This document shows positions 1-64,000 of a DNA stretch of 64,000 nt, piece after piece (position 1 is the stretch's first letter; each line of letters opens with the position of its first letter). The translations under genes were made by a program, and so were the position numbers. Source of the DNA: Micromonospora sp. C95 (GTDB taxonomy: Bacteria > Actinomycetota > Actinomycetes > Mycobacteriales > Micromonosporaceae). The stretch covers positions 248,001-312,000 of the forward strand of contig NZ_JAGPXT010000003.1 in assembly GCF_018070465.1 (NCBI RefSeq), written 5' to 3'. The notes under the pieces were generated by a model. The model was not told the DNA's origin and made no database searches. It saw only the letters and a program-made list of their open reading frames with translations.

Positions 1-161
1 CACCGAAACGGCGCACGGAGTCGCTGCGGGAACACCGGCAGCTCGCCGACGCCATCCGACGCCGAGACGTCGACGCCGCCGCGACAATCGCCCGTGATCA
101 CATCGCCAACACCCGTACGGACGTGCACGACGCCCTGCGCGGCAACGACGACGTCGGCTGA
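1..161 (+). CDS. GntR-family regulator, C-terminal end of FCD domain (partial)
   Basis: The reading frame is open from base 3 and ends with TGA at 159-161; the start lies upstream of the window. The 52 visible residues include EHRQLADAIRRRD followed about a dozen residues later by an H in a helix. This is the typical last-helix pattern of the FCD ligand-binding domain of FadR-type GntR regulators. FCD regulators usually bind a carboxylic-acid effector and control a neighbouring catabolic operon; the target cannot be judged from this fragment. It faces the minus-strand glyoxalase gene tail to tail. Confidence 0.7.
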   Translation, partial: PKRRTESLREHRQLADAIRRRDVDAAATIARDHIANTRTDVHDALRGNDDVG

Positions 162-253
162 TCGTGCACGTCCGGTTCCGAGGGGCGGCGCAGCAGTGCG
201 CCGACGCTACCCGGCCAACTGACGCACCGTTGGATCAGCCGAGAGCATGCGGG

Positions 254-649
254 CTACTGCGGCGACCGGGTCCAGGCGAAGAGATCCACGATGTTGCCGT
301 CCGGATCGCTGACCTGTGCATAACGCTGCCCCCACGGTGCGTCCCAGGGCGCGTTGACCGAGGAGTATCCGGCGGCGACCAGGTCGGTGTGGCACCGGTC
401 CACCTCGTCGGCATCGGAGCAGAGAAAGGCCCAGCCACCGGAGGGGGGCGCCGGCTGGTAACCCGGATCGAGGGACTGCAACGAGGCGTGTGTGTCCCAC
501 ATGAGACGAATTCCGCCCGCGACCGTCGTCTCGACGTGCGGCTCCTGCTCGGCGCCGGCCGGAAACTTCAGGCCCAGCCGCCGGTAGAAGGAGAGGGACG
601 CTGCCATGTCGGCCACCGCGAGGCCGATCGCATTGAAGGTGGGTGCCAT
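254..649 (-). CDS. VOC-family (glyoxalase/bleomycin-resistance fold) protein
   Basis: 131 residues, the normal size of a single-unit VOC protein. The N-terminus reads FNAIGLAVADMAASLSFYRRLGL and the C-terminal half ends with AQVSDPDGNIVDLFAW, the two signature strands of the fold. These proteins bind a divalent metal and act as lyases, isomerases, dioxygenases or drug-binding proteins; the reaction here cannot be told from sequence. The ATG at 649 was chosen over upstream starts because the VOC domain begins right after it and AAGG/GAGG lies just upstream. It is the last gene of a minus-strand group with the hydrolase and the DJ-1 gene. Confidence 0.8.
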   Translation of the reverse strand: MAPTFNAIGLAVADMAASLSFYRRLGLKFPAGAEQEPHVETTVAGGIRLMWDTHASLQSLDPGYQPAPPSGGWAFLCSDADEVDRCHTDLVAAGYSSVNAPWDAPWGQRYAQVSDPDGNIVDLFAWTRSPQ

Positions 650-828
650 GACCTCGACCTTACGAGCCCGCGTGGCGCCGGAGGTGACCTGCTCAGCCAC
701 GGATCGCCGATCCCCCGCTGCCCGCGAAAGAGGTCGGGCCACCGCAGGACATGGCTTCAACGGTCGCAGGGCTCATCGCAGGGATGCGCGCGGCGGCAGT
801 GCGCTGCCTGTGGACCCGCCGCAGCAAT

Positions 829-1650
829 TCAGCGAGGGCGATCCTGGCGGAGGAAGTCCGAGAGCAGTTGCCGGAACTCGTGCGGGTGCTCGATGGCCGG
901 CACGTGCCCGCAGCTGTCGAGCACGTGCAGACGGACGTCGGCCAGGTGGTCGAGCAGGGGCCGGGCTGCCTTCTCGAGCGGGGTGATCCGGTCCTCGGCG
1001 CCGTGCACGAGCAGCACGGGCACCCGGACGGCGGCCAGCGTCTGCCGCGAGAGGGTGAGGTCGTCGACCCACCGTGCCCTGGGTGGAGGGAACAGCGAAG
1101 CGTACGCGGCCGCCCCCGCTCGCATCGCGGCTGCCCGGGCATCGACGGCCGAGTCGGTCACGAGCGCCTGGTCGTGGACGAGGCGACTCAGCATGTCCCG
1201 TGCGCCGACGGGGCCGGCGGGGGCGGCCCAGAGCGCGTCGAGATCGGCGGACAGCGGCGCCCCGGGCGCGCCCATCGTCGAGACCGCCACGACCCGGGTG
1301 ACCTGCCGGGGGCGCGCGGCCGCCACCGCCAGCGCCACGGCACCGCCCATCGAGTGACCCACCACGGCGTAGTGATCGACCCCGAGGGCATCCATCAGGC
1401 CCGCGGCCTGCTCCGACCACAGCCGAAGCCCACCGGCGGAGCCCGCCGGCACAGGTGTACGACCGAACCCCGCCTGGTCCGGGGCCACCAGATGCCAGGA
1501 CGTGCCCAGCGCCTGCGCCGTCGTTGCCCAGGCGCCGGACCCGGTCGTGCCAGGTCCGGAGCCGTGCAGCATCAGGACCGCCGGCCCGGTGCCGCACTCC
1601 ATGACGCGGACCGGGGAGCCGTCGACCGTGACGGTCCGAAGTGTCGTCAC
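829..1650 (-). CDS. alpha/beta-hydrolase, meta-cleavage-product-hydrolase-like
   Basis: 273 residues. The oxyanion motif HGSGPG is near residue 29, the nucleophile elbow GHSMGG near residue 98, the acid is probably the D of HGAEDRITP, and the catalytic His is in DSCGHVPAIEHP close to the C-terminus, so the triad is complete. HGSGPG plus GHSMGG is common in hydrolases of the 2-hydroxymuconate-semialdehyde type (C-C bond hydrolases of aromatic catabolism), but ring-cleavage dioxygenase genes are not present here, so an ester or lactone substrate is equally possible. The DJ-1 gene lies 19 bases upstream on the same strand, suggesting cotranscription. Confidence 0.85.
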   Translation of the reverse strand: MTTLRTVTVDGSPVRVMECGTGPAVLMLHGSGPGTTGSGAWATTAQALGTSWHLVAPDQAGFGRTPVPAGSAGGLRLWSEQAAGLMDALGVDHYAVVGHSMGGAVALAVAAARPRQVTRVVAVSTMGAPGAPLSADLDALWAAPAGPVGARDMLSRLVHDQALVTDSAVDARAAAMRAGAAAYASLFPPPRARWVDDLTLSRQTLAAVRVPVLLVHGAEDRITPLEKAARPLLDHLADVRLHVLDSCGHVPAIEHPHEFRQLLSDFLRQDRPR

Positions 1651-1669
1651 CGGGGCGGGCCGGGCGTGC

Positions 1670-2239
1670 TCATGCCGATGCGGAGCTGACGGACTTCGAG
1701 AAGAGTTCCATCATCGCCCTGCCGAACTGCGGCATGTCGGGCCACCCGCGGCACGAGACGAGGTTGCCGTCCACCACGTCGGGAGCGTCGATGACCGTCG
1801 CGCCCGCGTTCTCCATGTCCCCGGTGATGGGTGGGAAGCACGCCGTCTTGCGGCCTTTCAGTAGCCCGTACACCGCTGGCACCTGCGCGCCGTGGCACAC
1901 CATCGCGATGGGGAGGTTGCGCGCGAAGAAGTGCTCGGTGATGCGCCGGACGTCGGCGTCGACCCGGATCCACTCCGGGGCCCGTCCCCCGGGGATGATG
2001 AGGGCGTCGTAGCGCTCGACGTCTACCTCGGCCCAGGTCACGTCGACCGGCAGCTTCCGGCCGTTCTTCTCCACGTAGGCGTCGGAGTTGGGGTCGAACT
2101 CGTGAATGACAAGTTGCACGTCACGCCTCGTCCGTGACGTGACGTCGACGTCCCAGCCGCCCTCCTGCACGCGATAGTAGGGGTACATGGTGTCGAGTTC
2201 CTCGGCGGCGTCGCCGGTCAGGAGCAGCGCTCTGGGCAC
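1670..2239 (-). CDS. DJ-1/PfpI family protein (class I glutamine amidotransferase fold)
   Basis: 189 residues from a GTG at 2239. That start was preferred to a longer frame because GAGGAGAAG lies at ideal distance upstream and the Rossmann-like fold (RALLLTGDAAEE) begins immediately. The conserved GGRAPEW loop supplies the Glu, and AMVCHGAQV supplies the nucleophilic Cys of the family. Members include PfpI-type proteases, glyoxalase III-like deglycases and hydratases, so a role in detoxifying or hydrating reactive carbonyls is possible but unproven. It is probably the first gene of the minus-strand group at 254-2239, with the GntR gene upstream in the same direction. Confidence 0.85.
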   Translation of the reverse strand: MPRALLLTGDAAEELDTMYPYYRVQEGGWDVDVTSRTRRDVQLVIHEFDPNSDAYVEKNGRKLPVDVTWAEVDVERYDALIIPGGRAPEWIRVDADVRRITEHFFARNLPIAMVCHGAQVPAVYGLLKGRKTACFPPITGDMENAGATVIDAPDVVDGNLVSCRGWPDMPQFGRAMMELFSKSVSSASA

Positions 2240-2275
2240 CTGCTTCTCCTCGCATCCGGGGTGGTGGTGGGTAGA

Positions 2276-2298
2276 TCCAATCCGATCCGATTTAGTTA
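2276..2298 (-). promoter_or_regulatory. candidate GntR-type operator (tandem GGATYGGATC-like repeats)
   Basis: Between the DJ-1 gene and the GntR gene the minus strand carries AATCGGATCGGATTGGATC, a tandem of GGATC/GGATT units. Some FCD-type GntR regulators (VanR type) bind TTGGATCCAA-like sites. The match is only partial and the assignment is inferred from position. Confidence 0.3.
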
Positions 2299-2322
2299 GC
2301 ATTCCCCGGCCCGGCCCGCCCG

Positions 2323-3066
2323 TCAAGCCTTCACCGTCACCGCGTCCGCGTCCCTGGCCTCGTCGAACAATCGCCGGAAACGCTCGCCGGACCGCAAGAT
2401 GTGCCGACGCATCGCGTAGGCGGCGGCGTCGGGATCACGCGCGGCGATCGCGGCCACGATCTCCTCGTGCTCGGCCATGGCCAGGTGAGTGACCTGGGTG
2501 TCGTGATGCAGCCGGAAGAGGTGCACGTGGCTGTGCAGGCGCGCGAGCGCTTCCCGGATGACCTGGTTCTCCGCGCTCAGGGCGACGAGATCGTGAAAAG
2601 CGGCGTCGCGTAGACCGAAGGCCCCGTAGGCCGTGGGCCCGCTGCCCCCCTCCAGCTCCGCCATCTCCTCCAGCATTCCGCGCAGGCCGGCCACCTGCTC
2701 CGAGGAAGCGCGTTCGGCGGATCTGCGCGCCGCCGCCGGCTCGAGGAGCAGGCGGACCTCGAGCATGTCCTCGAATCGACGGCGGGTGATCTGGGGTGGA
2801 ATGCGGTAGCCGGCATGAGGCACCCGCACGACCAGGCCCTCGGCCTCCATACGGTTCAGCGCGTCTCGGATCGGCGTCTGCGAGACCCCCAGCTCGCGCG
2901 CCAGGACGTCGATCGTGACCCGGGAGCCAGGCTCGATCCGAAGCGACATCAGCTGTCCGAGCAGCGTGTCGTACACCTCGTCGGCGAGCCGGCCGCCAGA
3001 TCTTCCCGACGACGTTGCGCCGGTCACGGCCCGACGGCCCCGCGCGATCGTTCCTTCGTCGTCCAT
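2323..3066 (-). CDS. GntR-family transcriptional regulator, FCD (FadR/VanR-type)
   Basis: About 247 residues. The winged helix comes first (LADEVYDTLLGQLMSLRIEPG, then ELGVSQTPIRDALNRMEAEGLV). The all-helical FCD domain follows, with metal-site-like residues D and H in AAFHDLV, HLFRLHHD and EHEEIVAAI. The ATG at 3066 is chosen because AAGAAGGG precedes it; an in-frame ATG at 3111 has no visible ribosome-binding site. It lies between the hydrolase/DJ-1 group and the divergent ABC importer operon, so it is a good candidate repressor of one or both. The effector is unknown. Confidence 0.9.
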   Translation of the reverse strand: MDDEGTIARGRRAVTGATSSGRSGGRLADEVYDTLLGQLMSLRIEPGSRVTIDVLARELGVSQTPIRDALNRMEAEGLVVRVPHAGYRIPPQITRRRFEDMLEVRLLLEPAAARRSAERASSEQVAGLRGMLEEMAELEGGSGPTAYGAFGLRDAAFHDLVALSAENQVIREALARLHSHVHLFRLHHDTQVTHLAMAEHEEIVAAIAARDPDAAAYAMRRHILRSGERFRRLFDEARDADAVTVKA

Positions 3067-3161
3067 CGTGACGTGAGGCCCTTCTTTGCGTCTTCCGGAA
3101 CCTGTTGACATCAGTCACAACTCTGCGACATGCTGACGCCCCAGCCGGATCGTATAGGAAA

Positions 3162-3181
3162 GATGGCGTACAACCGCCATC
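3162..3181. repeat. 7-bp inverted repeat, candidate operator of the ABC operon
   Basis: GATGGCG (3162-3168) and CGCCATC (3175-3181) are perfect complements separated by TACAAC. The repeat lies just downstream of a TATAGG hexamer and upstream of the importer, a normal place for a GntR operator. Binding by the adjacent regulator is inferred. Confidence 0.4.
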
Positions 3182-3236
3182 CTGCACCGTCGCGGAGCCA
3201 CCCGCGATCGTTCTACTTCGATCACCTGGAGCTCTC

Positions 3237-3332
3237 ATGAGCGTGCCCGACGTCCCGCTCGATCCACTCCCGGACCGCAGCCGGGCCGAAGGACCGCTCG
3301 ACGAAACGAAGATCCAGTACATCACGGCGTGA
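3237..3332 (+). CDS. possible 31-residue leader peptide or gene remnant
   Basis: ATG at 3237, TGA at 3330-3332, with CTGGAG six bases upstream of the start. The peptide begins MSVPDVPLDPLPDRSRAEG and ends KIQYITA; it is acidic and has no membrane or signal features. It lies between the GntR gene and the importer, on the importer strand. It could be a translated leader, a remnant of a lost enzyme gene, or chance. I do not recognise it. Confidence 0.3.
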   Translation: MSVPDVPLDPLPDRSRAEGPLDETKIQYITA

Positions 3333-3443
3333 TCGTGACGCCGGCCCGCAGGTCGGCCCCGCGACAGCCCGCCAACACGTGAGACAAGCCGGCGAAGCAC
3401 AGAGCGAGGTTCTAGAAGCTCCCACCGGAAAGCAGGCGAGAAG

Positions 3444-4874
3444 ATGCGATATCAACAGCGAATAGGACGAATGTCCGTTCCTGGCCGAAAGGTACGGCTG
3501 GCGACGGCCGCCATGCTGGTGGCCACGACCATGGCAGCTTGCGGCGATGGTCAGGACGACGGCGCACAGGTGAGCGCCCCCAAGGCGCCGGCGACCATCC
3601 CGGAGCTCACCACGGACCCGCTGACCCTCAGCTTCATCTGGTTCGACTGGCCCCCCGCCCAGGCGCTCGAAGACTTCGCGAACGCGGAGTACAAGAAGGA
3701 GCGACCAAACGCGACGATCAAGGTCAACACCGTGCCGAACGCGAACTGGCACGACGCGATGTTCACCCAGTTCGCCGCCCGCAAGACCGACTTCGACATC
3801 GCGATCCTGGACTCGCAGCACATCGGCGAGGCCGTGACGAACGGCAACATCCTCGACATCACCGACTTCGTCAAGAACAACATCGACGTCACGGCCTACA
3901 ACCCTTATCTCCTGGCAGCGTACGGCCAGTTCCCCCAGGCGGAGACCGGCCAGCGCGACGAGAACGCCCGCCTGTACGGACTGCCGCTGCTCGGCGACAC
4001 CTGGACGATGATCTATCGCAAGGACCTGATCGGCGACCAGCCACCGCAGACCTGGGATGAGATGATCTCGGTCGCCGAGAAGTGCCAGGCGGACAACCCT
4101 GGCGTCAGCGGGCTGGCTTTCCACCAGGCCAACGGCTCCGACGCCGCGGCCGTAACCTACAACACGGTGAACGGCGTCTACGGCGGCAACCTGTGGGACC
4201 CCAAGACGCGCAAGATCGAGGGCGTCCTCAACGACGCCGCCGGCCAGGAGGCGATGGACGTCCTGGTCAACAGGATGAAGCCGCTGACCGCCAAAGGGTC
4301 CGGCAACTGGTTCATCGACGAGGTGAACGCGGCGGTCGCCCAGGGCAAGGCGTGCATCGCGTTCAACTGGATCGCCGCCAGCGGCGGGCTGCTCGATCCG
4401 AAGCAGTCGACGCTCGGCACCACCCGCGAGCAGATTCTCGACAAGCTGGGTTTTGCCACCCTGCCGAGCCAGAAGACCAACCTGGTCCCGCTCGGCGGCA
4501 TGGGGATGCACGTGTCCGCCTACTCCGCCGAGGCCAACCAGGCTGAGGCGCTGAACTTCATGAAGTGGTTCGAGCGGGCCGACATCCAGAAGAAGTGGGC
4601 CGCGGCCGGTGGTGTGCCAGCGCGTACGGACGCCCTGGAATCGCCCGAGTTCCTCAATGCCGGCCCGTTCAACCAGGTGTACGCCGACTCGGTGCCACGG
4701 ATGCGGGACATGTGGAACGTGCCCGAGTACGCGCGCCTCGTCGACATCGAGAACACCAACGTGAACGCGGCTCTGAACGGCGCGAAGAGTCCGAAGGATG
4801 CGCTCGACGACATCGCCAAGGAGCAACAGGCCGTGCTCGACTCCAGCAACCGCAGGGGCGGCGGCGGACTGTGA
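3444..4874 (+). CDS. sugar-type ABC transporter substrate-binding lipoprotein
   Basis: 476 residues. A basic N-terminus and hydrophobic stretch end in a lipobox (TMAAC, Cys about residue 33), so it is a secreted, lipid-anchored binding protein. The body has the layout of family 1 (MalE-type) solute receptors, with FDIAILDSQHIGEAV, a hinge around LPLLGDTWTMIYRKDL and an aromatic-rich C-lobe. These receptors bind oligosaccharides, polyols or glycerol phosphates. Its TGA overlaps the GTG of the first permease by four bases. The downstream dehydrogenases suggest an alcohol- or acid-type cargo rather than a plain sugar, which is inference. Confidence 0.92.
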   Translation: MRYQQRIGRMSVPGRKVRLATAAMLVATTMAACGDGQDDGAQVSAPKAPATIPELTTDPLTLSFIWFDWPPAQALEDFANAEYKKERPNATIKVNTVPNANWHDAMFTQFAARKTDFDIAILDSQHIGEAVTNGNILDITDFVKNNIDVTAYNPYLLAAYGQFPQAETGQRDENARLYGLPLLGDTWTMIYRKDLIGDQPPQTWDEMISVAEKCQADNPGVSGLAFHQANGSDAAAVTYNTVNGVYGGNLWDPKTRKIEGVLNDAAGQEAMDVLVNRMKPLTAKGSGNWFIDEVNAAVAQGKACIAFNWIAASGGLLDPKQSTLGTTREQILDKLGFATLPSQKTNLVPLGGMGMHVSAYSAEANQAEALNFMKWFERADIQKKWAAAGGVPARTDALESPEFLNAGPFNQVYADSVPRMRDMWNVPEYARLVDIENTNVNAALNGAKSPKDALDDIAKEQQAVLDSSNRRGGGGL

Positions 4875-5818
4875 GTGACCCCGTACCGCTGACGACCGAC
4901 CCCGGGCAGGTGGCGTCCGCGACGCCGCCTGCACCGGGTCGGTCCCGCCGGCTGAGCGACCGCGGGCTCGCCGTGGCCTTCATCTCCCCCGCGCTGCTGC
5001 TGTTGCTCGCCATGTCCGTGTTCCCGCTGCTGTGGGCGTTGTACCTGTCGTTCACCGACTACTCGGCCACCCGCGGCGGACCCGCCCGTTTCGTCGGGTT
5101 CGGCAACTACACCGCCATCCTGACGTCGGCGCAGGTCCACCAGCGGGCCCTGACGACGTTGATCTACGTGGTCGGCGCGGTAACCCTGCAGACCGTGCTC
5201 GGCTTCGCCATCGCCTACCTCATCTCCCGACGCACGCACGGGCGAGGAGTGCTCACCACCCTGTTCCTGGTGCCGATGATGCTGTCGCCGGTGGTGGTCG
5301 GTCTGTTCTGGCGATTCATGCTCGACGCGCAGTTCGGCGTGATCAACAGCCTGCTCGGCTCGATCGGCCTGGGGCAGGTGGAGTGGCTCACCCGGCAGCG
5401 TACGGCCTTGATCTCCCTGATCGTGGTCGACACCTGGCAATGGACGCCGTTCATCATGCTCATCGCCCTTGCCGGCCTCACCGCGGTGCCCAAGTACCTG
5501 TACGAGGCCGCCTCGATCGACCGGGCGTCCGAGTGGTTCCGGTTCCGCACCATCACTCTTCCGCTGGTGTGGCCGCTGCTCCTCATCGCCGTGCTGTTCC
5601 GGGCCATCGAGGCCTTCCGACTGTTCGACCTCGTCTACATCCTCACCAACGGTGGCCCAGGTGTCTCCACCGAGACGCTGTCGTTCCACGTCTACAAGGT
5701 CGCGTTCCTGGGCTTCAACACCGGAACCGCCTCGGCGTACGGAATCCTCATGGTCCTCGTCGTCATCGTCCTCACGCAGCTCTACCTGCGCTACCTGAAC
5801 AAGCTCAAGGAGGGCTGA
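4871..5818 (+). CDS. ABC transporter permease, MalF/UgpA type
   Basis: 315 residues from a GTG at 4871 that overlaps the receptor stop as GTGA. About six membrane segments are visible, starting with FISPALLLLLAMSVFPLLW. The EAA loop that docks with the ATPase is YEAASIDRASEWFRFRTITLP. The periplasmic signature FTDYSATRGGPARFVGFGNY follows the first helix, as in this family. Together with the next gene it forms the heterodimeric channel. Its stop overlaps the next start (TGATG), indicating translational coupling. Confidence 0.93.
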   Translation: MSDPVPLTTDPGQVASATPPAPGRSRRLSDRGLAVAFISPALLLLLAMSVFPLLWALYLSFTDYSATRGGPARFVGFGNYTAILTSAQVHQRALTTLIYVVGAVTLQTVLGFAIAYLISRRTHGRGVLTTLFLVPMMLSPVVVGLFWRFMLDAQFGVINSLLGSIGLGQVEWLTRQRTALISLIVVDTWQWTPFIMLIALAGLTAVPKYLYEAASIDRASEWFRFRTITLPLVWPLLLIAVLFRAIEAFRLFDLVYILTNGGPGVSTETLSFHVYKVAFLGFNTGTASAYGILMVLVVIVLTQLYLRYLNKLKEG

Positions 5819-6729
5819 TGGCCGTCTCCGTCGACGAGGCCGTGTCCACGGTTCCGGCCCGGGATCGTCCGCGCCCCACCCGCCGCCTCGGCGGTCGGGG
5901 CCGCTCCCTGGTGGAGGTCGCGCTGCTGACCGTGCTGGCCGTCCTGATGCTCTTCCCGGTGCTGTGGATGATCGAGACGTCCATCAAGGAGAACCGGGAC
6001 GTCTACGCCGTCCCAGCCGAATTCTTCGGCTTCACGGTCACCATGGAGCACTTCAAGGACGTGTTCGTCGGCCCCGACGGCGGTCGTTCGGCCTTGTCCG
6101 TCGCGTTTCTCAACTCCGCCGTCGTCGCCGGGGTCTCTACGCTGCTGGCCACCGTGCTGGGAGTGCCCGCGGCCTGGGCATACTCACGCTTCGCCGTGAA
6201 GGCCAGGAAGGACCAGCTGTTCTTCATCCTGTCCACCCGCTTCATGCCGCCCGTGGTGGTGGTGATCCCGATCTTCCTCATGTACCGCCAGGTCGGACTC
6301 ATCGACAGCAAGCTCGGCCTGATCCTCATCTACACCGCGTTCAACGTGCCGTTCACGATCTGGATGATGAAGGGGTTCGTCGACGAGGTGCCCGCGGAGT
6401 ACGAGGACGCCGCCATGCTCGACGGCTACACCCGCCTGCAGGCGTTCCGGCGATTCACCCTTCCCCTGCTCGTACCCGGCATCGCCGCGACGGCGGTCTT
6501 CGCTCTCATCTTCTCGTGGAACGAGTTCGTGTTCGCCATCTTCCTCACCTCCAGCGACAGCGTGCGGACAGCGCCACCTGCCATCGCCGGTCTCATCGGT
6601 GGCACCACCACGGACTGGGGTCTCGTGGCCGCCGCCTCCGTCGTCTTCGCCCTACCGGTGCTCGTCTTCGCCTACCTGGTGCGCAAGCACCTCGTCGCCG
6701 GCGTGACGCTCGGGGCGGTGCGACGCTGA
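5818..6729 (+). CDS. ABC transporter permease, MalG/UgpE type
   Basis: 303 residues. An N-terminal cytoplasmic tail of about 30 residues precedes six predicted membrane helices. The EAA loop is YEDAAMLDGYTRLQAFRRFTLP, and the last helices end with VRKHLVAGVTLGAVRR, a common C-terminus of MalG-type subunits. The gene is translationally coupled on both sides by one-base overlaps. It pairs with the preceding permease; substrate choice is set mainly by the binding protein. Confidence 0.93.
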   Translation: MAVSVDEAVSTVPARDRPRPTRRLGGRGRSLVEVALLTVLAVLMLFPVLWMIETSIKENRDVYAVPAEFFGFTVTMEHFKDVFVGPDGGRSALSVAFLNSAVVAGVSTLLATVLGVPAAWAYSRFAVKARKDQLFFILSTRFMPPVVVVIPIFLMYRQVGLIDSKLGLILIYTAFNVPFTIWMMKGFVDEVPAEYEDAAMLDGYTRLQAFRRFTLPLLVPGIAATAVFALIFSWNEFVFAIFLTSSDSVRTAPPAIAGLIGGTTTDWGLVAAASVVFALPVLVFAYLVRKHLVAGVTLGAVRR

Positions 6730-7796
6730 TGGCGGGTATCGAGGTGACGGCCCTGCACAAGCGCTACCCGGACGGCACGGTCGCGGTCGACCACGTGGAC
6801 CTGTCCATCGGCGACGGCGAGCTGTTCGTGATGCTCGGCCCGTCGGGTTGTGGCAAGACGACCACGCTGCGGGCCATAGCCGGCCTGGAGCGGCAGACGA
6901 CGGGCGACATCCGCATCGGCGACACGCTCGTCAACGACCTGCCGCCCGCCGAGCGTGACATCGCCATGGTGTTCCAGTTCTACGCTCTCTACCCACATCT
7001 GCGCACCCGGGACAACCTGGCATTCCCACTGCGGGCCGAGGGACTGCCCAAGGCGGAGGTACGCGAGCGGGTCGCCGAGGCCGCCCGGTTGATGCGGCTC
7101 GATCAGCTGCTCGACCGGCGACCGCGCCAACTGTCCGGCGGGGAGCAGCAACGGGTCGCGCTGGCTCGCGCCCTGGTGCGGCGACCGCGCGCATTCCTCA
7201 TGGACGAACCGCTCACCAATCTGGACGCGGAACTGCGGGCGGACATGCGCACGGAGATCAAGCACCTGCAGGGGGAACTGGGCACGACGATGGTCTACGT
7301 CACCCACGACCAGGTCGAGGCGATGTCGCTCGGGCACCGGATCGCCATCCTCAACAAGGGCCGCGTCGAGCAGATCGGTACGCCGCTGGAGGTCTACGAC
7401 CGTCCGGCGAGTCTCTTCTGCGCCGCGTTCATCGGCTCACCACCGATGAACCTGATCGAGGTGGCGGTGGCCGACGAGAAGCTGCGCAGTCAGGGCGGAC
7501 TGGTCCTCACGCCACCGCCCGGCCTACCGCGCGACCGTCGTCTGGTCGCCGGCGTCCGGCCGGAGGCGCTGGAAGTCACCACACCAGGGGCGGAAGGTTC
7601 GGTCCCCGCCCGGGTGGTCTCGGCGGAGTGGCTGGGCGACGAGATCATCTACGTGGTGGACCACAGCGGCCAACACGACGTACGGGTACGGATGCCCCCG
7701 ACTGTCCGGTTCGCCGCCGACACACCCGTCGGGCTGCGGCACACCGGCGGAACCCCGACGGTCTACGACGTGCACACGGAAGAACTGGTGGCCTGA
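6729..7796 (+). CDS. ABC transporter ATPase, MalK/UgpC-like (canonical site)
   Basis: 355 residues. Walker [10 protein letters not shown] is at about 37-45, the Q-loop reads [10 protein letters not shown], the signature LSGGEQ is near 135, Walker B AFLMDE near 155 and the H-loop VTHDQVEAM has its switch His at about residue 193. A C-terminal TOBE-type regulatory domain follows ([14 protein letters not shown]). The Q-loop has Phe where the family usually has Asn or Ser after the Gln. It precedes a second, non-identical ATPase in the same operon, so the importer probably uses an ATPase heterodimer. Confidence 0.93.
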
Positions 7797-8872
7797 TGGG
7801 AACCGTGGCAGCGCACGGGCTGTGCAAGTCCTTCGGCAAGGTCCAGGCCCTGGACGGGGTGACGCTCGACGTGCCGGACGGCTCGTTCTTCGTCGTGCTC
7901 GGGCCCTCCGGGGCGGGCAAGACGACGACCCTCCGAGCGATCGCCGGCCTTGAGAAGCTCGACGCCGGATCGGTGCATCTGGACGGCAGGGACGCGACCG
8001 GTGACGCCCCGGCCGCCCGCGACCTGGCCATGGTCTTCCAGAACTACGCCCTCTACCCGCGACACACGGCGTACGAGAACATCGCTTCCCCGCTGCGGGC
8101 CCGCCGCCGTTCGTCGAGCGAGATCGCCGCCGCCGTCGAGCGGATGTCGAACCTGTTGCACATCGATCGGCTGCTGCAGCGTCGTCCCGCACAGTTGTCG
8201 GGTGGTGAGATGCAGCGGGTCGCCCTGGCCCGGGCGCTGGTTCGTAGCCCGCGCGCGTTTCTCATGGACGAGCCGCTGACAAACCTCGATCTCAAGCTCC
8301 GCGTCGAGATGCGCACCGAACTCACCCGCATCCACCGCAGCCTCGGAGCGACCTTCGTCTACGTGACGAACGACCAGGTCGAGGCCCTGTCCATGGCCGA
8401 CCAGGTCGCGGTCCTCAAGGAGGGAACGGTGCAGCAGGTCGGGACCCCGACCGAGGTGTACGAGCGTCCCGCCAACCGATGGGTCGCCGGATTCGTCGGA
8501 AGCCCGCCGATCAGCCTGCTCGCCTGCCGCGCCGAGGGAGACCGTCTGGTCGGTGCGCAGGGCTGGACGCTGCCGCGACCCCGTTGGAGCACGGCTGAGA
8601 ACGGTCGCGAGCTGCTGCTGGGCCTGCGCGCGGAGGATCTGTCCGTCGAGCAGCGTGGGAACACGTCGTTGTCGGGGGAACTCTACGGGCTTGAGCCGCT
8701 CGGTGACCGCACGGTGGTCGACGTCCGAGTGGGGACAGAGATGCTCAAGGTCAAGGCACGGCCCACCGTCGCCGGCACCCCGGGCGAACGGCTGCACGTC
8801 ACGGTCGACCTGGACCGTGCGCACCTGTTCGACGCGGACACCGGGCTGTCGCTGTCCCGGGCTGGGCGGTAA
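7796..8872 (+). CDS. ABC transporter ATPase, MalK-like, with Asn in the H-loop
   Basis: 358 residues. Walker A GPSGAGKTT (about 36-44), Q-loop VFQNYALYP, signature LSGGEMQ (about 134) and Walker B AFLMDE (about 154) are all intact. The H-loop, however, reads VYVTNDQVEAL, so the switch His is replaced by Asn at residue 192 (codon AAC). The C-terminal TOBE-like domain is present but diverged from its partner. Overlap with the previous gene (TGATG) suggests coupled synthesis of the two ATPases. The replacement predicts one weakened hydrolysis site in a heterodimer; that is inference. Confidence 0.92.
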   Translation: MGTVAAHGLCKSFGKVQALDGVTLDVPDGSFFVVLGPSGAGKTTTLRAIAGLEKLDAGSVHLDGRDATGDAPAARDLAMVFQNYALYPRHTAYENIASPLRARRRSSSEIAAAVERMSNLLHIDRLLQRRPAQLSGGEMQRVALARALVRSPRAFLMDEPLTNLDLKLRVEMRTELTRIHRSLGATFVYVTNDQVEALSMADQVAVLKEGTVQQVGTPTEVYERPANRWVAGFVGSPPISLLACRAEGDRLVGAQGWTLPRPRWSTAENGRELLLGLRAEDLSVEQRGNTSLSGELYGLEPLGDRTVVDVRVGTEMLKVKARPTVAGTPGERLHVTVDLDRAHLFDADTGLSLSRAGR

Positions 8873-9149
8873 CCGCGCCGGGCGGCGACGGCACCATGCG
8901 CCCGCACGCGGCAATCGAACCCCGGCGGACCGTCACCATCGCGCACGACCTGACGGCGCGGAGACGGCCGTGGCCCGAGAAGGCGACCGGTCGCGCGGGG
9001 CGTCGCCCTGGAGACCAGGCAACGCCATGTCCGACCCGCTCGGCGACCTCGCCCCGGCGGCGAGGGCGGGTGACCCCGTCGGGCCGCGCGCACGGCGTGA
9101 TCGTCGAGGCACGCCGGACATCACCAGGAAGATCCGAGGAGGCGGCGCA

Positions 9150-10610
9150 ATGAGTGACCCGATGAACGTCCTGGCACCCGAGCATCGGCGGCTCCGGATC
9201 GGCGACGCCTGGCGCGACGCCGCGAGCGGAGCCACCTTCGCCGTCGAGGACCCGGCCACCGGCAGGACCATCGCCGAGGTGGCGGACGCCGGCGTCGTGG
9301 ATGGACTCGCGGCTCTGGACGCGGCGAGCACCGCAATGGGGCAGTGGGCGACGACCCCGCCGCGGCGACGGTCAGAGCTGTTGACCGCGACGTACCTGGC
9401 ATTGACCGAGCGAGCCGAGGAGATCGCCCGGCTGATAACGCTCGAGATGGGCAAGCCGCTCGCCGAGGCTCGGGCAGAGGTGGCCTACGGCGCCGAGTTC
9501 TTCCGCTGGTTCGCCGAGGAGGCGGTACGCGTCGAAGGTCGCTACAGCACCGCCCCCGCGGGCGGATACCGCATCCTCACGGTGCCGAAGCCGGTCGGCC
9601 CGTGCGTCTTCGTGACGCCCTGGAACTTTCCGCTGGCCATGGGCGCCCGCAAGATCGCTCCTGCGCTGGCCGCAGGTTGCACGACGGTCACCAAGCCGGC
9701 AGCCCAGACGCCACTGACCATGCTGGTCCTGGCCCGCATCATGGAGCAGGTCGGCGTTCCCCCGGGCGTGGTCAACGTGGTGACCACCAGGCGGGCCGGC
9801 GAGGTGGTCGCCGCGCTGCTGGCCGACGGCCGCACCCGCAAGCTGTCGTTCACCGGGTCGACCGAGGTCGGACGGGTGCTGCTACGGCAGGCTGCGGACA
9901 ACGTGCTGCGCACCTCCATGGAACTGGGCGGCAACGCGGCCTTGATCGTGTGTGCCGACGCGGACCTGGACGTCGCGGTCGACGGTGCCATGGTGGCCAA
10001 GATGCGCAACATCGGGGAGTCCTGCATCGCGGCCAACCGGATCTACGTCGAGGAGCCGGTGCGCGAGGAGTTCACCGCGCGTTTCGCCGAGCGGATGGGC
10101 GCGCTGTCGGTGGGCCATGGTCTCGACGACGGCGTGAACGTCGGAGCACTGATCGACGAGACCTCGGTAGCCAGGATCGACGAACTCGTCGTCGACGCGG
10201 TCGATCGCGGCGCCCGGGTCCTGGTGGGCGGCAAGCGTCCGGATGGGCCGGGTCACTTCTATCCGCCCACGGTCCTGGTCGACGTGCCCGACGACGCGCA
10301 GATGCTCAGGGCGGAAATCTTCGGCCCGGTCGCGCCGATCATCTCGTTCACGTCCGACGACGAGGTGCTGGCGAAGGCCAACGACACCGAGCACGGCCTG
10401 GTCGGATACGTCTTCACCCGTGACCTCCAGCGGGCGCTGCGGTTCACCGAGGGGCTGGACACGGGGATGATCGGCATCAACCGAGGGCTGATATCGGACC
10501 CGTCAGCTCCGTTCGGCGGCGTCAAACAGTCCGGGGTCGGCAAGGAGGGGTCGCACGAGGGCATCCTCGAGTACCTCGACGTCACCTACGCGGCGATCGA
10601 CCTACCATGA
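9150..10610 (+). CDS. NAD(P)-dependent aldehyde dehydrogenase, succinate-semialdehyde dehydrogenase-like
   Basis: 486 residues from ATG 9150, which has GAGGAGG eight bases upstream. Active-site elements are complete: TPWNFP (Asn about 159), FTGSTEVGR for the cofactor loop, general-base Glu in MELGG (about 258) and nucleophile Cys in GESCIAANR (about 292). The overall pattern (ITLEMGKPLAEARAE, FGGVKQSGVGKEGSHEG) resembles GabD-type enzymes that oxidise succinate semialdehyde to succinate. It follows the importer by 277 bases and precedes a hydroxyacid-type alcohol dehydrogenase, so it likely performs the second oxidation of a pathway. An in-frame upstream ATG at 9027 would add 41 residues. Confidence 0.9.
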   Translation: MSDPMNVLAPEHRRLRIGDAWRDAASGATFAVEDPATGRTIAEVADAGVVDGLAALDAASTAMGQWATTPPRRRSELLTATYLALTERAEEIARLITLEMGKPLAEARAEVAYGAEFFRWFAEEAVRVEGRYSTAPAGGYRILTVPKPVGPCVFVTPWNFPLAMGARKIAPALAAGCTTVTKPAAQTPLTMLVLARIMEQVGVPPGVVNVVTTRRAGEVVAALLADGRTRKLSFTGSTEVGRVLLRQAADNVLRTSMELGGNAALIVCADADLDVAVDGAMVAKMRNIGESCIAANRIYVEEPVREEFTARFAERMGALSVGHGLDDGVNVGALIDETSVARIDELVVDAVDRGARVLVGGKRPDGPGHFYPPTVLVDVPDDAQMLRAEIFGPVAPIISFTSDDEVLAKANDTEHGLVGYVFTRDLQRALRFTEGLDTGMIGINRGLISDPSAPFGGVKQSGVGKEGSHEGILEYLDVTYAAIDLP

Positions 10611-10773
10611 CCGGCCTACTGCCCCGGGTGCCCGCCGAAAAACCCGGCGCCCTGCGTCCACCCGATCTGACCGGGCTCCACCCGGCCGACCTCACCGACG
10701 CCGTCCCGGTCTCGCAGGTGACCCGGACGTCCGCCCAGCACATCGCCGCCGTCGTTTCGAAAGAGGCACCGAC

Positions 10774-12000
10774 ATGCTTGAGACCGTCCGCGGACCACGC
10801 CAGCTGATCGTGGGCGAAGGTGTCGCACAGAACATCCCACGAGTGGTGGCCGAGAGCGGCTCGCGCGTCCTCATCGTGACCGACCAGGTTCTCCTGCGCC
10901 AGCCGGGCGTGGCCGAGATCGTGGCCGCCGTGCGGGAGAAGGTCGGTGTCGTCGAGGTGTTCGCCGACGCGGCTCCAGACGTGCCACTCACCGATGTCGC
11001 CCTGGCCGTCTCGGCCGCCGCCGAGGTGGACGCCGACGTGATCCTCGCCATCGGCGGTGGCACGGTGATCGACCTTGCCAAGATCGTCGGAGTCATCCGG
11101 CGCCACGGTGGAACGCCGCGCGACTTCTACGGCGAGTCGAAGGTGCCGGGGCCGACGTTTCCTCTCGTCGCGGTCCCGACGACGTCGGGCACCGGCTCCG
11201 AACTCACCCCCGTCTCGGTGTTGACCGACCCGGACCGCGAGCTGAAGGTGGGCATCTCCAGCGTCCACATCGTGCCCGACTTCGCGATCGTCGACCCCGA
11301 ACTCACGTACACCTGCCCGGCGACCGTCACCGCCCACTCCGGCATCGACGCGTTCTGTCACGCGGTGGAGAGCTACACCGCGCGACCCCGGGCCCACGGG
11401 CCGCGCGACCCGGTGGAGCAGGTGTTCCTCGGCCGCAACCCGATCACCGACCACTACGCGCTCCTGGCGGCGGAGCGGATCGCCCGTAGCCTGCGTCGTG
11501 CGGTCCGGGACGGCGGTGACACCGACGCGCGCGCGGACATGTCCTACGGGTCCATGCTCGCCGGGCTCGCCTTCTCCCACGCGGGCAACGCGGCTCCGCA
11601 CGCGCTCCAGTACCCCATCGGCGCAGCCACGCACACGCCGCACGGCCTGGGCGTCGGGTTGCTACTGCCCTATGCACTGGACGCGGCCAGGGACGCCATC
11701 GCCGACCGGTTGGCCATCCTCGCCGGGGTGTGCGGGCTCGACGTGACCGACGCCTCCGACGCCGAGGCCGCAGGCGCGTTCCTCACCTGGCTCGACGGAC
11801 TCCTTGCCGACATCGGCATCCCGCCCACCTTGGCGGACATCGGCGTGGCCCGCACCGACCTCCCGCGCTTCGCGGAGATGGCCAGTGGCGTCACCCGCCT
11901 GATCCAGAACCATCCGGGCCCGACCGACACCGCCAGCCTGACCGCCATCCTCGAAGCGGCCTGGACGGGGGATAGGACCCGACACGTCCTGAGACAGTGA
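10774..12000 (+). CDS. iron-containing alcohol dehydrogenase, hydroxyacid-oxoacid transhydrogenase type
   Basis: 408 residues with AAGAGG upstream of the ATG. The N-terminal nucleotide-binding half contains AIGGGTVIDLAK and PTTSGTGSELTP. Metal ligands are in SGIDAFCHAVESY and in PHALQYPIGAATHTPHGLG. An extra loop between the halves (RPRAHGP to NPITDHYAL) is the hallmark I associate with the ADHFE1/HOT branch, which oxidises 4-hydroxybutyrate to succinate semialdehyde. Next to a succinate-semialdehyde-dehydrogenase-like gene this suggests a two-step 4-hydroxybutyrate route; the substrate remains an inference. Confidence 0.85.
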   Translation: MLETVRGPRQLIVGEGVAQNIPRVVAESGSRVLIVTDQVLLRQPGVAEIVAAVREKVGVVEVFADAAPDVPLTDVALAVSAAAEVDADVILAIGGGTVIDLAKIVGVIRRHGGTPRDFYGESKVPGPTFPLVAVPTTSGTGSELTPVSVLTDPDRELKVGISSVHIVPDFAIVDPELTYTCPATVTAHSGIDAFCHAVESYTARPRAHGPRDPVEQVFLGRNPITDHYALLAAERIARSLRRAVRDGGDTDARADMSYGSMLAGLAFSHAGNAAPHALQYPIGAATHTPHGLGVGLLLPYALDAARDAIADRLAILAGVCGLDVTDASDAEAAGAFLTWLDGLLADIGIPPTLADIGVARTDLPRFAEMASGVTRLIQNHPGPTDTASLTAILEAAWTGDRTRHVLRQ

Positions 12001-12028
12001 CCGAACCCTCACATGACTCCGAGTCTCC

Positions 12029-12085
12029 CCGGTCAGCCAGACCGGTTGCGTGTAGCGACACGATCGGCCATCATCTAGCGATGAT
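12029..12085. terminator. two short hairpins after the dehydrogenase operon
   Basis: CCGGTC-AGCCA-GACCGG (12029-12045) and ATCATC-TAGC-GATGAT (12070-12085) are perfect 6-bp stems in the gap after the dehydrogenase stop. Neither has a T-run, so they are weak terminator candidates. Confidence 0.35.
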
Positions 12086-12118
12086 CTCCAACCGGAAGGG
12101 CGGCCACGCCCTGGCGCG

Positions 12119-12973
12119 TTGACCGCGCCCACGCGGCACGACGAGGCCGCGACCCTCTCCCCGGACTCCCGCGAACTGTGGCGGCAGGCCGAAGTGATCC
12201 GGCAGGAGTGGCTGGGGTACGCCCTCTCCACCGAACCCGCCGACCGAGCCACCACGCAACAGTGCCTCACGGCGATCTACGCCCGGGCCGGCCGCCGCGA
12301 GCCCCGGTTCGCCTGGGTGGACTCCCCCGCCGCGGCCCTGCCGCTGATCCAGCGACTGCCCACCCTCGACCAGCTCCTCCAGTGGGTCCGTGACCCCGCC
12401 CCGGCCGGCCCACCGGCCCCGGCCAGCGACATCGCGACCGTGGCGTCCCGGCTGAGGGCAGCGCTCAGCGACGGCGTCCGGCACACCGACCCCGAACTGT
12501 CTCCCGTCCGACGAGGCAGAGCACGCGAACCTTGGCCGGAGCTGCCACCGCCGGATGCCCTCGACCGGCAGGTGCCACTCGGCGTCGTGCTGCACCGAGG
12601 CGTCCGCAACGCCCTGCACCGCAGCCTGATCCCCGGCTTCACGCAACCGGTCCGCGCGGGGCTGCCCGGCGGCGACCGGCAGACCCCGGTCTGCTGGTAC
12701 GGCCAGCAGGACGCATTCTGGGTCGGCTACTACGACACGCTGCACCGGCTCGGGCTGGCCGCGTACCCCGCCGAGGCGAGCGACCACCTGCGGACCTGGA
12801 CCGACCTGACACGATCCGGCGGCTGGTGGTGGCCCGGCTCGACCGTCTGCGTCGTGGTGGAGCGGCCGGCAATGATCCGCACCGAACCCGTGCCCGGCTC
12901 GTGGTACGACGAGGTCCGGCTCCGGCCGGACGGTGTCCGGTACCGCGACGGCTGGCGACCGCCGCCGTGCTGA
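12119..12973 (+). CDS. DUF6745-like protein of unknown function
   Basis: 284 residues from a TTG; the start is uncertain because no strong ribosome-binding site is visible. The C-terminal quarter carries SGGWWWPGSTVCVVVERP followed by a DG-rich strand (RLRPDGVRYRDGW). This is the conserved core of the DUF6745 family found in actinomycete and planctomycete proteins. The N-terminal 100 residues are helical with no clear domain, and there is no signal peptide. The function of the family is not established. The gene stands alone between the importer operon and a membrane-protein gene. Confidence 0.65.
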   Translation: MTAPTRHDEAATLSPDSRELWRQAEVIRQEWLGYALSTEPADRATTQQCLTAIYARAGRREPRFAWVDSPAAALPLIQRLPTLDQLLQWVRDPAPAGPPAPASDIATVASRLRAALSDGVRHTDPELSPVRRGRAREPWPELPPPDALDRQVPLGVVLHRGVRNALHRSLIPGFTQPVRAGLPGGDRQTPVCWYGQQDAFWVGYYDTLHRLGLAAYPAEASDHLRTWTDLTRSGGWWWPGSTVCVVVERPAMIRTEPVPGSWYDEVRLRPDGVRYRDGWRPPPC

Positions 12974-13181
12974 CCGACCACTGAACACCGACACGAGGAC
13001 GAGGCAGGCTTGGCGGGCGGCCGTTGCGGCAGCCAACGGCGCCGGAAGGCCGGAGGGCCGGGAACCACGCACCGGTCGCCGCCCGCCAAGCCGCTCACGT
13101 CCGCCATCGTCGTTCGATCTCGGCCCGGGCGCCGGTGACCAGGGCAGGTCCAGTGTCGAACGATGTCAGTACCCTGCGGGC

Positions 13182-13748
13182 ATGGGTTGGTTAGCCCGCA
13201 GCGGCTTCAGGAGCCAAACGGTGCATGGTCTCCCGGCCGTCGCCTACGGCGGCTTGGTGCTCGTCTTCGGGGCGGTCCTCATGGTCATGGGGGCCGAGCG
13301 AAGCTACGCGTACGTCGCCGGGGTGCCAGGGCAGGTCATGGCCAGTGACTGCCACTTCGAGTCGGGCAGCAAGCGGGACGGCTGGGCGTGTTCGGGTCCC
13401 TTCACCGCAGACGACGGCAGCGTCCGCATCGACCGGGTACACATCCGCCCCTTGCTCTACGAACGGCCCGACGGCGCGATCGATGCCAAGGTGGCGGGCC
13501 CGAACGCCACCTCCGCCTGGGAGCCGGACCCCTGGTTGCTGCTGCCAGCCGGCGGAGGTCTGGTCCTTTTCATACTCAGCGTTCTCGGTCTGTGGCCGAC
13601 GCTGCGCCCCGACCAGGACGGTCCGGACGTTGCGGAGGACGCCGAACTGGCGGAGGTGCGACGGCAACTCGCCGCACGACGCGCCGAGCTCGCGCGGCTA
13701 CGCGAGGAAATCTTCTCCGACTCGCCGCCGGAACCGCCCCGGCGATGA
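13182..13748 (+). CDS. two-helix membrane protein with cytoplasmic coiled coil (unknown)
   Basis: 188 residues from ATG 13182. One membrane segment (AVAYGGLVLVFGAVLMVMGA) is at about 20-40. An extracytoplasmic domain of about 70 residues follows with two Cys (SDCHFES and WACSGP) that could form a disulfide. A second membrane segment (LLLPAGGGLVLFILSVLGL) leads to a charged heptad-like tail (AELAEVRRQLAARRAELARL). I do not recognise the family; the layout resembles small DUF3592-type membrane proteins. It ends 73 bases before a convergent HxlR gene. Confidence 0.7.
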   Translation: MGWLARSGFRSQTVHGLPAVAYGGLVLVFGAVLMVMGAERSYAYVAGVPGQVMASDCHFESGSKRDGWACSGPFTADDGSVRIDRVHIRPLLYERPDGAIDAKVAGPNATSAWEPDPWLLLPAGGGLVLFILSVLGLWPTLRPDQDGPDVAEDAELAEVRRQLAARRAELARLREEIFSDSPPEPPRR

Positions 13749-13821
13749 ATCCGTTAGCGCCAGTTGCACGGCTCGCGGAGATCCGGATGTCATTCGTCGA
13801 AACCGGCGGCACAGCAACTGA

Positions 13822-14154
13822 TCAGACGGGATTGTTCTCCGTCGCCCAGGCACAGATGGCGGCGAGTGGTTCCTGCAGGGTCTTGCCGAGAGCGGTCAAC
13901 GCGTACTCGACGTGCTGCGGCGGTGCTTCCCTGAGCACCCGTCGCTGCACCAGCCCGTCACGCTCCATCTCGCGAAGTGTTTCGGTCAGGACCTTCTGAG
14001 TGATCCCCGCGACGCGGCGACGCAGCTCGGCGTGCCGCTGGGGACCGGCGAGCAGCGCGTAGATGATCAGAATCCGCCACTTCGAGGCGAGCCGCTCGAT
14101 CGCCTGCCGTGTCGTGCAGCCCTCTTCGAGCACGTCCGGAACCACCAGCGACAT
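13822..14154 (-). CDS. HxlR-family transcriptional regulator
   Basis: 110 residues from ATG 14154. A Cys near the N-terminus (EEGCTTRQAIERLASKWRI) is followed by the winged helix (HAELRRRVAGITQKVLTETL, then EREMERDGLVQRRV-like wing and PPQHVEYALTALGKTL), the standard HxlR layout. HxlR proteins often sense aldehydes, quinones or thiol-reactive compounds through such a Cys. It is divergent from a coupled small frame plus hydrolase, with an inverted repeat between them, so autorepression and control of that hydrolase are likely. Confidence 0.9.
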   Translation of the reverse strand: MSLVVPDVLEEGCTTRQAIERLASKWRILIIYALLAGPQRHAELRRRVAGITQKVLTETLREMERDGLVQRRVLREAPPQHVEYALTALGKTLQEPLAAICAWATENNPV

Positions 14155-14198
14155 GAGCACCCCCGAGGATCGGACAGCGCCACTCGCGAAGGTCGAAG

Positions 14199-14214
14199 GG
14201 CACCACAAGGTGCC
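14199..14214. promoter_or_regulatory. inverted repeat, candidate HxlR operator
   Basis: GGCACC-ACAA-GGTGCC is a perfect 6-bp inverted repeat in the 129-base divergent gap between the HxlR gene and the hydrolase operon, with near-symmetric AAG and CTT flanks. Its position suggests the regulator's binding site. Confidence 0.45.
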
Positions 14215-14283
14215 TTCTGTTCGACGAGCACCGCGCGACCTAGCGTCGAGTCAACAGTAGACGCCGAAGGGAACATCGCCGCC

Positions 14284-14370
14284 ATGTCCGAGTACCGCAT
14301 CCACACCTACACCGCCGCCGAGGTGACCGGTGGCGCCGGCACGGCGCCGACCGAGGCGGTGGCAGTGTGA
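14284..14370 (+). CDS. 28-residue peptide coupled to the following hydrolase
   Basis: ATG at 14284 with GAAGGG about 12 bases upstream. The peptide starts MSEYRIHTYTAAEVTG and ends PTEAVAV, and its TGA overlaps the hydrolase GTG (GTGA at 14367-14370). There are no membrane features. The four-base overlap suggests it is translated and used to couple initiation of the hydrolase, or that it is the stump of a deleted first gene. No family is recognised. Confidence 0.45.
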   Translation: MSEYRIHTYTAAEVTGGAGTAPTEAVAV

Positions 14371-15272
14371 ACATCGAGCGTGTCAGCTTCACCGCCGACG
14401 GTCTCACGCTGGTCGGCAACCTCGCCGTGGCCGCCGACGGCGCGCCTGCTGTCGTGCTGACCGGTCCGTTCACCGGCGTCAAGGAACAAGTCGTCGGCAC
14501 GTACGCCGCTCGGCTGCACGAGCACGGTCTGACCACACTCGCCTTCGACCACCGCGGCTTCGGCGAGAGCGGCGGACGCCGCGCCCACGAGGACAGCCAG
14601 GGCAAGCTCGCCGACCTGCGGGCAGCGGTGAGCCTGCTCGCCGCGCACCCAGCCGTGGACGCCGCCCGGGTGGCCGCCGTCGGGATCTGTCTCGGTGGCG
14701 GGTACGCGGTCCGCGCGGCCGCCACCGACCCGAGAATCCGCGCGGTCGTGGGCATCGCCGGTGGTTACAACAGCCCCGTCCGCTTCAGCGCAGGCGATCC
14801 CGAGGGATACCGTCGGGCGCTGGGCTCCTTCCTGGAGCGCTACGACGAGGAGTTGCCGGCGGTCGCGGCCGACGGGGCACTCGCGGCGATGGGCGGCGAC
14901 GAGCCGTTCGCCTACTACGGCACCGCGCGGTCGACGGCGGCGCGCTGGGAGAACCGGGTCACCTACGGCTCGCTACACGCTCTCATGACCTTCGACGCGC
15001 TTGGCGCGGCGCCGTTGCTCTCCGCCACCCCGCTGCTTGTCGTACACGGCCGGGCCGACGCCTACTGCGCACCAGAACTCGCCGAGGCGCTGCACACCGA
15101 CGCGACCGGACCGAAGGAGATCCGCTGGCTCGACGCCAAGCAGCACATCGACCTCTACGACGTGGAGCCGTACGTCCGGCAGGCCGCTGACGCCACCGCG
15201 GCCTTCCTGCACCGGCACCTCGGCGGCGCTACCGCGGTGCCTACCGATCCCAGTTCCGCCGCGACGGCCTGA
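14367..15272 (+). CDS. alpha/beta-hydrolase, dienelactone-hydrolase/DUF1100-like
   Basis: 301 residues from GTG 14367. AVVLTGPFTGVKEQ carries the oxyanion loop, FDHRGFGESGG follows, the elbow is GICLGGGYA, and the acid and His are probably in VHGRADAYC and the KQHIDLYD segment. The usual nucleophile elbow is G-X-[SC]-X-G; here it is G-I-C-L-G, so the nucleophile would be Cys, as in dienelactone hydrolases. The gene is downstream of and coupled to a 28-residue frame and lies opposite the HxlR gene. A detoxification role fits an HxlR target, but the substrate is unknown. Confidence 0.85.
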   Translation: MNIERVSFTADGLTLVGNLAVAADGAPAVVLTGPFTGVKEQVVGTYAARLHEHGLTTLAFDHRGFGESGGRRAHEDSQGKLADLRAAVSLLAAHPAVDAARVAAVGICLGGGYAVRAAATDPRIRAVVGIAGGYNSPVRFSAGDPEGYRRALGSFLERYDEELPAVAADGALAAMGGDEPFAYYGTARSTAARWENRVTYGSLHALMTFDALGAAPLLSATPLLVVHGRADAYCAPELAEALHTDATGPKEIRWLDAKQHIDLYDVEPYVRQAADATAAFLHRHLGGATAVPTDPSSAATA

Positions 15273-15406
15273 TCGCGGTGACAACCGGAACCCGGGCCGG
15301 CTCGGCGGACGCTGCGACCCACCCACCGGATGCCCGCCCACGCAGCGGTGCACGGCCCCAGGGCGGTACGCGGCGGTGCCGCCGAACGGCCGGTGGCCGT
15401 CGCAGG

Positions 15407-16312
15407 TCAGAGGTAGCTGACGCCGGTCAGAGCCTCGGCCGCCGCCCACAGCCGCTTACCGACGGCCGGGTCGGTGGCCTCCGGGCTCAGCCGGGCCTCG
15501 GTGACCCTGCCCCGCGTCTCCCAGAGTCCGGATGGTCCGAAGAACTGGCCGCCGCGTACACCGGGCTCGGTCGCGGCGCGCAACTGTGGCAGTGCGCCCT
15601 GCTCCACCGGCTGGGTCGCCAACAGCCCGGCCCAGGCGATCAGTCGCCCGAACCGGCCGCGGTGCTCCCAGGCACGCGGAGTCAGGTTGGTGCGGGTGAG
15701 ACCGGGGTGGGCCAGCACGCTGACGATCGGCGCTCCGGCGGCCCGCAGGCGCCGGTCCAGTTCGATACCGAAGATCGTGGTGGCGAGCTTGGACCGGCCG
15801 TAGGCGGTGGCTGCCCGGTAGTCGCGCTCGAACATCAGGTCAGCGACGTCCAGGTGCGCGCTCTTGTGAGTGATCGAGCTGAGGCTGACCACGCGGGCTT
15901 CCCGCGCCGCGGCCAGGTTCCCGAGCAGCAGGCCGGTGAGCGCGAAGTGGCCCAGCATGTTGGTGGCGAGGTGCAGTTCGAATCCGTCGGCGGAGGTGCG
16001 GCGCGGGCCGAGCAGTACCACACCGGCATTGTTGACCAGCAGGTCGATCGCCGGGTGATCGGCGGCCAGCTTCGCCGCGAAGGCCCGCACGGAGGCGAGG
16101 GAGGCCAGGTCCATCTCGCGTACCTCGACGTCGCCGCCGATCCGGCGGGCGGCCTCCTCGCCGGCGGGGGTATGGCGGACGGCGAGCACGACGTGGGCGC
16201 CGTGTCGGGCCAGTTCGGTGGCGGTGACCAGGCCGAGGCCCGAGTTCGCGCCGGTCACCACGGCGACCCGCCCGCGCTGGTCGGGCATCCGGTCGGCGGT
16301 CCATCCGGTCAT
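15407..16312 (-). CDS. short-chain dehydrogenase/reductase, retinol-dehydrogenase-like
   Basis: 301 residues with CAGGAGC upstream of the ATG. The nucleotide-binding TGANSGLG is at about 20-27, NNAG near 95, the active Ser in SLSSITHK, and the catalytic Tyr and Lys in AYGRSKLA. The length of about 300 and the NMLGHFALT and VLAHPGLTRTNL motifs place it with the WWOX/RDH-like atypical SDRs. It is divergent from an XRE regulator, the common arrangement for this SDR/regulator pair in actinomycetes, so the regulator probably controls it. The substrate is unknown. Confidence 0.88.
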   Translation of the reverse strand: MTGWTADRMPDQRGRVAVVTGANSGLGLVTATELARHGAHVVLAVRHTPAGEEAARRIGGDVEVREMDLASLASVRAFAAKLAADHPAIDLLVNNAGVVLLGPRRTSADGFELHLATNMLGHFALTGLLLGNLAAAREARVVSLSSITHKSAHLDVADLMFERDYRAATAYGRSKLATTIFGIELDRRLRAAGAPIVSVLAHPGLTRTNLTPRAWEHRGRFGRLIAWAGLLATQPVEQGALPQLRAATEPGVRGGQFFGPSGLWETRGRVTEARLSPEATDPAVGKRLWAAAEALTGVSYL

Positions 16313-16392
16313 CTGCTGCTCCTGAGGTGTCGGTGCGCCGGGGCCACCGACGTTAGGAGCGATCCGGACCGGTTCGGTCGTTCCCGGTTGCC

Positions 16393-16409
16393 TAGGTCTG
16401 CGTGACCTA
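16393..16409. promoter_or_regulatory. inverted repeat, candidate operator for the XRE regulator
   Basis: TAGGTC-TGCGT-GACCTA is a perfect 6-bp inverted repeat in the 131-base gap between the divergent SDR and XRE genes, 35 bases ahead of the XRE start. Confidence 0.4.
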
Positions 16410-16443
16410 CCTTCGGCGGTCCGGGCCGCGGCACACTTGCGGC

Positions 16444-17346
16444 ATGAACGGTCCTCATCCGTACGCTCGGGAGCTCGGCGACTTCCTACGCGCCCGGCGT
16501 GGCCGGCTGCGTCCTCGCGACGTCGGCCTGGAGCCGGGCGACCGGCGCAAGGTCACCGGGCTGCGGCGCGAGGAGTTGGCCCTGCTGGCCGGGCTGAGCA
16601 CCGACTACTACCAGCGGATCGAGCAGGGCCGGGAGGTACGCCCGTCCGACGACGTCCTGGACGCGCTTGCCGGCGCGCTCGGCCTCGACGACAAGGAAAG
16701 CCGGCACCTGTTCACCTTGGCCCGCGCCGCCCGCCGACCCACGCCCGCCCGCGTGAACCGCGATCCGGAGCGGGTCCCGGAAAGCACCCGGCGCCTGCTG
16801 CGGGTGATGGACACCCCTGCGGTCATCCTCGGCCGGCATCTCGACCTGCTCGACTGGAACCCGATGGCCCAGGCACTGCTCGGCGACCCGGACACCTACC
16901 CGAGCGACCGGCTCAACATGCTCCTGCTGCTGTTCGACGACACGCTGACCGGCCAGCGGAGCTGCCCGGACTGGGAGCAGCAGGCTCTGGACTACATCGG
17001 CATGATGCGCGCCGCCGTCGCCACCGACCCCACCCACCCACGCGCCACCGCGATCGTCGGTGAACTGAGCATCCGCAGCGCCCACTTCCGGCGGTTGTGG
17101 GCCCAGCACGACGTACGCGAGTCGGTGAGCGGCACCAAGACCTTCCGGATTCCCGAGGTGGGCGACATCGTCCTGGACTGGGACACCTATCCCCTACCGG
17201 GAAACCCCGGCCCCATCATGCTCGTCTTCACCGCCGAGCCGGGCAGCGCCGACGCGGACCGGCTACAACTCCTGGCGTCATTGCACGCGACCCGAGCAGA
17301 ACAGGGCGGGCCGGCGGGCCGACCCAGGCGTACGACCATCGGGTAG
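16444..17346 (+). CDS. XRE-family regulator with MmyB-like ligand-binding domain
   Basis: 300 residues from ATG 16444. The helix-turn-helix spans about residues 30-75 (KVTGLRREELALLAGLSTDY, then IEQGREVRPSDDVLDALA). The rest (about 110-275) matches the MmyB-type PAS-like domain with LLDWNPMAQALLGD and FRRLWAQHDVRE. This family commonly represses an adjacent SDR or oxidoreductase gene and binds a small lipophilic ligand. The divergent SDR gene with an inverted repeat between them fits that role. Confidence 0.92.
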   Translation: MNGPHPYARELGDFLRARRGRLRPRDVGLEPGDRRKVTGLRREELALLAGLSTDYYQRIEQGREVRPSDDVLDALAGALGLDDKESRHLFTLARAARRPTPARVNRDPERVPESTRRLLRVMDTPAVILGRHLDLLDWNPMAQALLGDPDTYPSDRLNMLLLLFDDTLTGQRSCPDWEQQALDYIGMMRAAVATDPTHPRATAIVGELSIRSAHFRRLWAQHDVRESVSGTKTFRIPEVGDIVLDWDTYPLPGNPGPIMLVFTAEPGSADADRLQLLASLHATRAEQGGPAGRPRRTTIG

Positions 17347-17522
17347 CGGGTGACCGGACGCGCCGCTAACCGTCGACATCGCCCTCGGCGCAGGCCCCGG
17401 ACACCTCGCCCGCCAGAAGACTGACGGCCGCCGGTCACGGCGCATCAACCGGATCTGCGCCGTCGCGCCCGTCGCGCTCGGACTACTACGACTGGCCGCC
17501 GGCTGACCCCTTCGGCGTGGCC

Positions 17523-19145
17523 TTACCACTGCTTGCGGTGGTCGAGTCGGACGGCGCGCAGCACGACGTCGTCGACGTGGTGCGTGCTGATCGCCCCCGG
17601 GGGACGCGGGCGGGTCTCGTTCACGTCGATGCGCCAGTCGTCCGAAGCCGCGATCTCGGCGGCGATCTCGTCGATGCCGACGTACGCCTCCGGGTCGTAC
17701 ATGCGGGTCTGCTCGCCGGGATCCGACGGCTGCTGCAGCCAGGTCAGGTCGTGACCGACGACGAGCAGCGTCCCACCGACGGCCACGGCGTCGAGCAGGT
17801 TGCGCAGTCCGCGACGCTCGGGGGTGCGCTGGAACGAACCGTACTGCAGGGAGACGAGGTCGTAGGTCTCGCCCGCGAAGGCGGCGGAGTCGTTGGCGTC
17901 GCGGTGCAGCGTACGCACGTCGAGCCCGCGACGGTCCGCTTCGGCCCGAATGCGGTCGAGTGCCCTGCTGGAGACGTCGGAGGCGGTCACCCGCCAGCCC
18001 CGTTCGGCCAGCCAGAGCGCGTCGGCTCCCTCACCCGCGCCGACGTCGAGCGCCCGCCCGGGGGGTAGGTCCGTCGCCTCCGCCACGAGGGTGCCGTTCG
18101 GGTTGGCACTCCAGATGCGTTCCTGGTCCCCGTAGCGGCTGTCCCACTCGATCTCGACGCCGGAGGGACGAGCACCCGCCGTGGTGTCCTCGGCGGCGAG
18201 GCTGAAGGCGATCTGGGCGCCGATCCAGCTACCGTTGGCGGCGGACTGCAGGACCTGGGCGCTCGGATCGGTCAGGTTCCCGGCGGCGAAGACGCCCGCC
18301 ACACTGGTACGTCCGGTGGCGTCGACCGCGACGAGGTCACCGAGTCCGCTGGGGTGCGCGGTGGTGTCGATGCCGAGCCCGGCGAGCATCTCGACCCGGG
18401 GACGGAACCGGCCCCCGGTGAGGATCGCGTCGGCTGGCAGGCTGCGGCCGTCGGCCAGCTCGACGATGAGTGACCCGGCCGGGTCGCCGTCGGCCACCCG
18501 GCGCACCGCACCCTCGGCCACCGGGACCCCGGAGGCGACGAGGGCCTGCACCGCGGCCGGGTCGATCCCCGTCGCGTCGTGCAGCACCACGGTCAACCGG
18601 TCGGTCAGGTGCCGCATCAGCTGGGTCGGGTGCAGTCCCATCGGCGTCGTGACGATCTGCACGACCCGCAGGTCACGAACCTCCCAACCATGACAGAACG
18701 GACAGTTGAACACCTGACGGCCCCAACGCTCGCCGAGTCCCTCGATGTCGGGAAGCTCATCGACGATGCCGGTCGCGACCAGCACCCGGCGGGCGACGAG
18801 ACCGTGGCCGCCCGAGAGCGCGAGGTGGAACCCGTCGTCCTCCTTCCGCACCGTCAGGACACGGCCGGTGAGGACGTTGCCACCATAGCTACGGACCTCT
18901 GCCCGCCCGATGGCCCGCATCGCCTCGGGCGGGGTGCCCTCGCGTCCGAGGTAGCCGTGCATGTGCGCGGCCGGCGCGTTCCGCGGCGTGCCGTCGTCGA
19001 CGACGATGACCGAGCGTCGCTGACGAGCGAGTTGCAGCGCGGCCGCGAGACCGGCCGCCGATCCGCCGATGACGGCGACATCGCACCTGCGGACGATGCT
19101 CTGGTGCGGTGCGTGGTCGGAGGCCCCGTGGGCATGATCTGTCAT
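17523..19145 (-). CDS. bifunctional FAD-dependent oxidoreductase / SAM-dependent methyltransferase
   Basis: 540 residues from ATG 19145. Residues about 20-320 form a thioredoxin-reductase-like flavoprotein: FAD motif GGSAAG at 27-32, redox pair CPFC at 148-151, and a second dinucleotide region ending GVFAAGNLTDPS. Residues about 330-540 form a class I methyltransferase with motif I LDVGAGEG at 366-373. Such fusions are known in actinomycetes but the substrate is unclear; the CPFC pair suggests a thiol/disulfide step coupled to methyl transfer. It is divergent from an XRE-cupin regulator with two palindromes between them. Confidence 0.9.
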   Translation of the reverse strand: MTDHAHGASDHAPHQSIVRRCDVAVIGGSAAGLAAALQLARQRRSVIVVDDGTPRNAPAAHMHGYLGREGTPPEAMRAIGRAEVRSYGGNVLTGRVLTVRKEDDGFHLALSGGHGLVARRVLVATGIVDELPDIEGLGERWGRQVFNCPFCHGWEVRDLRVVQIVTTPMGLHPTQLMRHLTDRLTVVLHDATGIDPAAVQALVASGVPVAEGAVRRVADGDPAGSLIVELADGRSLPADAILTGGRFRPRVEMLAGLGIDTTAHPSGLGDLVAVDATGRTSVAGVFAAGNLTDPSAQVLQSAANGSWIGAQIAFSLAAEDTTAGARPSGVEIEWDSRYGDQERIWSANPNGTLVAEATDLPPGRALDVGAGEGADALWLAERGWRVTASDVSSRALDRIRAEADRRGLDVRTLHRDANDSAAFAGETYDLVSLQYGSFQRTPERRGLRNLLDAVAVGGTLLVVGHDLTWLQQPSDPGEQTRMYDPEAYVGIDEIAAEIAASDDWRIDVNETRPRPPGAISTHHVDDVVLRAVRLDHRKQW

Positions 19146-19161
19146 GAGACCAGCGTAGGAA

Positions 19162-19201
19162 CACCTGGCGGCAGGTGAAAGGCAGGTTGCGAAATTCGCA
19201 A
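19162..19201. promoter_or_regulatory. two palindromes in the XRE-cupin / flavin-methyltransferase gap
   Basis: CACCTG-GCGG-CAGGTG (19162-19177) and TTGCGAA-A-TTCGCAA (19187-19201) are both perfect inverted repeats inside a 76-base divergent gap. The second, with 7-bp arms, is the better operator candidate; the XRE-cupin regulator is the likely binder. Confidence 0.55.
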
Positions 19202-19221
19202 GACACCCGCATGCTGGAAAG

Positions 19222-19779
19222 ATGAACGACCGCAGCGACGTAGAGCGTCTGGCGCGCACCCGGCTGCGAAGCATCCGCACCACGCTCGGCTATTCCCTCG
19301 ACGAACTCGCCGAACGCACCAACCTCAGCCCGTCGACGATCAGCCGGGTCGAAACGGGCAAACGCACACTCAGCCTCGACGTGCTCGTCCCCTTGGCCAA
19401 CGCGCTACAGGTAAGCCTCGACGTCCTCTTCGAGGCAACCAGCGACGAGGACGTGGTGATCCGCCCCGTGCAGCACCGTTCGGGTTCGCGCACCACGTGG
19501 CCCCTGAGCCGCCTCGACGGGCGCACCATGGCCATGAAGGTCCGCTTGGAGCCTGAGGCGACGATGCCGACCCAGCGGGTCCATCCGGGGTACGACTGGC
19601 TTCTGGTGCTCGAAGGCAGAGTGCTGCTGTGGCTCGGCGAGCGGCACATCGAGGTCGAAAAGGGCGAAGCAGCCGAATTCTCGACCATGACACCACACTC
19701 GATGACAGCACTTGACGGACCGGCCGAACTGATCATGATTTTCGACCGCGAGGGGCAGCGCGCACATCTGCACCAGTGA
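19222..19779 (+). CDS. XRE-cupin transcriptional regulator
   Basis: 185 residues. The helix-turn-helix is at about 12-68 (SLDELAERTNLSPSTISRVE). A small cupin barrel follows at about 100-175, with HPGYDWLLVLEGRVLLWLGE and a TMTPHSMTA strand. Proteins of this two-domain type sense small molecules through the cupin and usually control the neighbouring gene. Here the neighbour is the divergent flavin reductase-methyltransferase fusion. Confidence 0.93.
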   Translation: MNDRSDVERLARTRLRSIRTTLGYSLDELAERTNLSPSTISRVETGKRTLSLDVLVPLANALQVSLDVLFEATSDEDVVIRPVQHRSGSRTTWPLSRLDGRTMAMKVRLEPEATMPTQRVHPGYDWLLVLEGRVLLWLGERHIEVEKGEAAEFSTMTPHSMTALDGPAELIMIFDREGQRAHLHQ

Positions 19780-19897
19780 GCGTGAATCGTGGCGCTGGCC
19801 GTGACAGCCGTTGGGCGGCGGCCGACGGACCCTGAAGTCCGAACCGCACCCGACATCCGGTGTCCGCTGCCTGCGGCGAAGGGTATGCCTGAACGGT

Positions 19898-20446
19898 TCA
19901 GTTACGGCTGGCATAGAGGTATACGGTGACCGCACCGGGTGCGTCGAGGTCGACCAGGAGCGCTCGATGTGTGCCGTCTGCTAGTGGCTGCTCCTCGTCG
20001 AGGCCGGCGATGGTCGTGGCGGTTTCGGGATCCCACGTGTTCCCGCCACCGACGTTGTGCGTGGCGTCGACTGCCCGAAGCCCTGGTACGAGAGCCGTCG
20101 TGAAATTCGCCGTGGCGACGAAGGCGTCGAGTTCGGAGCGGGGCATGCGGAACTTGGCCGAGAGTTGGGTTTCCAGGCCGTTGCGGTACACCGCGACGAG
20201 CAGCACGCTGCCGGGTGGCAGGGTCACCTGAGCGATGGCTTCCACCTGGGCCGCGCTGGCGATCTCCGGCCCGGACTGCACGGGGAGCAGGTCTACGCCG
20301 TCGCTGCCGACGGACAGCCCCACCACACCGCAGGCGATCAACGACAGGAGCAGACTCACGCACGCGAACACGAGGGCGATCGTGCCTCTCCGATCATGCG
20401 TCCGCGGCGCAGTGGTCTCGATCACGGCCAACACGATACGGCGCAC
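19898..20446 (-). CDS. membrane-anchored secreted protein of unknown function
   Basis: About 182 residues; the start is uncertain, since GTG codons at 20446, 20434 and 20425 are all in frame. A single hydrophobic segment (ALVFACVSLLLSLIACGVVGL) at about 25-45 anchors or exports the protein. The rest is a soluble extracytoplasmic domain of about 130 residues containing PPGSVLLVAVYRNGLE and a C-terminal strand VTVYLYAS. Cys in LIACG could be a lipobox Cys. No family is recognised. It is divergent from the signal-peptidase-like lipoprotein gene. Confidence 0.6.
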   Translation of the reverse strand: MRRIVLAVIETTAPRTHDRRGTIALVFACVSLLLSLIACGVVGLSVGSDGVDLLPVQSGPEIASAAQVEAIAQVTLPPGSVLLVAVYRNGLETQLSAKFRMPRSELDAFVATANFTTALVPGLRAVDATHNVGGGNTWDPETATTIAGLDEEQPLADGTHRALLVDLDAPGAVTVYLYASRN

Positions 20447-20529
20447 GCTACGTCGGTACGCCGGTAGCCAGACTGGAGTCGGCGTCCGGCGGACCGCATG
20501 GCGCCGCCGCTTCTGGCAGGATCCGTCGG

Positions 20530-21051
20530 ATGCGCAGACTGATGGTGCTCCTTCTCGTGATGGCTGTTGCCGGCTGCGGCGACGGTGACTCGACCGAGAC
20601 GGGAGCCACCGAACAGTTCACCCAGGGCGGCGTCAGTATGGAGCCGACGGTCAAGGCCGGCCAGGTTGTCACCGCACGGACAGTCACCGGCACGTACGAG
20701 GCACGGCGCGGCGATGTCGTGCTGTTCCGCTCCCCCGGCGATCTCTGGGGTGACCGTCAGGCGCCGCTGCTCAAACGCGTCGTCGCGGCCGGCGGCGAAA
20801 CCATCGCCTGCTGCGACACCTCGGGCAAGGTGACGGTCGACGGTAAGCCGTTGGCCGAGCCATACGTGACTGAGGACGCATCGCTCGACGAGCCGCCGAA
20901 CCCGAACTACTGCGGGCCGCGCCGGTTCGCCGCGGTTACCGTGCCGGCCGACTCCGTCTTTCTCATGGGCGATAGTCGCGCCCGGTCGAACGACTCCCGG
21001 TGTGCCGGTCCGGTGCCGGTGTCGTCGGTCTTCGCCGTAATGGTCGACTGA
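20530..21051 (+). CDS. S26-family signal peptidase with a lipoprotein-type N-terminus
   Basis: 173 residues. The N-terminus is a short signal ending in the lipobox VAGC (Cys about 16) instead of a normal signal-anchor helix. The catalytic blocks of type I signal peptidase are all present: GVSMEPT (nucleophile Ser about 36), RRGDVVLF, LLKRVVAAGGE (base Lys about 82) and VFLMGDSRARSNDSR. It should therefore be an active serine/lysine protease held on the outer face of the membrane by lipid. Such anchoring is unusual for signal peptidase I, so it may be a specialised protease rather than the housekeeping enzyme. Confidence 0.85.
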   Translation: MRRLMVLLLVMAVAGCGDGDSTETGATEQFTQGGVSMEPTVKAGQVVTARTVTGTYEARRGDVVLFRSPGDLWGDRQAPLLKRVVAAGGETIACCDTSGKVTVDGKPLAEPYVTEDASLDEPPNPNYCGPRRFAAVTVPADSVFLMGDSRARSNDSRCAGPVPVSSVFAVMVD

Positions 21052-21143
21052 CAGCGCACCCGACACCAGCCACGAACGTACCGAGGTGGCCGACGGTAAG
21101 CGCTCGGACGGCGGCAGAAGAGAGCGCGGACCCCTCGGCACAG

Positions 21144-21554
21144 TCAGATCCTGAGGCGTTCGATCAACGTCTCGATGTTGGGCGCAACCTCGATCCAGTC
21201 CGCCGTTGTGCTGAGGTAGATCACCGACGGGTCGGCCAAGGAAGGTCTGTAGTCCAACGCGAACGGCTGGTCGGGGCCGAGGTCACCGATCAGGAGAGAC
21301 TGGTCAGGATCCACGTCGCCAGGCGGGCGCTGCCGGTCCGGCTGACCGAGATAGAACCCGCGATAGTCCTCCGGCATGTCGTCGAGCCAGCGCCTGTTGG
21401 CCGTCATCCGACTCAAGGGAAGGAATTGTGGGACTACCGCGTCATCGCCGAAGACTTCGCGGTACATCGAGGACGAGCGGTCTGGAGCTACCCACCGACC
21501 CTGCTGCACCGCACGGAGGAGCACAGACGGGACCGGCAAGCCGTCGATGATCAT
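21144..21554 (-). CDS. SMI1/KNR4 (SUKH)-like protein
   Basis: About 136 residues from ATG 21554; a longer frame begins at 21602 and the start is uncertain. The pattern MYREVFGDD, PQFLPLSRM, QPFALDYRP, VIYLS and a final WIEVAPNIETLIERL matches the SUKH fold as I know it. SUKH proteins act as immunity proteins in polymorphic toxin systems or as regulators of unknown type. No toxin gene is adjacent. The next gene upstream on the same strand is a macro-domain gene. Confidence 0.6.
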   Translation of the reverse strand: MIIDGLPVPSVLLRAVQQGRWVAPDRSSSMYREVFGDDAVVPQFLPLSRMTANRRWLDDMPEDYRGFYLGQPDRQRPPGDVDPDQSLLIGDLGPDQPFALDYRPSLADPSVIYLSTTADWIEVAPNIETLIERLRI

Positions 21555-21627
21555 GTCGCCATCGTCGGCGCGCCGTACGGTCCCCACAAGTCTTCGACGC
21601 ACACCATCAGCGGCAGACCCGGATGGG

Positions 21628-22137
21628 TCAGCCTGTGGCGGTCACTGCGGCTTGTAAGTGCTTTCGGGTGTCTTCGTTGAAGGCGACGAGTCGTACCCGT
21701 TGGACGTTTGTCGGCGTGGATCTGATCGTGGCTATGGCGATTCGGGCGGCCTGGTCGGCGGGGAAGCCGTACACGCCGGTGGCGATTGCCGGGAAGGCGA
21801 CGCTGCGGGCGCCGAGTTCGTCGGCGACCTGCAGGCTCCGGCGGTAGCAGGAGGCCAGCACGTCGGCCTCGCCGTGGTCGCCGCCTTCCCAGACCGGTCC
21901 GACAGCATGGATGATGTGCCGCACCGGTGGGTCGAGGTCGAACGCCGGGGTGGCCATCGCGTCGCCCGGCTCGCAGGGGCCGATCGCACCCCCGGCCTGC
22001 GCCAGCCGAGGCCCGGCAGCGCGGTGGACCGCGCCGTCGACACCGCCGCCGCCGAGCAGTGACTCGTTCGCGGCCGTGACGATGGCGTCCACGTCCTCCC
22101 GGGTGATGTCACCCAGCACAGTCTCGATCACGGCCAC
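21628..22137 (-). CDS. macro-domain protein, O-acetyl-ADP-ribose deacetylase-like
   Basis: 169 residues from GTG 22137, chosen because CCAGGA lies seven bases upstream. The ADP-ribose-binding motifs are intact: [20 protein letters not shown] and [13 protein letters not shown], with [10 protein letters not shown] between them, as in YmdB/MacroD-type hydrolases. These remove ADP-ribose or O-acetyl-ADP-ribose. Near a SUKH and a DUF4304-like gene it could protect against ADP-ribosylating toxins, but a housekeeping role is equally likely. Confidence 0.92.
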
Positions 22138-22420
22138 AGCAGGATCCTGGCACACCCGACGAGGGGCCGGCCCAACGGTCCCCAAGCGGCTACCCGATTC
22201 TGACAAGGCGGACGCACTCGCCGGGGCCAGTCTCCTCGCTGCTCCAACGGCCTCGAGCTGAGCCGAAGTGCCGCAAGGACACGGTCGCGATCGCTGGCAG
22301 CCGTCACACAGGGAGTCTGACCGACGGTCGATGGCCCCGCCTCCTCCGTTCGGCGGTGCACAGGCTTGCGGCCACCCCCCTCTCTGGGCCGGAGGGCGCT
22401 TCGGTGACGACAATGTCCGC

Positions 22421-23137
22421 GTGTCCAGGAGCAAGGAGATCAACCGGTCGATCACGGCGGCGGCCGGGTCTGCTTTACGTCCGCTCGGCCTTCTGCAGAA
22501 GGGGCGGTCGCGGACGTGGTACGACGATCGCGCCTGGTGGTTGATCATCGCGGAGTTCCAGCCGAGTCACAACCCGGGCACCTACCTCAACGTGAGTGCC
22601 ATGTGGCTCTGGGTGGAGCGCGACCATTGGGCATTCGATGAAGGCTCACGGTTGTACTGGCGCGACGATGGATCCTTCGTCACCCGGCCGCCCGTCGGTG
22701 AACCTGGCTGGAGCGAACACGTCGGCTTTGTGAAACCTGACCAGTTCTTCCGGGACATCACCGTGACCGCCGGAGTTGCTGCCGCTCGGATCGCCGAACT
22801 CCGCGCGCAGTTTCCCCACGTCGGCGCCGTTGCCGAAAGCTTGACGTCCCGTACCACCAGGCCGGACGAGTCGCCCTTGTGGCACGCCTACCACGCCGGC
22901 GTGGCAGCCGCCATCTGTGGTGATGTGACGCAGGCCAGGCGCCAGCTCACGCGCGTGGTGCCAGCCGACCCGGCAGCAGGTTGGCAACGATCTCTGGCTG
23001 CACAGGCGTCGGAGCTACTGGGCCTCCTGGACGATCGCGTCGCACTACGCGAACGCCTGATCCAGACGGTCAGCCAGACCAGGCAACGGCTGAAGCTGCC
23101 AGTAGCAGCATCCGGTTGGGACGAGACTGGATTCTGA
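22421..23137 (+). CDS. DUF4304-like protein
   Basis: About 238 residues from GTG 22421; the ribosome-binding site is weak. The N-terminal part ([57 protein letters not shown]) is the core of DUF4304: a helix then an antiparallel sheet that begins with a conserved aromatic. The C-terminal 90 residues are helical and resemble a TPR-like tail. The function is unknown; DUF4304 genes are often found with toxin-immunity genes. A 283-base gap upstream, toward the macro gene, shows nothing else. Confidence 0.6.
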
Positions 23138-23309
23138 GCCGGCACGCGGCTCTCGGCGGTCCGAGACGCTCGTGCACCGCCAGCAAGCGCGACCGTCTCC
23201 CGGTCAGCCGGCGCCCACGAACGGCGGCACGTGCGTACACCCGGTCGCTGTTGCCCGTCGCGGTGGGCCAGGTGGCTCGGACAGCGCGGGCTTGGTTGAT
23301 CATTGAGCG

Positions 23310-24305
23310 GTGCTGAACCCTGCCGTGCCACCGGCCGACCCGGGTGCGTTCTCGTTGGCCGTTCCGCCGCTGTTTGCCGCCCTGGCTCCGGCGCGGAGCA
23401 TCCTCATCGCCGGTGCGGGCGGTGGGTTCGACGTGTACGCCGGCCTGCCCTTGGCGTTCGCCCTGTGGCACCGCGGCGCGCAGGTGCACCTGGCCAACCT
23501 GTCCTTCTCCCAGCTGGAGTTGATCGACCGTGCCGCGTGGGTAGCGGAGCACGTCGCGGCAGTGCAGCCGGACACCACCAGCCCGGACTGGTACTTCCCC
23601 GAACGGACGCTCGCCCGGTGGCTGGCGGCTCAGCAGCTGCCGTCGACCGTGTACGCCTTTGCGCCGCTCGGTGTCCAGCCGGTGCGGGCGGCGTACCGGT
23701 ACCTGGTCGAACAGCTCGACATCGACGCGGTGGTGCTGGTCGATGGCGGCACCGATGTCCTGCTGCGCGGCGACGAGGGCGATCTCGGCACCCCGGTGGA
23801 GGACATCACCAGTCTGGCCGCCGTGGCCGCGCTGGACGTGCCAGTCAAGCTGGTGACCAGTCTCGGCTTCGGTATCGACGCCTACGACGGCGTCAACCAC
23901 GTTCAGGTGCTGGAGAACCTCGCCGCACTCGACCGTGACGGCGGCTACCTCGGTGCCCTGTCCATCCCCGGATCGAGCCGGGAGGCGGCGCTGTACCGCG
24001 ATGCCGTCGCCGACGCCCAAGCCGCCACCCCGGACCGGCCCAGCATCGTCCAAGGACAGATCGCCGCCGCCACCAGCGGCAAGTTCGGAGACGTCCGCTT
24101 CACCCGGCGCACCGGCGGCGGCGACCTGTTCGTCAACCCGCTGATGGCGATCTACTTCACCGTCAGCCTCGACAAACTCGCCGCCCGATGCCTCTACCTC
24201 GACCGCATCGAGAACACCGTCGGCAGACGACAGGTCATCACGCGCATCCAAACGTTCCGCGACGAACTCCTCAACGCCCGCGTCCCCCGCGCATTCCCCC
24301 ACTGA
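23310..24305 (+). CDS. DUF1152 domain protein
   Basis: 331 residues from GTG 23310. The N-terminal glycine-rich strand SILIAGAGGGFDVYAGLPLA is the conserved nucleotide-like motif of DUF1152. VVLVDGGTDVLLRGDE and TSLGFGIDAYDGVNH are other family blocks. The fold is Rossmann-like, so it may bind a nucleotide or sugar nucleotide, but the activity is not established. The gene appears monocistronic and convergent with the SRPBCC gene. Confidence 0.8.
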   Translation: MLNPAVPPADPGAFSLAVPPLFAALAPARSILIAGAGGGFDVYAGLPLAFALWHRGAQVHLANLSFSQLELIDRAAWVAEHVAAVQPDTTSPDWYFPERTLARWLAAQQLPSTVYAFAPLGVQPVRAAYRYLVEQLDIDAVVLVDGGTDVLLRGDEGDLGTPVEDITSLAAVAALDVPVKLVTSLGFGIDAYDGVNHVQVLENLAALDRDGGYLGALSIPGSSREAALYRDAVADAQAATPDRPSIVQGQIAAATSGKFGDVRFTRRTGGGDLFVNPLMAIYFTVSLDKLAARCLYLDRIENTVGRRQVITRIQTFRDELLNARVPRAFPH

Positions 24306-24432
24306 ACACCCGAAGGGTCGGCCGCCGGTACGACAGGTGGCACCGGAAGACCGGAGTTGCTGTGGACGACCAGCACGGGCCTCCCGCGTCCATCATCCAC
24401 GGACCCGTCGGGCCGGAATCCAGTACGCGCTT

Positions 24433-24921
24433 TCACCGCCGGTGCTGACGGGGGCGTCCGGGTCGCAGGGCCGCGTCAAGGCCGTTCAGTCGCAGTACGC
24501 TCCCGCCGCGCAGGTGCGCCAGGTCCGCACTGCCGTCCCCCGTGCATTTGACAAAGGTCACCTGCTCGGTCCAGTCCAGGCGGGTTCCGTCCGCCTCGGC
24601 GTCGAGTCGGACGGTGACCAGCGAGGTCCATCGCAGTTCGTCGTCGACGACGGCCTCGTAGCCGTAGACGATCCGGTGGGTACCCGCGATGTCGATGTAC
24701 CGCGACCGGTACGCCAACCGCTCGGGCGCCGTGTCCAGCCCGGTGAAGGTGCTGCGCGCCGTCTCGCCGCCGCCCACCCGGAAGTCGTGCTCGTACGAGG
24801 CTCCGCTGCCGGGGAGCCGGAACCACCGTTGTCTGATCGTGGTGTCGGCGAACGCCCTGAAGACCTCGCCCGGCGGCACGTCGAGGTGCCGCGAGATCGT
24901 GAACGTGTCGTGCCGGACCAT
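24433..24921 (-). CDS. SRPBCC/AHSA1-like START-domain protein
   Basis: 162 residues with AGCGGGAGGAAC before the ATG. HLDVPPGEVFRAFADTTIRQRWF begins the helix-grip fold; GGGETARSTFTGLDT and RLDWTEQVTFVK are typical central and late strands. Such proteins bind hydrophobic ligands in a cavity and are often controlled by ArsR or HxlR regulators. The divergent HxlR gene with inverted repeats in between makes regulation likely. Confidence 0.88.
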   Translation of the reverse strand: MVRHDTFTISRHLDVPPGEVFRAFADTTIRQRWFRLPGSGASYEHDFRVGGGETARSTFTGLDTAPERLAYRSRYIDIAGTHRIVYGYEAVVDDELRWTSLVTVRLDAEADGTRLDWTEQVTFVKCTGDGSADLAHLRGGSVLRLNGLDAALRPGRPRQHRR

Positions 24922-24996
24922 GCCGTTCCTCCCGCTGTCACGGCCACACAGGAGATGGCCGCACGCCAGTTACGATCAGTAAGAAACGTACGTCCA

Positions 24997-25045
24997 CCGG
25001 ACTTAATCCGGCTTTCCAATACGCACTTTGAAGTCAGCTACTGAC
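24997..25045. promoter_or_regulatory. two inverted repeats in the HxlR/SRPBCC divergent gap
   Basis: CCGGA-CTTAA-TCCGG (24997-25011) and GTCAG-CTA-CTGAC (25033-25045) are perfect 5-bp inverted repeats in an AT-richer stretch of the 144-base divergent region. Either could be the HxlR operator; the second lies 20 bases before the HxlR start. Confidence 0.4.
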
Positions 25046-25065
25046 AGAAGAGGAACCAAAGAGCC

Positions 25066-25491
25066 ATGACAAGCTCCCTTGGTGCCGGACTCGCACGGCG
25101 CGGAGTCGCGCCGGACTGCGTACAGACGATCGAACTCGTCCGTGACGTACTGGCGCGGGTCGGCGACAAGTGGACGTTACTGACCATCACGGCCCTGACC
25201 CCCGGTCCGCTGCGCTTCACCGCACTACACGAGCACGTAGCCGGCATCTCCCAACGGATGCTCAGCCAGACGCTGCGCGCCCTCACCCGCGACGGGTTGG
25301 TTACCCGATCCGCATACCCGCAAGTACCTCCACGGGTGGAATATGCCCTGACGCCACTCGGCCGCTCAATGAGCGAGGCCGTGGACGAACTCGTGCGCTG
25401 GGTCCGCGACCACCAGCGCGACATCACCCGGAACCGCGACGAATTCGACCAGGCATCCACCGCAAAAACGACCAACCCGCCGTACGCGTAG
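25066..25491 (+). CDS. HxlR-family transcriptional regulator
   Basis: 141 residues with AAGAGGAAC upstream of ATG. It has a Cys at the start of helix 1 (APDCVQTIELVRDVLARVGDKW), the winged helix (FTALHEHVAGISQRMLSQTL, RALTRDGLVTRS) and the typical wing PPRVEYALTPLG. It is expected to repress itself and the divergent SRPBCC gene and to respond to a reactive compound. The second HxlR gene of the window is at 13822-14154. Confidence 0.92.
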   Translation: MTSSLGAGLARRGVAPDCVQTIELVRDVLARVGDKWTLLTITALTPGPLRFTALHEHVAGISQRMLSQTLRALTRDGLVTRSAYPQVPPRVEYALTPLGRSMSEAVDELVRWVRDHQRDITRNRDEFDQASTAKTTNPPYA

Positions 25492-25612
25492 CCGGGCACG
25501 GTCCGCGACTACGGGTGGTGCGCTGTCGGCGGTGCCAGATGCGGATGACGTTGGGTGCCGTCTAGACGGCGGCTGGTGTGCGAGATCGAACCTTGCGTGA
25601 CAGACTGCGATC

Positions 25613-26371
25613 GTGGAAGAGACGCCGAGCTTCCTTCGCCCTTTCGTACTGGCCCCATCCGACCGCCACGCGGAGCGGGAGCTGAACCTCGACTGGTACC
25701 TGCCGGATGGCGACGTGCCATGCCCCGCGGTGATCCTCGTTCATGGTGGCCCGTTGCCGCCCGGCATGAGCCCGACCCCGCGTGACTGGCCGGTCTACCG
25801 CGGCTACGGCTCGCTCCTCGCCTCCCTCGGCCCGGTCGCGGTGACCGCCGAGCATCGTCTCAGGATGGTTGTCGGCCCGGACGGACCCTGCGCGGACTAC
25901 CCCTTGGCCGCACAGGACGTCGCCGGGGCGGTAGAGCGGGTACGTGCCGACCCGCGCGTCGACCCGGAGCGGATCGCACTCTGGTTCTTCTCCGGCGGAG
26001 GGCTGCTGAGCACCGACTGGCTCCGCGAGCGGCCGGAGTGGCTGCGGGCAGTCGCCCTGACGTACCCGCTGCTGGCGCCGTTAACGGAGTGGGGCATCGA
26101 TCCTCGGTTCGCACCGGCTGCGGCGATCGGCGAGGCCGGACGGCCCGTACCGCCGATCCTGCTCACCCGGGTGGGCCTGGAGCGCCACCTGTTGGCCGAG
26201 CCGGTCGCGATGTTTCTGCAGACGGCGGGTGACAACGGGGTACCGGTCGACGTGCTCGACGTACCGAACGGGCAGCACGGGTTCGACATGCTCGACCACA
26301 CCGACGAGTCCCGGCAGGCGGTCGAGAAAGCGGCAGCCTGGATCACCGAGCGGCTCAGCGGGCAGCGGTAA
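25613..26371 (+). CDS. alpha/beta-hydrolase (esterase/peptidase-like)
   Basis: 252 residues from GTG 25613. ILVHGGPLPPG gives the oxyanion region, LWFFSGGGLLS the nucleophile elbow (G-X-S-X-G is altered to F-X-S-G-G-like spacing), and NGQHGFDML the His. The layout resembles dienelactone-hydrolase and prolyl-peptidase-like small hydrolases. No partner gene is evident. The substrate is unknown. Confidence 0.8.
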   Translation: MEETPSFLRPFVLAPSDRHAERELNLDWYLPDGDVPCPAVILVHGGPLPPGMSPTPRDWPVYRGYGSLLASLGPVAVTAEHRLRMVVGPDGPCADYPLAAQDVAGAVERVRADPRVDPERIALWFFSGGGLLSTDWLRERPEWLRAVALTYPLLAPLTEWGIDPRFAPAAAIGEAGRPVPPILLTRVGLERHLLAEPVAMFLQTAGDNGVPVDVLDVPNGQHGFDMLDHTDESRQAVEKAAAWITERLSGQR

Positions 26372-26403
26372 CCGATCCCGGCGTGACGTTCGACCACGCA
26401 GCG

Positions 26404-26598
26404 TCAGCTCAGCCCCAGATCGTGCTGTTCGAGGGCAGCCTCAATGATGTCCAGTGCTTTCGGCCCCATGCCGTGCAACCTGGCAAGCTCTGCGCGCGGC
26501 ACACCCGCGAGCTGGCGTAGGGCCGTGTAGCCGGCGGCGTTCAGCGCCCGCGTCGCGGGTGCGCTGATCTTCGGCAAAGTATCAAGGGACGAATCCAC
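26404..26598 (-). CDS. 64-residue helix-hairpin-helix protein
   Basis: MDSSLDTLPKISAPATRALN is followed by YTALRQLAGVPRAELARLHGMGPKALDII, a pair of helix-hairpin-helix motifs like the RNA polymerase alpha C-terminal domain or DisA/RuvA-type units. Standalone proteins of this kind are widespread in actinomycetes and probably bind DNA non-specifically or act as small adaptors. The gene is complete and monocistronic. Confidence 0.8.
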   Translation of the reverse strand: MDSSLDTLPKISAPATRALNAAGYTALRQLAGVPRAELARLHGMGPKALDIIEAALEQHDLGLS

Positions 26599-26827
26599 CG
26601 CTCGATGGTAGACCGCCGATCCCCCACCCGATGGTCTCGTCGCGGCTTAGAAGAACACCGGGATGTCGCCTACCACCAGCCGAGGCGGCTCTCGGCACCA
26701 CGCCATGGCAGCTCTGGGGGTACGCAGGAGGTTGGCGGCCCGACCACGTAGCGACGGACCACGACGCGCGACGGCGGCAGCACAAGGCCCGCTCACGACT
26801 GATGCTCCGTCTCGTACCGTAGATCCG

Positions 26828-27100
26828 ATGTGTGAAATGCGGATCGAGGACGCCTTCGTGGATCCGGACGGCACCATCGTGGTGACCGGCCGGATCCAGG
26901 GCGGCCCAGTAGTCCGCGGGAGTCGCCTGTGGCTCGTTGACGGCAGCGTGCGATATCCCGTCGTGGCGGCCCGATTCCTCCGCATCTGCGCCCGGCACGA
27001 TTCGGAGACGGCGCGAGCGGGAGAGAACACCGCAATGATCCTCGACGGCGTACCACCCCACCTCCAGCTTCGGGGCCTGCTGCTCATCACCGCGGAATGA
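26828..27100 (+). CDS. 90-residue EF-Tu domain 2-like protein
   Basis: From ATG 26828. MRIEDAFVDPDGTIVVTGRIQGGPVVRGSRLWLVDG resembles the beta-barrel second domain of elongation factor Tu (where F-X-I-X-G-X-G-T-V-V-T-G-R is conserved), and a second half LRGLLLITAE ends the barrel. There is no GTPase domain, so this is a free-standing barrel of unknown role. The 229-base gap upstream shows no gene. Confidence 0.6.
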   Translation: MCEMRIEDAFVDPDGTIVVTGRIQGGPVVRGSRLWLVDGSVRYPVVAARFLRICARHDSETARAGENTAMILDGVPPHLQLRGLLLITAE

Positions 27101-27201
27101 CACGTGCAACTCCACGCACTGACATCCGCGACGGCCGACCCCCTCCGGTTATCGGCCGGTGATCTCGGTTGTTGTCCTGCCGTACGTCCGGGCGGTCGGT
27201 G

Positions 27202-28149
27202 TCAGCCGTATCGCTCGACGAGCGCGTTGCCGATCGAGGCCAGGTGGTCTCGTACACCCGGAGGGCCGGTCACCTCGATCCACTCGACCAGCCCGGCAAG
27301 CTCGCCGGCGAGTGTGTGTTCGTCGTTGCCGCGGATCACGACCTCGATGCGGCCGTCGGTCGTGGCGCCTCCCACCTCGAGCCGGCCCCCGAATCCGATC
27401 CGGAGCACGCCTATCCCCGGGGGCGCGCACACCGCCCGGGCTTCGAGGGGCGTTCGTTTGCGGTCGACTTCGTCGGCGATCGCGCGCCAACTCTCGGCGA
27501 GGTCGAAATCCTCGGGCCGGTGTGCGGGATCGCAGGTCGGGTCGGCGGACGAGACGCGGTCGATCCGGAAGGTCCGCCGTCCGGCCTCGGTGTTGGCGAC
27601 GAGGTACCACGAGGGGCCCTTGGCCACGATTCCCAGCGGGTGCACGGTTCGCTCGGTTTCGGTGCCTTCGCGATCGACGTAGCCGAGCCGGACCTGGACC
27701 CCGCGGATCACCGCGTCCTGGAGCGCGTCGAGGAAGCGAGGCGGTCGCGGCTCTTCCCGGCTCGCCCCCCATCGCTGCGGGTCCATGACGAGCGATGACG
27801 CTGCCGCCTCGGCCTGCGCCCGGAAAGGTTCCGGCAGGGCTTGGACGAGCTTGCGCAGCGCCGCTTTCACGGCCGGCGTCGCAGCCGACGCCGGGCCGGC
27901 GACCAGGAAAAGAGCGCGGGCCTCACTCGCGGTCAATCCGGACAGGTCGGTGCGGGCACCACCCACGAGGCGCCAGCCGCCGCCTCGGCCCTGGATGGAG
28001 TACACCGGGACCCCGGCCATACCCAGGGCGTCGAGGTCGCGGCGGGCGGTGCGCTCGGAGATCTCCAACTCCCGGGCAACCTCCGCTGCGGTCACCTGCT
28101 CGCGCTGTTGCAGCAGTAGGAGGATGGCCATCAACCGGTCGGCTCGCAC
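27202..28149 (-). CDS. WYL-domain transcriptional regulator (DeoR-type HTH)
   Basis: 315 residues from GTG 28149. This start is preferred to the ATG at 28203 because GGAAG lies about ten bases upstream, homologues usually begin with an R-A-D-R-L helix as here, and the longer start would place a perfect palindrome inside the gene. The helix-turn-helix is REQVTAAEVARELEISERTARRDLDAL. The WYL domain follows (VRLGYVDREG, HPLGIVAKGPSWYLVAN, RTFRIDRV), then a WCX tail. WYL domains bind nucleic acid or small ligands. It is divergent from an epoxide-hydrolase-like gene. Confidence 0.9.
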   Translation of the reverse strand: MRADRLMAILLLLQQREQVTAAEVARELEISERTARRDLDALGMAGVPVYSIQGRGGGWRLVGGARTDLSGLTASEARALFLVAGPASAATPAVKAALRKLVQALPEPFRAQAEAAASSLVMDPQRWGASREEPRPPRFLDALQDAVIRGVQVRLGYVDREGTETERTVHPLGIVAKGPSWYLVANTEAGRRTFRIDRVSSADPTCDPAHRPEDFDLAESWRAIADEVDRKRTPLEARAVCAPPGIGVLRIGFGGRLEVGGATTDGRIEVVIRGNDEHTLAGELAGLVEWIEVTGPPGVRDHLASIGNALVERYG

Positions 28150-28170
28150 CTCGACAACACTTCCACGAAA

Positions 28171-28191
28171 ACCGGTCAGGAGCTGACCGGT
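28171..28191. promoter_or_regulatory. perfect 9-bp-arm palindrome, candidate WYL-regulator operator
   Basis: ACCGGTCAG-GAG-CTGACCGGT reads identically on both strands apart from the three-base centre. It lies in the 63-base divergent gap between the WYL regulator and the hydrolase gene and is the longest perfect palindrome I found in a regulatory position in the window. Confidence 0.7.
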
Positions 28192-28212
28192 ATCGGTCGG
28201 CATGATGCCGAC

Positions 28213-29250
28213 ATGACAACCGACTTTCCCGAGCCGACCCGCATCCCGGTCAACGGTGTAGAGCTCGAAGTCTTCGAAGCTGGCCGGCAGAACGCGGGGA
28301 AACCCATCGTGCTCTGTCACGGCTGGCCGGAGCACGCCTTCTCCTGGCGCCACCAGATGCCTGCCCTCGCCGCAGCGGGCTACCACGTCATCGTTCCGAA
28401 CCAGCGCGGTTACGGCAACTCGTCCCGCCCGACCGAAGTCACCGACTACGACATCGCACACCTGTCGGGTGACCTCGTCGCACTGCTCGATCACTACGGG
28501 TACGACGATGCCACCTTCGTCGGTCATGACTGGGGTGCGGCCGTCGTCTGGGGCCTGACCCTGTTGCACCGGAGCCGGGTCAACAAGGTGATCAACCTGA
28601 GCCTGCCGTACCTCGAGCGCGGGGACCGGCCCTGGATCGAGTTCATGGCGGATGTGCTCGGTAGCGACTTCTACTTCGTCCACTTCAACCGACAGCCGGG
28701 CGTCGCGGACGCCGTGTTCGAGGAGCACACGTTCCAGTTCCTTCGGAACCTGTACCGGAAGGACGTGCCCGTCACAGAGCCGCAGCCGGGCAACGTGTGG
28801 ATCAACCTCGCCCGAATGGAAACCCCACTCGGTGAGCCCATCATGAGTGACGACGAACTGGCCGTCTTCGTGTCCGCCTTCGAATCGACAGGTTTCACGG
28901 GCGGAATCAACTGGTACCGGAACCTGGACCGCAACTGGCGTCTGCTCGCCGACGTGGACCCGATCATCCAACAGCCCACCCTCATGATCTACGGAGACCG
29001 CGACCCGGTCGCGAGGTCTGCAAGACTGACAGACTTCGTGCCCAATGTGGAGATAGTCAGTCTCGACTGCGGTCACTGGATCCAGCAGGAAAAGCCGGAA
29101 GAAACGAACCAGGCGATTCTCAAGTGGCTGGACCAGCGCGATGCCGTCCCTTGCCTGAGCGATCCATCTCACGAAACCACCACGGACCATCAACCTTCTC
29201 GGCGACATCGGTCGGCTCACCGGCACAGCTTTCCGGCCGGCCCACGGTAG
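28213..29250 (+). CDS. epoxide-hydrolase-like alpha/beta-hydrolase
   Basis: 345 residues. Oxyanion motif CHGWPEHAFSWRHQ, nucleophile elbow FVGHDWGAAV with Asp (about 106) as nucleophile rather than Ser, and late His in DCGHWIQQEKPEET. This is the pattern of epoxide hydrolases and haloalkane dehalogenases; two cap-domain Tyr needed for epoxide activation cannot be assigned confidently. The last 35 residues (after LKWLDQRD) are low-complexity and may be a read-through extension. The divergent WYL regulator and palindrome suggest inducible expression. Confidence 0.88.
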   Translation: MTTDFPEPTRIPVNGVELEVFEAGRQNAGKPIVLCHGWPEHAFSWRHQMPALAAAGYHVIVPNQRGYGNSSRPTEVTDYDIAHLSGDLVALLDHYGYDDATFVGHDWGAAVVWGLTLLHRSRVNKVINLSLPYLERGDRPWIEFMADVLGSDFYFVHFNRQPGVADAVFEEHTFQFLRNLYRKDVPVTEPQPGNVWINLARMETPLGEPIMSDDELAVFVSAFESTGFTGGINWYRNLDRNWRLLADVDPIIQQPTLMIYGDRDPVARSARLTDFVPNVEIVSLDCGHWIQQEKPEETNQAILKWLDQRDAVPCLSDPSHETTTDHQPSRRHRSAHRHSFPAGPR

Positions 29251-29367
29251 GCCTCACGGGCGGACGCGCGCAGCCCAGCCCGCCACCCGCCGAAGGCCGC
29301 CATCGCCGCGCAGTACGCGGAGAACGCGCCGCCCTCGGGACGACCAGGGGCATGGCATCCTGCACCA

Positions 29368-29994
29368 ATGAGGAACCTGTACGTCGTCACGCACCCGGAG
29401 GCGACGCACCACGTCGATGGACTGGTCGGCGGATGGTTCGACTCCGACCTGACTGCCCGCGGCCGTGCGCACGCTGAGCTGGTCGCGCAGGCGTTCGCCG
29501 ACCGGTTGTCGTCTGCTGCTGGCGTCGAGGTGTTCTCGTCCGACTTGCTACGTGCCCGGCGGACAGCAGAGGTGATCGGCAAGCGGCTCGCGGTGCGCGT
29601 GGTGCTGGACGCCGGCCTACGCGAGAAGTCGTACGGCGAGGCAGGCGGACGCCCGCAGGCGTGGCTGGACGAACGGTTCATACCGCCGCCGGCCACCGGT
29701 GAGCGGATGCGTCATGACGAGGGCGTATCCGGCGCTGAGACGAAATGGGAGCTGGCCGTACGCGCCTACGCCGCGCTGGAGCGAATCTTACGGTCCACGG
29801 TCGAGCATCAGGTCGTGGTGGCCCACGGGGGAACGGCCACGTTTCTGATCGCGGCCTGGATTGGCATGCCGATCGACGCGGCCGGTCTGGTAGGCATCCG
29901 CTTCTCCCCCGGAGGCATCACCCACCTGCGCGAGGACGACTTTTTTCACAACCGCTGGATCGTCCAGCTCAATGACACCCACCACCTGGCCTGA
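29368..29994 (+). CDS. histidine phosphatase superfamily protein with altered RHG motif
   Basis: 208 residues. The N-terminal strand reads [12 protein letters not shown], where phosphoglycerate-mutase-like enzymes have RHG: the His is kept but Arg is Thr and Gly is Pro. The second His is in [12 protein letters not shown], and [16 protein letters not shown] is the usual helix. The overall fold is clear. The loss of the catalytic Arg may change or abolish phosphatase activity, although a recurring THPEA subfamily seems to exist. It is monocistronic. Confidence 0.85.
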
Positions 29995-30107
29995 CGGATC
30001 TCCCGGAACTCGCTCGGGTTACCCGGCTCATGGCGGGGCGACTTGCCAGCAGTGCGAATGCGTTCGGGAGGCGACCGTGGAAAGCGGGCGCGTCGATGTC
30101 ACCCATG

Positions 30108-30701
30108 TCACCGCGAAGCGCGGCATACCCTGAGCACGCTCTCCCGGAATGCCGCGCCGGCCTCGGCCCGGGTCATCCGGCCTGCGGTGACCTCCCGACC
30201 TGCGGCGTGGCCGAGGCCGATGATCGCGGCGACGTACCAGGTCGTCGGCATCGCCCGGTCGAACTCGCGGCAACGGTGCCCCCGCTCGATCAGCCGCAGC
30301 AGTCCGTCGACGACCGGCTCGTGGCGCTCCCGTTCGTCGTCGTCCCCCGATGCGGCAATCGCCGGAGTGAGCAGCACCGGGTAACGCTCCAACAGTGCCC
30401 AACTGGCGTCGACCCAGCGTCCCAGGGCGTCAAGGGCGCTGCCTCGGTCGAGGTCGACGCCGCCGAGTTCCCGCGCGACCTCAGCTGTGATGTGCTGCGT
30501 CACAGCCTCCAGCAGCGCGCTGCGCGACGGGTAGTGCGCATAGATCGTCTGGCGCGAGACCCCGGCGGCCCTTGCGATCTCCTCCATCGACGCGTCTGGT
30601 TGCTGCCCCAACAACGCGACCGAGGCGTCCAAGACCGCGGCGATGCTGCGCCGCGCGTCGGCCCGCTGCCGTCGTTGCCTCGACTCCCGTAGCTCAGACA
30701 C
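30108..30701 (-). CDS. TetR-family transcriptional regulator
   Basis: About 197 residues from GTG 30701; a TTG at 30719 is also in frame but overlaps the palindrome. The helix-turn-helix is MEEIARAAGVSRQTIYAHYPSRSALLEAV, with a helical ligand domain of about 140 residues after it. A 19-bp palindrome lies directly upstream, between it and a SnoaL-like gene on the plus strand. Control of that gene and of itself is likely. Confidence 0.9.
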   Translation of the reverse strand: MSELRESRQRRQRADARRSIAAVLDASVALLGQQPDASMEEIARAAGVSRQTIYAHYPSRSALLEAVTQHITAEVARELGGVDLDRGSALDALGRWVDASWALLERYPVLLTPAIAASGDDDERERHEPVVDGLLRLIERGHRCREFDRAMPTTWYVAAIIGLGHAAGREVTAGRMTRAEAGAAFRESVLRVCRASR

Positions 30702-30715
30702 GGTTGTCAAGTCTA

Positions 30716-30734
30716 CCAAGTGTCGCTAACTTGG
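30716..30734. promoter_or_regulatory. 19-bp palindrome, candidate TetR operator
   Basis: CCAAGT-N7-ACTTGG is a perfect 6-bp inverted repeat of typical TetR-operator length. It is located 14 bases before the TetR gene and 43 bases before the divergent SnoaL-like gene. Confidence 0.6.
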
Positions 30735-30777
30735 ACGGTGCTGTCAGAGCTAAGTTGATCGCCAAGGAGGCGAACAC

Positions 30778-31149
30778 ATGGATGCCAAGATCACCGCCTA
30801 TCTCATGCACTATCCGCAGGAGGTCACCTTCGGGGAGGAGGACGCGGGAACGGTGTTCGACCGATACCACACGCCAGACTTCGTCATGTGTAACGACGGC
30901 ATCCATCTCGATCGGGAGAAGCTCCTCGCGCACGTCCGACCGGCCCGCAAGCGTGCCAAAAGCGTCCGCGTCGAGGTGCATGAGACGGTGAGCTCGGCTG
31001 AACGGGTGGCCGCGCGATACACCCTGACCGCAGACATGGCCACCGGGAAGACGATCGCGACGGAGATCTACATGTTCGGGCAGCTCTCGACGGACGGGCG
31101 GCTTCGGCGGGTCGACCAGGTCACCCGCGATGTGTCACCCGGACGATGA
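30778..31149 (+). CDS. SnoaL/NTF2-like protein
   Basis: 123 residues with CCAAGGAGGCG before ATG. The order TVFDRYHTPDFVMCNDGIHLDREKLLAHV, VEVHETVSSAERVAARYTL and IATEIYMFGQLSTDGRLRRVDQVTR matches the cone-shaped NTF2-like fold. Such proteins are isomerases, cyclases, hydrolases or ligand carriers. It is divergent from, and probably repressed by, the TetR regulator at 30108-30701. Confidence 0.8.
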   Translation: MDAKITAYLMHYPQEVTFGEEDAGTVFDRYHTPDFVMCNDGIHLDREKLLAHVRPARKRAKSVRVEVHETVSSAERVAARYTLTADMATGKTIATEIYMFGQLSTDGRLRRVDQVTRDVSPGR

Positions 31150-31298
31150 CCCGGGCCCGGCCCTGCCTACTCTGGCGGGAAGCGCTCACACTCGGACCCG
31201 GTGGTGATTTCGGCCGACCGCACACAGCCGCGAACCTATCGACACCCCGGATGAGGGCGCTGCTGGTGGGCATCAGCGCCGAAGCGCGTCGCCGCCTG

Positions 31299-32177
31299 TC
31301 AGGCGGGCCGCGGTGCTCGGAAGAGTTGGACGACTCCGGTGATGTTGTCCTGGCCATGTCCGCGGTCGATCGCCTGCTGGTAGGTGTCGGCGGCCGTGTT
31401 GGTCAGCGCGACGGTGGCGTGACGGGAGGCGGCGTCTGCGGCGGCGTATCGCAGATCCTTGGCGACCAGATCGATGGGGAAGGACGCCGGGAAGGTGTGG
31501 CCGAGCATGGCGGTGGCGGCGGTGGCGGCGGCCGGGCTTGCCACCGGAGTGGCCGCGAGGACTTCGACGGCACGGGCGGTGTCCAGTTCGGTGCCGTGCA
31601 GCGCGCCGAGCTGCTCGGCGACGGCGGCGACCTGGACGGCGAAGAGAGAGTTGAGGAGCAGCTTCATCCGTACGCCGGTCCCGGTCGGTCCCATCTGGTG
31701 CGCGGCGCCGCCGATCTGTCGCAGCACCGGCTCCACCCGGTGCGCAACCGCCGGTCGGCCGCCGACGAGGAAGATGAGTGTGCCGGCGTCCGCTTGGGGG
31801 CGCGAGCCGAGCACCGGGGCGTCGAGGAAGTCCACCCCGCGCTGGGTGCACCGGGCCGCGAGTTCGGCGGAGAACGCCGGGGTCACGGTGGAACAATCGA
31901 CGGCGACCGTCCCAGGTGCCATCGCTGTCAGCGCGCCGGTCTCCGGCGCCAGCCACACCTCGCGGCCGGCGTCGTCGTCACGCAGCATGCTGAGCACGAG
32001 GTCACACTGCTCGGCGGCGGCCGCCGGCGTCGTCGCCGCAGCGGCACCCGCCTCGGTCAGGGGCCGCGTCGCCTCGGCCGTGCGGTTCCATACGGTGAGG
32101 TCGTGTTCGCCCGTGGCGAGCAGTCGGCCGGCCATCCGCGAGCCCATCGCACCGAGTCCCAGCACAGTGATCTTCAT
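31299..32177 (-). CDS. NAD(P)-dependent beta-hydroxyacid dehydrogenase (6PGDH/HIBADH family)
   Basis: 292 residues from ATG 32177, with GAAGGAG five bases upstream. The Rossmann motif GLGAMGSRMA opens the protein; VDCSTVTPAFSAELA and FLDAPVLGSRPQADAGTL hold the substrate-binding Ser and G-S loop; the catalytic Lys is in GVRMKLLLN. This is the pattern of 3-hydroxyisobutyrate dehydrogenase and imine-reductase-like enzymes. Its upstream neighbour on the same strand is a truncated SDR, and an AraC regulator is divergent. Confidence 0.9.
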   Translation of the reverse strand: MKITVLGLGAMGSRMAGRLLATGEHDLTVWNRTAEATRPLTEAGAAAATTPAAAAEQCDLVLSMLRDDDAGREVWLAPETGALTAMAPGTVAVDCSTVTPAFSAELAARCTQRGVDFLDAPVLGSRPQADAGTLIFLVGGRPAVAHRVEPVLRQIGGAAHQMGPTGTGVRMKLLLNSLFAVQVAAVAEQLGALHGTELDTARAVEVLAATPVASPAAATAATAMLGHTFPASFPIDLVAKDLRYAAADAASRHATVALTNTAADTYQQAIDRGHGQDNITGVVQLFRAPRPA

Positions 32178-32211
32178 CATTCTCCTTCGTCGGTGGGTGG
32201 CGGTGCGGTGG

Positions 32212-32370
32212 TCAGGAACCCATGGCGGCGAACTCGGCGGTGAAGGCCCGCGGGTCGCGGGCACCGAAGTAAACACGCTCGGCGCCGCACTCCAGCAGTG
32301 CGTCGATGAGGGCGCGGCCCAGACCCCGGTTGACTCCGGTGACGAGGGCCGTGCTTCCGGTGATCTCCAT
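32212..32370 (-). pseudogene. truncated short-chain dehydrogenase (N-terminal fragment)
   Basis: From ATG 32370 the frame encodes only 52 residues: MEITGSTALVTGVNRGLGRA followed by a second strand and helix ending in a stop 35 bases before the next gene. The TGVNRGLG cofactor motif is intact, but the NNAG and Tyr-Lys active-site segments are missing. A full SDR would be about 240 residues. Most of the gene seems deleted, fusing its stump to the promoter side of the NAD-dehydrogenase gene. It could also be used merely as a leader frame. Confidence 0.7.
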
Positions 32371-32478
32371 GCCGACCACCCTGCCGCTCGCCGGTGAGGA
32401 CATGAATGCCTGCGCTACTCGATTGTTTGCCCGTCCGTCTCATCCGGTCCGCTGCTGTCCCTGCTACGGACCTACGCT

Positions 32479-33417
32479 GTGCGGGTGGATGTTCTGGGTG
32501 ACGTACTGGCGCTGGCCCGGGTCGACGCGAGCCTCATGGCGACCTTCGACGCGCGAGCACCCTGGGCGATCGAGCTGCCGGCCCGCCACGGTGCCGCATT
32601 TCACGCCGTAGTTGCCGGCACCTGCTGGTTCACCACCGACACCGCGCCGCCTCGCCAGCTGTCCCCGGGCGACCTCGTGCTGCTGCCCGCCGGGATCCGC
32701 CACCGACTGGCCACCGATCCGGGCCTACCGACACGCCGCTTCGACGAGGACCTCAAGCGCAGCCTCATCCGTCCCGACGGTGAACTGGTCCTCGACGGGC
32801 CAGGCGCACGGACCCGGATCCTGTGCGCCGGCTACCAGTACGCCACCGACATCACCCATCCCGTGCTGGGGCTGCTGCCGCCGGTGCTGCACGTGGCCAC
32901 CGCCCAGCCGGACAGCGGACCCTGGCTGCGCTCGGTGCTGGACCTGTTGGCCCACGAGACCCGCAGCCACACCGCCACCGGCTCCGGTACCGCCGCGATC
33001 CGCCTGCTCGACCTGCTGCTGATCCACGTCGTCCGGGCCTGGCTCGATACCGAAGGTGACACCATGGACCCCTCGTGGCTACGCGGCCTGCGCGACCCGG
33101 TCACCGCACGTGCCCTCGCCGTGCTACACGAGCGCCCCGGCCACCACTGGACTCTGGACACCCTCGCCACAGTGGTCAACGTCTCCCGCGCCACCCTCGC
33201 CCGACGGTTCGCCCACCACGTCGGCGAACCCCCGCTGACCTACCTCACCCGTTGGCGCCTCGACGTAGCCGCCCGCAGGCTCCGCGAGACCGCCCTGCCT
33301 GTCGCCGCCATCGCCCACGAGGTCGGCTACGCCTCCGAATTCGCCTTCAACCGCGCCTTCACCCGCACCCACGGCCAGCCACCCGGCCGTTACCGCCGAC
33401 ACACCACCACCGGGTAA
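32479..33417 (+). CDS. AraC-family regulator with cupin_6-like sensor domain
   Basis: 312 residues from GTG 32479. The N-terminal cupin region has FHAVVAGTCWFTTD and LSPGDLVLLPAGIRHRL. The C-terminal pair of helix-turn-helix motifs is WTLDTLATVVNVSRATLARRF and VAAIAHEVGYASEFAFNRAF with the final PPGRYRR. It is divergent from the truncated SDR and the hydroxyacid dehydrogenase, which are the likely targets. Regulators of this type are often linked to SDR genes, so loss of the SDR may be recent. Confidence 0.92.
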   Translation: MRVDVLGDVLALARVDASLMATFDARAPWAIELPARHGAAFHAVVAGTCWFTTDTAPPRQLSPGDLVLLPAGIRHRLATDPGLPTRRFDEDLKRSLIRPDGELVLDGPGARTRILCAGYQYATDITHPVLGLLPPVLHVATAQPDSGPWLRSVLDLLAHETRSHTATGSGTAAIRLLDLLLIHVVRAWLDTEGDTMDPSWLRGLRDPVTARALAVLHERPGHHWTLDTLATVVNVSRATLARRFAHHVGEPPLTYLTRWRLDVAARRLRETALPVAAIAHEVGYASEFAFNRAFTRTHGQPPGRYRRHTTTG

Positions 33418-33495
33418 CACACGCGACGACCACGGCCGACGCCGCCGGGCCACAGCCGTATCCCTCGCTGCATCTCTTCGGCGTCCGGTGTCGCG

Positions 33496-34326
33496 TCAGC
33501 CCTCTTGCAGGGCGACGCGCAGCCGGGTGGCGAACCGCTCAGGGTCCTCGACGAAGCCGATGTGGTCGCCGGGAAACATGGTCGGGTCCACACCGAGCGC
33601 TGCGGCGAGGGCCGTTGAGGTGCGGTCGCAGAGCTGGCCGCTTGACTCCTCGCCGATGCCGACGACGATCCGGGTCGGGGCGGAGCGCAGGACCGCTACG
33701 TCCGGCTGCCAGCCGGTGGTCGCACGGAGCATGTGGGCGAATTGGAAGTGTTCGTCCGCGGCCGTCTGCGCGTCCCGCTCGCCGAACATCGCCTCGAACA
33801 CCTCGTCCGGCAGCTGGATGTTCGCCGTAGCCAGGAACTTCGTCCAGGCACCTCGCACATCGCCGGAGAGGTACGTGGCGATCATGTCCTCGGTCTGCTC
33901 GCGCAGTTCCTGGCGGTCGTCCAGCAACTCGTCCAGCGGTGGCTCGTGGGCGATCACCGTGTGAACCTGCTCGGGGTGGGTCTGGGCAAGGGCGAGTGCG
34001 CTGACCGCGCCGCCGCTGGACCCCAGCACGGCGGCCGGGCCGCGGCCAAGATGGGACAGGAGCCGGGAAAGGTCATCGGCGCGCATCTCCGGAGTGGAGT
34101 CCCGGTCGCGGTCGTCGACGGGGCTGCGGTTGATGCCGCGAGGGTCGGTGGTGAGCACGGTGTAATCGGCAGCGAGCAGGTCCGCCAGGGGCGCGAACGA
34201 CCTGGCGTCCATCGGGGCGCCGACGAGCACCACGAGTGGCCCCTGGCCGCGGACCTCGTAGTACAGCCGCGCGCCGGGGACCTCCAGGGTCGCGGCGGTG
34301 ACGGGAACGGTCGATGTGGTGTTCAT
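33496..34326 (-). CDS. alpha/beta-hydrolase
   Basis: 276 residues with CCAGGAGG before ATG. The oxyanion region is VVLVGAPMDARSF, DPRGINRSP follows, the elbow is VLGSSGGAVSALA (nucleophile Ser) and the late His is in FPGDHIGFVEDPERF. It resembles the proline-iminopeptidase-like and TAP-like hydrolases that actinomycetes place next to regulators. It is divergent from an ECF sigma factor with a SnoaL tail, 77 bases apart. Confidence 0.87.
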   Translation of the reverse strand: MNTTSTVPVTAATLEVPGARLYYEVRGQGPLVVLVGAPMDARSFAPLADLLAADYTVLTTDPRGINRSPVDDRDRDSTPEMRADDLSRLLSHLGRGPAAVLGSSGGAVSALALAQTHPEQVHTVIAHEPPLDELLDDRQELREQTEDMIATYLSGDVRGAWTKFLATANIQLPDEVFEAMFGERDAQTAADEHFQFAHMLRATTGWQPDVAVLRSAPTRIVVGIGEESSGQLCDRTSTALAAALGVDPTMFPGDHIGFVEDPERFATRLRVALQEG

Positions 34327-34403
34327 CGTGATCCTCCTGGGAACAGGACTGTGTTGCTCCTTCGCAAGTAGGTGACCCTCGTGGTGGGGCAGAATCGTCG
34401 CTC

Positions 34404-35459
34404 GTGAGCGATCTTTTTCTCAGGCGTACGCCGGATGCGGCGACCGCGGACGGTGCCGACGCTGACCTGGCCCGTGCACGTGCCGGCGACAACGCCGCGT
34501 TCACGCGCCTGGTCGAGTCGCTGCGTCGGGAACTGCACGCCCATTGTTACCGCATGCTCGGCTCCACCCACGACGCCGACGATGCGCTGCAGGAAGCGCT
34601 GCTTCGTGCGTGGCGAGGACTCGCCCGGTTCGAGGGGCGCAGTTCGTTGCGTTCGTGGCTCTACACGGTGGCCACCCGCACCTGCCTGGATCTCATGGAA
34701 GCCCGGCAGCGGAGAGCCGTGCCTGTCGATCTTGGCCCGTCCAGCCGACACGCCGTGCTCGACGCGGCCCCCCGCACCGACGTCGCCTGGCTCGAGCCAT
34801 ACCCGGACGCGGGTCTCGGTGATGGCCGGGCAAGCCCGCACGCCCGGTACGAACAGCGCGAAGCCGTCGAACTCGCGATGGTGGCCGCCCTACAGCACCT
34901 ACCGGGCAACCAGCGGGCTGCGCTGCTCCTCTTCGACGTTCTGGGCTTCACCGCCGCCGAGATCTCCACCATGATGAACACGTCGACAACATCGGTGAAC
35001 TCCGCGCTGGCGCGCGCCCGCAAGGTCATCGCGCAACGGACTCCCTCCCGCTCGCAACAGCAGACACTGCGCAAGATCGACGACAGCCGCCTGCGAGAGA
35101 TCGTCGTCGCGTTCTCCGCCGCGCTGGAGAACGGTGATGCCGACGGCCTCGTCACCTTGCTGACCAGAGACGTGACCTGGTCGATGCCGCCACTGCCCCA
35201 CTGGTACCAGGGCGTCGATGCGGTCATGGACTTCGCGGTGCGCGTCCCACTGACCGGATGCGGCTCCTGGCGGCACCTGCCGACCAGCGCCAACGGCCAG
35301 CCCACCGTCGGGTGCTACCTGTGGAACGCCGACGCCGGCAGGTACCTCGCCTGGTCGATCAACGTCCTGACCATGGACGGCGAGAAGATCGCTGCAGTTA
35401 CCTCCTTCATCGGCTCGGACCACTTCGCGCACCTCCGGCTACCGGACACCCTTGCCTGA
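34404..35459 (+). CDS. ECF sigma factor with C-terminal SnoaL-like domain (SigG/SigJ-like)
   Basis: 351 residues from GTG 34404. Sigma region 2 is at about 25-95 (HCYRMLGSTHDADDALQEALLRAW), region 4 at about 150-205 (HLPGNQRAALLLFDVLGFTAAEI). A SnoaL/NTF2-like domain fills 215-340 (VVAFSAALENGDADGLVTLLTRDVTW). In these long ECF sigmas the extra domain replaces a separate anti-sigma factor and tunes activity. No anti-sigma gene is adjacent, in agreement. The divergent hydrolase may belong to its regulon. Confidence 0.93.
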   Translation: MSDLFLRRTPDAATADGADADLARARAGDNAAFTRLVESLRRELHAHCYRMLGSTHDADDALQEALLRAWRGLARFEGRSSLRSWLYTVATRTCLDLMEARQRRAVPVDLGPSSRHAVLDAAPRTDVAWLEPYPDAGLGDGRASPHARYEQREAVELAMVAALQHLPGNQRAALLLFDVLGFTAAEISTMMNTSTTSVNSALARARKVIAQRTPSRSQQQTLRKIDDSRLREIVVAFSAALENGDADGLVTLLTRDVTWSMPPLPHWYQGVDAVMDFAVRVPLTGCGSWRHLPTSANGQPTVGCYLWNADAGRYLAWSINVLTMDGEKIAAVTSFIGSDHFAHLRLPDTLA

Positions 35460-35612
35460 TCCCAGGCGCTGACACCGTTGCCCACCGGGCTGCAAGCCAT
35501 CGCCGACGAGAAACTCCGCCTCGCAAGAGCCGCAACCCGGGCTACAACACCGCCACGCCCACACGCGATAGCAACCCGCACAACACCGTTACATGGCAGG
35601 TTCCAGCCCCCT

Positions 35613-36140
35613 TTACAGCCGAGCCGCGATCGTTTTGGCGCACACGATCGACTCGGTGTGGGTGGTGTCGACCTCCACGTCGTACACCACACCCCGGTGC
35701 ACCAGGTCGGCTTGTGCGGTGGCCATCCCGCGGACCCGGTCGCCGCGGGCGATCTCTCGACCGGCGGCGACCTCCGCATCGCAGCGGACGCCGACCCACA
35801 GCACGTCCAGCCCGTCGAGCACATCCCGCCATCGCTGCTGAGATCCAGCGCCGCCGAGGAAGACGTCGTCGATGATGACGTGGGCACCGGCTCGGACAGT
35901 GGCAGCGACCCCAGCCATCCACGCGTCCTGCAGCCGGTCGAACTCCGGCCCGACGATGACGGTGCCGTCGGCGGCGACGTCGATGCTCTCCGGCGAGCGC
36001 ATGGTTACAGGGATCGCCTCGATAAGCCGGTCGACCCCAACGGCGAGCCACGGATCCGACAGGATCGCCTGCAGGCACCGAACGATTCCCGACTTCCCCG
36101 CACTCGATCCGCCGTTGAGCACGATCACCTGCTTTGGCAT
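35613..36140 (-). CDS. cpt: chloramphenicol 3-O-phosphotransferase homologue
   Basis: 175 residues from ATG 36140, the size of the Streptomyces venezuelae enzyme (178). The P-loop GGSSAGKSG is at about 10-18, the segment [12 protein letters not shown] contains Asp 37, equivalent to the catalytic base, and IIDDVFLGG and GDRVRGMA are family blocks. The strand [14 protein letters not shown] and the ending [11 protein letters not shown] are remembered features of the S. venezuelae protein. The known enzyme phosphorylates the 3-hydroxyl of chloramphenicol using ATP and inactivates it. No phenicol pathway genes are nearby, so this is probably a stand-alone resistance or housekeeping kinase. Confidence 0.88.
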
Positions 36141-36255
36141 GTGATCACGGTACGACTCCGGACCGCAGGTGTTCTTGGCCCCTGCGCCGAGCGACGGGAA
36201 CTCCTCCTGTCTGTGGCAACGGCACGCCGCTGCGTACCTGCTCACACCCCCTTCA

Positions 36256-36891
36256 TCACGGTGAATATGGCTTATCGGTGCCATACCGGGCGACCATGGT
36301 GCGGACGGCTTCGTCCACGACCGCAGTCGTGCGGTCAGAGGTCACCGTCCAGTCCGGGAGCACAAGGCTCGGCCAGAGCAGGTAGTTGGAGATCATCCCG
36401 AGGAACTGCGTAGCGGCCATCTCCGGATCAGCCACGTCTGCGGCTCCCGCTTCGCGCTCGGTCACGAGGTAGATCCGGACGGACTCGAAGTACGGCAGTT
36501 TGCCGCGCGAGAAGTGGGCCTTGGCAAGTCCGGGAAAGCGTGGCAGTTCGGCGATGACGATGCGGAACAGGTCGGTCATCGCCGGCTGGCTCAACAGCGT
36601 CGCGTAGCGCCGGCCGAGCACCGTCAGGCCGGCCGTCAGGTCACCGGCGGGCGGCACCTCGGCGACGTCGTTCTCGGCCCACGAGTCGATGACGATGGCA
36701 TCGAACAATGCCGCCTTGGTCGGGAACTGCTTGAACAGCGTCGCTTTCGAAACACCAGCACGGTCGGCAACACGCGCTAGTGATGCCCGGTCGTAGCCCA
36801 ATTCGAGGAAAAGTTCAGTAGCGGCCTGCACGATGAGCGCACGCTTCTCCTGCGCCACGCGCTGGTGATAGGCCGACGGCGCTGGGGTCAT
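36256..36891 (-). CDS. TetR-family transcriptional regulator
   Basis: 211 residues from ATG 36891. The DNA-binding domain is [44 protein letters not shown] (shown here only as its key helix [11 protein letters not shown]), with a helical ligand domain following. Two TGAGT/ACTCA inverted repeats lie between it and the divergent SDR gene. It probably represses the SDR and Ddn-like pair and itself. Confidence 0.92.
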
Positions 36892-36908
36892 GCGCCCATC
36901 ATAGCGAG

Positions 36909-36970
36909 GTGAGTGGGTTGACTCACCACTCGCCCCAGGTGTACGTTCGGCAAGGCGAGTCAATCGACTC
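36909..36970. promoter_or_regulatory. pair of TGAGT/ACTCA operators for the TetR regulator
   Basis: GTGAGT-GGGTTG-ACTCAC (36909-36926) and GAGTC-AATC-GACTC (36957-36970) are two inverted repeats in the 129-base divergent gap. Both end with GACTCACCAC when read on the plus strand, so they are probably two copies of one operator 46 bases apart, one per promoter. Confidence 0.65.
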
Positions 36971-37020
36971 ACCACGCGGCCCTACGGGTTGTCGTCTCTC
37001 GCTCGTACTCGGAGGATCAG

Positions 37021-37800
37021 ATGCCCCGCTTCACCAATCAGACCGTGCTCGTCACCGGCGGCACCGGTGGACAGGGAGCCAGTCACGTTCGCGCCTTGCA
37101 CGCCGAAGGCGCCAACGTCGTCATCGGCGACATCGATGCCCAACGCGGCGCCGGCCTCGCCGCCGAACTGGGAGGCGGGGCGCGTTTCGTCCACCTCGAC
37201 GTCTCCCAGGAGGAGTCGTGGGCCGCCGCCATCGCGGAGACGGAGAAGGCCTTCGGTGCGCTCACGATCCTGGTCAACAACGCCGGAGTGCAGAACCCGC
37301 CGGCCCTCATCGAGTCAACGGACCGGGCTACCTGGGCCCGCATCCTCGACATCAACCTCACCGGCACCTTCCTCGGCATCAAGACAGCCGCACCGGCGCT
37401 GCGGCGCGCGGGAGGAGGAGCAATCGTCAACGTCGCCTCCACTGTGGGCATCGGCGGCACTGCCCTCTACGCGCCCTATGTCGCCAGCAAATGGGCGGTC
37501 CGAGGGCTCACTCGGACCGCTGCCCTTGAGTTGGGCCGCGACAACATCCGCGTCAATGCCATCCACCCCGGCGTCGTCGCCACCCCGTTCATCACCGAGC
37601 CGGCGGCCGGCAGCGACGCCCCGATCGCCGACTTCTACTCGCCCGAGCCGTTTGCCGTCCCGCGACTCGGGCAGCCCGCCGACATCACTGCGCTGCTGCT
37701 GTTCCTCATCTCGCCCCACGCGGCCTTCATCACCGGCGCCGAGTACGTCATCGACGGCGGACTGCTCCTCGGCCCCGCACTGCAAAAGGAAGCCGCATGA
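37021..37800 (+). CDS. short-chain dehydrogenase, 3alpha/20beta-hydroxysteroid-dehydrogenase-like
   Basis: 259 residues with CGGAGG upstream. Cofactor motif TGGTGGQG at about 12-19, NNAGVQNPP near 90, catalytic Ser in VASTVGIGG and Tyr/Lys in YAPYVASKWA, and the usual HPGVVATPF and GAEYVIDGG segments. It is a classical SDR, complete. The stop overlaps the next start by four bases (ATGA), so it forms an operon with an F420-type protein under the TetR regulator. The substrate is unknown. Confidence 0.92.
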   Translation: MPRFTNQTVLVTGGTGGQGASHVRALHAEGANVVIGDIDAQRGAGLAAELGGGARFVHLDVSQEESWAAAIAETEKAFGALTILVNNAGVQNPPALIESTDRATWARILDINLTGTFLGIKTAAPALRRAGGGAIVNVASTVGIGGTALYAPYVASKWAVRGLTRTAALELGRDNIRVNAIHPGVVATPFITEPAAGSDAPIADFYSPEPFAVPRLGQPADITALLLFLISPHAAFITGAEYVIDGGLLLGPALQKEAA

Positions 37801-38258
37801 ACCCCGCAGCGCAGCATGGTCAACGCCGCACGCTTGACCCGCTGGCACACCTGCCGCACGCGATCCGGCGCGCCATCGAGATCACACCCGCAGCCGGAAC
37901 CCGCGAACGAATCGTGGACATCACCACCACCGGTCGACGTACTGGACGACCCCGTCGCATCGAGATCTTCTTCTATCGCGCCAACGGCGCAACCTACCTG
38001 TGCAGCGGAGCGGGTGCCGGTCCGACCGACTGGTACGCGAACCTCCGAGCAAACCCCGCCTTCACCTTCCACCTCAAGAACGGCATCAGAGCGGACCTGC
38101 CGGCGTACGCGACCACCGTCACCGACCCCACGGAACGGTCCGCAGTCATCGCAGCCATCGTCGACGACCTCAACCAGCCTCACGACCCTGGCACCGTCAG
38201 GCCGACCCATCCAGACGACTGGGCCGCCAGCAGGCTGATGCGAATCGACTTCGACTGA
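37797..38258 (+). CDS. Ddn-like nitroreductase / deazaflavin-dependent family protein
   Basis: 153 residues. IVDITTTGRRTGRPRRIEIFFYRANGATYLCSG is the typical opening of the split-barrel F420-dependent (Ddn/DUF385) family, here with TGRRTGRPR visible, and PTDWYANLRANPAFTFHLKNG follows. Members reduce nitro-, quinone- or enone groups with F420H2 or bind F420/fatty acids. Translational coupling to the SDR suggests that both act on one substrate. Confidence 0.88.
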   Translation: MNPAAQHGQRRTLDPLAHLPHAIRRAIEITPAAGTRERIVDITTTGRRTGRPRRIEIFFYRANGATYLCSGAGAGPTDWYANLRANPAFTFHLKNGIRADLPAYATTVTDPTERSAVIAAIVDDLNQPHDPGTVRPTHPDDWAASRLMRIDFD

Positions 38259-38328
38259 GCCGTCCCGCATCCTGTGACGCGACGCCGCGACGTCGTCAGC
38301 CAGCGCCACATAACGACGGACCCGCGCA

Positions 38329-40859
38329 TCAGCGGTCCCGGCCCACCAGCTCGAGCACGGGCACCCGGGAGACCCGGAACGCGGGCCACGCTGCAGCGAC
38401 GACGCCGGCTACGACCGCAACGACGAGCGTCACCGCGAGGCGGGACCACGGTACGACGACGGATGGGATCTCCGTACCACCGGTGACGTCGATCAGCGCC
38501 CAGCCGAAGCCGACTGCGACGGCGATACCGATCGATGCTGCCACGAACGACAGGAGTGCCACCTCGAGCCGCACGATTCGACGCAGCTCTCGACGAGTCG
38601 CGCCGACCGCTCGCAGCAGCCCGAGTTCTCCAGATCGTTCATTGATTGCGAGCGCCGTGGTGTTGGCGACTCCGAGAAGCGCGATGAAGCTCGCGAGGAG
38701 GAGCATTCCGTCGATGAAGTTCCGGAACGCGGCGATCTCGCTCCCGCTGTTGGCGACGTGTTCTGCCCGGGTTTCGAGGAACGACCCGGGCGTGGCTCGG
38801 ACCAGCGCCCTGACGTCCTCCTCGGCGTCTGCGACCACTCCGTCGGCAAGGTCGACGAACAACGTGGCGTCGAGCAGGCGACCGACCGAGGCGTCGAGTG
38901 TCGCGCGGTCGACGAAGTACAAAGGGGCTTCGAAGCCGCCGGTGCTCCTCGCGACCACGGCAGCGATCGGCGCCTCGAGTGTCGAGCCTTCGAACCCGAT
39001 CTCGAGGGTGCCGCCGAGCAGCCTCGGGTCGTCGCCGACCACGGCCACGCCCCCCTCTCTCAGATCGGCGAGGTCGCCGGCGATCGGGGCGAGGTCGAAC
39101 ATGGTGGGCAGTGCGGTCGGGTCGATGCCGCCGATCGCCTCGGCCTTACCTGCCACGATCCCTTCGGCGATCGACAGCGCAGCGACCGCGTCGACGTCGG
39201 GCAGCGCCCCGATCCGGCCGGCCAGGGTGGGGTCGACCGTCGGGAAGTCGGCGGTCGCCGACGTGACCACCAGGTCGGCCTGCAGTCCTTTACGAACGTC
39301 CGTCCCGACCGCGCTCGTCAGTGAGCTCGCGAGGATCGCGAACATCGTCACCATCGCGGTGCCGAGCATGAGCGCGAGCGCCGTCGACGCCGATCGACGG
39401 GGGCTGGCGGCCAGGTTGCCCGCTGCGATCGAGCCGGACACACCGGCGGCGCGGCGGGCGACCCGAGCGCTCCCACGCGCTGCGGCGGTCACGATCGCCG
39501 GGCCGCACAGCACGAGCGCCGGTACGATGGCAGCGACGAACACGACCCACGTCGCGCTCGAGCGCACCACAGCCACCGCTGCTCCAGCGATCGCCGCCGC
39601 GGCGAGCACGAGCCCGCTCGCAGTTCGCGCCGGGCTCACGACCCGGGGTTCCGCCGCGCTCTCGCGCAACGCCTCGATCGGCGGTGTCGCCGCCGCGCGG
39701 CGAGCCGGGATCCATGCCGACAGGATCGTTGCGCCGATACCGACGGCCGCGGCGACCGCGATCGAGGTCGTGCTCACGATCGACGGGCCGGTGAGCAACG
39801 TGATCCCGGCGAGTCCGACGAGCCAGCGCAGCGCGCCCACTCCCGCGACCCCGCACACGAGGCCGGCGAGCGTGGCGATCGTCCCGACGAGCGCCGCCTC
39901 GATCACCACTCCGCCGAGCAGTTGGCGTCGTTCCGCACCGATCGCACGCAACAGCCCCGACTCCCGGCGGCGGCGGGCGACGGTGAGTGCGAACGTGTTG
40001 AAGATGATCGTCACACCGATCAACACCGCGACCACGGCGAAGGCCAGGAGGAACACGGTCAGGAACTGCAGCGGTGACGTCGCGGCGTCCTGCATCGTCC
40101 GAATGTGGTCGGACCCGTCGATGACCTCGGCATCGGTCAGCGCCGACAGTCGGCCGAGCACCTCGGCGCGGTCAGCGGCCTCGGCGACGTCGACGAGCAC
40201 CTCCGTCGGCGCCGCGGTGTCGAGCCAGGCGGACACCGCTCCGTCGGGCAACAGCACCGTTCGCTGCAGCGGTGCCGCGTCCGCCGACGCGAACGTCGCG
40301 ACACCGGTGATCGTCGCGTCGTGCATCCCCGTCGTGGTCAGGACCTGTACGACGTCACCCGGAGCCAAGCCTGCGTCACCGGCGAGCGATCGGTCGATCA
40401 CGATCTCGCCGACCGCGGTCGGTGGTCGCCCGCTCGTGAGCCGGAACGGATTGAGCGCCGGGTCGGTGACCCAGTTGCGACCGACATCGCTCGCCGTACC
40501 GGTTCCGACTGATGATCCGTCGACGACCAGCTTCGCGAAGCCGACCCATTGCGCCGCGGCGCCGTCGACGCCATCGACCGTAGCCACCCGCTCGGTGATG
40601 TCGGGATCCAGTGATCGCCGAACCGACCTTTCCGGATCTCCCGGCCCTCCGCCAGGCTCGCCGAGGACGACGCCCTGCACGACGGCATCCGTCCCGGCCA
40701 ACGCCTCGGCGATGTCACCGGCCGCTCGGCCACGCATCGAGTCGGACAGCACCAGCGTCGCGACGAGAAACGCCACCGACAGCATGATCGCCGTGCCCGT
40801 CAGCACGAAACGGCCCCGACTCGCGAGCACGCTGCGAGCCGCACTCCGCATCATCTGGC

Positions 40860-40863
<4 letters not shown>
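38329..40863 (-). CDS. MacB/LolC-like ABC transporter permease (two FtsX domains)
   Basis: 844 residues. The N-terminal helix (RFVLTGTAIMLSVAFLVATLVLS) is followed by a periplasmic domain. The first FtsX core is FLLAFAVVAVLIGVTIIFNTFAL with the coupling stretch RRRRESGLLRAIGAERRQL. A central region starts SIAAGNLAASPRRSASTALALMLGT with a second periplasmic domain. A second FtsX core contains NERSGELGLLRAVGATRRELRRIV. Such proteins export lipids, peptides or lipoproteins by mechanotransmission. It overlaps its ATPase gene by four bases. Its base usage (frequent CGATCG and TCGA) looks unlike its neighbours. Confidence 0.9.
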
Positions 40864-41651
<788 letters not shown>

Positions 41652-41705
41652 GAGACCTCCGATGAGTGGTTGATCAGGGTTCTGCCGGATGCGGCAGCTA
41701 TCGGC

Positions 41706-41837
41706 CTACCAACCGGGCGGCACCTCCCCGGACGGCGCTACGTTGGCCGCCATCACTACGTAGCTCCTACATACGGATTACATCGCTTGTCTGATGCCAA
41801 CTTTCATACCGAGCGAACCTGAGACGACCGTTAGAAC
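41706..41837 (-). promoter_or_regulatory. leader copy A with PAP2-like start codons, ahead of the exporter
   Basis: On the minus strand this segment reads a CTCAGGTTCGCTCGGTATGA box (inside 41803-41837), then GGCATCAGACAAGCGATG, an AGGAG ribosome-binding site, and ATG at 41753. That ATG opens a 15-codon frame, MAANVAPSGEVPPGW, ending at 41706. The same order and spacing are found at the PAP2 gene (copy B), whose protein starts VAVNAAPSRESPPG. The 5' end of the PAP2 gene has thus been copied here and points to the exporter genes. It could serve as promoter plus leader peptide or be a decayed duplicate. Confidence 0.65.
41803..41837 (-). repeat. 35-bp inverted repeat, left member (box A)
   Basis: This 35-bp stretch is the reverse complement of 41976-42010 with two mismatches. 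The core TTCATACCGAGCGAACCTGA is identical in both. The pair encloses a 208-bp unit. I see no target-site duplication outside it. Confidence 0.9.
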
Positions 41838-41975
41838 GGCGGTCGGTCCGGTTGGCCGAACAGGGCCCAGGCGACACAGAGCACCAAGCCCTGCTGGTGC
41901 CGGTGGGAAGATCGTCCCGGTCCACCCAGACATATGGGAGTACGACGTCGGCGGCATGCGCACCGTACGTCACGG

Positions 41976-42010
41976 GTTTTAACAGTCGTCTCAGGTTCGC
42001 TCGGTATGAA
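41976..42010 (+). repeat. 35-bp inverted repeat, right member (box D)
   Basis: Right-hand partner of the repeat at 41803-41837, 33 of 35 bases matching in reverse complement. It carries the CTCAGGTTCGCTCGGTATGA box pointing at the response-regulator gene, whose start is 125 bases downstream. Unlike copies A to C it lacks the GACAAGCGATG segment and the PAP2-like codons. Confidence 0.85.
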
Positions 42011-42134
42011 GGGCGACGCGGGTCTCGGCCTCGCCGGCATGGCCGAACGCCGCCCTCTACGACGGCACGGTCAGCGCCGGCCCCGCACCGGACGGCGGCT
42101 GGACCGCCCACGCGCCCCTGAAAGGCAGCAATTC

Positions 42135-42800
42135 ATGATCACTGTGCTCGTGGCGGACGCCCAGCCGCTGCAGCGCTTCGGGTTTCGCATGCTGCTGGAG
42201 AGCACTCCCGACACCGAGATCGTCGGCGAGGCCGAGAACGGCGCCGAGGTCGTTCGTCGGATCACCGAGCTGCATCCCGACGTGGTGCTGATGGACACCC
42301 GCATGCCGGGCGTCGACGGGATCGAGGCCACCCGGCGCATCGTCGCCGCCGGTGGGCGTTCGCGGATCCTGATGCTGACGACGTTCGACTCGGACCGGTA
42401 CGCGCTCGCCGCGCTGCGGGCCGGGGCGAGCGGTTTCCTGCTCAAGGACACCCGCCCGGAGGAACTGCTCGCCGGCATCCGGGCCGTCGCCGCCGGGGAC
42501 TCGGTGATCGCACCGACGCTGACTCGGCGGCTGCTCGACGCGTTCGCCGACCAGCTCGACGTTGACCTCTGCGGGCCCGCGCGGGAGGATCCCCGGCTGG
42601 ACTCCCTGACCGGCCGCGAGCGCGAGATCCTCGTCGCCATCGGCCACGGCCTCACCAACGGCGAGATCGCGCAACGGTTCACGCTGTCGGAGTCGACGGT
42701 GAAGACCCACGTCGGGCGGGTCCTCGCCAAGATCGGCGCACGGGACCGGATCCAGGCCGTCATCTTCGCCTACGACCTGAGGCTCACCCGGCCGATTTAG
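42135..42800 (+). CDS. orphan NarL/FixJ-type response regulator
   Basis: 221 residues from ATG 42135, preceded by GAAAGG. The receiver domain has the phosphorylatable Asp in VVLMDTRMPG (about 54) and a Lys in FLLKDTRPEE. The acidic pair near the N-terminus reads VADAQ, so the second Asp of the usual DD is Ala. The LuxR-type helix-turn-helix is LTGREREILVAIGHGLTNGEI with STVKTHVGRVLAKIG. No kinase gene is adjacent. It is a close paralogue of the regulator at 53433-54089, which has the normal ADDQ. Box D lies upstream, so it may be part of, or control, the local leader regulon. Confidence 0.92.
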   Translation: MITVLVADAQPLQRFGFRMLLESTPDTEIVGEAENGAEVVRRITELHPDVVLMDTRMPGVDGIEATRRIVAAGGRSRILMLTTFDSDRYALAALRAGASGFLLKDTRPEELLAGIRAVAAGDSVIAPTLTRRLLDAFADQLDVDLCGPAREDPRLDSLTGREREILVAIGHGLTNGEIAQRFTLSESTVKTHVGRVLAKIGARDRIQAVIFAYDLRLTRPI

Positions 42801-42885
42801 CGCTTCGTCTCGCGCGTCCGTCGGGGACTCGATCGTGTTCTCCGCCCGCGTCACCGCCGGTCCGACCGCCACCACGCTCGCACGG

Positions 42886-42954
42886 GTGTGAGTTCAGTGC
42901 GGACGTGTGTGAGTTCAGAGCTGTTTCTCGGCTTCTCAGGTAGCTCACACACGT
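42886..42954. repeat. 12-bp direct repeat and 11-bp-stem hairpin between convergent genes
   Basis: GTGTGAGTTCAG occurs at 42886-42897 and 42907-42918, exactly 21 bases apart. ACGTGTGTGAG (42903-42913) is perfectly complementary to CTCACACACGT (42944-42954), giving a long-loop hairpin. It lies between the stops of the response regulator and the minus-strand lipoprotein, so a bidirectional terminator is possible, though no T-run is present; the 21-base spacing of the direct repeats (two helical turns) would also suit a protein-binding site. Confidence 0.6.
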
Positions 42955-42965
42955 TCGGCGCTTCG

Positions 42966-44171
42966 TCAGGACTTGCGGGGAGAGACCGTCATGATGCCAA
43001 TGCACATCTCGTCGCTGGTGCCGTCGCCCCACACCACGTAGCGCGGCGGCAGCTTGCTCAGTTGCGGCAGACGTTTGCGCAGCCCCGCGTCGTGCCTACA
43101 CGTCACCCGCAGCGTGTCCCCCGGACCGATCTCCACCGGCGACGGCAGCTTCATCAGCCGCTGGTTGTCGAAATCGAACTGCGGCACGTCCAGCACGACC
43201 TTGGCGTTCGGCGTGCCCGGGTTGAGTTCGACCTTCATGGCCCGCCCGAGCATGTGCATGTGGCCGAAACCGGCGAACAACGTCATCGGCGCCGCCACCT
43301 TGTGGTCGCAGGTCTGGGTGTCACCGGGCTTCGGCGCGCCGCCCTGGTTGCACTCCTCCACCTGGCGGTCCGCCATCTCGCCGACCTCCGCCCCGAACCG
43401 CTTTGTCACGTCCGCGATCGAGGCCGCCCGGTCACAGAGCGGACCCGACTCGTCTGCGGCGCAGGGCAGGTCGGTCGGCGCGTCGAGCGACCACGTCTCG
43501 AGTTCCCGGGTCTGCGGCGTGCCGTCCGTCAGCCGCAGCCGCACCGCCGATCGGTCCGACCCCGCCGGCTTGCCGTCGGTCGCGAGCAGGTTGTAGTGAA
43601 TCTGGAGGACAAGCAGGCTGCCTGGCTCCAGCTTGTGGCCGGCGTCCTGGTCGAGCAGCGTCTCCGTGGCACCCGGCGCCCAGGTGTCCACCCACGCCGC
43701 GTCCCCCTCTTCCACCTCGGCGCCGGCCACGCCGGTCCCGCCGAAACACTGCCAGCCGAGACCAGGGGTCTTCGCGTCCTGCTCGCGCACTGCGGCAGCG
43801 CCGCCCGGCGGCACCGCGTACACGATGGCGTGGTGCGCGATGGCGACGTTCTCCGGCGTGAACTGGGCCCCGGTCAGGAACGCCGGCTTGGTCAGGCCCG
43901 GATCGATCATCTGGCACCGGTACTCGTCGGTGCCGCCCTCCGGCGGCGCGGGCGTGTACGCCTCGGCCATCTTCAGGTCGACGAACCGCTCGCCGACGCG
44001 CAGCGGCTGCGGTGGAGCCGACGACCCGCCGACGTGCGCGCCGTGCGATCCGGTCGCGGCGGGCGCCGAACTGTTGTCGGCGTCTGACCCGCAGGCGACG
44101 ACTGCGCTCGCTGTCGCCAGCGCCACGGCGGCCGTCCCGACCCTCCACAGTGGGCGTTCAGGTTTCCTCAT
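42966..44171 (-). CDS. lipoprotein with copper type II monooxygenase (PHM/DBM)-like domain
   Basis: 401 residues. The lipobox is SAVVAC (Cys about 27). The two-lobed PHM-like core is visible: HHAIVYAVPPGG in the first lobe, LLVLQIHYNLLA and FGHMHMLGRAM as candidate copper-ligand His segments, and TSDEMCIGIMTV at the end, matching the methionine/His pattern of ascorbate-dependent monooxygenases. A YRCQMIDPG segment and several Cys could form disulfides. In animals these enzymes hydroxylate dopamine or peptidyl-glycine; bacterial homologues are poorly understood. It is exported and lipid-anchored, next to envelope genes. Activity is inferred only. Confidence 0.8.
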   Translation of the reverse strand: MRKPERPLWRVGTAAVALATASAVVACGSDADNSSAPAATGSHGAHVGGSSAPPQPLRVGERFVDLKMAEAYTPAPPEGGTDEYRCQMIDPGLTKPAFLTGAQFTPENVAIAHHAIVYAVPPGGAAAVREQDAKTPGLGWQCFGGTGVAGAEVEEGDAAWVDTWAPGATETLLDQDAGHKLEPGSLLVLQIHYNLLATDGKPAGSDRSAVRLRLTDGTPQTRELETWSLDAPTDLPCAADESGPLCDRAASIADVTKRFGAEVGEMADRQVEECNQGGAPKPGDTQTCDHKVAAPMTLFAGFGHMHMLGRAMKVELNPGTPNAKVVLDVPQFDFDNQRLMKLPSPVEIGPGDTLRVTCRHDAGLRKRLPQLSKLPPRYVVWGDGTSDEMCIGIMTVSPRKS

Positions 44172-44287
44172 GGCCTGAGGCTAGGCCTGATTCTGTCGCA
44201 TTTCGTCGTACTGCGGTCTTCATTCTCGGCAGAGAGGCGGTACCACGGTGCCACTTCACCTTCGCTGCCCGCACGTCCATTTAATCC

Positions 44288-44356
44288 TCGTCCAAGATTC
44301 GCTCGGTACGAAGTCGGCATCGGACAAGCGATGCAGCTCGTACCTGGAGGCCATTG
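44288..44356 (+). promoter_or_regulatory. leader copy B upstream of the tandem-PAP2 gene
   Basis: TCGTCCAAGATTCGCTCGG starts the box at 44288-44312. GGCATCGGACAAGCGATG follows, then GGAGG six bases before GTG 44357. It aligns with copies A and C over the whole length and into the coding region. The box contains two CTCGG-like half-sites ten bases apart, a spacing expected for an OmpR-type dimer; that reading is inference. Confidence 0.65.
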
Positions 44357-45778
44357 GTGGCAGTCAACGCGGCGCCGTCCCGGGAGTCGCCGCCCGGTCG
44401 GCTGGTCGGTCGGTGGGTGCCGCTGCTGGTCGTCGCGATCGGGCTCGGGTTCGGGCTGCTGGTGCTCCTCGTCCGGTTGCACCTGGAGCCGGTGACGAAC
44501 GTCGACCGCGGTGTCGCCCGGGAGCTCAACGAGGTCGTGTCGCCCCGGCCGTACCTGGTGAACGCGCTCAATGGGACAACCCGGCTGGGCGGGCGGACGG
44601 TAATGCTCTGGCTGGTCGGCGTCGCCGCGCTGCTGCTGCTGGTACGCCGGCGGGTCCGCCTCGCCGTCTACCTGCTGGCCACCACCGTCGGCGCGCTGCT
44701 GCTCGACCCGTCGGTGAAGTCGCTGGTCGGCCGATTGCGCCCGGTGGTCGAGGCACCGGTGGCGATCGCGGCCGGCAACAGCTTCCCGAGCGGGCACGCG
44801 CTCGGGTCGATGGTGGTCTACGGCGCGCTGCTGCTCGTGTTCCTGCCTGCGGCGCGCTACCGGAAGCTCTTCACGGCGGCTGTCGCGCTGCTGGTGGCCG
44901 CGATCGGGGTCACCCGGATCGCGCTCGGCGTGCACTACCTGACAGACGTGCTGGCCGGCTGGCTGCTCGGCGCGCTGTGGCTGAGCGTCACGGCGTACGC
45001 GTTCCGGCTGTGGCGGCGCGAGGCGGGGCACCCGGTGGCGCCGCTCGACGACGGCCCGGAGCCGGAGGCCGCCAAGGCGATCGAACCGGCGCCGGAGTCC
45101 AGCCGCCCGATCCCGCACCGGTGGGTCGAGGCCACCGAGATCCTGACCGGCTGGGTGTTCACGTTCGGCATCCTGTACGTGGTCGGCTACCTGTTGACGA
45201 ACCACACCGAGGGCACCTGGCTGGGACGTTTCGACGACGGCGTGGTCCGGTGGCTGCAGACGCTGCGCACACCCACCCTGGACCACCTGAGCTGGGTGTG
45301 GAGCAAGGCCGGCGACACCCGCGCCATCCTGGCCATCTCGCTGGTGTGCTGCCCGATCGCGTTGGCCGTGTGGCGGCAGTGGCGACCGGTGGTGTTCCTG
45401 GTGCTCACCATGGTCGGCGAGCACGCCCTGTTCCTGTGTACCGCGGTCAGCGTCCAGCGGGACCGCCCGCCGGTGCCGCAGCTCGACAGCCCGATACCCA
45501 CGTCGTCGTTCCCGTCGGGGCACAGCGCCACGACGATGTGCATCTGGGTGGCGATCGCGGTCCTGATCATGAACTGGGTGAGCAGCCGGTGGCGCTGGTT
45601 GGCCGTGGTGCTCGCGGTGGTCATGCCGGCTGGTGTCGCGCTGTCCCAGATGTACCGCGGCATGCACCACCCGACCGACCTGCTCGGCGCCGCGATCCTG
45701 ACCGCGCTCTGGGTCAGCCTGCTGTGGTGGGTGCTACGGCCGAACGTGCGGGCGGCGCCGGCCGAGGTGCGTACCTGA
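44357..45778 (+). CDS. tandem PAP2-family phosphatase (two PAP2 domains in one chain)
   Basis: 473 residues from GTG 44357 with GGAGG upstream. Each half has about six membrane helices and PAP2 signatures. In the N-half they are complete: K121-to-RP129 (KSLVGRLRP), PSGH at 144-147, and R187/H193/D197 (TRIALGVHYLTD). In the C-half PSGH (386-389), H437 and D441 are kept, but the Lys of motif 1 is Ala 363 and the Arg of motif 3 is Gln 431. PAP2 enzymes dephosphorylate lipid phosphates such as undecaprenyl pyrophosphate or phosphatidic acid. The second half is probably impaired or regulatory. It heads an envelope-lipid gene set with DedA and a glycosyltransferase. Confidence 0.92.
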   Translation: MAVNAAPSRESPPGRLVGRWVPLLVVAIGLGFGLLVLLVRLHLEPVTNVDRGVARELNEVVSPRPYLVNALNGTTRLGGRTVMLWLVGVAALLLLVRRRVRLAVYLLATTVGALLLDPSVKSLVGRLRPVVEAPVAIAAGNSFPSGHALGSMVVYGALLLVFLPAARYRKLFTAAVALLVAAIGVTRIALGVHYLTDVLAGWLLGALWLSVTAYAFRLWRREAGHPVAPLDDGPEPEAAKAIEPAPESSRPIPHRWVEATEILTGWVFTFGILYVVGYLLTNHTEGTWLGRFDDGVVRWLQTLRTPTLDHLSWVWSKAGDTRAILAISLVCCPIALAVWRQWRPVVFLVLTMVGEHALFLCTAVSVQRDRPPVPQLDSPIPTSSFPSGHSATTMCIWVAIAVLIMNWVSSRWRWLAVVLAVVMPAGVALSQMYRGMHHPTDLLGAAILTALWVSLLWWVLRPNVRAAPAEVRT

Positions 45779-45883
45779 CGCTGCGCTTCGGCCTTGTCTG
45801 CCGGGCAGGATCTCGGCGCCACCACGCTGGCGCGTGCGCTGGGCACCTGGTCGGGCCACCCCGCCTGGGCGCCGCATTAATGG

Positions 45884-45952
45884 TCACCTCAGGTTCGCTC
45901 CGTAGAACTAGGCCTCAGACAAGCGACGTAACCCGCATGTAGGGGGCTAGTG
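45884..45952 (+). promoter_or_regulatory. leader copy C upstream of the first dedA gene
   Basis: ACCTCAGGTTCGCTCCGTAG begins the box (45884-45908). CAGACAAGCGACGTAACCCG and AGGGGG then lead to ATG 45953. It aligns with copies A and B through the start codon and into MAVNAAP. The gap 45779-46095 holds this copy and the remnant frame, and nothing else that I can support. Confidence 0.65.
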
Positions 45953-46105
45953 ATGGCAGTCAACGCAGCGCCGGCCGGTCGGTTGGCAGGCCGGTGGGTG
46001 CCATGGTCGGTGGTCGGACTCCATACCACGGAGCTACATCGGTGCGCCCCGCAGCGGGACGATCGGTGCGGAACCTTCGGCCGAAGCTTCCCGCCATGGA
46101 TCTGA
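45953..46105 (+). pseudogene. PAP2-like 5' remnant / possible 50-residue leader frame
   Basis: The frame starts MAVNAAPAGRLAGRWVPW, clearly like the PAP2 start VAVNAAPSRE-RLVGRWVP, and then loses all similarity (SVVGLHTTELHRC) until a stop at 46103-46105. It overlaps the start of the DedA gene by ten bases. This is the stump of a duplicated PAP2 gene or a leader frame coupled to dedA, which has only a weak ribosome-binding site of its own. Confidence 0.55.
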
Positions 46106-46743
46106 CACAGGCCGTGCTCGAGCACCCCTACCTGGTGCTCGGTCTCTTCGTGCTCGTCGAGGGGCCGGCCGCGACGATCACCGCGGGCACCCTGGTCGGC
46201 GCCGGCGCTGCGGCGTTCTGGCCGATCTGGGTGATCGTCGCGCTGGCCGAGATGGTGGGCGACAGCCTGCTCTACCTCGTCGGCCGGTCGGCCCGGCGGC
46301 CCTGGGTGGCGACCCTGCTGAGCAGGCTCAAGGCGACGTCGCTGCTCGACCGGCTGGCCGGGATGTCACTGCCTCGGCTGGTGATCACCGCCAAGCTCGT
46401 CGACGTCGTCGCCCTCCCGGCGTTCGTGTTGGCGGGGCTCGCCGGGCTCCCGTACCGCAGATTCGCCGCCTGGGTGGGTGCCACCGCCGCCGTACGCGGC
46501 CTGGTGCTGATCGGTCTCGGCGCTCTGCTCGGCAGCCAGCTGTCCGGTCTGCTCGCGCTACCCGGCGGCATCTTCCTGCTCACCGCGGCCGTCGCCGTGC
46601 CGGTCGCTGTCTTCCACCTCGTCATGAAGCGATACCACCGACGAAAGGTAGTTGTCCCATGCGCATCCTCATCGGTGCCGACACCTACGCCCCGCACGTC
46701 AACGGGGCGTCCTACTTCGCCCAGCGCCTGGCCGTGGCACTGA
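46096..46743 (+). CDS. DedA-family membrane protein
   Basis: 215 residues from ATG 46096. EGPAATITAGTLVGAG and the amphipathic region before PRLVITAKLVDVVALPAFVLAGLAGLPYRRF correspond to the DedA/SNARE-associated (VTT) domain. DedA proteins act as proton-coupled flippases for undecaprenyl phosphate or phospholipids. The last 28 residues (from about VVVPCASSS) are encoded within the next gene in another frame and look non-native, implying loss of the original stop. A second DedA gene is at 48490-49086. Confidence 0.85.
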   Translation: MDLTQAVLEHPYLVLGLFVLVEGPAATITAGTLVGAGAAAFWPIWVIVALAEMVGDSLLYLVGRSARRPWVATLLSRLKATSLLDRLAGMSLPRLVITAKLVDVVALPAFVLAGLAGLPYRRFAAWVGATAAVRGLVLIGLGALLGSQLSGLLALPGGIFLLTAAVAVPVAVFHLVMKRYHRRKVVVPCASSSVPTPTPRTSTGRPTSPSAWPWH

Positions 46744-47855
46744 CCGCCCGGCACGAGGTGCACGTGGTCGCGCCGTCGAGGGACACCCGCAACCATGCCG
46801 GCATGTCCAGCGACGGCGTCATCGAGCACCGGGTGCGGTCCATGCCGGTGCCCGGCCACTCACGTTTCCGGTTCTGCCCGCCACTGGGGCTACGCGCGGC
46901 AGCGCGCCGGATCCTCGACGAGGTCCAGCCCGACGTGGTGCACGTGCAGAGCCACTTCCCGCTGTGCCGGGCGCTGGTCGACGCGGCGCACGAGCGCGGC
47001 CTGTTCGTCATCGCCACCAACCACTTCATGCCCGAGAACCTGATCCACTACCTGCCCATCGGCAAGGCCGGCCGAACGAGGGCGCACGAGTGGGCATGGC
47101 GCGACGCCGCCCGGGTGTTCGCCAAAGCAGACATCGTCACGGCTCCGACCCCGTACGCCGCCACGCTCGCCGTCGTCTCCGGTGTGTCCGGGCCGGTCCT
47201 GCCCATCTCGTGCGGCATCGACCTCACCCGCTTCCGCGAGCAGGCGCCCGCGGCCGAATTCCGATCGGCCTACCGCCTCGCGCACAAGCCCACCGTCACG
47301 TACGTGGGCCGGCTCGACGTCGAGAAGAACCTCGACGTCGTGATGCGGGCGTTCGCGCTGGCGCGGCGCTCCCTCGACGTCCAGTTGCTCCTGGTCGGCA
47401 CCGGGACCGAGGACCGGGCGCTGCGGTCGCTCGCCGGGGAACTGGGCGTCGCCGAGCATGTCACGTTCACCGGCTTCATCCCTGACGAGGACCTTCCCTC
47501 CGCATACGCAGCGTCGACGGTCTTCGTCAACGCGGGCACCGCCGAGCTGCAGAGCCTGGTCACGCTCGAGGCGATGGCCAGCGGAAGGCCCGTGGTCGGC
47601 GCCGATGCCGCAGCCCTGCCCCACCTCGTACGGGACGAGGAGACCGGCTACCTGTTCCCGCCCGGCGACGTTGTCGTGCTCGCCGAGCGACTGCTCACCG
47701 TGCTCTGCGACCCGAAGCACGCGGAGGAGCTGGGGCACCGGGCGCGTGCCGTGGCCGAGCAGCACGACCAGACCCGCACGGTGTGCGCGTTCGAGCAGCT
47801 CTACCGGATCCGTCCGGCCCGTGAGGCGCCCGCGCCCGCCGAGGTCGCCGCATGA
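46659..47855 (+). CDS. GT4-family glycosyltransferase (PimB/MgtA-like)
   Basis: 398 residues with GAAAGG before the ATG. The N-lobe begins ILIGADTYAPHVNGASYFAQRLA, with VVHVQSHFPLCRAL and the donor-lobe motifs PISCGIDLTRF, VTYVGRLDVEKNLDVV and ELQSLVTLEAMASGRPVVGAD, which contains the EX7E-type site. Enzymes of this group transfer mannose or glucosyl units from nucleotide sugars to lipid acceptors in the inner leaflet. Between two DedA genes and a PAP2 phosphatase this suggests synthesis and flipping of a glycolipid. It overlaps the DedA gene by 85 bases. Confidence 0.92.
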   Translation: MRILIGADTYAPHVNGASYFAQRLAVALTARHEVHVVAPSRDTRNHAGMSSDGVIEHRVRSMPVPGHSRFRFCPPLGLRAAARRILDEVQPDVVHVQSHFPLCRALVDAAHERGLFVIATNHFMPENLIHYLPIGKAGRTRAHEWAWRDAARVFAKADIVTAPTPYAATLAVVSGVSGPVLPISCGIDLTRFREQAPAAEFRSAYRLAHKPTVTYVGRLDVEKNLDVVMRAFALARRSLDVQLLLVGTGTEDRALRSLAGELGVAEHVTFTGFIPDEDLPSAYAASTVFVNAGTAELQSLVTLEAMASGRPVVGADAAALPHLVRDEETGYLFPPGDVVVLAERLLTVLCDPKHAEELGHRARAVAEQHDQTRTVCAFEQLYRIRPAREAPAPAEVAA

Positions 47856-48499
47856 CAGCGACGATCGTCCGAGCGGGCACCTCCCGCTGGTACCGCAACG
47901 TCCAGCTGAGCCTGGGCCTGGGTACGGCGGCCGGGACGGGCCTGCTGCTGGTCGGCGACGTCGACCCGGTGGACCAGATGGTCAGCGAATCGATCCGGAC
48001 CGTGCCGGGCGCCGTCCTGCTGGCCCTGGCGGCGTGCGGGCTCGCGGCAGCCGGCGCATGGCTCCTGGCCGGCGCCCGGCGCGTGCTGCCACCGGCCTGG
48101 CCCCTCACCGTGCTGCTGTCGGTGTGGTGCGTGTCCCTGGTCGCGGTGGTGGTGTTCCCCACGAACCTGCCGGGGACCGAACCGGGCGTCGCCGCCGGGG
48201 TGCATCGCCTCGGCGCGGCGCTGATGGCGGCGCTGCCACCGCTGTTCGCCCTGCTCATCGCCAAGCGTGCCGGGCGCGAAGTCGACCCGCCCCGGGTCCG
48301 CTGGCTGCGCGCGGCCGGGTGGTCCGGGTTCGCCGCGTGCGTCGTGTTCGCTGCGGTGAACGGGCCGGCGGTGCTGCTCGGCCAAGGCCTCCCCCCGTTC
48401 GCGGGCCTGGCCGAACGGGTTCTACTGGCGCTCATGCTCGTCGTAGTCGGGCTCTGCGCCTGGGTGCTCGAAGGCGAGGAGCGGTCCAGATGGACCTGA
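47852..48499 (+). CDS. DUF998-like membrane protein
   Basis: 215 residues, coupled to the glycosyltransferase by an ATGA overlap. About six membrane helices are predicted. VVVFPTNLPGTEPGVAAGVHRLGAALMAALPPLFALL carries the PTD/PTN-G-H-type core seen in DUF998 proteins. The family function is unknown; position suggests a part in the same lipid pathway. Confidence 0.7.
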   Translation: MTATIVRAGTSRWYRNVQLSLGLGTAAGTGLLLVGDVDPVDQMVSESIRTVPGAVLLALAACGLAAAGAWLLAGARRVLPPAWPLTVLLSVWCVSLVAVVVFPTNLPGTEPGVAAGVHRLGAALMAALPPLFALLIAKRAGREVDPPRVRWLRAAGWSGFAACVVFAAVNGPAVLLGQGLPPFAGLAERVLLALMLVVVGLCAWVLEGEERSRWT

Positions 48500-49086
48500 T
48501 GGCCATGATCGAGAACGCGATGACCTCTCCGGTCATCTATGCGGCGATCCTCGCGCTGGCGATCCTCGACGCGTTCCTGCCGTTCCTGCCGTCGGAGTCG
48601 GTCGTCATCACGGCGGCGGTCTTCGCCGTGTCGGGCATCCCGTCGCTTCCGCTGATCATCGTGCTCGCCGCGCTGGGCGCCTTCGTCGGTGATCACATCG
48701 GCTTCCTCATCGGGCGCTTGTTGCGCGAGCGCCATTCGGGCGGCCGCCTGATCCGCGCCGCCGACAGGATCGCCCCGCACCTGCACCGCCGGGGCGGCGC
48801 CCTGATCATCGCGGGCCGGTTCGTCCCCGGCGGCCGCACCGCGGTCGTGACCGCCAGCGGTGCCACCGGCTACCCGCTTGCCCGGTTCACCCCGTTCACC
48901 GCCATCGCCGCCGTCACCTGGGCCGGCTACTCCGGCCTGATCGGCTACCTCGGCGGCGCCGCCGTCGAATCCAATCCGACACTGGGCCTGGCGGTCGGCC
49001 TCGGTCTCGCCCTGTCCATCACCGCGCTCGGCGAACTGGTCCGCTACGTGTTGCGCCGCCGCCGAGCGGCGACCGCGGCCGGATGA
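48490..49086 (+). CDS. DedA-family membrane protein (second copy)
   Basis: 198 residues. It overlaps the DUF998 gene by ten bases. FLPFLPSESVVITAAVFAVSG, GAFVGDHIGFLIGR and GALIIAGRFVPGGRTAVVTASGATGYP are classical DedA blocks, including the conserved F-V-P-G-G-R-T loop. It is a more standard DedA than the first copy, which lacks this loop form. Two different DedA proteins in one gene set suggest different lipid carriers or a heteromeric unit. Confidence 0.93.
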   Translation: MDLMAMIENAMTSPVIYAAILALAILDAFLPFLPSESVVITAAVFAVSGIPSLPLIIVLAALGAFVGDHIGFLIGRLLRERHSGGRLIRAADRIAPHLHRRGGALIIAGRFVPGGRTAVVTASGATGYPLARFTPFTAIAAVTWAGYSGLIGYLGGAAVESNPTLGLAVGLGLALSITALGELVRYVLRRRRAATAAG

Positions 49087-49147
49087 CGTCGCCGGGCATC
49101 GGCCGCCGTCCCTCGTCCTACGCCGCGCCGCCGGAACGAGGGGCGGG

Positions 49148-50596
49148 TCAGCGCACCGTGTCCTCCCCGGCGGCGCGGCGCGCGATCGGGGCGGGCGGCG
49201 TCGCGGCCGGAAGGTCGACCCGGAGCAGCGCGCCACCGCGCGCGGAGCGGGCGACGGTGGCCCGGCCGCCGTGGGCGTCGACGACCCGCTGCACGATCGA
49301 CAGCCCGAGACCGGATCCCGGCAACGCCCGGGCGCTGTCGGCACGGTAGAACCGGTCGAACACCCGCGGTACGTCGGCGGCGTCGATTCCCGGCCCGGCG
49401 TCGTCGACCTCGAGCACCGCCGACGCGCCCTCGGCACGGAGCCGGACCTGGACCGGCTGGTCCGCGGGAGACCACTTGCCGGCGTTGTCGATGAGGTTGA
49501 GCACCGCCCGCTGGAGCGCAGCCGGACGGCCGCTCACCCACACGGAGGTGACATCGAGCGCGATCTCGATGTCGGGCACGCGGGAACGCGCTCGGGTCGT
49601 GGCGGCCACCACCACGTCGGCGAGGTCGAGCAGCTCGGTGTTCTCGTCGCTGACGTCACCGCGGGCCAGGTCGGTCAGCTCGGCGGCAAGGGTGCTCAAC
49701 TCGGCCACCTGGGCGCCGAGATCGTTGAGCAGCCGGGTCAGGCTCTCCGCCGGCAGTGCGCCGTCCAGGGTGCCGCGCCGATCGAGCCGGATCAGCAGCT
49801 CGACGTTGAGGCGCAGGCTGGTGAGCGGGGTCTTGAGCTCGTGGGCGGCGTCCTCGGCGAGCAGCCGCTGGGCCTGCCGGGAGTCCCGAAGCGCGGCGAG
49901 CATGTCGTTGATCGACTGGATCAGCCGCCGGATCTCCCCACCGCCTTCATCCGGAATGTGGGCGTCGAGGCTCCGGGTGTGCGCGACACGTTCCGCGGCG
50001 GCGGTCAGCCGGTCGATCGGTGCCAGCCCGGTCCGCGCCACGGTCCGCCCGACAAGGGCACCGCCGACCACGCAGAGCAGCCCGATCAGCAGCATCCCGA
50101 ACCCGAACTGGTTGATCGGGCTGTCGTCGACGACGCGGGCCGCCTGGACTGCGCCGTCGCCCACCCGGAGCGTGTAGATGAGGTAGCCGTCCTCGTCGCT
50201 GTCCTTCGACTCCATCAGGTCGGCCAAGCCGCCCTGCGCCACGCGCCCGGCGTGCTCGCTGACCGGAGGCAGCGCGGGTTGGCCGGCCGGCGTCCGGGCC
50301 GAGCCGTCGGGCAGGATGACCCGCACCAGCGGACCGGATCCCGGATACGGCGGTAGCGGAACCTGCGCCAGACCGGCACGCTCCGCGGTCGCCGCCAGGA
50401 CGCGGGAGTCGGCGCGCAGCTGATTCTCAGCGGTGTCCCGCAGCTGCCAGTCCAGCAGCTCACTTGACACCTGGAAGGCCATGAACACGCTGACGGCGAT
50501 GGCCGTTGCCGCGATCACCGTCAGCCTGGTCCGAAGGGACCGCCGGCGCCACCATCGGGTCAGCCGGCGCGGTTCCCGGCCGGCGGGCCTGCTCAC
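49148..50596 (-). CDS. sensor histidine kinase, OmpR-system type
   Basis: 482 residues. Transmembrane segments at about 25-43 and 165-185 enclose an extracytoplasmic sensor. HAMP follows ([21 protein letters not shown]), then the phospho-acceptor His 252 in [16 protein letters not shown]. The ATPase domain has [25 protein letters not shown] and GSGLGLSIV. It overlaps the regulator gene upstream by four bases. It is convergent with the PAP2-DedA operon, its most likely target, given the direct-repeat boxes in those leaders. Confidence 0.94.
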
Positions 50597-51324
50597 GGAG
50601 GAGTCTCCCGCAACGTGTATCCCAGGCCGCGCAGCGTGTAGATCAATCGTGGCTCACCCTCGGCCTCCATCTTGCGGCGCAGGTAGCTCACATACACCTG
50701 AAGGTTGTTGGCGGTGGCGCTCATGTCGAACCCCCAGATCGCCTCGAACAGCGCGTCGCGGGTCAACACCCGCGTCGCGTTGCGCACGAGGACCTCCAGC
50801 AGGGAGAACTCGGTCCGGGTCAGGCGCAGCGGTCGCCCGCCCCGCCACGCCTCGAACCTGTCGGGATCGAGCCGGACATCGGCGAACGACAGGACCTGCG
50901 AGTCGCCGTCCCCCGGCGCACGCCGGCGCAGCAGGGCCCGCACCCGGGCCAGCAACTCCTCGGTGGCGAACGGCTTGGGCAGGTAGTCGTCGGCACCCGC
51001 GTCCAGCCCCGCGACCCGGTCGGACACCTGGTCACGGGCGGTCAGCATCAGCACCGGCAGATCCCGACCCGCGGCCCGCAACCGCCGACACGTCTCCAAC
51101 CCGCCGAGGCGGGGCATCATCACGTCGAGGATCAGCAGATCCAGCGTGTCACCGCCGGCCCCACCGACCTCGTCGAGCACGGCGAGGCCGTTGGCGACGG
51201 TGCTGGTGTGGTAACCCTCGACCTGGAGCACCCGCTCCAGCGACTCACGGATGGCCGCGTCATCATCCGCGATCATGATCCGCACGCCGGCCCGCCCCCT
51301 TCCGGTCGATGCCTTGTTGCTCAT
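50593..51324 (-). CDS. OmpR/MprA-type response regulator
   Basis: 243 residues. The receiver has acidic residues in [10 protein letters not shown], the phospho-Asp 67 in LLILDVMMP and Lys in [13 protein letters not shown]. The winged-helix DNA-binding domain has [25 protein letters not shown] and [14 protein letters not shown]. It binds direct repeats with about ten-base spacing in this family. Its own upstream region carries TCTCAGCTTGGTCGG, loosely like the leader boxes at 41.8-45.9 kb. Confidence 0.94.
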
Positions 51325-51450
51325 TGTTCCCGACCAAGCTGAGACCAGGATTAGGCTTCGTAGCCACCCGCCGTGAAGCAGATCAAAACCGCCGCCAGAC
51401 TCCGCCCGGCCTCAAGGGTTAAAGATCAAGTTAGGGCCGGCGTCGTCGAG

Positions 51451-51734
51451 GCTTATGCCACGTTCGGCAGCAAGGAGCAGTTGTTCGAGCGTGCCTTCGC
51501 CCGCTACCGCGAGACCCAGCCGACCGCGCCGCAAACGAGCAGGCCGTCGAGCAGCGGCTGTCCCGCGCGGCGCAGGACGGGGACCTTCCCCCCGACGTCG
51601 ACCACCGGGCACTGGCACGGTTCGCGATGGCGCTGAGCGAGGGACTAGTCGTCCATGCCGCAGCCGGCGCCAGCCGCGAAGACCTTCAAGCCCCCGTCAC
51701 CGTCGCCCTACGAGTCCTCGCCCGGGACGATTGA
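51451..51734 (+). pseudogene. frameshifted TetR-family remnant
   Basis: One frame gives AYATFGSKEQLFERAFARYRE, the end of a TetR DNA-binding domain. A second frame from about 51536 gives NEQAVEQRLSRAAQDGDLPP and LARFAMALSEGLVVHAAAGA, the typical C-terminal helices, ending at TGA 51732-51734. The helix-turn-helix itself is missing and the frames are shifted, so the gene is dead. The rest of 51325-51786 shows only the promoter side of the two-component system. Confidence 0.8.
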
Positions 51735-51786
51735 GAAGCAGCGCCACGGAACGATTCTTCCGTGGGGTAAATGGATCGGGGCGCTC

Positions 51787-52284
51787 GTGCGTAAACCTCG
51801 CGTGGAACGAGAACGGAAGGACTTCGCGGACTTCTATCAGCGCTTCCGAGACAACTGCCTGCGTGCCGTACTAGCTGGTACGGGCGATCGCACGCTGGCC
51901 GAGGATCTGGTTGCTGAGGCGTTCGCGCGAGCCTGGGCCTCCTGGCCACAGCTGAGCCAGCATCCGGCACCGGCGGCGTGGGTGGTGCGTACCGCCCTCA
52001 ACATCCGGGTCTCCTGGTGGCGGCGACGCCGGCGGGAGGTGGCCCTCGACGGCCACGAGCGGGCGTCCCTCATCGAGGACGACCTCGACATGAACGACGC
52101 TCTGCTGGCTGCCGTCCGCCGGCTGCCGCAGCGGCAGCGTGAGGTCGTCGTGTTGCGGATCTGGCTCGACCTGGACACCAGGTCCGTGGCTGCAGTGCTG
52201 GGCATCTCCGCCCAGACCGTAGCCGTCCATCTGTTCCGTGCCACCGCAACCCTGCGGGCGCAGCTCGCGCCCGCAGCCCGTTAG
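51787..52284 (+). CDS. ECF-family (SigE-like) RNA polymerase sigma factor
   Basis: About 165 residues from GTG 51787; the start is uncertain. Region 2 is FYQRFRDNCLRAVLAGTGDRTLAEDLVAEAFARAW and region 4 is LPQRQREVVVLRIWLDLDTRSVAAVLGISAQTV (both only partly quoted as FRDNCLRAVL and ISAQTVAVHLF). It is a short ECF sigma typical of the SigE/SigM-like group whose regulator is encoded next. The following gene, 12 bases downstream, encodes a membrane protein with an anti-sigma-like layout. Confidence 0.9.
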   Translation: MRKPRVERERKDFADFYQRFRDNCLRAVLAGTGDRTLAEDLVAEAFARAWASWPQLSQHPAPAAWVVRTALNIRVSWWRRRRREVALDGHERASLIEDDLDMNDALLAAVRRLPQRQREVVVLRIWLDLDTRSVAAVLGISAQTVAVHLFRATATLRAQLAPAAR

Positions 52285-52295
52285 GAGACTCGACA

Positions 52296-53288
52296 ATGGA
52301 CGACGATGAGGTGTGGGACGCGGTGAAGCAGACCCTTTCCGACGTACAGATGGATCGCCCGGTCGAGGCGATCGAGCAGCGCGGCCGAGCTCGGCGGCGC
52401 AACCGCAATCTGCTCGGCCTGGCCGCCGGCGGTGGCGTCGCGGCCGTGGCCGCGCTGGCGCTGGCCCTGCCGATGGCCACGGGAGCCGGCACGGCCCCGG
52501 CTCCGAGCGGTCCGGACATTCAGGCCGGGGCCGCCTCTCCGGCATTGGCCGGCAATACCAGGCTCGTGTCCCTGGCAGCCAACCTGACCGCCGACAACGC
52601 CTCGCTGCCGGGTGATGCGTCACTGGTCATCGAGAAGGTCGATGTCCGTCGGGGCACGGTGCCGTCTCGTACCCGGTACCACCTGTACACCGACAGCGGC
52701 GAGTACTACTACACGGAGGCCAGGAACGAACTCCCACGGGTGATCGCTCGTGGCGAGAACCTCGGCAACGGCTTCCACACCCGTGGGGTGACGGCGGCAC
52801 GCTACGCGGCAGCCGGTGACCTCGCCAAGGCCCGCGAGCAAATGATCAACTCTGTCTACGACGACGGAAAGCCCCCCACCGATGCCGAGCAGGACCTACC
52901 GGGGAGCCTTCGGCAGAAGGGGATCGAAAGTCCGTCGCCGCTCACCGATGAGGACCGGGAGAACATCGCCGACAACCACCTCTGGGTCACCAGCGTCGAT
53001 GTGCTCTCCGCGGGGGGAGGCGACCCGAAGGTACGGGCGGGCGTGCTTCGCCTGATCTCCACCATCGGCGATGTCACCGTGGCGGATTCGACGACCGGTG
53101 GGCAGCCCACCCTGACCATCACGGCGACGGTGTTCGGGGATGACACCGAACACGTGCTGACCATAAACGCTCAGAACGGGGTGCCGGTCAGTTCCAAGGT
53201 GAACTCCCCGGAGACGGGAGCCTCCTTTGCGGGAACCTTCGAGGTCTCTCGGGTGACGGTGGCCGACGTCGGCGCCGGCAGGTTCTGA
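52296..53288 (+). CDS. membrane-anchored partner of the ECF sigma factor (CU044_5270-like)
   Basis: 330 residues. A short cytoplasmic N-terminus (EVWDAVKQTLSDVQ) and a single helix at about 40-62 (LLGLAAGGGVAAVAALALALP) lead to a large extracytoplasmic domain. SRTRYHLYTDSGEYYYTEA and the terminal repeat-like strands fit proteins encoded with ECF sigmas in actinomycetes. No zinc-finger anti-sigma motif is present in the N-terminus, so the way it controls the sigma factor, if it does, is unknown. Confidence 0.75.
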   Translation: MDDDEVWDAVKQTLSDVQMDRPVEAIEQRGRARRRNRNLLGLAAGGGVAAVAALALALPMATGAGTAPAPSGPDIQAGAASPALAGNTRLVSLAANLTADNASLPGDASLVIEKVDVRRGTVPSRTRYHLYTDSGEYYYTEARNELPRVIARGENLGNGFHTRGVTAARYAAAGDLAKAREQMINSVYDDGKPPTDAEQDLPGSLRQKGIESPSPLTDEDRENIADNHLWVTSVDVLSAGGGDPKVRAGVLRLISTIGDVTVADSTTGGQPTLTITATVFGDDTEHVLTINAQNGVPVSSKVNSPETGASFAGTFEVSRVTVADVGAGRF

Positions 53289-53303
53289 CCCTCGATCCGC
53301 CGC

Positions 53304-53362
53304 CGTGGGCGCCGCCCACGATAGTGCCGGGTCCGAGCTGCGGAAACGCGGTTCGGACCCGG
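53304..53362. terminator. double hairpin between convergent operons
   Basis: CGTGGGC-GCC-GCCCACG (53304-53320) and CCGGGTCCGA-N16-TCGGACCCGG (53327-53362) are perfect stems of 7 and 10 bp. They lie between the stop of the sigma-partner gene and the stop of the convergent response regulator, the right place for a bidirectional terminator. Confidence 0.75.
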
Positions 53363-53432
53363 TACTTGTTCCGGCTGGCCTCCGCACTCCTGCGGCGGAC
53401 TTGACCTGCCGCTGAGTGGTGACCGCAGGTGC

Positions 53433-54089
53433 TCAGGCACGTGGTTGGACCAGGCCGTTGTCGTACGCGAAGATGACTGCCTGGACGCGGTCTCGCGCTC
53501 CGATCTTGGCTAGGACGCGACCGACGTGCTTCTTCACGGTGGATTCGGTGAGGGCGAAGCGTTCGGCGATCTCCGTGTTGGTGGCGCCGTGGCCGATTGC
53601 TTCGAGGACCTCTCGCTCGCGTTCGCTCAGGCTGCTCAGGCGGGGGTCCGCAGGTGCGGTCGGTGCTGGCTCCTGGAGGTAGGCGTCCATCAGCTTGCGG
53701 GTGAGGCTGGGGGCTACCACCGAGTCTCCGCTCGCGACGGCGCGGATGCCGGCGATCAGTTCCTCGGGGCGGGCGTCCTTGAGCAGGAAGCCGCTCGCTC
53801 CGGCGCGCAGTCCGGCGTAGACGTATTCGTCCAGGTCGAATGTGGTCAGGATCAGGACGTGGGTGCGGGAGCCGGCCGCAGTGATGCGGCGGGTGGCTTC
53901 GATGCCGTCCATGCCGGGCATGCGTACGTCCATCAGCACCACGTCGGGCCGGGTCTGGTCGACTTTCCGTACTGCCTCGGCGCCGTTTGCGGCCTCGCCC
54001 ACCACGGTCATGCCGGGCGTGCCGTCGAGCAGCATCTTGAAGCCCATCCGTTGCAACTGCTGGTCGTCGGCGATCAGAACGGTGGTCAT
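53433..54089 (-). CDS. NarL/FixJ-type response regulator
   Basis: 218 residues. Receiver acidic pair IADDQ, phospho-Asp 54 in VVLMDVRMPG, and Lys in FLLKDARPEE. The LuxR-type helix-turn-helix is LSEREREVLEAIGHGATNTEI with STVKKHVGRVLAKIG. It overlaps its kinase gene by four bases. It is highly similar along its length to the orphan regulator at 42135-42800. The adjacent ABC-2 exporter is its most likely target. Confidence 0.94.
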   Translation of the reverse strand: MTTVLIADDQQLQRMGFKMLLDGTPGMTVVGEAANGAEAVRKVDQTRPDVVLMDVRMPGMDGIEATRRITAAGSRTHVLILTTFDLDEYVYAGLRAGASGFLLKDARPEELIAGIRAVASGDSVVAPSLTRKLMDAYLQEPAPTAPADPRLSSLSEREREVLEAIGHGATNTEIAERFALTESTVKKHVGRVLAKIGARDRVQAVIFAYDNGLVQPRA

Positions 54090-55240
54090 GCGGGCTCCTT
54101 GAGGACTACGTCGACGAGCCAGCCGTGCTCCGTCGGGCCGGCGGTCACCACCCCGCTGTACATGGCGGCGCGTTCGCGGATGCCGAGCAGGCCATGGCTT
54201 GGGGCGGCCGGTGTGGCGACCCCGTTGTCGCGGACGTGTACTCGTACCTCTCCGTTGTCTGCGGCGAGGGTGACTGTCGCTGCCGCGCCGCGTCCCGCGT
54301 GTTTGAGGGTGTTGGTGAGCGCCTCCTGAACGATCCGGTAGACCGCGAGCTGCACGCCCCGGCCGAGGGTGTGCAGCTCGCCCGAGGTGGAGTAGGTCAC
54401 CGGCAGCCCGGCCGCCCGCACGCTCGGCAGCAGCCGGTCCAGATCGTCGATGCCCGGCTGCGGGCTCAGCTGCGGATCGTTGTCTCCTTCGCGCAGCACC
54501 CCCAGCACCCGGCGTAGCTCGGACAGCGCCTGCCGACCGGTGTCACCGATCAACCGGAGCGGTTCGGCGGTCTGCTCTGCCCGGGAGGTCGCGAGCGCGG
54601 CGCCGCCGTCGGCCAGGCCCACGATCACCGAGACGTGATGGCCGACGATGTCGTGCATCTCGCGGGCCACCCGGGCCCGCTCCTCGGCGACGGCGAGGCG
54701 GGCCCGCTGATCCCGCTCGACCTCCAGGCGGGCGGCGCGATCCTCGAGAGCGATGAGGTAAGCCCGGCGGGTGCGCACCGCGATGCCGGACGCGACCGCG
54801 GCAGTTGACGTGCCGATCACCAGGAACAGCGTGATGGTGCGGTTCTCCGTCACCGGAGCGATCACATAGATCTCGGCCACCAGCAGCGCGAGGGCGATCC
54901 CCGAGGCCCAGGCGAGCGCACGCCAAGAACCGCGGGAGGCCACGCCGAACAACATCACGAGCAGGATCACGCCGGCGCCGACGCCGACGCCCAATAGTCC
55001 CTCGATCAACTCGATGGCCGCGGTGACCAGGAAAGCCGGGAACGGGTACCGCCGTCGCCAGTACAGCGGCGGTAGCAGAACCAGGGTCGCGATCGTCGCC
55101 GACCAGGGTTCCTCGATGAGATTGGGGATGCTGAAGAGCACGATCGGGATGGCCACCAGGGTGTCCATCACCCACGGGTGGTGCCGGTCGAAGGCTCGTA
55201 ACCGTGCCTGCCGGTCCACCAGCCATCCCTGGTTGCTCAT
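54086..55240 (-). CDS. NarL-system sensor histidine kinase (HisKA_3)
   Basis: 384 residues from ATG 55240; a GTG at 55243 is one codon upstream. Four to five membrane helices fill residues 25-160, with little sensor domain outside the membrane. A coiled coil (RLEVERDQRARLAVAEERARVAREMHD) leads to the acceptor His in REMHDIVGHHVSV. The ATPase domain has VQEALTNTLKHA, VRDNGV and GLLGIRERAAMY. Intramembrane-sensing kinases of this type commonly control adjacent ABC exporters, as encoded here. Confidence 0.93.
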   Translation of the reverse strand: MSNQGWLVDRQARLRAFDRHHPWVMDTLVAIPIVLFSIPNLIEEPWSATIATLVLLPPLYWRRRYPFPAFLVTAAIELIEGLLGVGVGAGVILLVMLFGVASRGSWRALAWASGIALALLVAEIYVIAPVTENRTITLFLVIGTSTAAVASGIAVRTRRAYLIALEDRAARLEVERDQRARLAVAEERARVAREMHDIVGHHVSVIVGLADGGAALATSRAEQTAEPLRLIGDTGRQALSELRRVLGVLREGDNDPQLSPQPGIDDLDRLLPSVRAAGLPVTYSTSGELHTLGRGVQLAVYRIVQEALTNTLKHAGRGAAATVTLAADNGEVRVHVRDNGVATPAAPSHGLLGIRERAAMYSGVVTAGPTEHGWLVDVVLKEPA

Positions 55241-55263
55241 CACCAGATTCTCCCGCTACCCGC

Positions 55264-56013
55264 TCACGCGTCGGTCGTCTTCAGCCGGTACGCCGCCGCG
55301 GCGAGCGTCACGACCACGTACCCGGTGAAGACCGCGAGGCCGGCCCACGGGGCCAGGATGCCGTCCGCGTGGGTAAGCGTCATCACGGCGCTGCCGGCAT
55401 TGCTGGGCAGGTACGGGGTGATGGCCTCGGAGATCGAGTCCGGCAGCAGAGCGGCCAGACCGGGCACGATCAGCAGCAGGCCGGCCAGGATCGTGATGGC
55501 GCCGGCGCTGGAGCGGACGAGCATGCCGAGCGCGACCCCGAGCACCGCGACCAGGCCGAGATAGAGGCCGGCGCCGAGCAGGGCGCGCAGCACGCCGTCG
55601 TCGCCGAGGCCCAGGCCGCCGATGTCGTCGTTGAGTACGGCCGACCCCGCCACGAAAGCGGCGAAGGCACCGGCGGTCATCGTGACTAGGGCAGCCGACC
55701 CCGCCACGAGGCTCTTCGACCAGAGCACCGGCATCCGGCGCGGCACCGTGGCGAGGGTCGCCCGGATCATGCCAGTGGTGTATTCGCCGGCACCCAGCAG
55801 CGCACCGAGCACGCCGACGGAGAGCGCGGCCAGGGCGCTGCCGGACAGAGCCAGGTCGATCGAGGTCATGTTGTCGCCCGAGAAGGAAGCCGAGGCGATC
55901 ATGCCGAAGGCGATCAGGAGGAAGACGGAGATGCCGGTCGTGATCCAGGTGGAGCGCAGCGAGGAGAACTTGGTCCATTCGGCGGCGACGACGCCACCAG
56001 GGGTGATCTTCAT
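55264..56013 (-). CDS. ABC-2 type exporter permease
   Basis: 249 residues with six predicted helices. EWTKFSSLRSTWITTGISVFLL is the typical start, and YTTGMIRATLATVPRRMPVLWSKSL the first cytoplasmic loop of actinomycete ABC-2 permeases. It overlaps the ATPase gene by four bases. It probably exports a drug, peptide or lipid. The two-component genes downstream likely regulate it. Confidence 0.92.
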   Translation of the reverse strand: MKITPGGVVAAEWTKFSSLRSTWITTGISVFLLIAFGMIASASFSGDNMTSIDLALSGSALAALSVGVLGALLGAGEYTTGMIRATLATVPRRMPVLWSKSLVAGSAALVTMTAGAFAAFVAGSAVLNDDIGGLGLGDDGVLRALLGAGLYLGLVAVLGVALGMLVRSSAGAITILAGLLLIVPGLAALLPDSISEAITPYLPSNAGSAVMTLTHADGILAPWAGLAVFTGYVVVTLAAAAYRLKTTDA

Positions 56014-56906
56014 CGGGATGCCTCGTATTCGACAGCGTCGCGGGTCAGGTCCATGAACGCCGCTTCGAGCGAGGCGTTCTGCGGGGTGAGTTCGAACAGC
56101 GGGATGCCGCGGGCAGCCGCGGCCAGCCCGATCACGCGAGCGGAGGCGCCGGCGACGACCAGTTCCTCCGCACCGGTCGAGGTGACCGTGACACCCGGGC
56201 CGGCGATCGTCGTGCGCAGCGCGTCAGGGACGGGAGTGACGACCCGGACCCCCTCGGCCGTCACGAGGTCGGCCACGGTGGTGTCGGCCAGCAGCCTGCC
56301 CCGGCCCACGATGACCAGATGGTCCGCTATCAGCGAGACCTCGCTCATCAGGTGCGAGGACAACATCACGGTGCGGCCCTCGGCGGCCAGGCCGGTGAGC
56401 AGCTTGCGCACCCAGAGGACACCCTCGGGGTCGAGGCCGTTGACCGGCTCGTCGAGCATCACCACGGCCGGGTCGCCGAGCAGGGCGGCGGCGATGCCGA
56501 GCCGCTGGCCCATGCCGAGGGAGAACGCGCCGACCCGCTTGTGGGCGACGGCCGTGAGGCCGGCCAGGTCGAGCACCTCGTCGACGCGAGAGCGTGGGAT
56601 GCCGTGCGTACGGGCCAGAGCCAGTAGGTGGCTGACCGCTGTCCGGCCGGGGTGCGCAGCCTTCGCCTCGAGCAGCACGCCGATCTCGCGCAGCGGCGCC
56701 TTCGACGACGCGTACGGCTTGCCGTTGACCAGAACGTCGCCGGAGTTCGGCGCGTCGAGGCCGACGATCATCCGCATGGTCGTCGACTTGCCGGCACCGT
56801 TGGGGCCGAGGAAGCCGGTGACCTGTCCGGGCTTCGCGGTGAACGACAGACGGTCGACGACCGTCTTCGCTCCGTACCGCTTGGTTACTTCGCGTACTTG
56901 AATCAT
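56010..56906 (-). CDS. ABC-2 type exporter ATPase
   Basis: 298 residues from ATG 56906. Walker A GPNGAGKST, signature FSLGMGQRLGIA, Walker B VVMLDEPVNGLDPEG and H-loop LSSHLMSEVSLIADH. The signature is LGMGQ instead of LSGGQ, a usual variant in this actinomycete exporter group. The C-terminal region of about 80 residues ends with FELTPQNASLEAAFMDLT, as in drug-exporter ATPases. It forms one unit with the permease downstream. Confidence 0.93.
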   Translation of the reverse strand: MIQVREVTKRYGAKTVVDRLSFTAKPGQVTGFLGPNGAGKSTTMRMIVGLDAPNSGDVLVNGKPYASSKAPLREIGVLLEAKAAHPGRTAVSHLLALARTHGIPRSRVDEVLDLAGLTAVAHKRVGAFSLGMGQRLGIAAALLGDPAVVMLDEPVNGLDPEGVLWVRKLLTGLAAEGRTVMLSSHLMSEVSLIADHLVIVGRGRLLADTTVADLVTAEGVRVVTPVPDALRTTIAGPGVTVTSTGAEELVVAGASARVIGLAAAARGIPLFELTPQNASLEAAFMDLTRDAVEYEASR

Positions 56907-57012
56907 GCTCACAACGCTAGGTGTGGCCGGCGCCAGGATCGTGGTACCGCAGTCGACGCTTCCCGGCCGCCCCTGGTACCCAGGTACCACCGGCAATCCT
57001 TCAGCCGGCGCC

Positions 57013-57219
57013 TCAGTTGAGGACAGCGGTTGCCTCGATCTCCACGACGAGCTCGGGGGCGAAGAGCGCTTGGACGCCGATGACGGTGAGGGGCGGAGTC
57101 GCGGGCAGACCCTCGTCCTGCTGCGCCCGCGTGATGCCGGCGAGCACCTCGTCCCACTTCTCCGGTCCGCCGCCGCCTTCGCCCGCAGGCAGGTCGTCGA
57201 TCGCGACTGTCGTCGCCAT
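57013..57219 (-). pseudogene. truncated RidA (YjgF/UK114)-family fragment
   Basis: The frame from ATG 57219 gives 68 residues. They end LPATPPLTVIGVQALFAPEL followed by VEIEATAVLN, the C-terminal strand of RidA-type deaminases. In-frame sequence before it (ASMATTVAIDDLPAG) corresponds to the middle of the family, but the N-terminal half of the usual 125-130 residues is absent. It lies directly after the ATPase-less sugar importer. It is probably a dead remnant of a gene once belonging to that operon. Confidence 0.65.
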
Positions 57220-57298
57220 GCTGGCCGGGCCGGCCCGGGGAAACCGTCCTGGCGGATATTCGGCCGCCAGCCTGTCTGGTGAGCGGCACGGCACTGCC

Positions 57299-58117
57299 TC
57301 AGGTGCCGCCAAGCGAACCGCCGATACCACCGACACTGAAGTACTTGTTGAGCGTGGCGAACACGATGACCGGCGGCAGCAGCATGACCACCGCCAGCGC
57401 CATGACCGAGCCCCAGTCGGTGCCGTTTTGCTGGAAGAACGACTGAATGCCGATCGGCAAGGTGAACCGCTCCTGCGAGCGCAGGAACACGATGGCGACC
57501 AGGTAGTCGTTCCAGGAGACGAGGAACGTGAAGATCGCGGTGGACAGCAGCCCTGGCAGCGAGTTGCGCAGCACTATCCGGGTGAAGCCGGTGAACAGCG
57601 ACGCCCCGTCGATCCAGGCCGCCTCCTCCAGCGCCACCGGGATCGAGTCGATGTACGCAGCCATCATCCAGATCGCCACTGACATCGACGCGCCGACGTA
57701 GACGATGCCCAGGCCGACCAGGTTGTCGACCAGCCCGACCCGGGCGAACAGGATGAACAGCGGGATCACGGCCGTGATCACCGGCAGCGACTGGACGAAG
57801 AACAACAGCAACGAGTACGTGGAGACCGCCCGGCTGCGGCCGCGCGAGAGCACGTACCCGGCCGGAGCGGCGACCGCGACCGAGACGGCGACCGTGGCCA
57901 GCGTGACGCCCAGGCTGTTGGCTAGCCAGGTCAGGGTCGGGATGTCGCTGAAGATATGGACGAAGTTGGCGAGGCCGAAGGCGGCGGTGCTGCCCGAGGC
58001 CACGCCGGGGCGCAGGGACAGGATCAGCACGGCCGCCACCGGCACGAGAACGATGCCGGTGATGAGCAGGACCGCTGTGAAGCGCCACCACTGGCCGCGG
58101 GTGCCCTCGGACGTCAT
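57299..58117 (-). CDS. carbohydrate ABC transporter permease, MalG type
   Basis: 272 residues from ATG 58117, with six helices. The EAA loop is LEEAAWIDGASLFTGFTRIVLRNSLPG (key part EEAAWIDGAS). FTLPIGIQSFFQQNGTDWGSV is the usual periplasmic loop before the last helices. It overlaps the preceding permease by four bases and is the last gene of the operon apart from the RidA remnant. No ATPase gene follows. Confidence 0.93.
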   Translation of the reverse strand: MTSEGTRGQWWRFTAVLLITGIVLVPVAAVLILSLRPGVASGSTAAFGLANFVHIFSDIPTLTWLANSLGVTLATVAVSVAVAAPAGYVLSRGRSRAVSTYSLLLFFVQSLPVITAVIPLFILFARVGLVDNLVGLGIVYVGASMSVAIWMMAAYIDSIPVALEEAAWIDGASLFTGFTRIVLRNSLPGLLSTAIFTFLVSWNDYLVAIVFLRSQERFTLPIGIQSFFQQNGTDWGSVMALAVVMLLPPVIVFATLNKYFSVGGIGGSLGGT

Positions 58118-59049
58118 ACGTGCGCCTTTCTGATCTGCCGGTACAGTGCCACGGACACCACAACCAGGCTGACGGTCATCAGGAAGGCGATAGCCACGCC
58201 CGGGCCGACCTGGAAGTTCTGGAACACCGTGCGGTAGGACAGCACGACCAGCGAGGTGGTGGCGTCGACCGGGCCGCCACCGGTGAGCAGGAAGATGGTC
58301 GGGAAGTCGTTCACGCAGAAGATCGTCATGAGGATCCACGAGATGTACGTCGACCGGGAGATCATCGGCAGCGTGATGTGCCGGAACTGCTGCCACTTGG
58401 TGGCTCCATCGACGCCTGCGGCTTCATAGACGGTGTGGTCGACGCCGGCCAGGGCCGCACCGATCAGCATCATCATGAACGGCACGCTGATCCACACTTT
58501 GAACACGCACACCGTGATCTTGGCGAGCGTGGGGTCAGCCAGGAATAGAGGTGTGCCGAACCCGAGCGCCTCGGCAAGACTGGGCAGCGGGCTCTGCGGG
58601 GTGGCGACCAGCCAGTTCCAGGCCGTGGAGGAGACCACCACCGGCACCACCCACGGCAGCAGAAGCAGAGTCTTGAAGACCGTACGGCCGGGAATGCGAG
58701 TGCGCAGCAGCAGCGCCAGTCCCAGGCCGCCCAGCCAGCTGCCGAACACCCCGACCACGGTGAAGATCAGCGTGAATTCGACCGCTCGCCAGAAGGCGGG
58801 GCTGGTCAGCGTCGCCCGGTAGTTCTCGAGGCCGACGTACTCCCCCGCGTTGATCAGTGTGCCGTCGCGGACCGACTGGAGCGCGGCGTAGACCAGCGGG
58901 TAGGCGTTGATCAGGAGCAGCAGCACCAACGACGGCGCCACCAGAAGCAACAGGGTCCGCCGGGCCCGGCGAGATTTCCGCGTACGGGAAATCTCGCTCA
59001 GTGGCGAAGCGCCCCGCCGGAGCGTGTCCCGCTCGGAGGTGACCGTCAC
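58114..59049 (-). CDS. carbohydrate ABC transporter permease, MalF type
   Basis: 311 residues from GTG 59049. A basic tail of 30 residues precedes LLLVAPSLVLLLLINAYPLVY. The EAA loop is YEAAGVDGATKWQQFRHITLP. LNDFPTIFLLTGGGP-type motif is seen as VNDFPTIFLLTGGGPVDATT. It overlaps the binding-protein gene by four bases. It forms the channel with the second permease. Confidence 0.93.
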   Translation of the reverse strand: MTVTSERDTLRRGASPLSEISRTRKSRRARRTLLLLVAPSLVLLLLINAYPLVYAALQSVRDGTLINAGEYVGLENYRATLTSPAFWRAVEFTLIFTVVGVFGSWLGGLGLALLLRTRIPGRTVFKTLLLLPWVVPVVVSSTAWNWLVATPQSPLPSLAEALGFGTPLFLADPTLAKITVCVFKVWISVPFMMMLIGAALAGVDHTVYEAAGVDGATKWQQFRHITLPMISRSTYISWILMTIFCVNDFPTIFLLTGGGPVDATTSLVVLSYRTVFQNFQVGPGVAIAFLMTVSLVVVSVALYRQIRKAHV

Positions 59050-60353
59050 TTGACGATCGCCTCGAGCGCCTGCTGCAGGGTGGTCAACGCTGGCCGTGGG
59101 TCCTTACCGGCCAGCACGGTCTGCGCGAACTGGGTGATCGGCTGGCTGGAGTCCACCGAGGCCAGTCCACCGAACAGGCTCTTCGAGTTGGCCGCGAAGG
59201 TCCTGGCCACCGGCGCCCACTCGGCGATGATCTTCGCCTTCTGCTGCTGCGCCTGGAACTCGGGCAGGGCGACGATCGACTTCAGCACCGGCAGGCCCGC
59301 CACCACGTTCTGCTGCCAGAAGGTCTTCATGTTGCGGATGTAGTACGACAGGAACGCCTCGGATCCCTCCTGGGACGGGGTATTGGCGTACATCATGATG
59401 TTGTTCTGGAACACCAGGCCTGCCTTGGCGCCGCCGGGGCCGGTAAGCGGGCCCATCACCCGCAGGTCGCCGTCGGTCTCGCCGGTGTCGGTGTCCAGCC
59501 CGGCGGTGTGGATGCCCATCGCGACCTTCTTGTTCTTCCACTGCGTGATCAGGTTGTCGGTGGTGTAGCTGATCGACGCCGGGTCGACCGCCTTCGCCCT
59601 GACCAACTCCTGCACGAATCGCATCGCCTCGAGGTTGGCCTCGGTGACGACGTCGACCTTGCCGTCGGGGTCGAACAGGCCGCCACCGTTGTTCAGCATC
59701 ATCAGGTGCAGGCCCTGGCTGCCGAGGTTGTTGCCAGCGCCCGCACCGGTGCCGAACCCGAACAGGCCCCGCCCGGACAGTGTCCGGCAGGCGGTCAGCA
59801 GCTCGTCCCACGTGGCCGGCACCTTGACGCCGGCCGCGTCGAGCAGGGACTTGCGGTACCACCACACCCGGAAGTCGAGCTGCCACGGCACCGCCGCGTA
59901 GCCGTTGGCGGTCTTCATCGCGTCCAGCTGACCAGGCAAGAAGTCGTCGGCCGTGCCGTCCTGGCGGAATTGGTTGATCACACCGTCGGCGTACGCGATC
60001 GCCCCCTGCTCGGCGAACTGGAAGGCCTGGAAACCACCGCCGGTGCTGACCGCCGGACCGGTCTTGGAGGCGATGGCCGATGAGAAGGTCTGGCTGAAGT
60101 TGGCCCACTGGATGCCCTGGTAAGTCGCCCTCGGTAGGTCGCCAGCCGGCCGGTAGCCCTCGGTGAGCTTCTTCGCGGCGGCCGTGTAGTTCGATTGGCC
60201 CCACGGCATGTCCCAGAACTTGAGACTGCCCCCGCCCGAGGCGGACCCGCCACCGCACGCCGACAACAACATTCCGCCGCCGACAGCGGCGCCCAGACCG
60301 AGGAAGCCACGGCGAGAGAAACGGCCAGGCACGGACGGGTCGATCGTGTTCAT
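59046..60353 (-). CDS. carbohydrate ABC transporter binding lipoprotein (Tat-type signal)
   Basis: 435 residues. The signal has twin arginines (SRRGFLGLG) and a lipobox (LLSAC, Cys about 33), so it is likely exported folded by Tat and lipid-anchored. The mature part is a family 1 receptor with GGGFQAFQFAEQGAIAYADG and WWYRKSLLDAAGVKVPATWDELL, typical of MalE/UgpB relatives. Its substrate is a sugar or glycoside, otherwise unknown. It leads an operon with two permeases but no ATPase, so the energising subunit must come from elsewhere, as with the shared MsiK ATPase of streptomycetes. Confidence 0.93.
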   Translation of the reverse strand: MNTIDPSVPGRFSRRGFLGLGAAVGGGMLLSACGGGSASGGGSLKFWDMPWGQSNYTAAAKKLTEGYRPAGDLPRATYQGIQWANFSQTFSSAIASKTGPAVSTGGGFQAFQFAEQGAIAYADGVINQFRQDGTADDFLPGQLDAMKTANGYAAVPWQLDFRVWWYRKSLLDAAGVKVPATWDELLTACRTLSGRGLFGFGTGAGAGNNLGSQGLHLMMLNNGGGLFDPDGKVDVVTEANLEAMRFVQELVRAKAVDPASISYTTDNLITQWKNKKVAMGIHTAGLDTDTGETDGDLRVMGPLTGPGGAKAGLVFQNNIMMYANTPSQEGSEAFLSYYIRNMKTFWQQNVVAGLPVLKSIVALPEFQAQQQKAKIIAEWAPVARTFAANSKSLFGGLASVDSSQPITQFAQTVLAGKDPRPALTTLQQALEAIVK

Positions 60354-60484
60354 GGTTGCTCCTTCGATCCCAGACCAGCTGGGAGATGACCGCTCAGTGG
60401 CAACGGCCGGTCGGCAGCGCCGCGCGACGGACCGGAGGGTCGGACGAGGACGACGCTAGGTGGCGGCGCGATGTCCAGGTTCGG

Positions 60485-60502
60485 GGCCAAGCGCTGAACA
60501 AC
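60485..60502. promoter_or_regulatory. possible LacI-type operator in the sugar operon promoter region
   Basis: The 243-base divergent gap between the binding-protein gene and the nSTAND gene contains GGCCAAGCGCTGAACAAC, centred on the palindrome AGCGCT, which resembles the centre of LacI-family operators. The flanks are not symmetric, and no LacI gene is present in the window. Confidence 0.25.
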
Positions 60503-60596
60503 AAAAGCCGAACACCGCCGCCCGACGGCACGAGGGACAACGCGGCTGGAATGCGTCGGATATACAGCAGATTGGTAAACCACGATGGGAGGTACG

Positions 60597-63314
60597 GTGC
60601 CCAGACGGGAACAACCACTGGCATCCGAGGACTCGCCATTGCTGCGATTCGCCGGCGATCTGCGGCGGCTGCGCCGGCGCGCCGGCGAGCCGACGTACCG
60701 GGAGCTCGGGCGGCGGACCAACTATTCGCCGGCCGCGCTGTCGGAGGCGGTGTCCGGGCGCCGGCTGCCCAGCCTCGCCGTCACCGTGGCCTTCGTCCGG
60801 GCCTGTGACGGTGACGCCGACGAATGGACCGAACGGTGGCGCGGCCTAGCCGTCGGTCAGCCCGGCGCCCCCGGCGCCGCGCCGCCACCGTACATCGGAC
60901 TGGCGGCCTACCAGGTCGAGGACGCCGACCGCTTCTTCGGCCGCGAGGCCCTGACCGACACGTTACTGACGCTGGTCGACGAGCGGCCGTTCGCCGGGGT
61001 CTTCGGCGCCTCCGGCGCCGGCAAGTCGTCGCTGCTGCGCGCCGGGCTGGCCGCCCGCACCCGGCGGACCCCGATGATCGTCACGCCGGGGGCCGACCCG
61101 ATCGCCGAGCTGGCCGTGGCCGTCGCCGGTCTGGCCGACGAGCCGGCCGACCGGGTCCGCGAGGAGCTGGCCGCCGACCCGCAGGCGTTGCGGGGCTGGC
61201 TGACCAGGGCCGCCGACGACCTTCTGCTGGTGGTCGACCAGTTCGAGGAATGCTTCACCCTGTGCGACGACGACGGCCGGCACTGGCTGGTCCGGGCGTT
61301 GACCTCGGCCGCCGGCGCGCACAGCCGGGTGGTGGTGGGTGTCCGGGCCGACTTCTATGGTCATTGCGCGCGCCATCCCGAGTTGGTGGCCGCCCTGCAC
61401 CGCGCGCAGGTGCTGGTCGGGCCGATGTCGGCCGAGGAGTTCCGGGCGGCGGTCACCGAGCCGGCCACGCGGGCCGGGGCGGCACTCGAGACGGCTCTGG
61501 TGGCCCGGCTGGTCTCGGACGTCGCCGGCCAGTCGGCCGCGTTGCCGCTCGTGTCGCACATTCTCGCCGAGATGTGGCGCCGGCGGCGTGGCATGCTGCT
61601 CACGCTCACCGGTTACGAGGACGCCGGCGGCATCAAGCACGCGCTGGCGCGGACCGCTGAGCAGACGTTCGACGAACTCGGCGAGCCGGAGCGGGCGGCG
61701 GCCCGGCAGCTGTTCCTGCGGCTGGTGGCGCCCGGCGACGGCACCGAGGACACCAAACGACGCGTCCGGCGGGCTGACCTGGACGTGTCGGAAGCCCTGC
61801 TCGATCGGCTCGCCGCCGCCCGCCTGATCAGCATCGGCCGGGACAGCGTGGAACTGATCCACGAGGCGCTACTGCACGCCTGGCCCCGGTTGGTTGGCTG
61901 GATCGACCGCAGCCGCGACGACCTGCGCACCCAGCACCGGATCAGTGAGGCCACCACCGTCTGGGAGGCGCACGGCCACGACCCCGACACCCTCTACCGC
62001 GGCGCACGCCTCGAGCAGGCGGTCCGGCTGCGGGACCGGCTCAACCGACGAGAGCGCGCCTTCCTCGACGCCGCGTCGGCCGCCGCGCAGGCTCGGGCGG
62101 CGGCCGAGCAACGCACGACCCGCCGTCTGCGCCGGTTCGCCGCGGTGCTCACCGCCCTAACCGTCCTGCTGACCGGCGCGGTGGTCGTCGCGGTCACGGC
62201 TCAGCGTGAGGCCACCCGCCAGCGCAACGAGGCGATGTCACTACGGGCCATGGACGCCGCCCGCGGTCTGCTGGCCGCACGGCCGCGTGACGCCCAGGCG
62301 CTGGCCATGGCCGCCCACCGGGTCGCGCCGAGCGACGAGACGCGCAGCATGCTGGTGCTCGCGCACGCCGCCGCGACCGCCACCTCACTCGGCGGGGGCT
62401 ACGTGACCACGCCCGGACGCTTCGCGACCACCAACGAAGCCGGCGGGGCCGGCGGCCAGCAGCTGTGGCGGCCGGACGGTGACTCGTGGCTGCAGGCGGC
62501 CGCACTGCCGACCGGTGACAGCTTCCGCTATCTGACCAGCGCTGACGAACGCCGGGCACTCTATCTGGACGGAACGCGCAGCGTCCTGTGGGACCTGGCC
62601 GACCTCGACCGGCCCCGCCGCCTCGCGGTTCCCGCCGAGCTGCCGCTGGCGGAGAGCATGGATCAGACCGGATCGCTCGTGTCCGGTGTCGCCGACGACC
62701 ACACAGCCGTGCTGTGGCGGGTCGGCGACCACGCCGTTCGGCGCTTCCCAGCGTCCGATGTGGAAAGCACCGCCCTGCTCCGCGACGGCTCGGGCATCAT
62801 TCTCTGCCGCCGTACCAGCGGCGGGTACACCCTGGAACAGTGGACGATCGGCGGCGCCCGGACGGCCACGATGCTGCGCACGTCGTACCGGATGTACCCG
62901 TTCGCCGGTCCGGACGGGCTGGTCGCCATCACGTCCGAGGTGGGCCAGGCCATGGTGCTCGACATCCGCGACCCGCTCACGGTCCGCACCCTGGTGCGCG
63001 CCGACGGCCTCAACCATCCGTCCGTGCCCTCCTTCGACCCGGCCGGACACACCGTGGCCCTGACCGACCCGGACCGGATCCAGCTGTGGGACCACAGTTC
63101 CGGCCGGATACTGATGTCCGTCGACGCTCATGGACTGCACCTGACCGCCCCGCGCGCCAGCGGCAAGCAGGTGGTCGTGCTCAGTCCCAGTGGCGCCGTA
63201 TGGCGACTGGACAGTGTCCTACCGCGGCTGATCGACAAGATCTGCGCCGGTCCCGTCGCCGTGGACTGGGATCGCTACTTCCCCGGCACCACGTCGAAGC
63301 CACTCTGTCCGTGA
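60597..63314 (+). CDS. XRE-nSTAND NTPase with membrane helix and degenerate beta-propeller
   Basis: 905 residues from GTG 60597 (GGGAGGT upstream; an ATG four codons earlier is possible). The helix-turn-helix is at about 15-75 (REL then NYSPAALSEAVSGRRLPS). The STAND NTPase has Walker A GASGAGKSS (about 137-145) and Walker B LLLVVDQFEE (about 208-217). A winged-helix region ends LIHEALLHAWPRLVGWIDRSRDDL. One membrane helix (AAVLTALTVLLTGAVVVAV) lies near 510-530. The last 350 residues are WD40-like but irregular. STAND proteins are signal-triggered switches; several bacterial ones act in antiphage defence, but this one could equally be a developmental regulator. Confidence 0.88.
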   Translation: MPRREQPLASEDSPLLRFAGDLRRLRRRAGEPTYRELGRRTNYSPAALSEAVSGRRLPSLAVTVAFVRACDGDADEWTERWRGLAVGQPGAPGAAPPPYIGLAAYQVEDADRFFGREALTDTLLTLVDERPFAGVFGASGAGKSSLLRAGLAARTRRTPMIVTPGADPIAELAVAVAGLADEPADRVREELAADPQALRGWLTRAADDLLLVVDQFEECFTLCDDDGRHWLVRALTSAAGAHSRVVVGVRADFYGHCARHPELVAALHRAQVLVGPMSAEEFRAAVTEPATRAGAALETALVARLVSDVAGQSAALPLVSHILAEMWRRRRGMLLTLTGYEDAGGIKHALARTAEQTFDELGEPERAAARQLFLRLVAPGDGTEDTKRRVRRADLDVSEALLDRLAAARLISIGRDSVELIHEALLHAWPRLVGWIDRSRDDLRTQHRISEATTVWEAHGHDPDTLYRGARLEQAVRLRDRLNRRERAFLDAASAAAQARAAAEQRTTRRLRRFAAVLTALTVLLTGAVVVAVTAQREATRQRNEAMSLRAMDAARGLLAARPRDAQALAMAAHRVAPSDETRSMLVLAHAAATATSLGGGYVTTPGRFATTNEAGGAGGQQLWRPDGDSWLQAAALPTGDSFRYLTSADERRALYLDGTRSVLWDLADLDRPRRLAVPAELPLAESMDQTGSLVSGVADDHTAVLWRVGDHAVRRFPASDVESTALLRDGSGIILCRRTSGGYTLEQWTIGGARTATMLRTSYRMYPFAGPDGLVAITSEVGQAMVLDIRDPLTVRTLVRADGLNHPSVPSFDPAGHTVALTDPDRIQLWDHSSGRILMSVDAHGLHLTAPRASGKQVVVLSPSGAVWRLDSVLPRLIDKICAGPVAVDWDRYFPGTTSKPLCP

Positions 63315-63618
63315 CTTCCTCCATCCGCAACGACTGGCCGCTGGGGAAGTGTTGCGGCTGCACCTCAAGGCTACGGCGCACGCGCGTGCCCGATCGCCCG
63401 AGCGCGACCGAGTGGTGAACCCCGCGGCGCACTGCGGTCCGAGATCGGCTAGGACGAGTCGGCGGGCCATACTTCGCGGTCGTAAACTGCAGCAGCCGCG
63501 CCATGACGCTCGTCACTCGCCTTATCCCACCGCCCGCCGCTGGATCACCACGCCCACTGCAACGGCCCCCGGTCGAGTGCTTGCCGTTCACGGCAGTGGT
63601 GATCTTACGATTCCGGGT
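63315..63618. other. 304-base intergenic region with a long inverted repeat
   Basis: I find no supported gene in this stretch. GATCACCAC (63543-63551) and GTGGTGATC (63596-63604) form a perfect 9-bp inverted repeat around 44 bases, just upstream of the last gene. It may be a hairpin terminator of the nSTAND gene or an operator. Confidence 0.5.
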
Positions 63619-64000
63619 ATGGCGATGGCGGTCGGTGACGGCTGGCGGTGGTGGCTGAGCGCGGGCAGCGCGGGGTTGGTGGTGATGCCGTACTGGCACG
63701 GTGGGCCCTGGTCGGCGGTGGTGGCCGCGCTCTTCGGCGTGATCGTGGTCAGTGCGTGGGCGTGGGGCACCCGTAGCGGTCGTGGCGTGGGTGTGGTTGT
63801 CGGCGCCGGGTTCATCGTCGTGCTGGCCACGTTGTTTGCTGTCTCGCAGTGGCCTCGCGGCCTGCCGGTCGCGCCGTGGCTCGACTGGTTCGTGATGTGG
63901 TTGCTGGTCGGTGCGGTGTGCCTGGCGGCGTTGGTCACCGACCGCGTCTGGCACACCTCGATGGTGGAGTGGAACTGGCTGACGGTACGGTGGGTCGCCT
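63619..64000 (+). CDS. integral membrane protein, N-terminal part (runs off the window)
   Basis: From ATG 63619 the frame stays open to the end of the window (127 codons). The protein starts MAMAVGDGWRWWLSAGSAG and has four hydrophobic segments, including WSAVVAALFGVIVVSAWAW, a GVGVVVGAGFIVVLATLFAV stretch and WFVMWLLVGAVCLAALV. The strong G/C third position and Trp-rich membrane edges support real coding. There is no recognisable family, and the 3' end is missing. Confidence 0.7.
   Translation, partial: MAMAVGDGWRWWLSAGSAGLVVMPYWHGGPWSAVVAALFGVIVVSAWAWGTRSGRGVGVVVGAGFIVVLATLFAVSQWPRGLPVAPWLDWFVMWLLVGAVCLAALVTDRVWHTSMVEWNWLTVRWVA

Follow-up and report, generated by a model that had tools for sequence, protein, structure and literature searches.

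A GT4 glycosyltransferase and a divergent DedA-type protein form a conserved unit, a candidate glycolipid synthase with its own translocase, in Micromonospora sp. C95

In many species it is still unclear by which route simple glycolipids arrive in the outer leaflet, and for most DedA proteins we know of no substrate. Many bacteria have several DedA proteins, eight in E. coli and six in B. subtilis; the characterised ones are regarded as flippases or scramblases of lipids, and two arginines are reported as essential in members from both species (PMC10127716). The same source proposes that proteins of COG1238 act on uncharged or positive lipids, and its table places COG1238 in 57 of 810 actinobacterial genomes. 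PetA is a DedA phosphatidylethanolamine transporter (PMC12893004), and the yngABC operon of B. subtilis, which a two-component system activates, encodes the DedA protein YngC together with YngA, proposed to flip sugar lipids, and a sugar-nucleotide enzyme (PMC7961091). MprF joins an aminoacyl lipid synthase to a scramblase, and fusions between DedA domains and the soluble domains of MprF are also mentioned, with reference to Roney and Rudner (2023) (PMC11980842). In archaeal AglD a glycosyltransferase is joined to an MprF-type (UPF0104) membrane domain (PMC5898192), and the SMR proteins ArnE/ArnF act as a glycolipid flippase (PMC9574504). Our literature search returned glycosyltransferase-flippase unions of other folds (AglD, MprF) and none for GT4 with DedA or DMT.

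In the analysed window, a stretch of 64,000 nt from Micromonospora sp. C95, five open reading frames were confirmed on the plus strand, and a kinase and regulator of the OmpR type (49148-51324, minus strand) converge on them. The genes and the copies of an upstream element are as follows.

44357..45778, plus strand: PAP2-PAP2 fusion (Pfam), GTG start with TTG 44354 also possible, in 7 of the 8 closest genomes
46096..46743, plus strand: DedA1, GT4-linked subfamily of VTT/DedA; K and A replace YghB Arg130/Arg136; last 85 nt shared with GT4
46659..47855, plus strand: GT4 glycosyltransferase of the TNHFMPEN subfamily (Pfam)
47852..48499, plus strand: DUF998 membrane protein (Pfam), recurs beside GT4
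48490..49086, plus strand: DedA2, canonical DedA with GRFVPGGRT, ATG 48490 start, Pfam VTT, both arginines
49148..50596, minus strand: OmpR-type sensor kinase converging on the cluster (Pfam)
50593..51324, minus strand: OmpR-family response regulator (Pfam)
41695..41857, minus strand: upstream element copy A, preceding the gene of an ABC transporter ATPase
41976..42010, plus strand: upstream element copy B, short, before a NarL-type regulator gene
44269..44415, plus strand: upstream element copy C, preceding the PAP2 start and running into it
45876..46016, plus strand: upstream element copy D, before DedA1

The last four genes of the cluster overlap (DedA1-GT4 by 85 nt, GT4-DUF998 by 4 nt, DUF998-DedA2 by 10 nt). 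Because the gap of 317 nt between PAP2 and DedA1 holds a copy of the element found upstream of PAP2, the five genes possibly represent two transcription units and not one. An open reading frame between PAP2 and DedA1 (45953-46105, 50 codons, overlapping the DedA1 start) is open in 8/8 close genomes and was considered as a small protein; it was rejected, since substitutions fall nearly evenly over the codon positions (242, 208 and 198, counted pairwise) and thus give no coding signal. Among the 8 closest genomes, the window included, 7 retain the complete gene order along with the kinase and regulator genes that converge on it. The sequence-only reading had noted that the five genes face an OmpR-type sensor system, and had named a lack of co-conservation or of co-transcription beforehand as its refutation; for gene order, the five genes are co-conserved in close relatives. 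As a widely conserved unit the five-gene set does not stand, because what is conserved at that range is DedA1-GT4: of the 34 actinobacterial DedA1 loci left after redundancy removal, 7 have a gene of the PAP2 superfamily within 3 kb of GT4 and 23 have a DUF998 gene within 2.7 kb.

DedA1 and GT4 form a unit. Of 200 genomes of the family, 20 have DedA1, and this GT4 clade is present in those same genomes and in no others (20/20 versus 0/180). DedA1 lies directly 5' of GT4 across phyla, the pair occurring also in candidate phyla and Myxococcota. The profiles were seeded from the window and the loci and iterated on those loci; removal of 10 near copies (97 percent GT4 identity) from 195 loci left 185. 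DedA and GT4 are open in the same reading frame in 4 of the 40 loci with DedA in the slot. In the partner comparison of the 185 loci, the DedA1 class includes three added by hand: L015, where the gene is in pieces, L023, where a gene of the DedA1 type lies on the 3' side of GT4, and L045, at the end of a contig. Among 396 genomes of the phylum there were eight DedA1-type matches, two of them without GT4 within flanks of 1.5 kb, and in genome G047 a DedA1-like gene unlinked to GT4 is broken by stops. Locus L012 contains a natural DedA1-GT4 union.

DedA1 is probably a divergent member of the DedA/VTT family. It scored 30.6 bits against Pfam VTT (PF09335; cut-off 33.9) and 32.5 bits in a second run, and homologues in L021 (37.9 bits) and L034 (50.6 bits) lie above the cut-off. 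DedA1 lacks both second-tip arginines (YghB 130 and 136) of the COG0586-type undecaprenyl-phosphate flippases; with matches of at most 420 nt excluded from the residue counts, DedA proteins directly before GT4 have lysine in 38/38 and alanine or glycine in 38/38 at these positions (K and A in the window). E22 and K100 are invariant across the subfamily. The structural model (pLDDT 77.7, pTM 0.60) has helix breaks at residues 23 and 102, which would place E22 and K100 at, or close to, the tips expected for the two hairpins. A fold search with this model gave no match at E <=0.001, and its best VIA match (Z 5.2) was uninformative. DedA2 (Pfam VTT, 54.6 bits) has the acidic first tip and both arginines (D, E, R, R); its scores against the NCBIfam UptA models, 35.7 of 300 and 24.8 of 250 bits, are under the curated cut-offs. 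Both arginines are likewise kept in 14 of 15 DedA proteins encoded 3' of GT4, in 9/9 beside a DMT gene and in 3/4 others. Judged by these residues, the two DedA proteins of the cluster differ in kind, and DedA2 alone fits the undecaprenyl-phosphate flippases. The earlier assignment of both as lipid-carrier flippase candidates can therefore be kept for DedA2, which has the expected residues, and not for DedA1.

In a sister GT4 clade the slot of DedA1 is usually taken by a DMT-type protein. DedA1 and the DMT protein occur together in 0 of 185 loci; neither partner is nearby in 42/185, some of which reach contig edges. In 9 of 94 DMT-slot loci the DMT protein is fused in frame to GT4, with no start codon between them. 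The partner exchange amounts to one change on a GT4 tree of a quick kind with no bootstrap, and because this single change suffices, the exclusivity is not repeated evidence and could reflect plain descent. A strict rule of "DedA or DMT" was rejected, as nine loci have a DedA near the DMT protein, 9/9 of the DedA2 kind. According to its model (pLDDT 92.4, pTM 0.90, ten helices), the sister-clade partner, which is absent from the window, has a DMT fold. SMR proteins lead the VIA matches (Gdx-Clo: Z 11.0, rmsd 2.0, 99 aligned), and nine of the ten best are SMR, LicB, nucleotide-sugar, SLC35B1 or 5i20 entries (Z 8.1-11.0), which we take to be DMT proteins. The SMR matches span only residues 4-117 of the model, one ABC transporter matched at Z 8.5, and Foldseek alone gave no match at E <=0.001.

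The GT4 protein (Pfam, 121.4 bits) has both the GT4 and the group 1 glycosyltransferase domain of Pfam, as well as the EX7E motif of GT4 enzymes. TNHFMPEN is invariant across 37 aligned members of the subfamily, as are E296 and E304 (37/37). Members match lipid and non-lipid glycosyltransferase models alike, and the window protein lies under every cut-off shown, including those of Mgs (67.2 of 400 bits) and N-acetylglucosaminyl phosphatidylglycerol synthase (107.2 of 480 bits); these sequence matches do not name its sugar or acceptor. We give about an even chance to a core in which a glycosyltransferase acting on lipids is coupled to a lipid translocase of its own. This proposal builds on gene linkage, the match of presence and absence, residue replacement, in-frame unions and the partner exchange between two GT4 clades, from which we infer a lipid acceptor, lipid transport and its direction. 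GT4 would add a sugar to a membrane lipid at the cytoplasmic face, with an acceptor most likely of the diacylglycerol type, or another giving a product without phosphate at the head group, and DedA1 would carry the glycolipid to the outer leaflet. In the sister clade an unrelated DMT-type protein would play DedA1's role, sometimes in one polypeptide with GT4. The earlier idea of a glycosyltransferase acting on a membrane lipid together with flippases is supported. More tentatively, and somewhat short of an even chance, the TNHFMPEN subfamily with its own flippase might constitute an undescribed glycolipid-making class that extends from candidate phyla to actinomycetes and uses two unrelated folds, an arginine-stripped DedA subfamily and DMT, as alternative modules; to our knowledge, no DedA has yet been assigned to a neutral glycolipid, and DedA1 might then be the first. 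Because this DedA subfamily is bound to a single glycosyltransferase and has its presumed phosphate-holding residues replaced, it would allow the substrate of a DedA protein to be assigned directly.

For PAP2, DedA2, the DUF998 protein and the regulators, too, the functions given here are inferred. The first gene belongs to the PAP2 family as previously read, but encodes two fused domains and not one (PAP2, 103.6 bits in two stretches; PAP2_3, 31.4 bits; Pfam). By eye, the first domain has the complete set of PAP2 motifs, KX6RP, PSGH and RX5HX3D, and the second has PSGH and HX3D and lacks the K and R. PAP2-PAP2 and DedA2 would form an accessory arm, in which PAP2 would either convert a phospholipid into the acceptor lipid or take phosphate off a polyprenyl carrier, while DedA2, which has the canonical residues, would return the carrier phosphate inward; the two may thus recycle a carrier. 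The DUF998 protein (Pfam, 47.2 bits, cut-off 30) had no solved relative in the structural search; archaeal DUF998 members are described as homologous to the lipid-related Frag1/DRAM/Sfk1 family (PMC5898192).

Alternatively, and close to the sequence-only reading, carrier recycling could be the task of the whole cluster, with both DedA proteins returning undecaprenyl phosphate, PAP2 dephosphorylating undecaprenyl pyrophosphate and GT4 extending a polyprenyl-linked glycan. The best NCBIfam match of PAP2 domain 1 is the undecaprenyl-diphosphatase SepP (66.5 bits, under the cut-off of 250), DedA2 has all the expected residues, fusions of DedA with PAP2 have been described (PMC10127716), one such fusion is encoded close to GT4 in L034, and yngABC links a DedA protein with genes for envelope glucosylation (PMC7961091). 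However, the arginines reported as essential (PMC10127716) are absent from all 38 slot DedA proteins, DedA1 included, and PAP2 is near only 7/34 actinobacterial DedA1 loci, so we regard this explanation as unlikely. Several observations count against the preferred reading, glycolipid translocation by DedA1: the loci with neither partner, the DedA1-type genes apart from GT4, the GT4 matches to lipid and non-lipid models alike, the match of the DMT profile to NIPA2 (below) and, in the same genome, two further VTT proteins that also lack one or both arginines. The cluster might also unite unrelated envelope genes under a common stress regulation with no shared pathway, as one upstream element precedes PAP2, DedA1, the ABC transporter gene and the NarL-type regulator gene, and two-component genes recur near GT4. 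Among the compared loci, however, blastn found this element only in eight close genomes, the DedA1-GT4 linkage reaches far wider, and GT4 is fused to its membrane partner in the sister clade, which makes a mere regulon improbable.

Other alternatives concern what the slot protein transports. The DMT profile matches NIPA2, named as a magnesium transporter (E 3.7e-12), although the Pfam NIPA scores obtained, 18.0, 19.3 and 22.6, are all under the cut-off of 26.2, and Klebsiella DedA proteins have been tied to divalent cation balance (PMC10846249); DedA1 and the NIPA-like protein might provide a cation such as Mg2+, or keep it in balance, for the needs of GT4 or the membrane. Yet a general Mg2+ supplier is not expected to be fused to, and strictly paired with, one glycosyltransferase, and glycolipid flippases are found among the SMR proteins, which gave the best structural matches, so this explanation too has a low probability. 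Transport of a nucleotide sugar or small glycoside in place of a lipid would agree with a nucleotide-sugar transporter among the DMT structural matches (5ogk, Z 8.3). GT4 enzymes, however, work in the cytoplasm, where nucleotide sugars are already present. As characterised DedA proteins are moreover described as lipid flippases or scramblases (PMC10127716), we consider sugar transport highly improbable.

Among known systems, DedA2 resembles UptA and the COG0586 flippases (YghB, YqjA) in its acidic position and both arginines, whereas DedA1 differs from them in the replacement of both arginines and in a shortened first tip (EGP), which in the alignment resembles YohD in loop length. In a comparison by residues, DedA1 shares with COG1238 (YqaA) the absence of second-tip arginines but has a lysine there. 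As with PetA, a DedA protein would be assigned to one lipid, although the lipid and the partner genes differ. The Arn system uses an undecaprenyl-phosphate sugar. ArnE/ArnF are comparable to the sister-clade DMT protein, as an SMR-type protein flips a sugar lipid and is encoded in the biosynthetic operon (PMC9574504); the window, in contrast, carries DedA1 and no DMT protein in that role. The yngABC operon of B. subtilis likewise places a DedA gene among envelope-sugar genes under a two-component system, but no GT4 belongs to the operon as described in the cited passages, where the carrier is an undecaprenyl-phosphate sugar (PMC7961091). AglD unites a glycosyltransferase and a flippase-like membrane domain in one protein, but this domain is of the MprF type, and the word DedA occurs nowhere in that work (PMC5898192). 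No MprF synthase domain is among the Pfam domains listed at E <=0.01 for the five proteins. As in MprF, an enzyme that modifies the head group would be coupled to a membrane domain moving the product outward; here, however, a GT4 glycosyltransferase takes the place of the synthase, and its partner is a DedA or DMT protein.

The five plus-strand genes at 44357-49086 of the window (G000:C23:248001-312000; genome size 6.35 Mb), on which an OmpR-type kinase and regulator converge, are:

44357-45778 (+), PAP2, a PAP2-PAP2 fusion
46096-46743 (+), DedA1, a VTT/DedA protein
46659-47855 (+), GT4, a glycosyltransferase (P0003)
47852-48499 (+), DUF998, a membrane protein
48490-49086 (+), DedA2, a canonical DedA

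A gap of 317 nt separates PAP2 from DedA1, and the subsequent genes overlap by 85 nt (DedA1/GT4), 4 nt (GT4/DUF998), and 10 nt (DUF998/DedA2). Among the matches listed, the closest named relatives of GT4 are from Verrucosispora sediminis and V. sioxanthis (94 percent identity). For comparison, 195 GT4-centred loci were used: the window, the best 80 of at least 567 confirmed stretches in named records, 38 loci from 200 family genomes, and 76 from 396 phylum and 394 class genomes. The full order with the convergent kinase and regulator is retained in seven of the eight closest genomes (the window, L012, which equals L121, L020, and L122-L126); within this group, L123 is without PAP2 and DedA2, and L020 has DUF998 in two pieces and a partial DedA2. 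Beyond these genomes, what remains of the order is DedA1-GT4-DUF998, in some cases with DedA2, or just DedA1-GT4. The protein encoded at 42966-44171 (-) is, judged by eye, probably a lipoprotein; it scores 26.2 bits (cut-off 23) for a copper monooxygenase C-terminal domain, and a homologue adjoins the module in L012, L122, L123, and L126. The last of these also has a second PAP2-PAP2 stretch on the opposite strand, past the regulator pair (5434 to 6762 relative to GT4).

By their distribution, DedA1 and GT4 form a pair. Of 200 family genomes, 37 contain GT4 at E ≤1e-70 and 20 contain DedA1 at E ≤1e-12; these 20 coincide exactly with the set in which GT4 is at least 62 percent identical to P0003, and the remaining 17 GT4 genomes are without DedA1. 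In G047, a DedA1-like gene lies unlinked elsewhere in the genome and is stop-interrupted. Because the window's genus has only two positive genomes in this draw against 20 listed negative ones, the module is accessory. When 396 phylum genomes are scanned, the DedA1 profile scores at least 127 bits in eight and at most 94 bits for other matches at E ≤1e-20. GT4 adjoins the DedA1-type gene in six of these eight; the adjoining GT4 of G292 is a distant one, and no GT4 lies inside the 1.5 kb flanks of the DedA1-type genes of G346 and G557.

In loci without DedA1, the gene directly 5' of GT4 (the slot) often codes for a ten-helix protein whose profile matches NIPA2. Its model (pLDDT 92.4) structurally matches DMT-type transporters, with Z 11.0 for Gdx-Clo (rmsd 2.0, 99 residues) and lower Z scores for EmrE (9.5), LicB (9.3), and a nucleotide-sugar transporter (8.3); an unrelated ABC transporter scores Z 8.5. 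The immediate slot holds DedA, DMT, or neither in 35, 48, and 29 of the 112 discovery loci and in 5, 46, and 22 of the 73 later test loci, and in none of either set are DedA and DMT together. Counting DMT genes up to 2.7 kb on either side divides the 185 loci into 102 with DMT, 41 with DedA1, 42 with neither, and none with both. In one actinobacterial family (L164, L168, L169, L224, L227, and similar), a second, distant GT4 comes after several of the GT4 genes, whose slot holds neither DedA1 nor DMT. A GT4 tree of 92 representatives has a DedA1 side (30 rows, 21 with DedA1 and nine with neither) and a DMT side (62 rows, 49 with DMT and 13 with neither). Since a single partner change is enough to explain this tree, the exclusivity is best read as one ancient exchange retained afterwards, not many independent ones.

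In 15 of 94 DMT-slot loci the slot gene is open in frame into GT4. Nine of these have no ATG, GTG, or TTG separating the two parts and are therefore very likely single proteins; they come from Rhodococcus, Amycolatopsis, and Prauserella, while the other six (L152-L157) belong to a single genus within the window's family. Four of 40 DedA-slot loci (L012, L020, L125, L126) are also open in frame into GT4; each has an ATG where GT4 begins, which makes union and reinitiation indistinguishable there. In the window, DedA1 and GT4 are in different frames.

A PAP2-superfamily gene is found no more than 3 kb from GT4 in 7/34 actinobacterial DedA1 loci, 1/102 DMT loci, and 0/37 loci with neither, and in nine of the 12 loci of a deep subclade that comprises candidate phyla, Myxococcota, Legionella, Planctomycetota, Dadabacteria, and one distant relative, L162. 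One PAP2_C-like profile covers seven of these nine genes (Pfam PAP2_C 35.1 bits, scored for the L076 protein only). In the myxococcal locus L034, DedA1 and GT4 are accompanied by PAP2 genes, a DedA-PAP2-LssY_C protein, a metallophosphatase, and a two-component pair. In the Legionella loci L042 (6001-8822) and L064, GT4 is followed by a PAP2_C-like gene and no DedA1 was found; the next gene in L042 resembles ketoacyl-synthase III by eye.

The DedA proteins are of two kinds, as seen when eight E. coli DedA proteins serve as rulers for positions highlighted in PMC10127716. At the second-tip arginines (YghB numbering), the DedA proteins of the slot carry lysine in place of Arg130 in 38/38 cases, and alanine (32/38) or glycine (6/38) in place of Arg136; the first-tip glutamate is retained in every one of the 37 with a residue at that position. 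Both arginines are retained in 14 of 15 DedA proteins 3' of GT4, the sole exception being a DedA1-type protein located there in L023, as well as in 9/9 DedA proteins with a DMT gene nearby and in 3/4 others. The window's own genome encodes eight VTT proteins: five with both arginines (including DedA2), one with one, one with neither, and DedA1 with K and A. According to the argument made in PMC10127716, these arginines hold undecaprenyl phosphate by its phosphate group, and DedA proteins that lack positive residues at these positions may transport lipids that are uncharged or carry a positive charge. The invariant residues in a set of 20 DedA1 proteins that ranges from candidate phyla to actinomycetes are E22, G23, P24, G31, D56, G63, K100, G114, G142, and G146. 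Because the helices of the DedA1 model break at residues 23 and 102, E22 and K100 are placed at the two tips or close to them.

An upstream element occurs in four copies within 4.4 kb:

41695-41857 (-), copy A, before an ABC transporter ATPase gene
41976-42010 (+), copy B, before a NarL-type regulator gene
44269-44415 (+), copy C, before PAP2
45876-46016 (+), copy D, before DedA1

Copy D has three matches in its own genome at E ≤0.001, all at this locus. Element copies precede DedA1 in 8/8 close genomes, where the corresponding places further 5' also carry complete or partial copies. This sharing across the locus and close genomes suggests a single local regulon, with the ABC transporter as a member. 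The transporter (38329-41651, -) is of the FtsX type and, like the NarL-type regulator (about 42135-42800, +), shares the element; no kinase gene adjoins the regulator, and a HisKA_3 kinase lies at 54086-55243. Transporter, regulator, and module may form one envelope-stress regulon. A 50-codon frame at 45953-46105 (+), which resembles the PAP2 N-terminus, overlaps the DedA1 start, and is open in 8/8 genomes, was rejected as coding, as it has no coding signal in the eight genomes.

That the slot protein transports the GT4 product is suggested by its pairing with GT4, by the in-frame unions, and by the occurrence of two transporter folds in this position. This product might be without a phosphate head group, for example a glycosyl diacylglycerol, which would fit the loss of the phosphate-holding arginines, and PAP2-type enzymes could supply the diacylglycerol. 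DUF998 is described in PMC5898192 as homologous to Frag1/DRAM/Sfk1 proteins, which are linked to lipid metabolism. All 37 of 37 GT4 subfamily members match models of alpha-monoglucosyldiacylglycerol synthase, N-acetylglucosaminyl phosphatidylglycerol synthase, and BshA, and P0003 is far under the cut-off of each, so these matches single out no one acceptor for GT4. In window-type loci, PAP2 domain 1 and DedA2 resemble an ordinary pair for carrier recycling. No report of a DedA-GT4 or DMT-GT4 unit was found in the literature searched, which included parts of PMC7961091, PMC11340318, and PMC5898192. AglD and yngABC are precedents, and MprF (PMC11980842), AglD (PMC5898192), and ArnE/ArnF (PMC9574504) are parallels to the proposed GT4-transporter unit.
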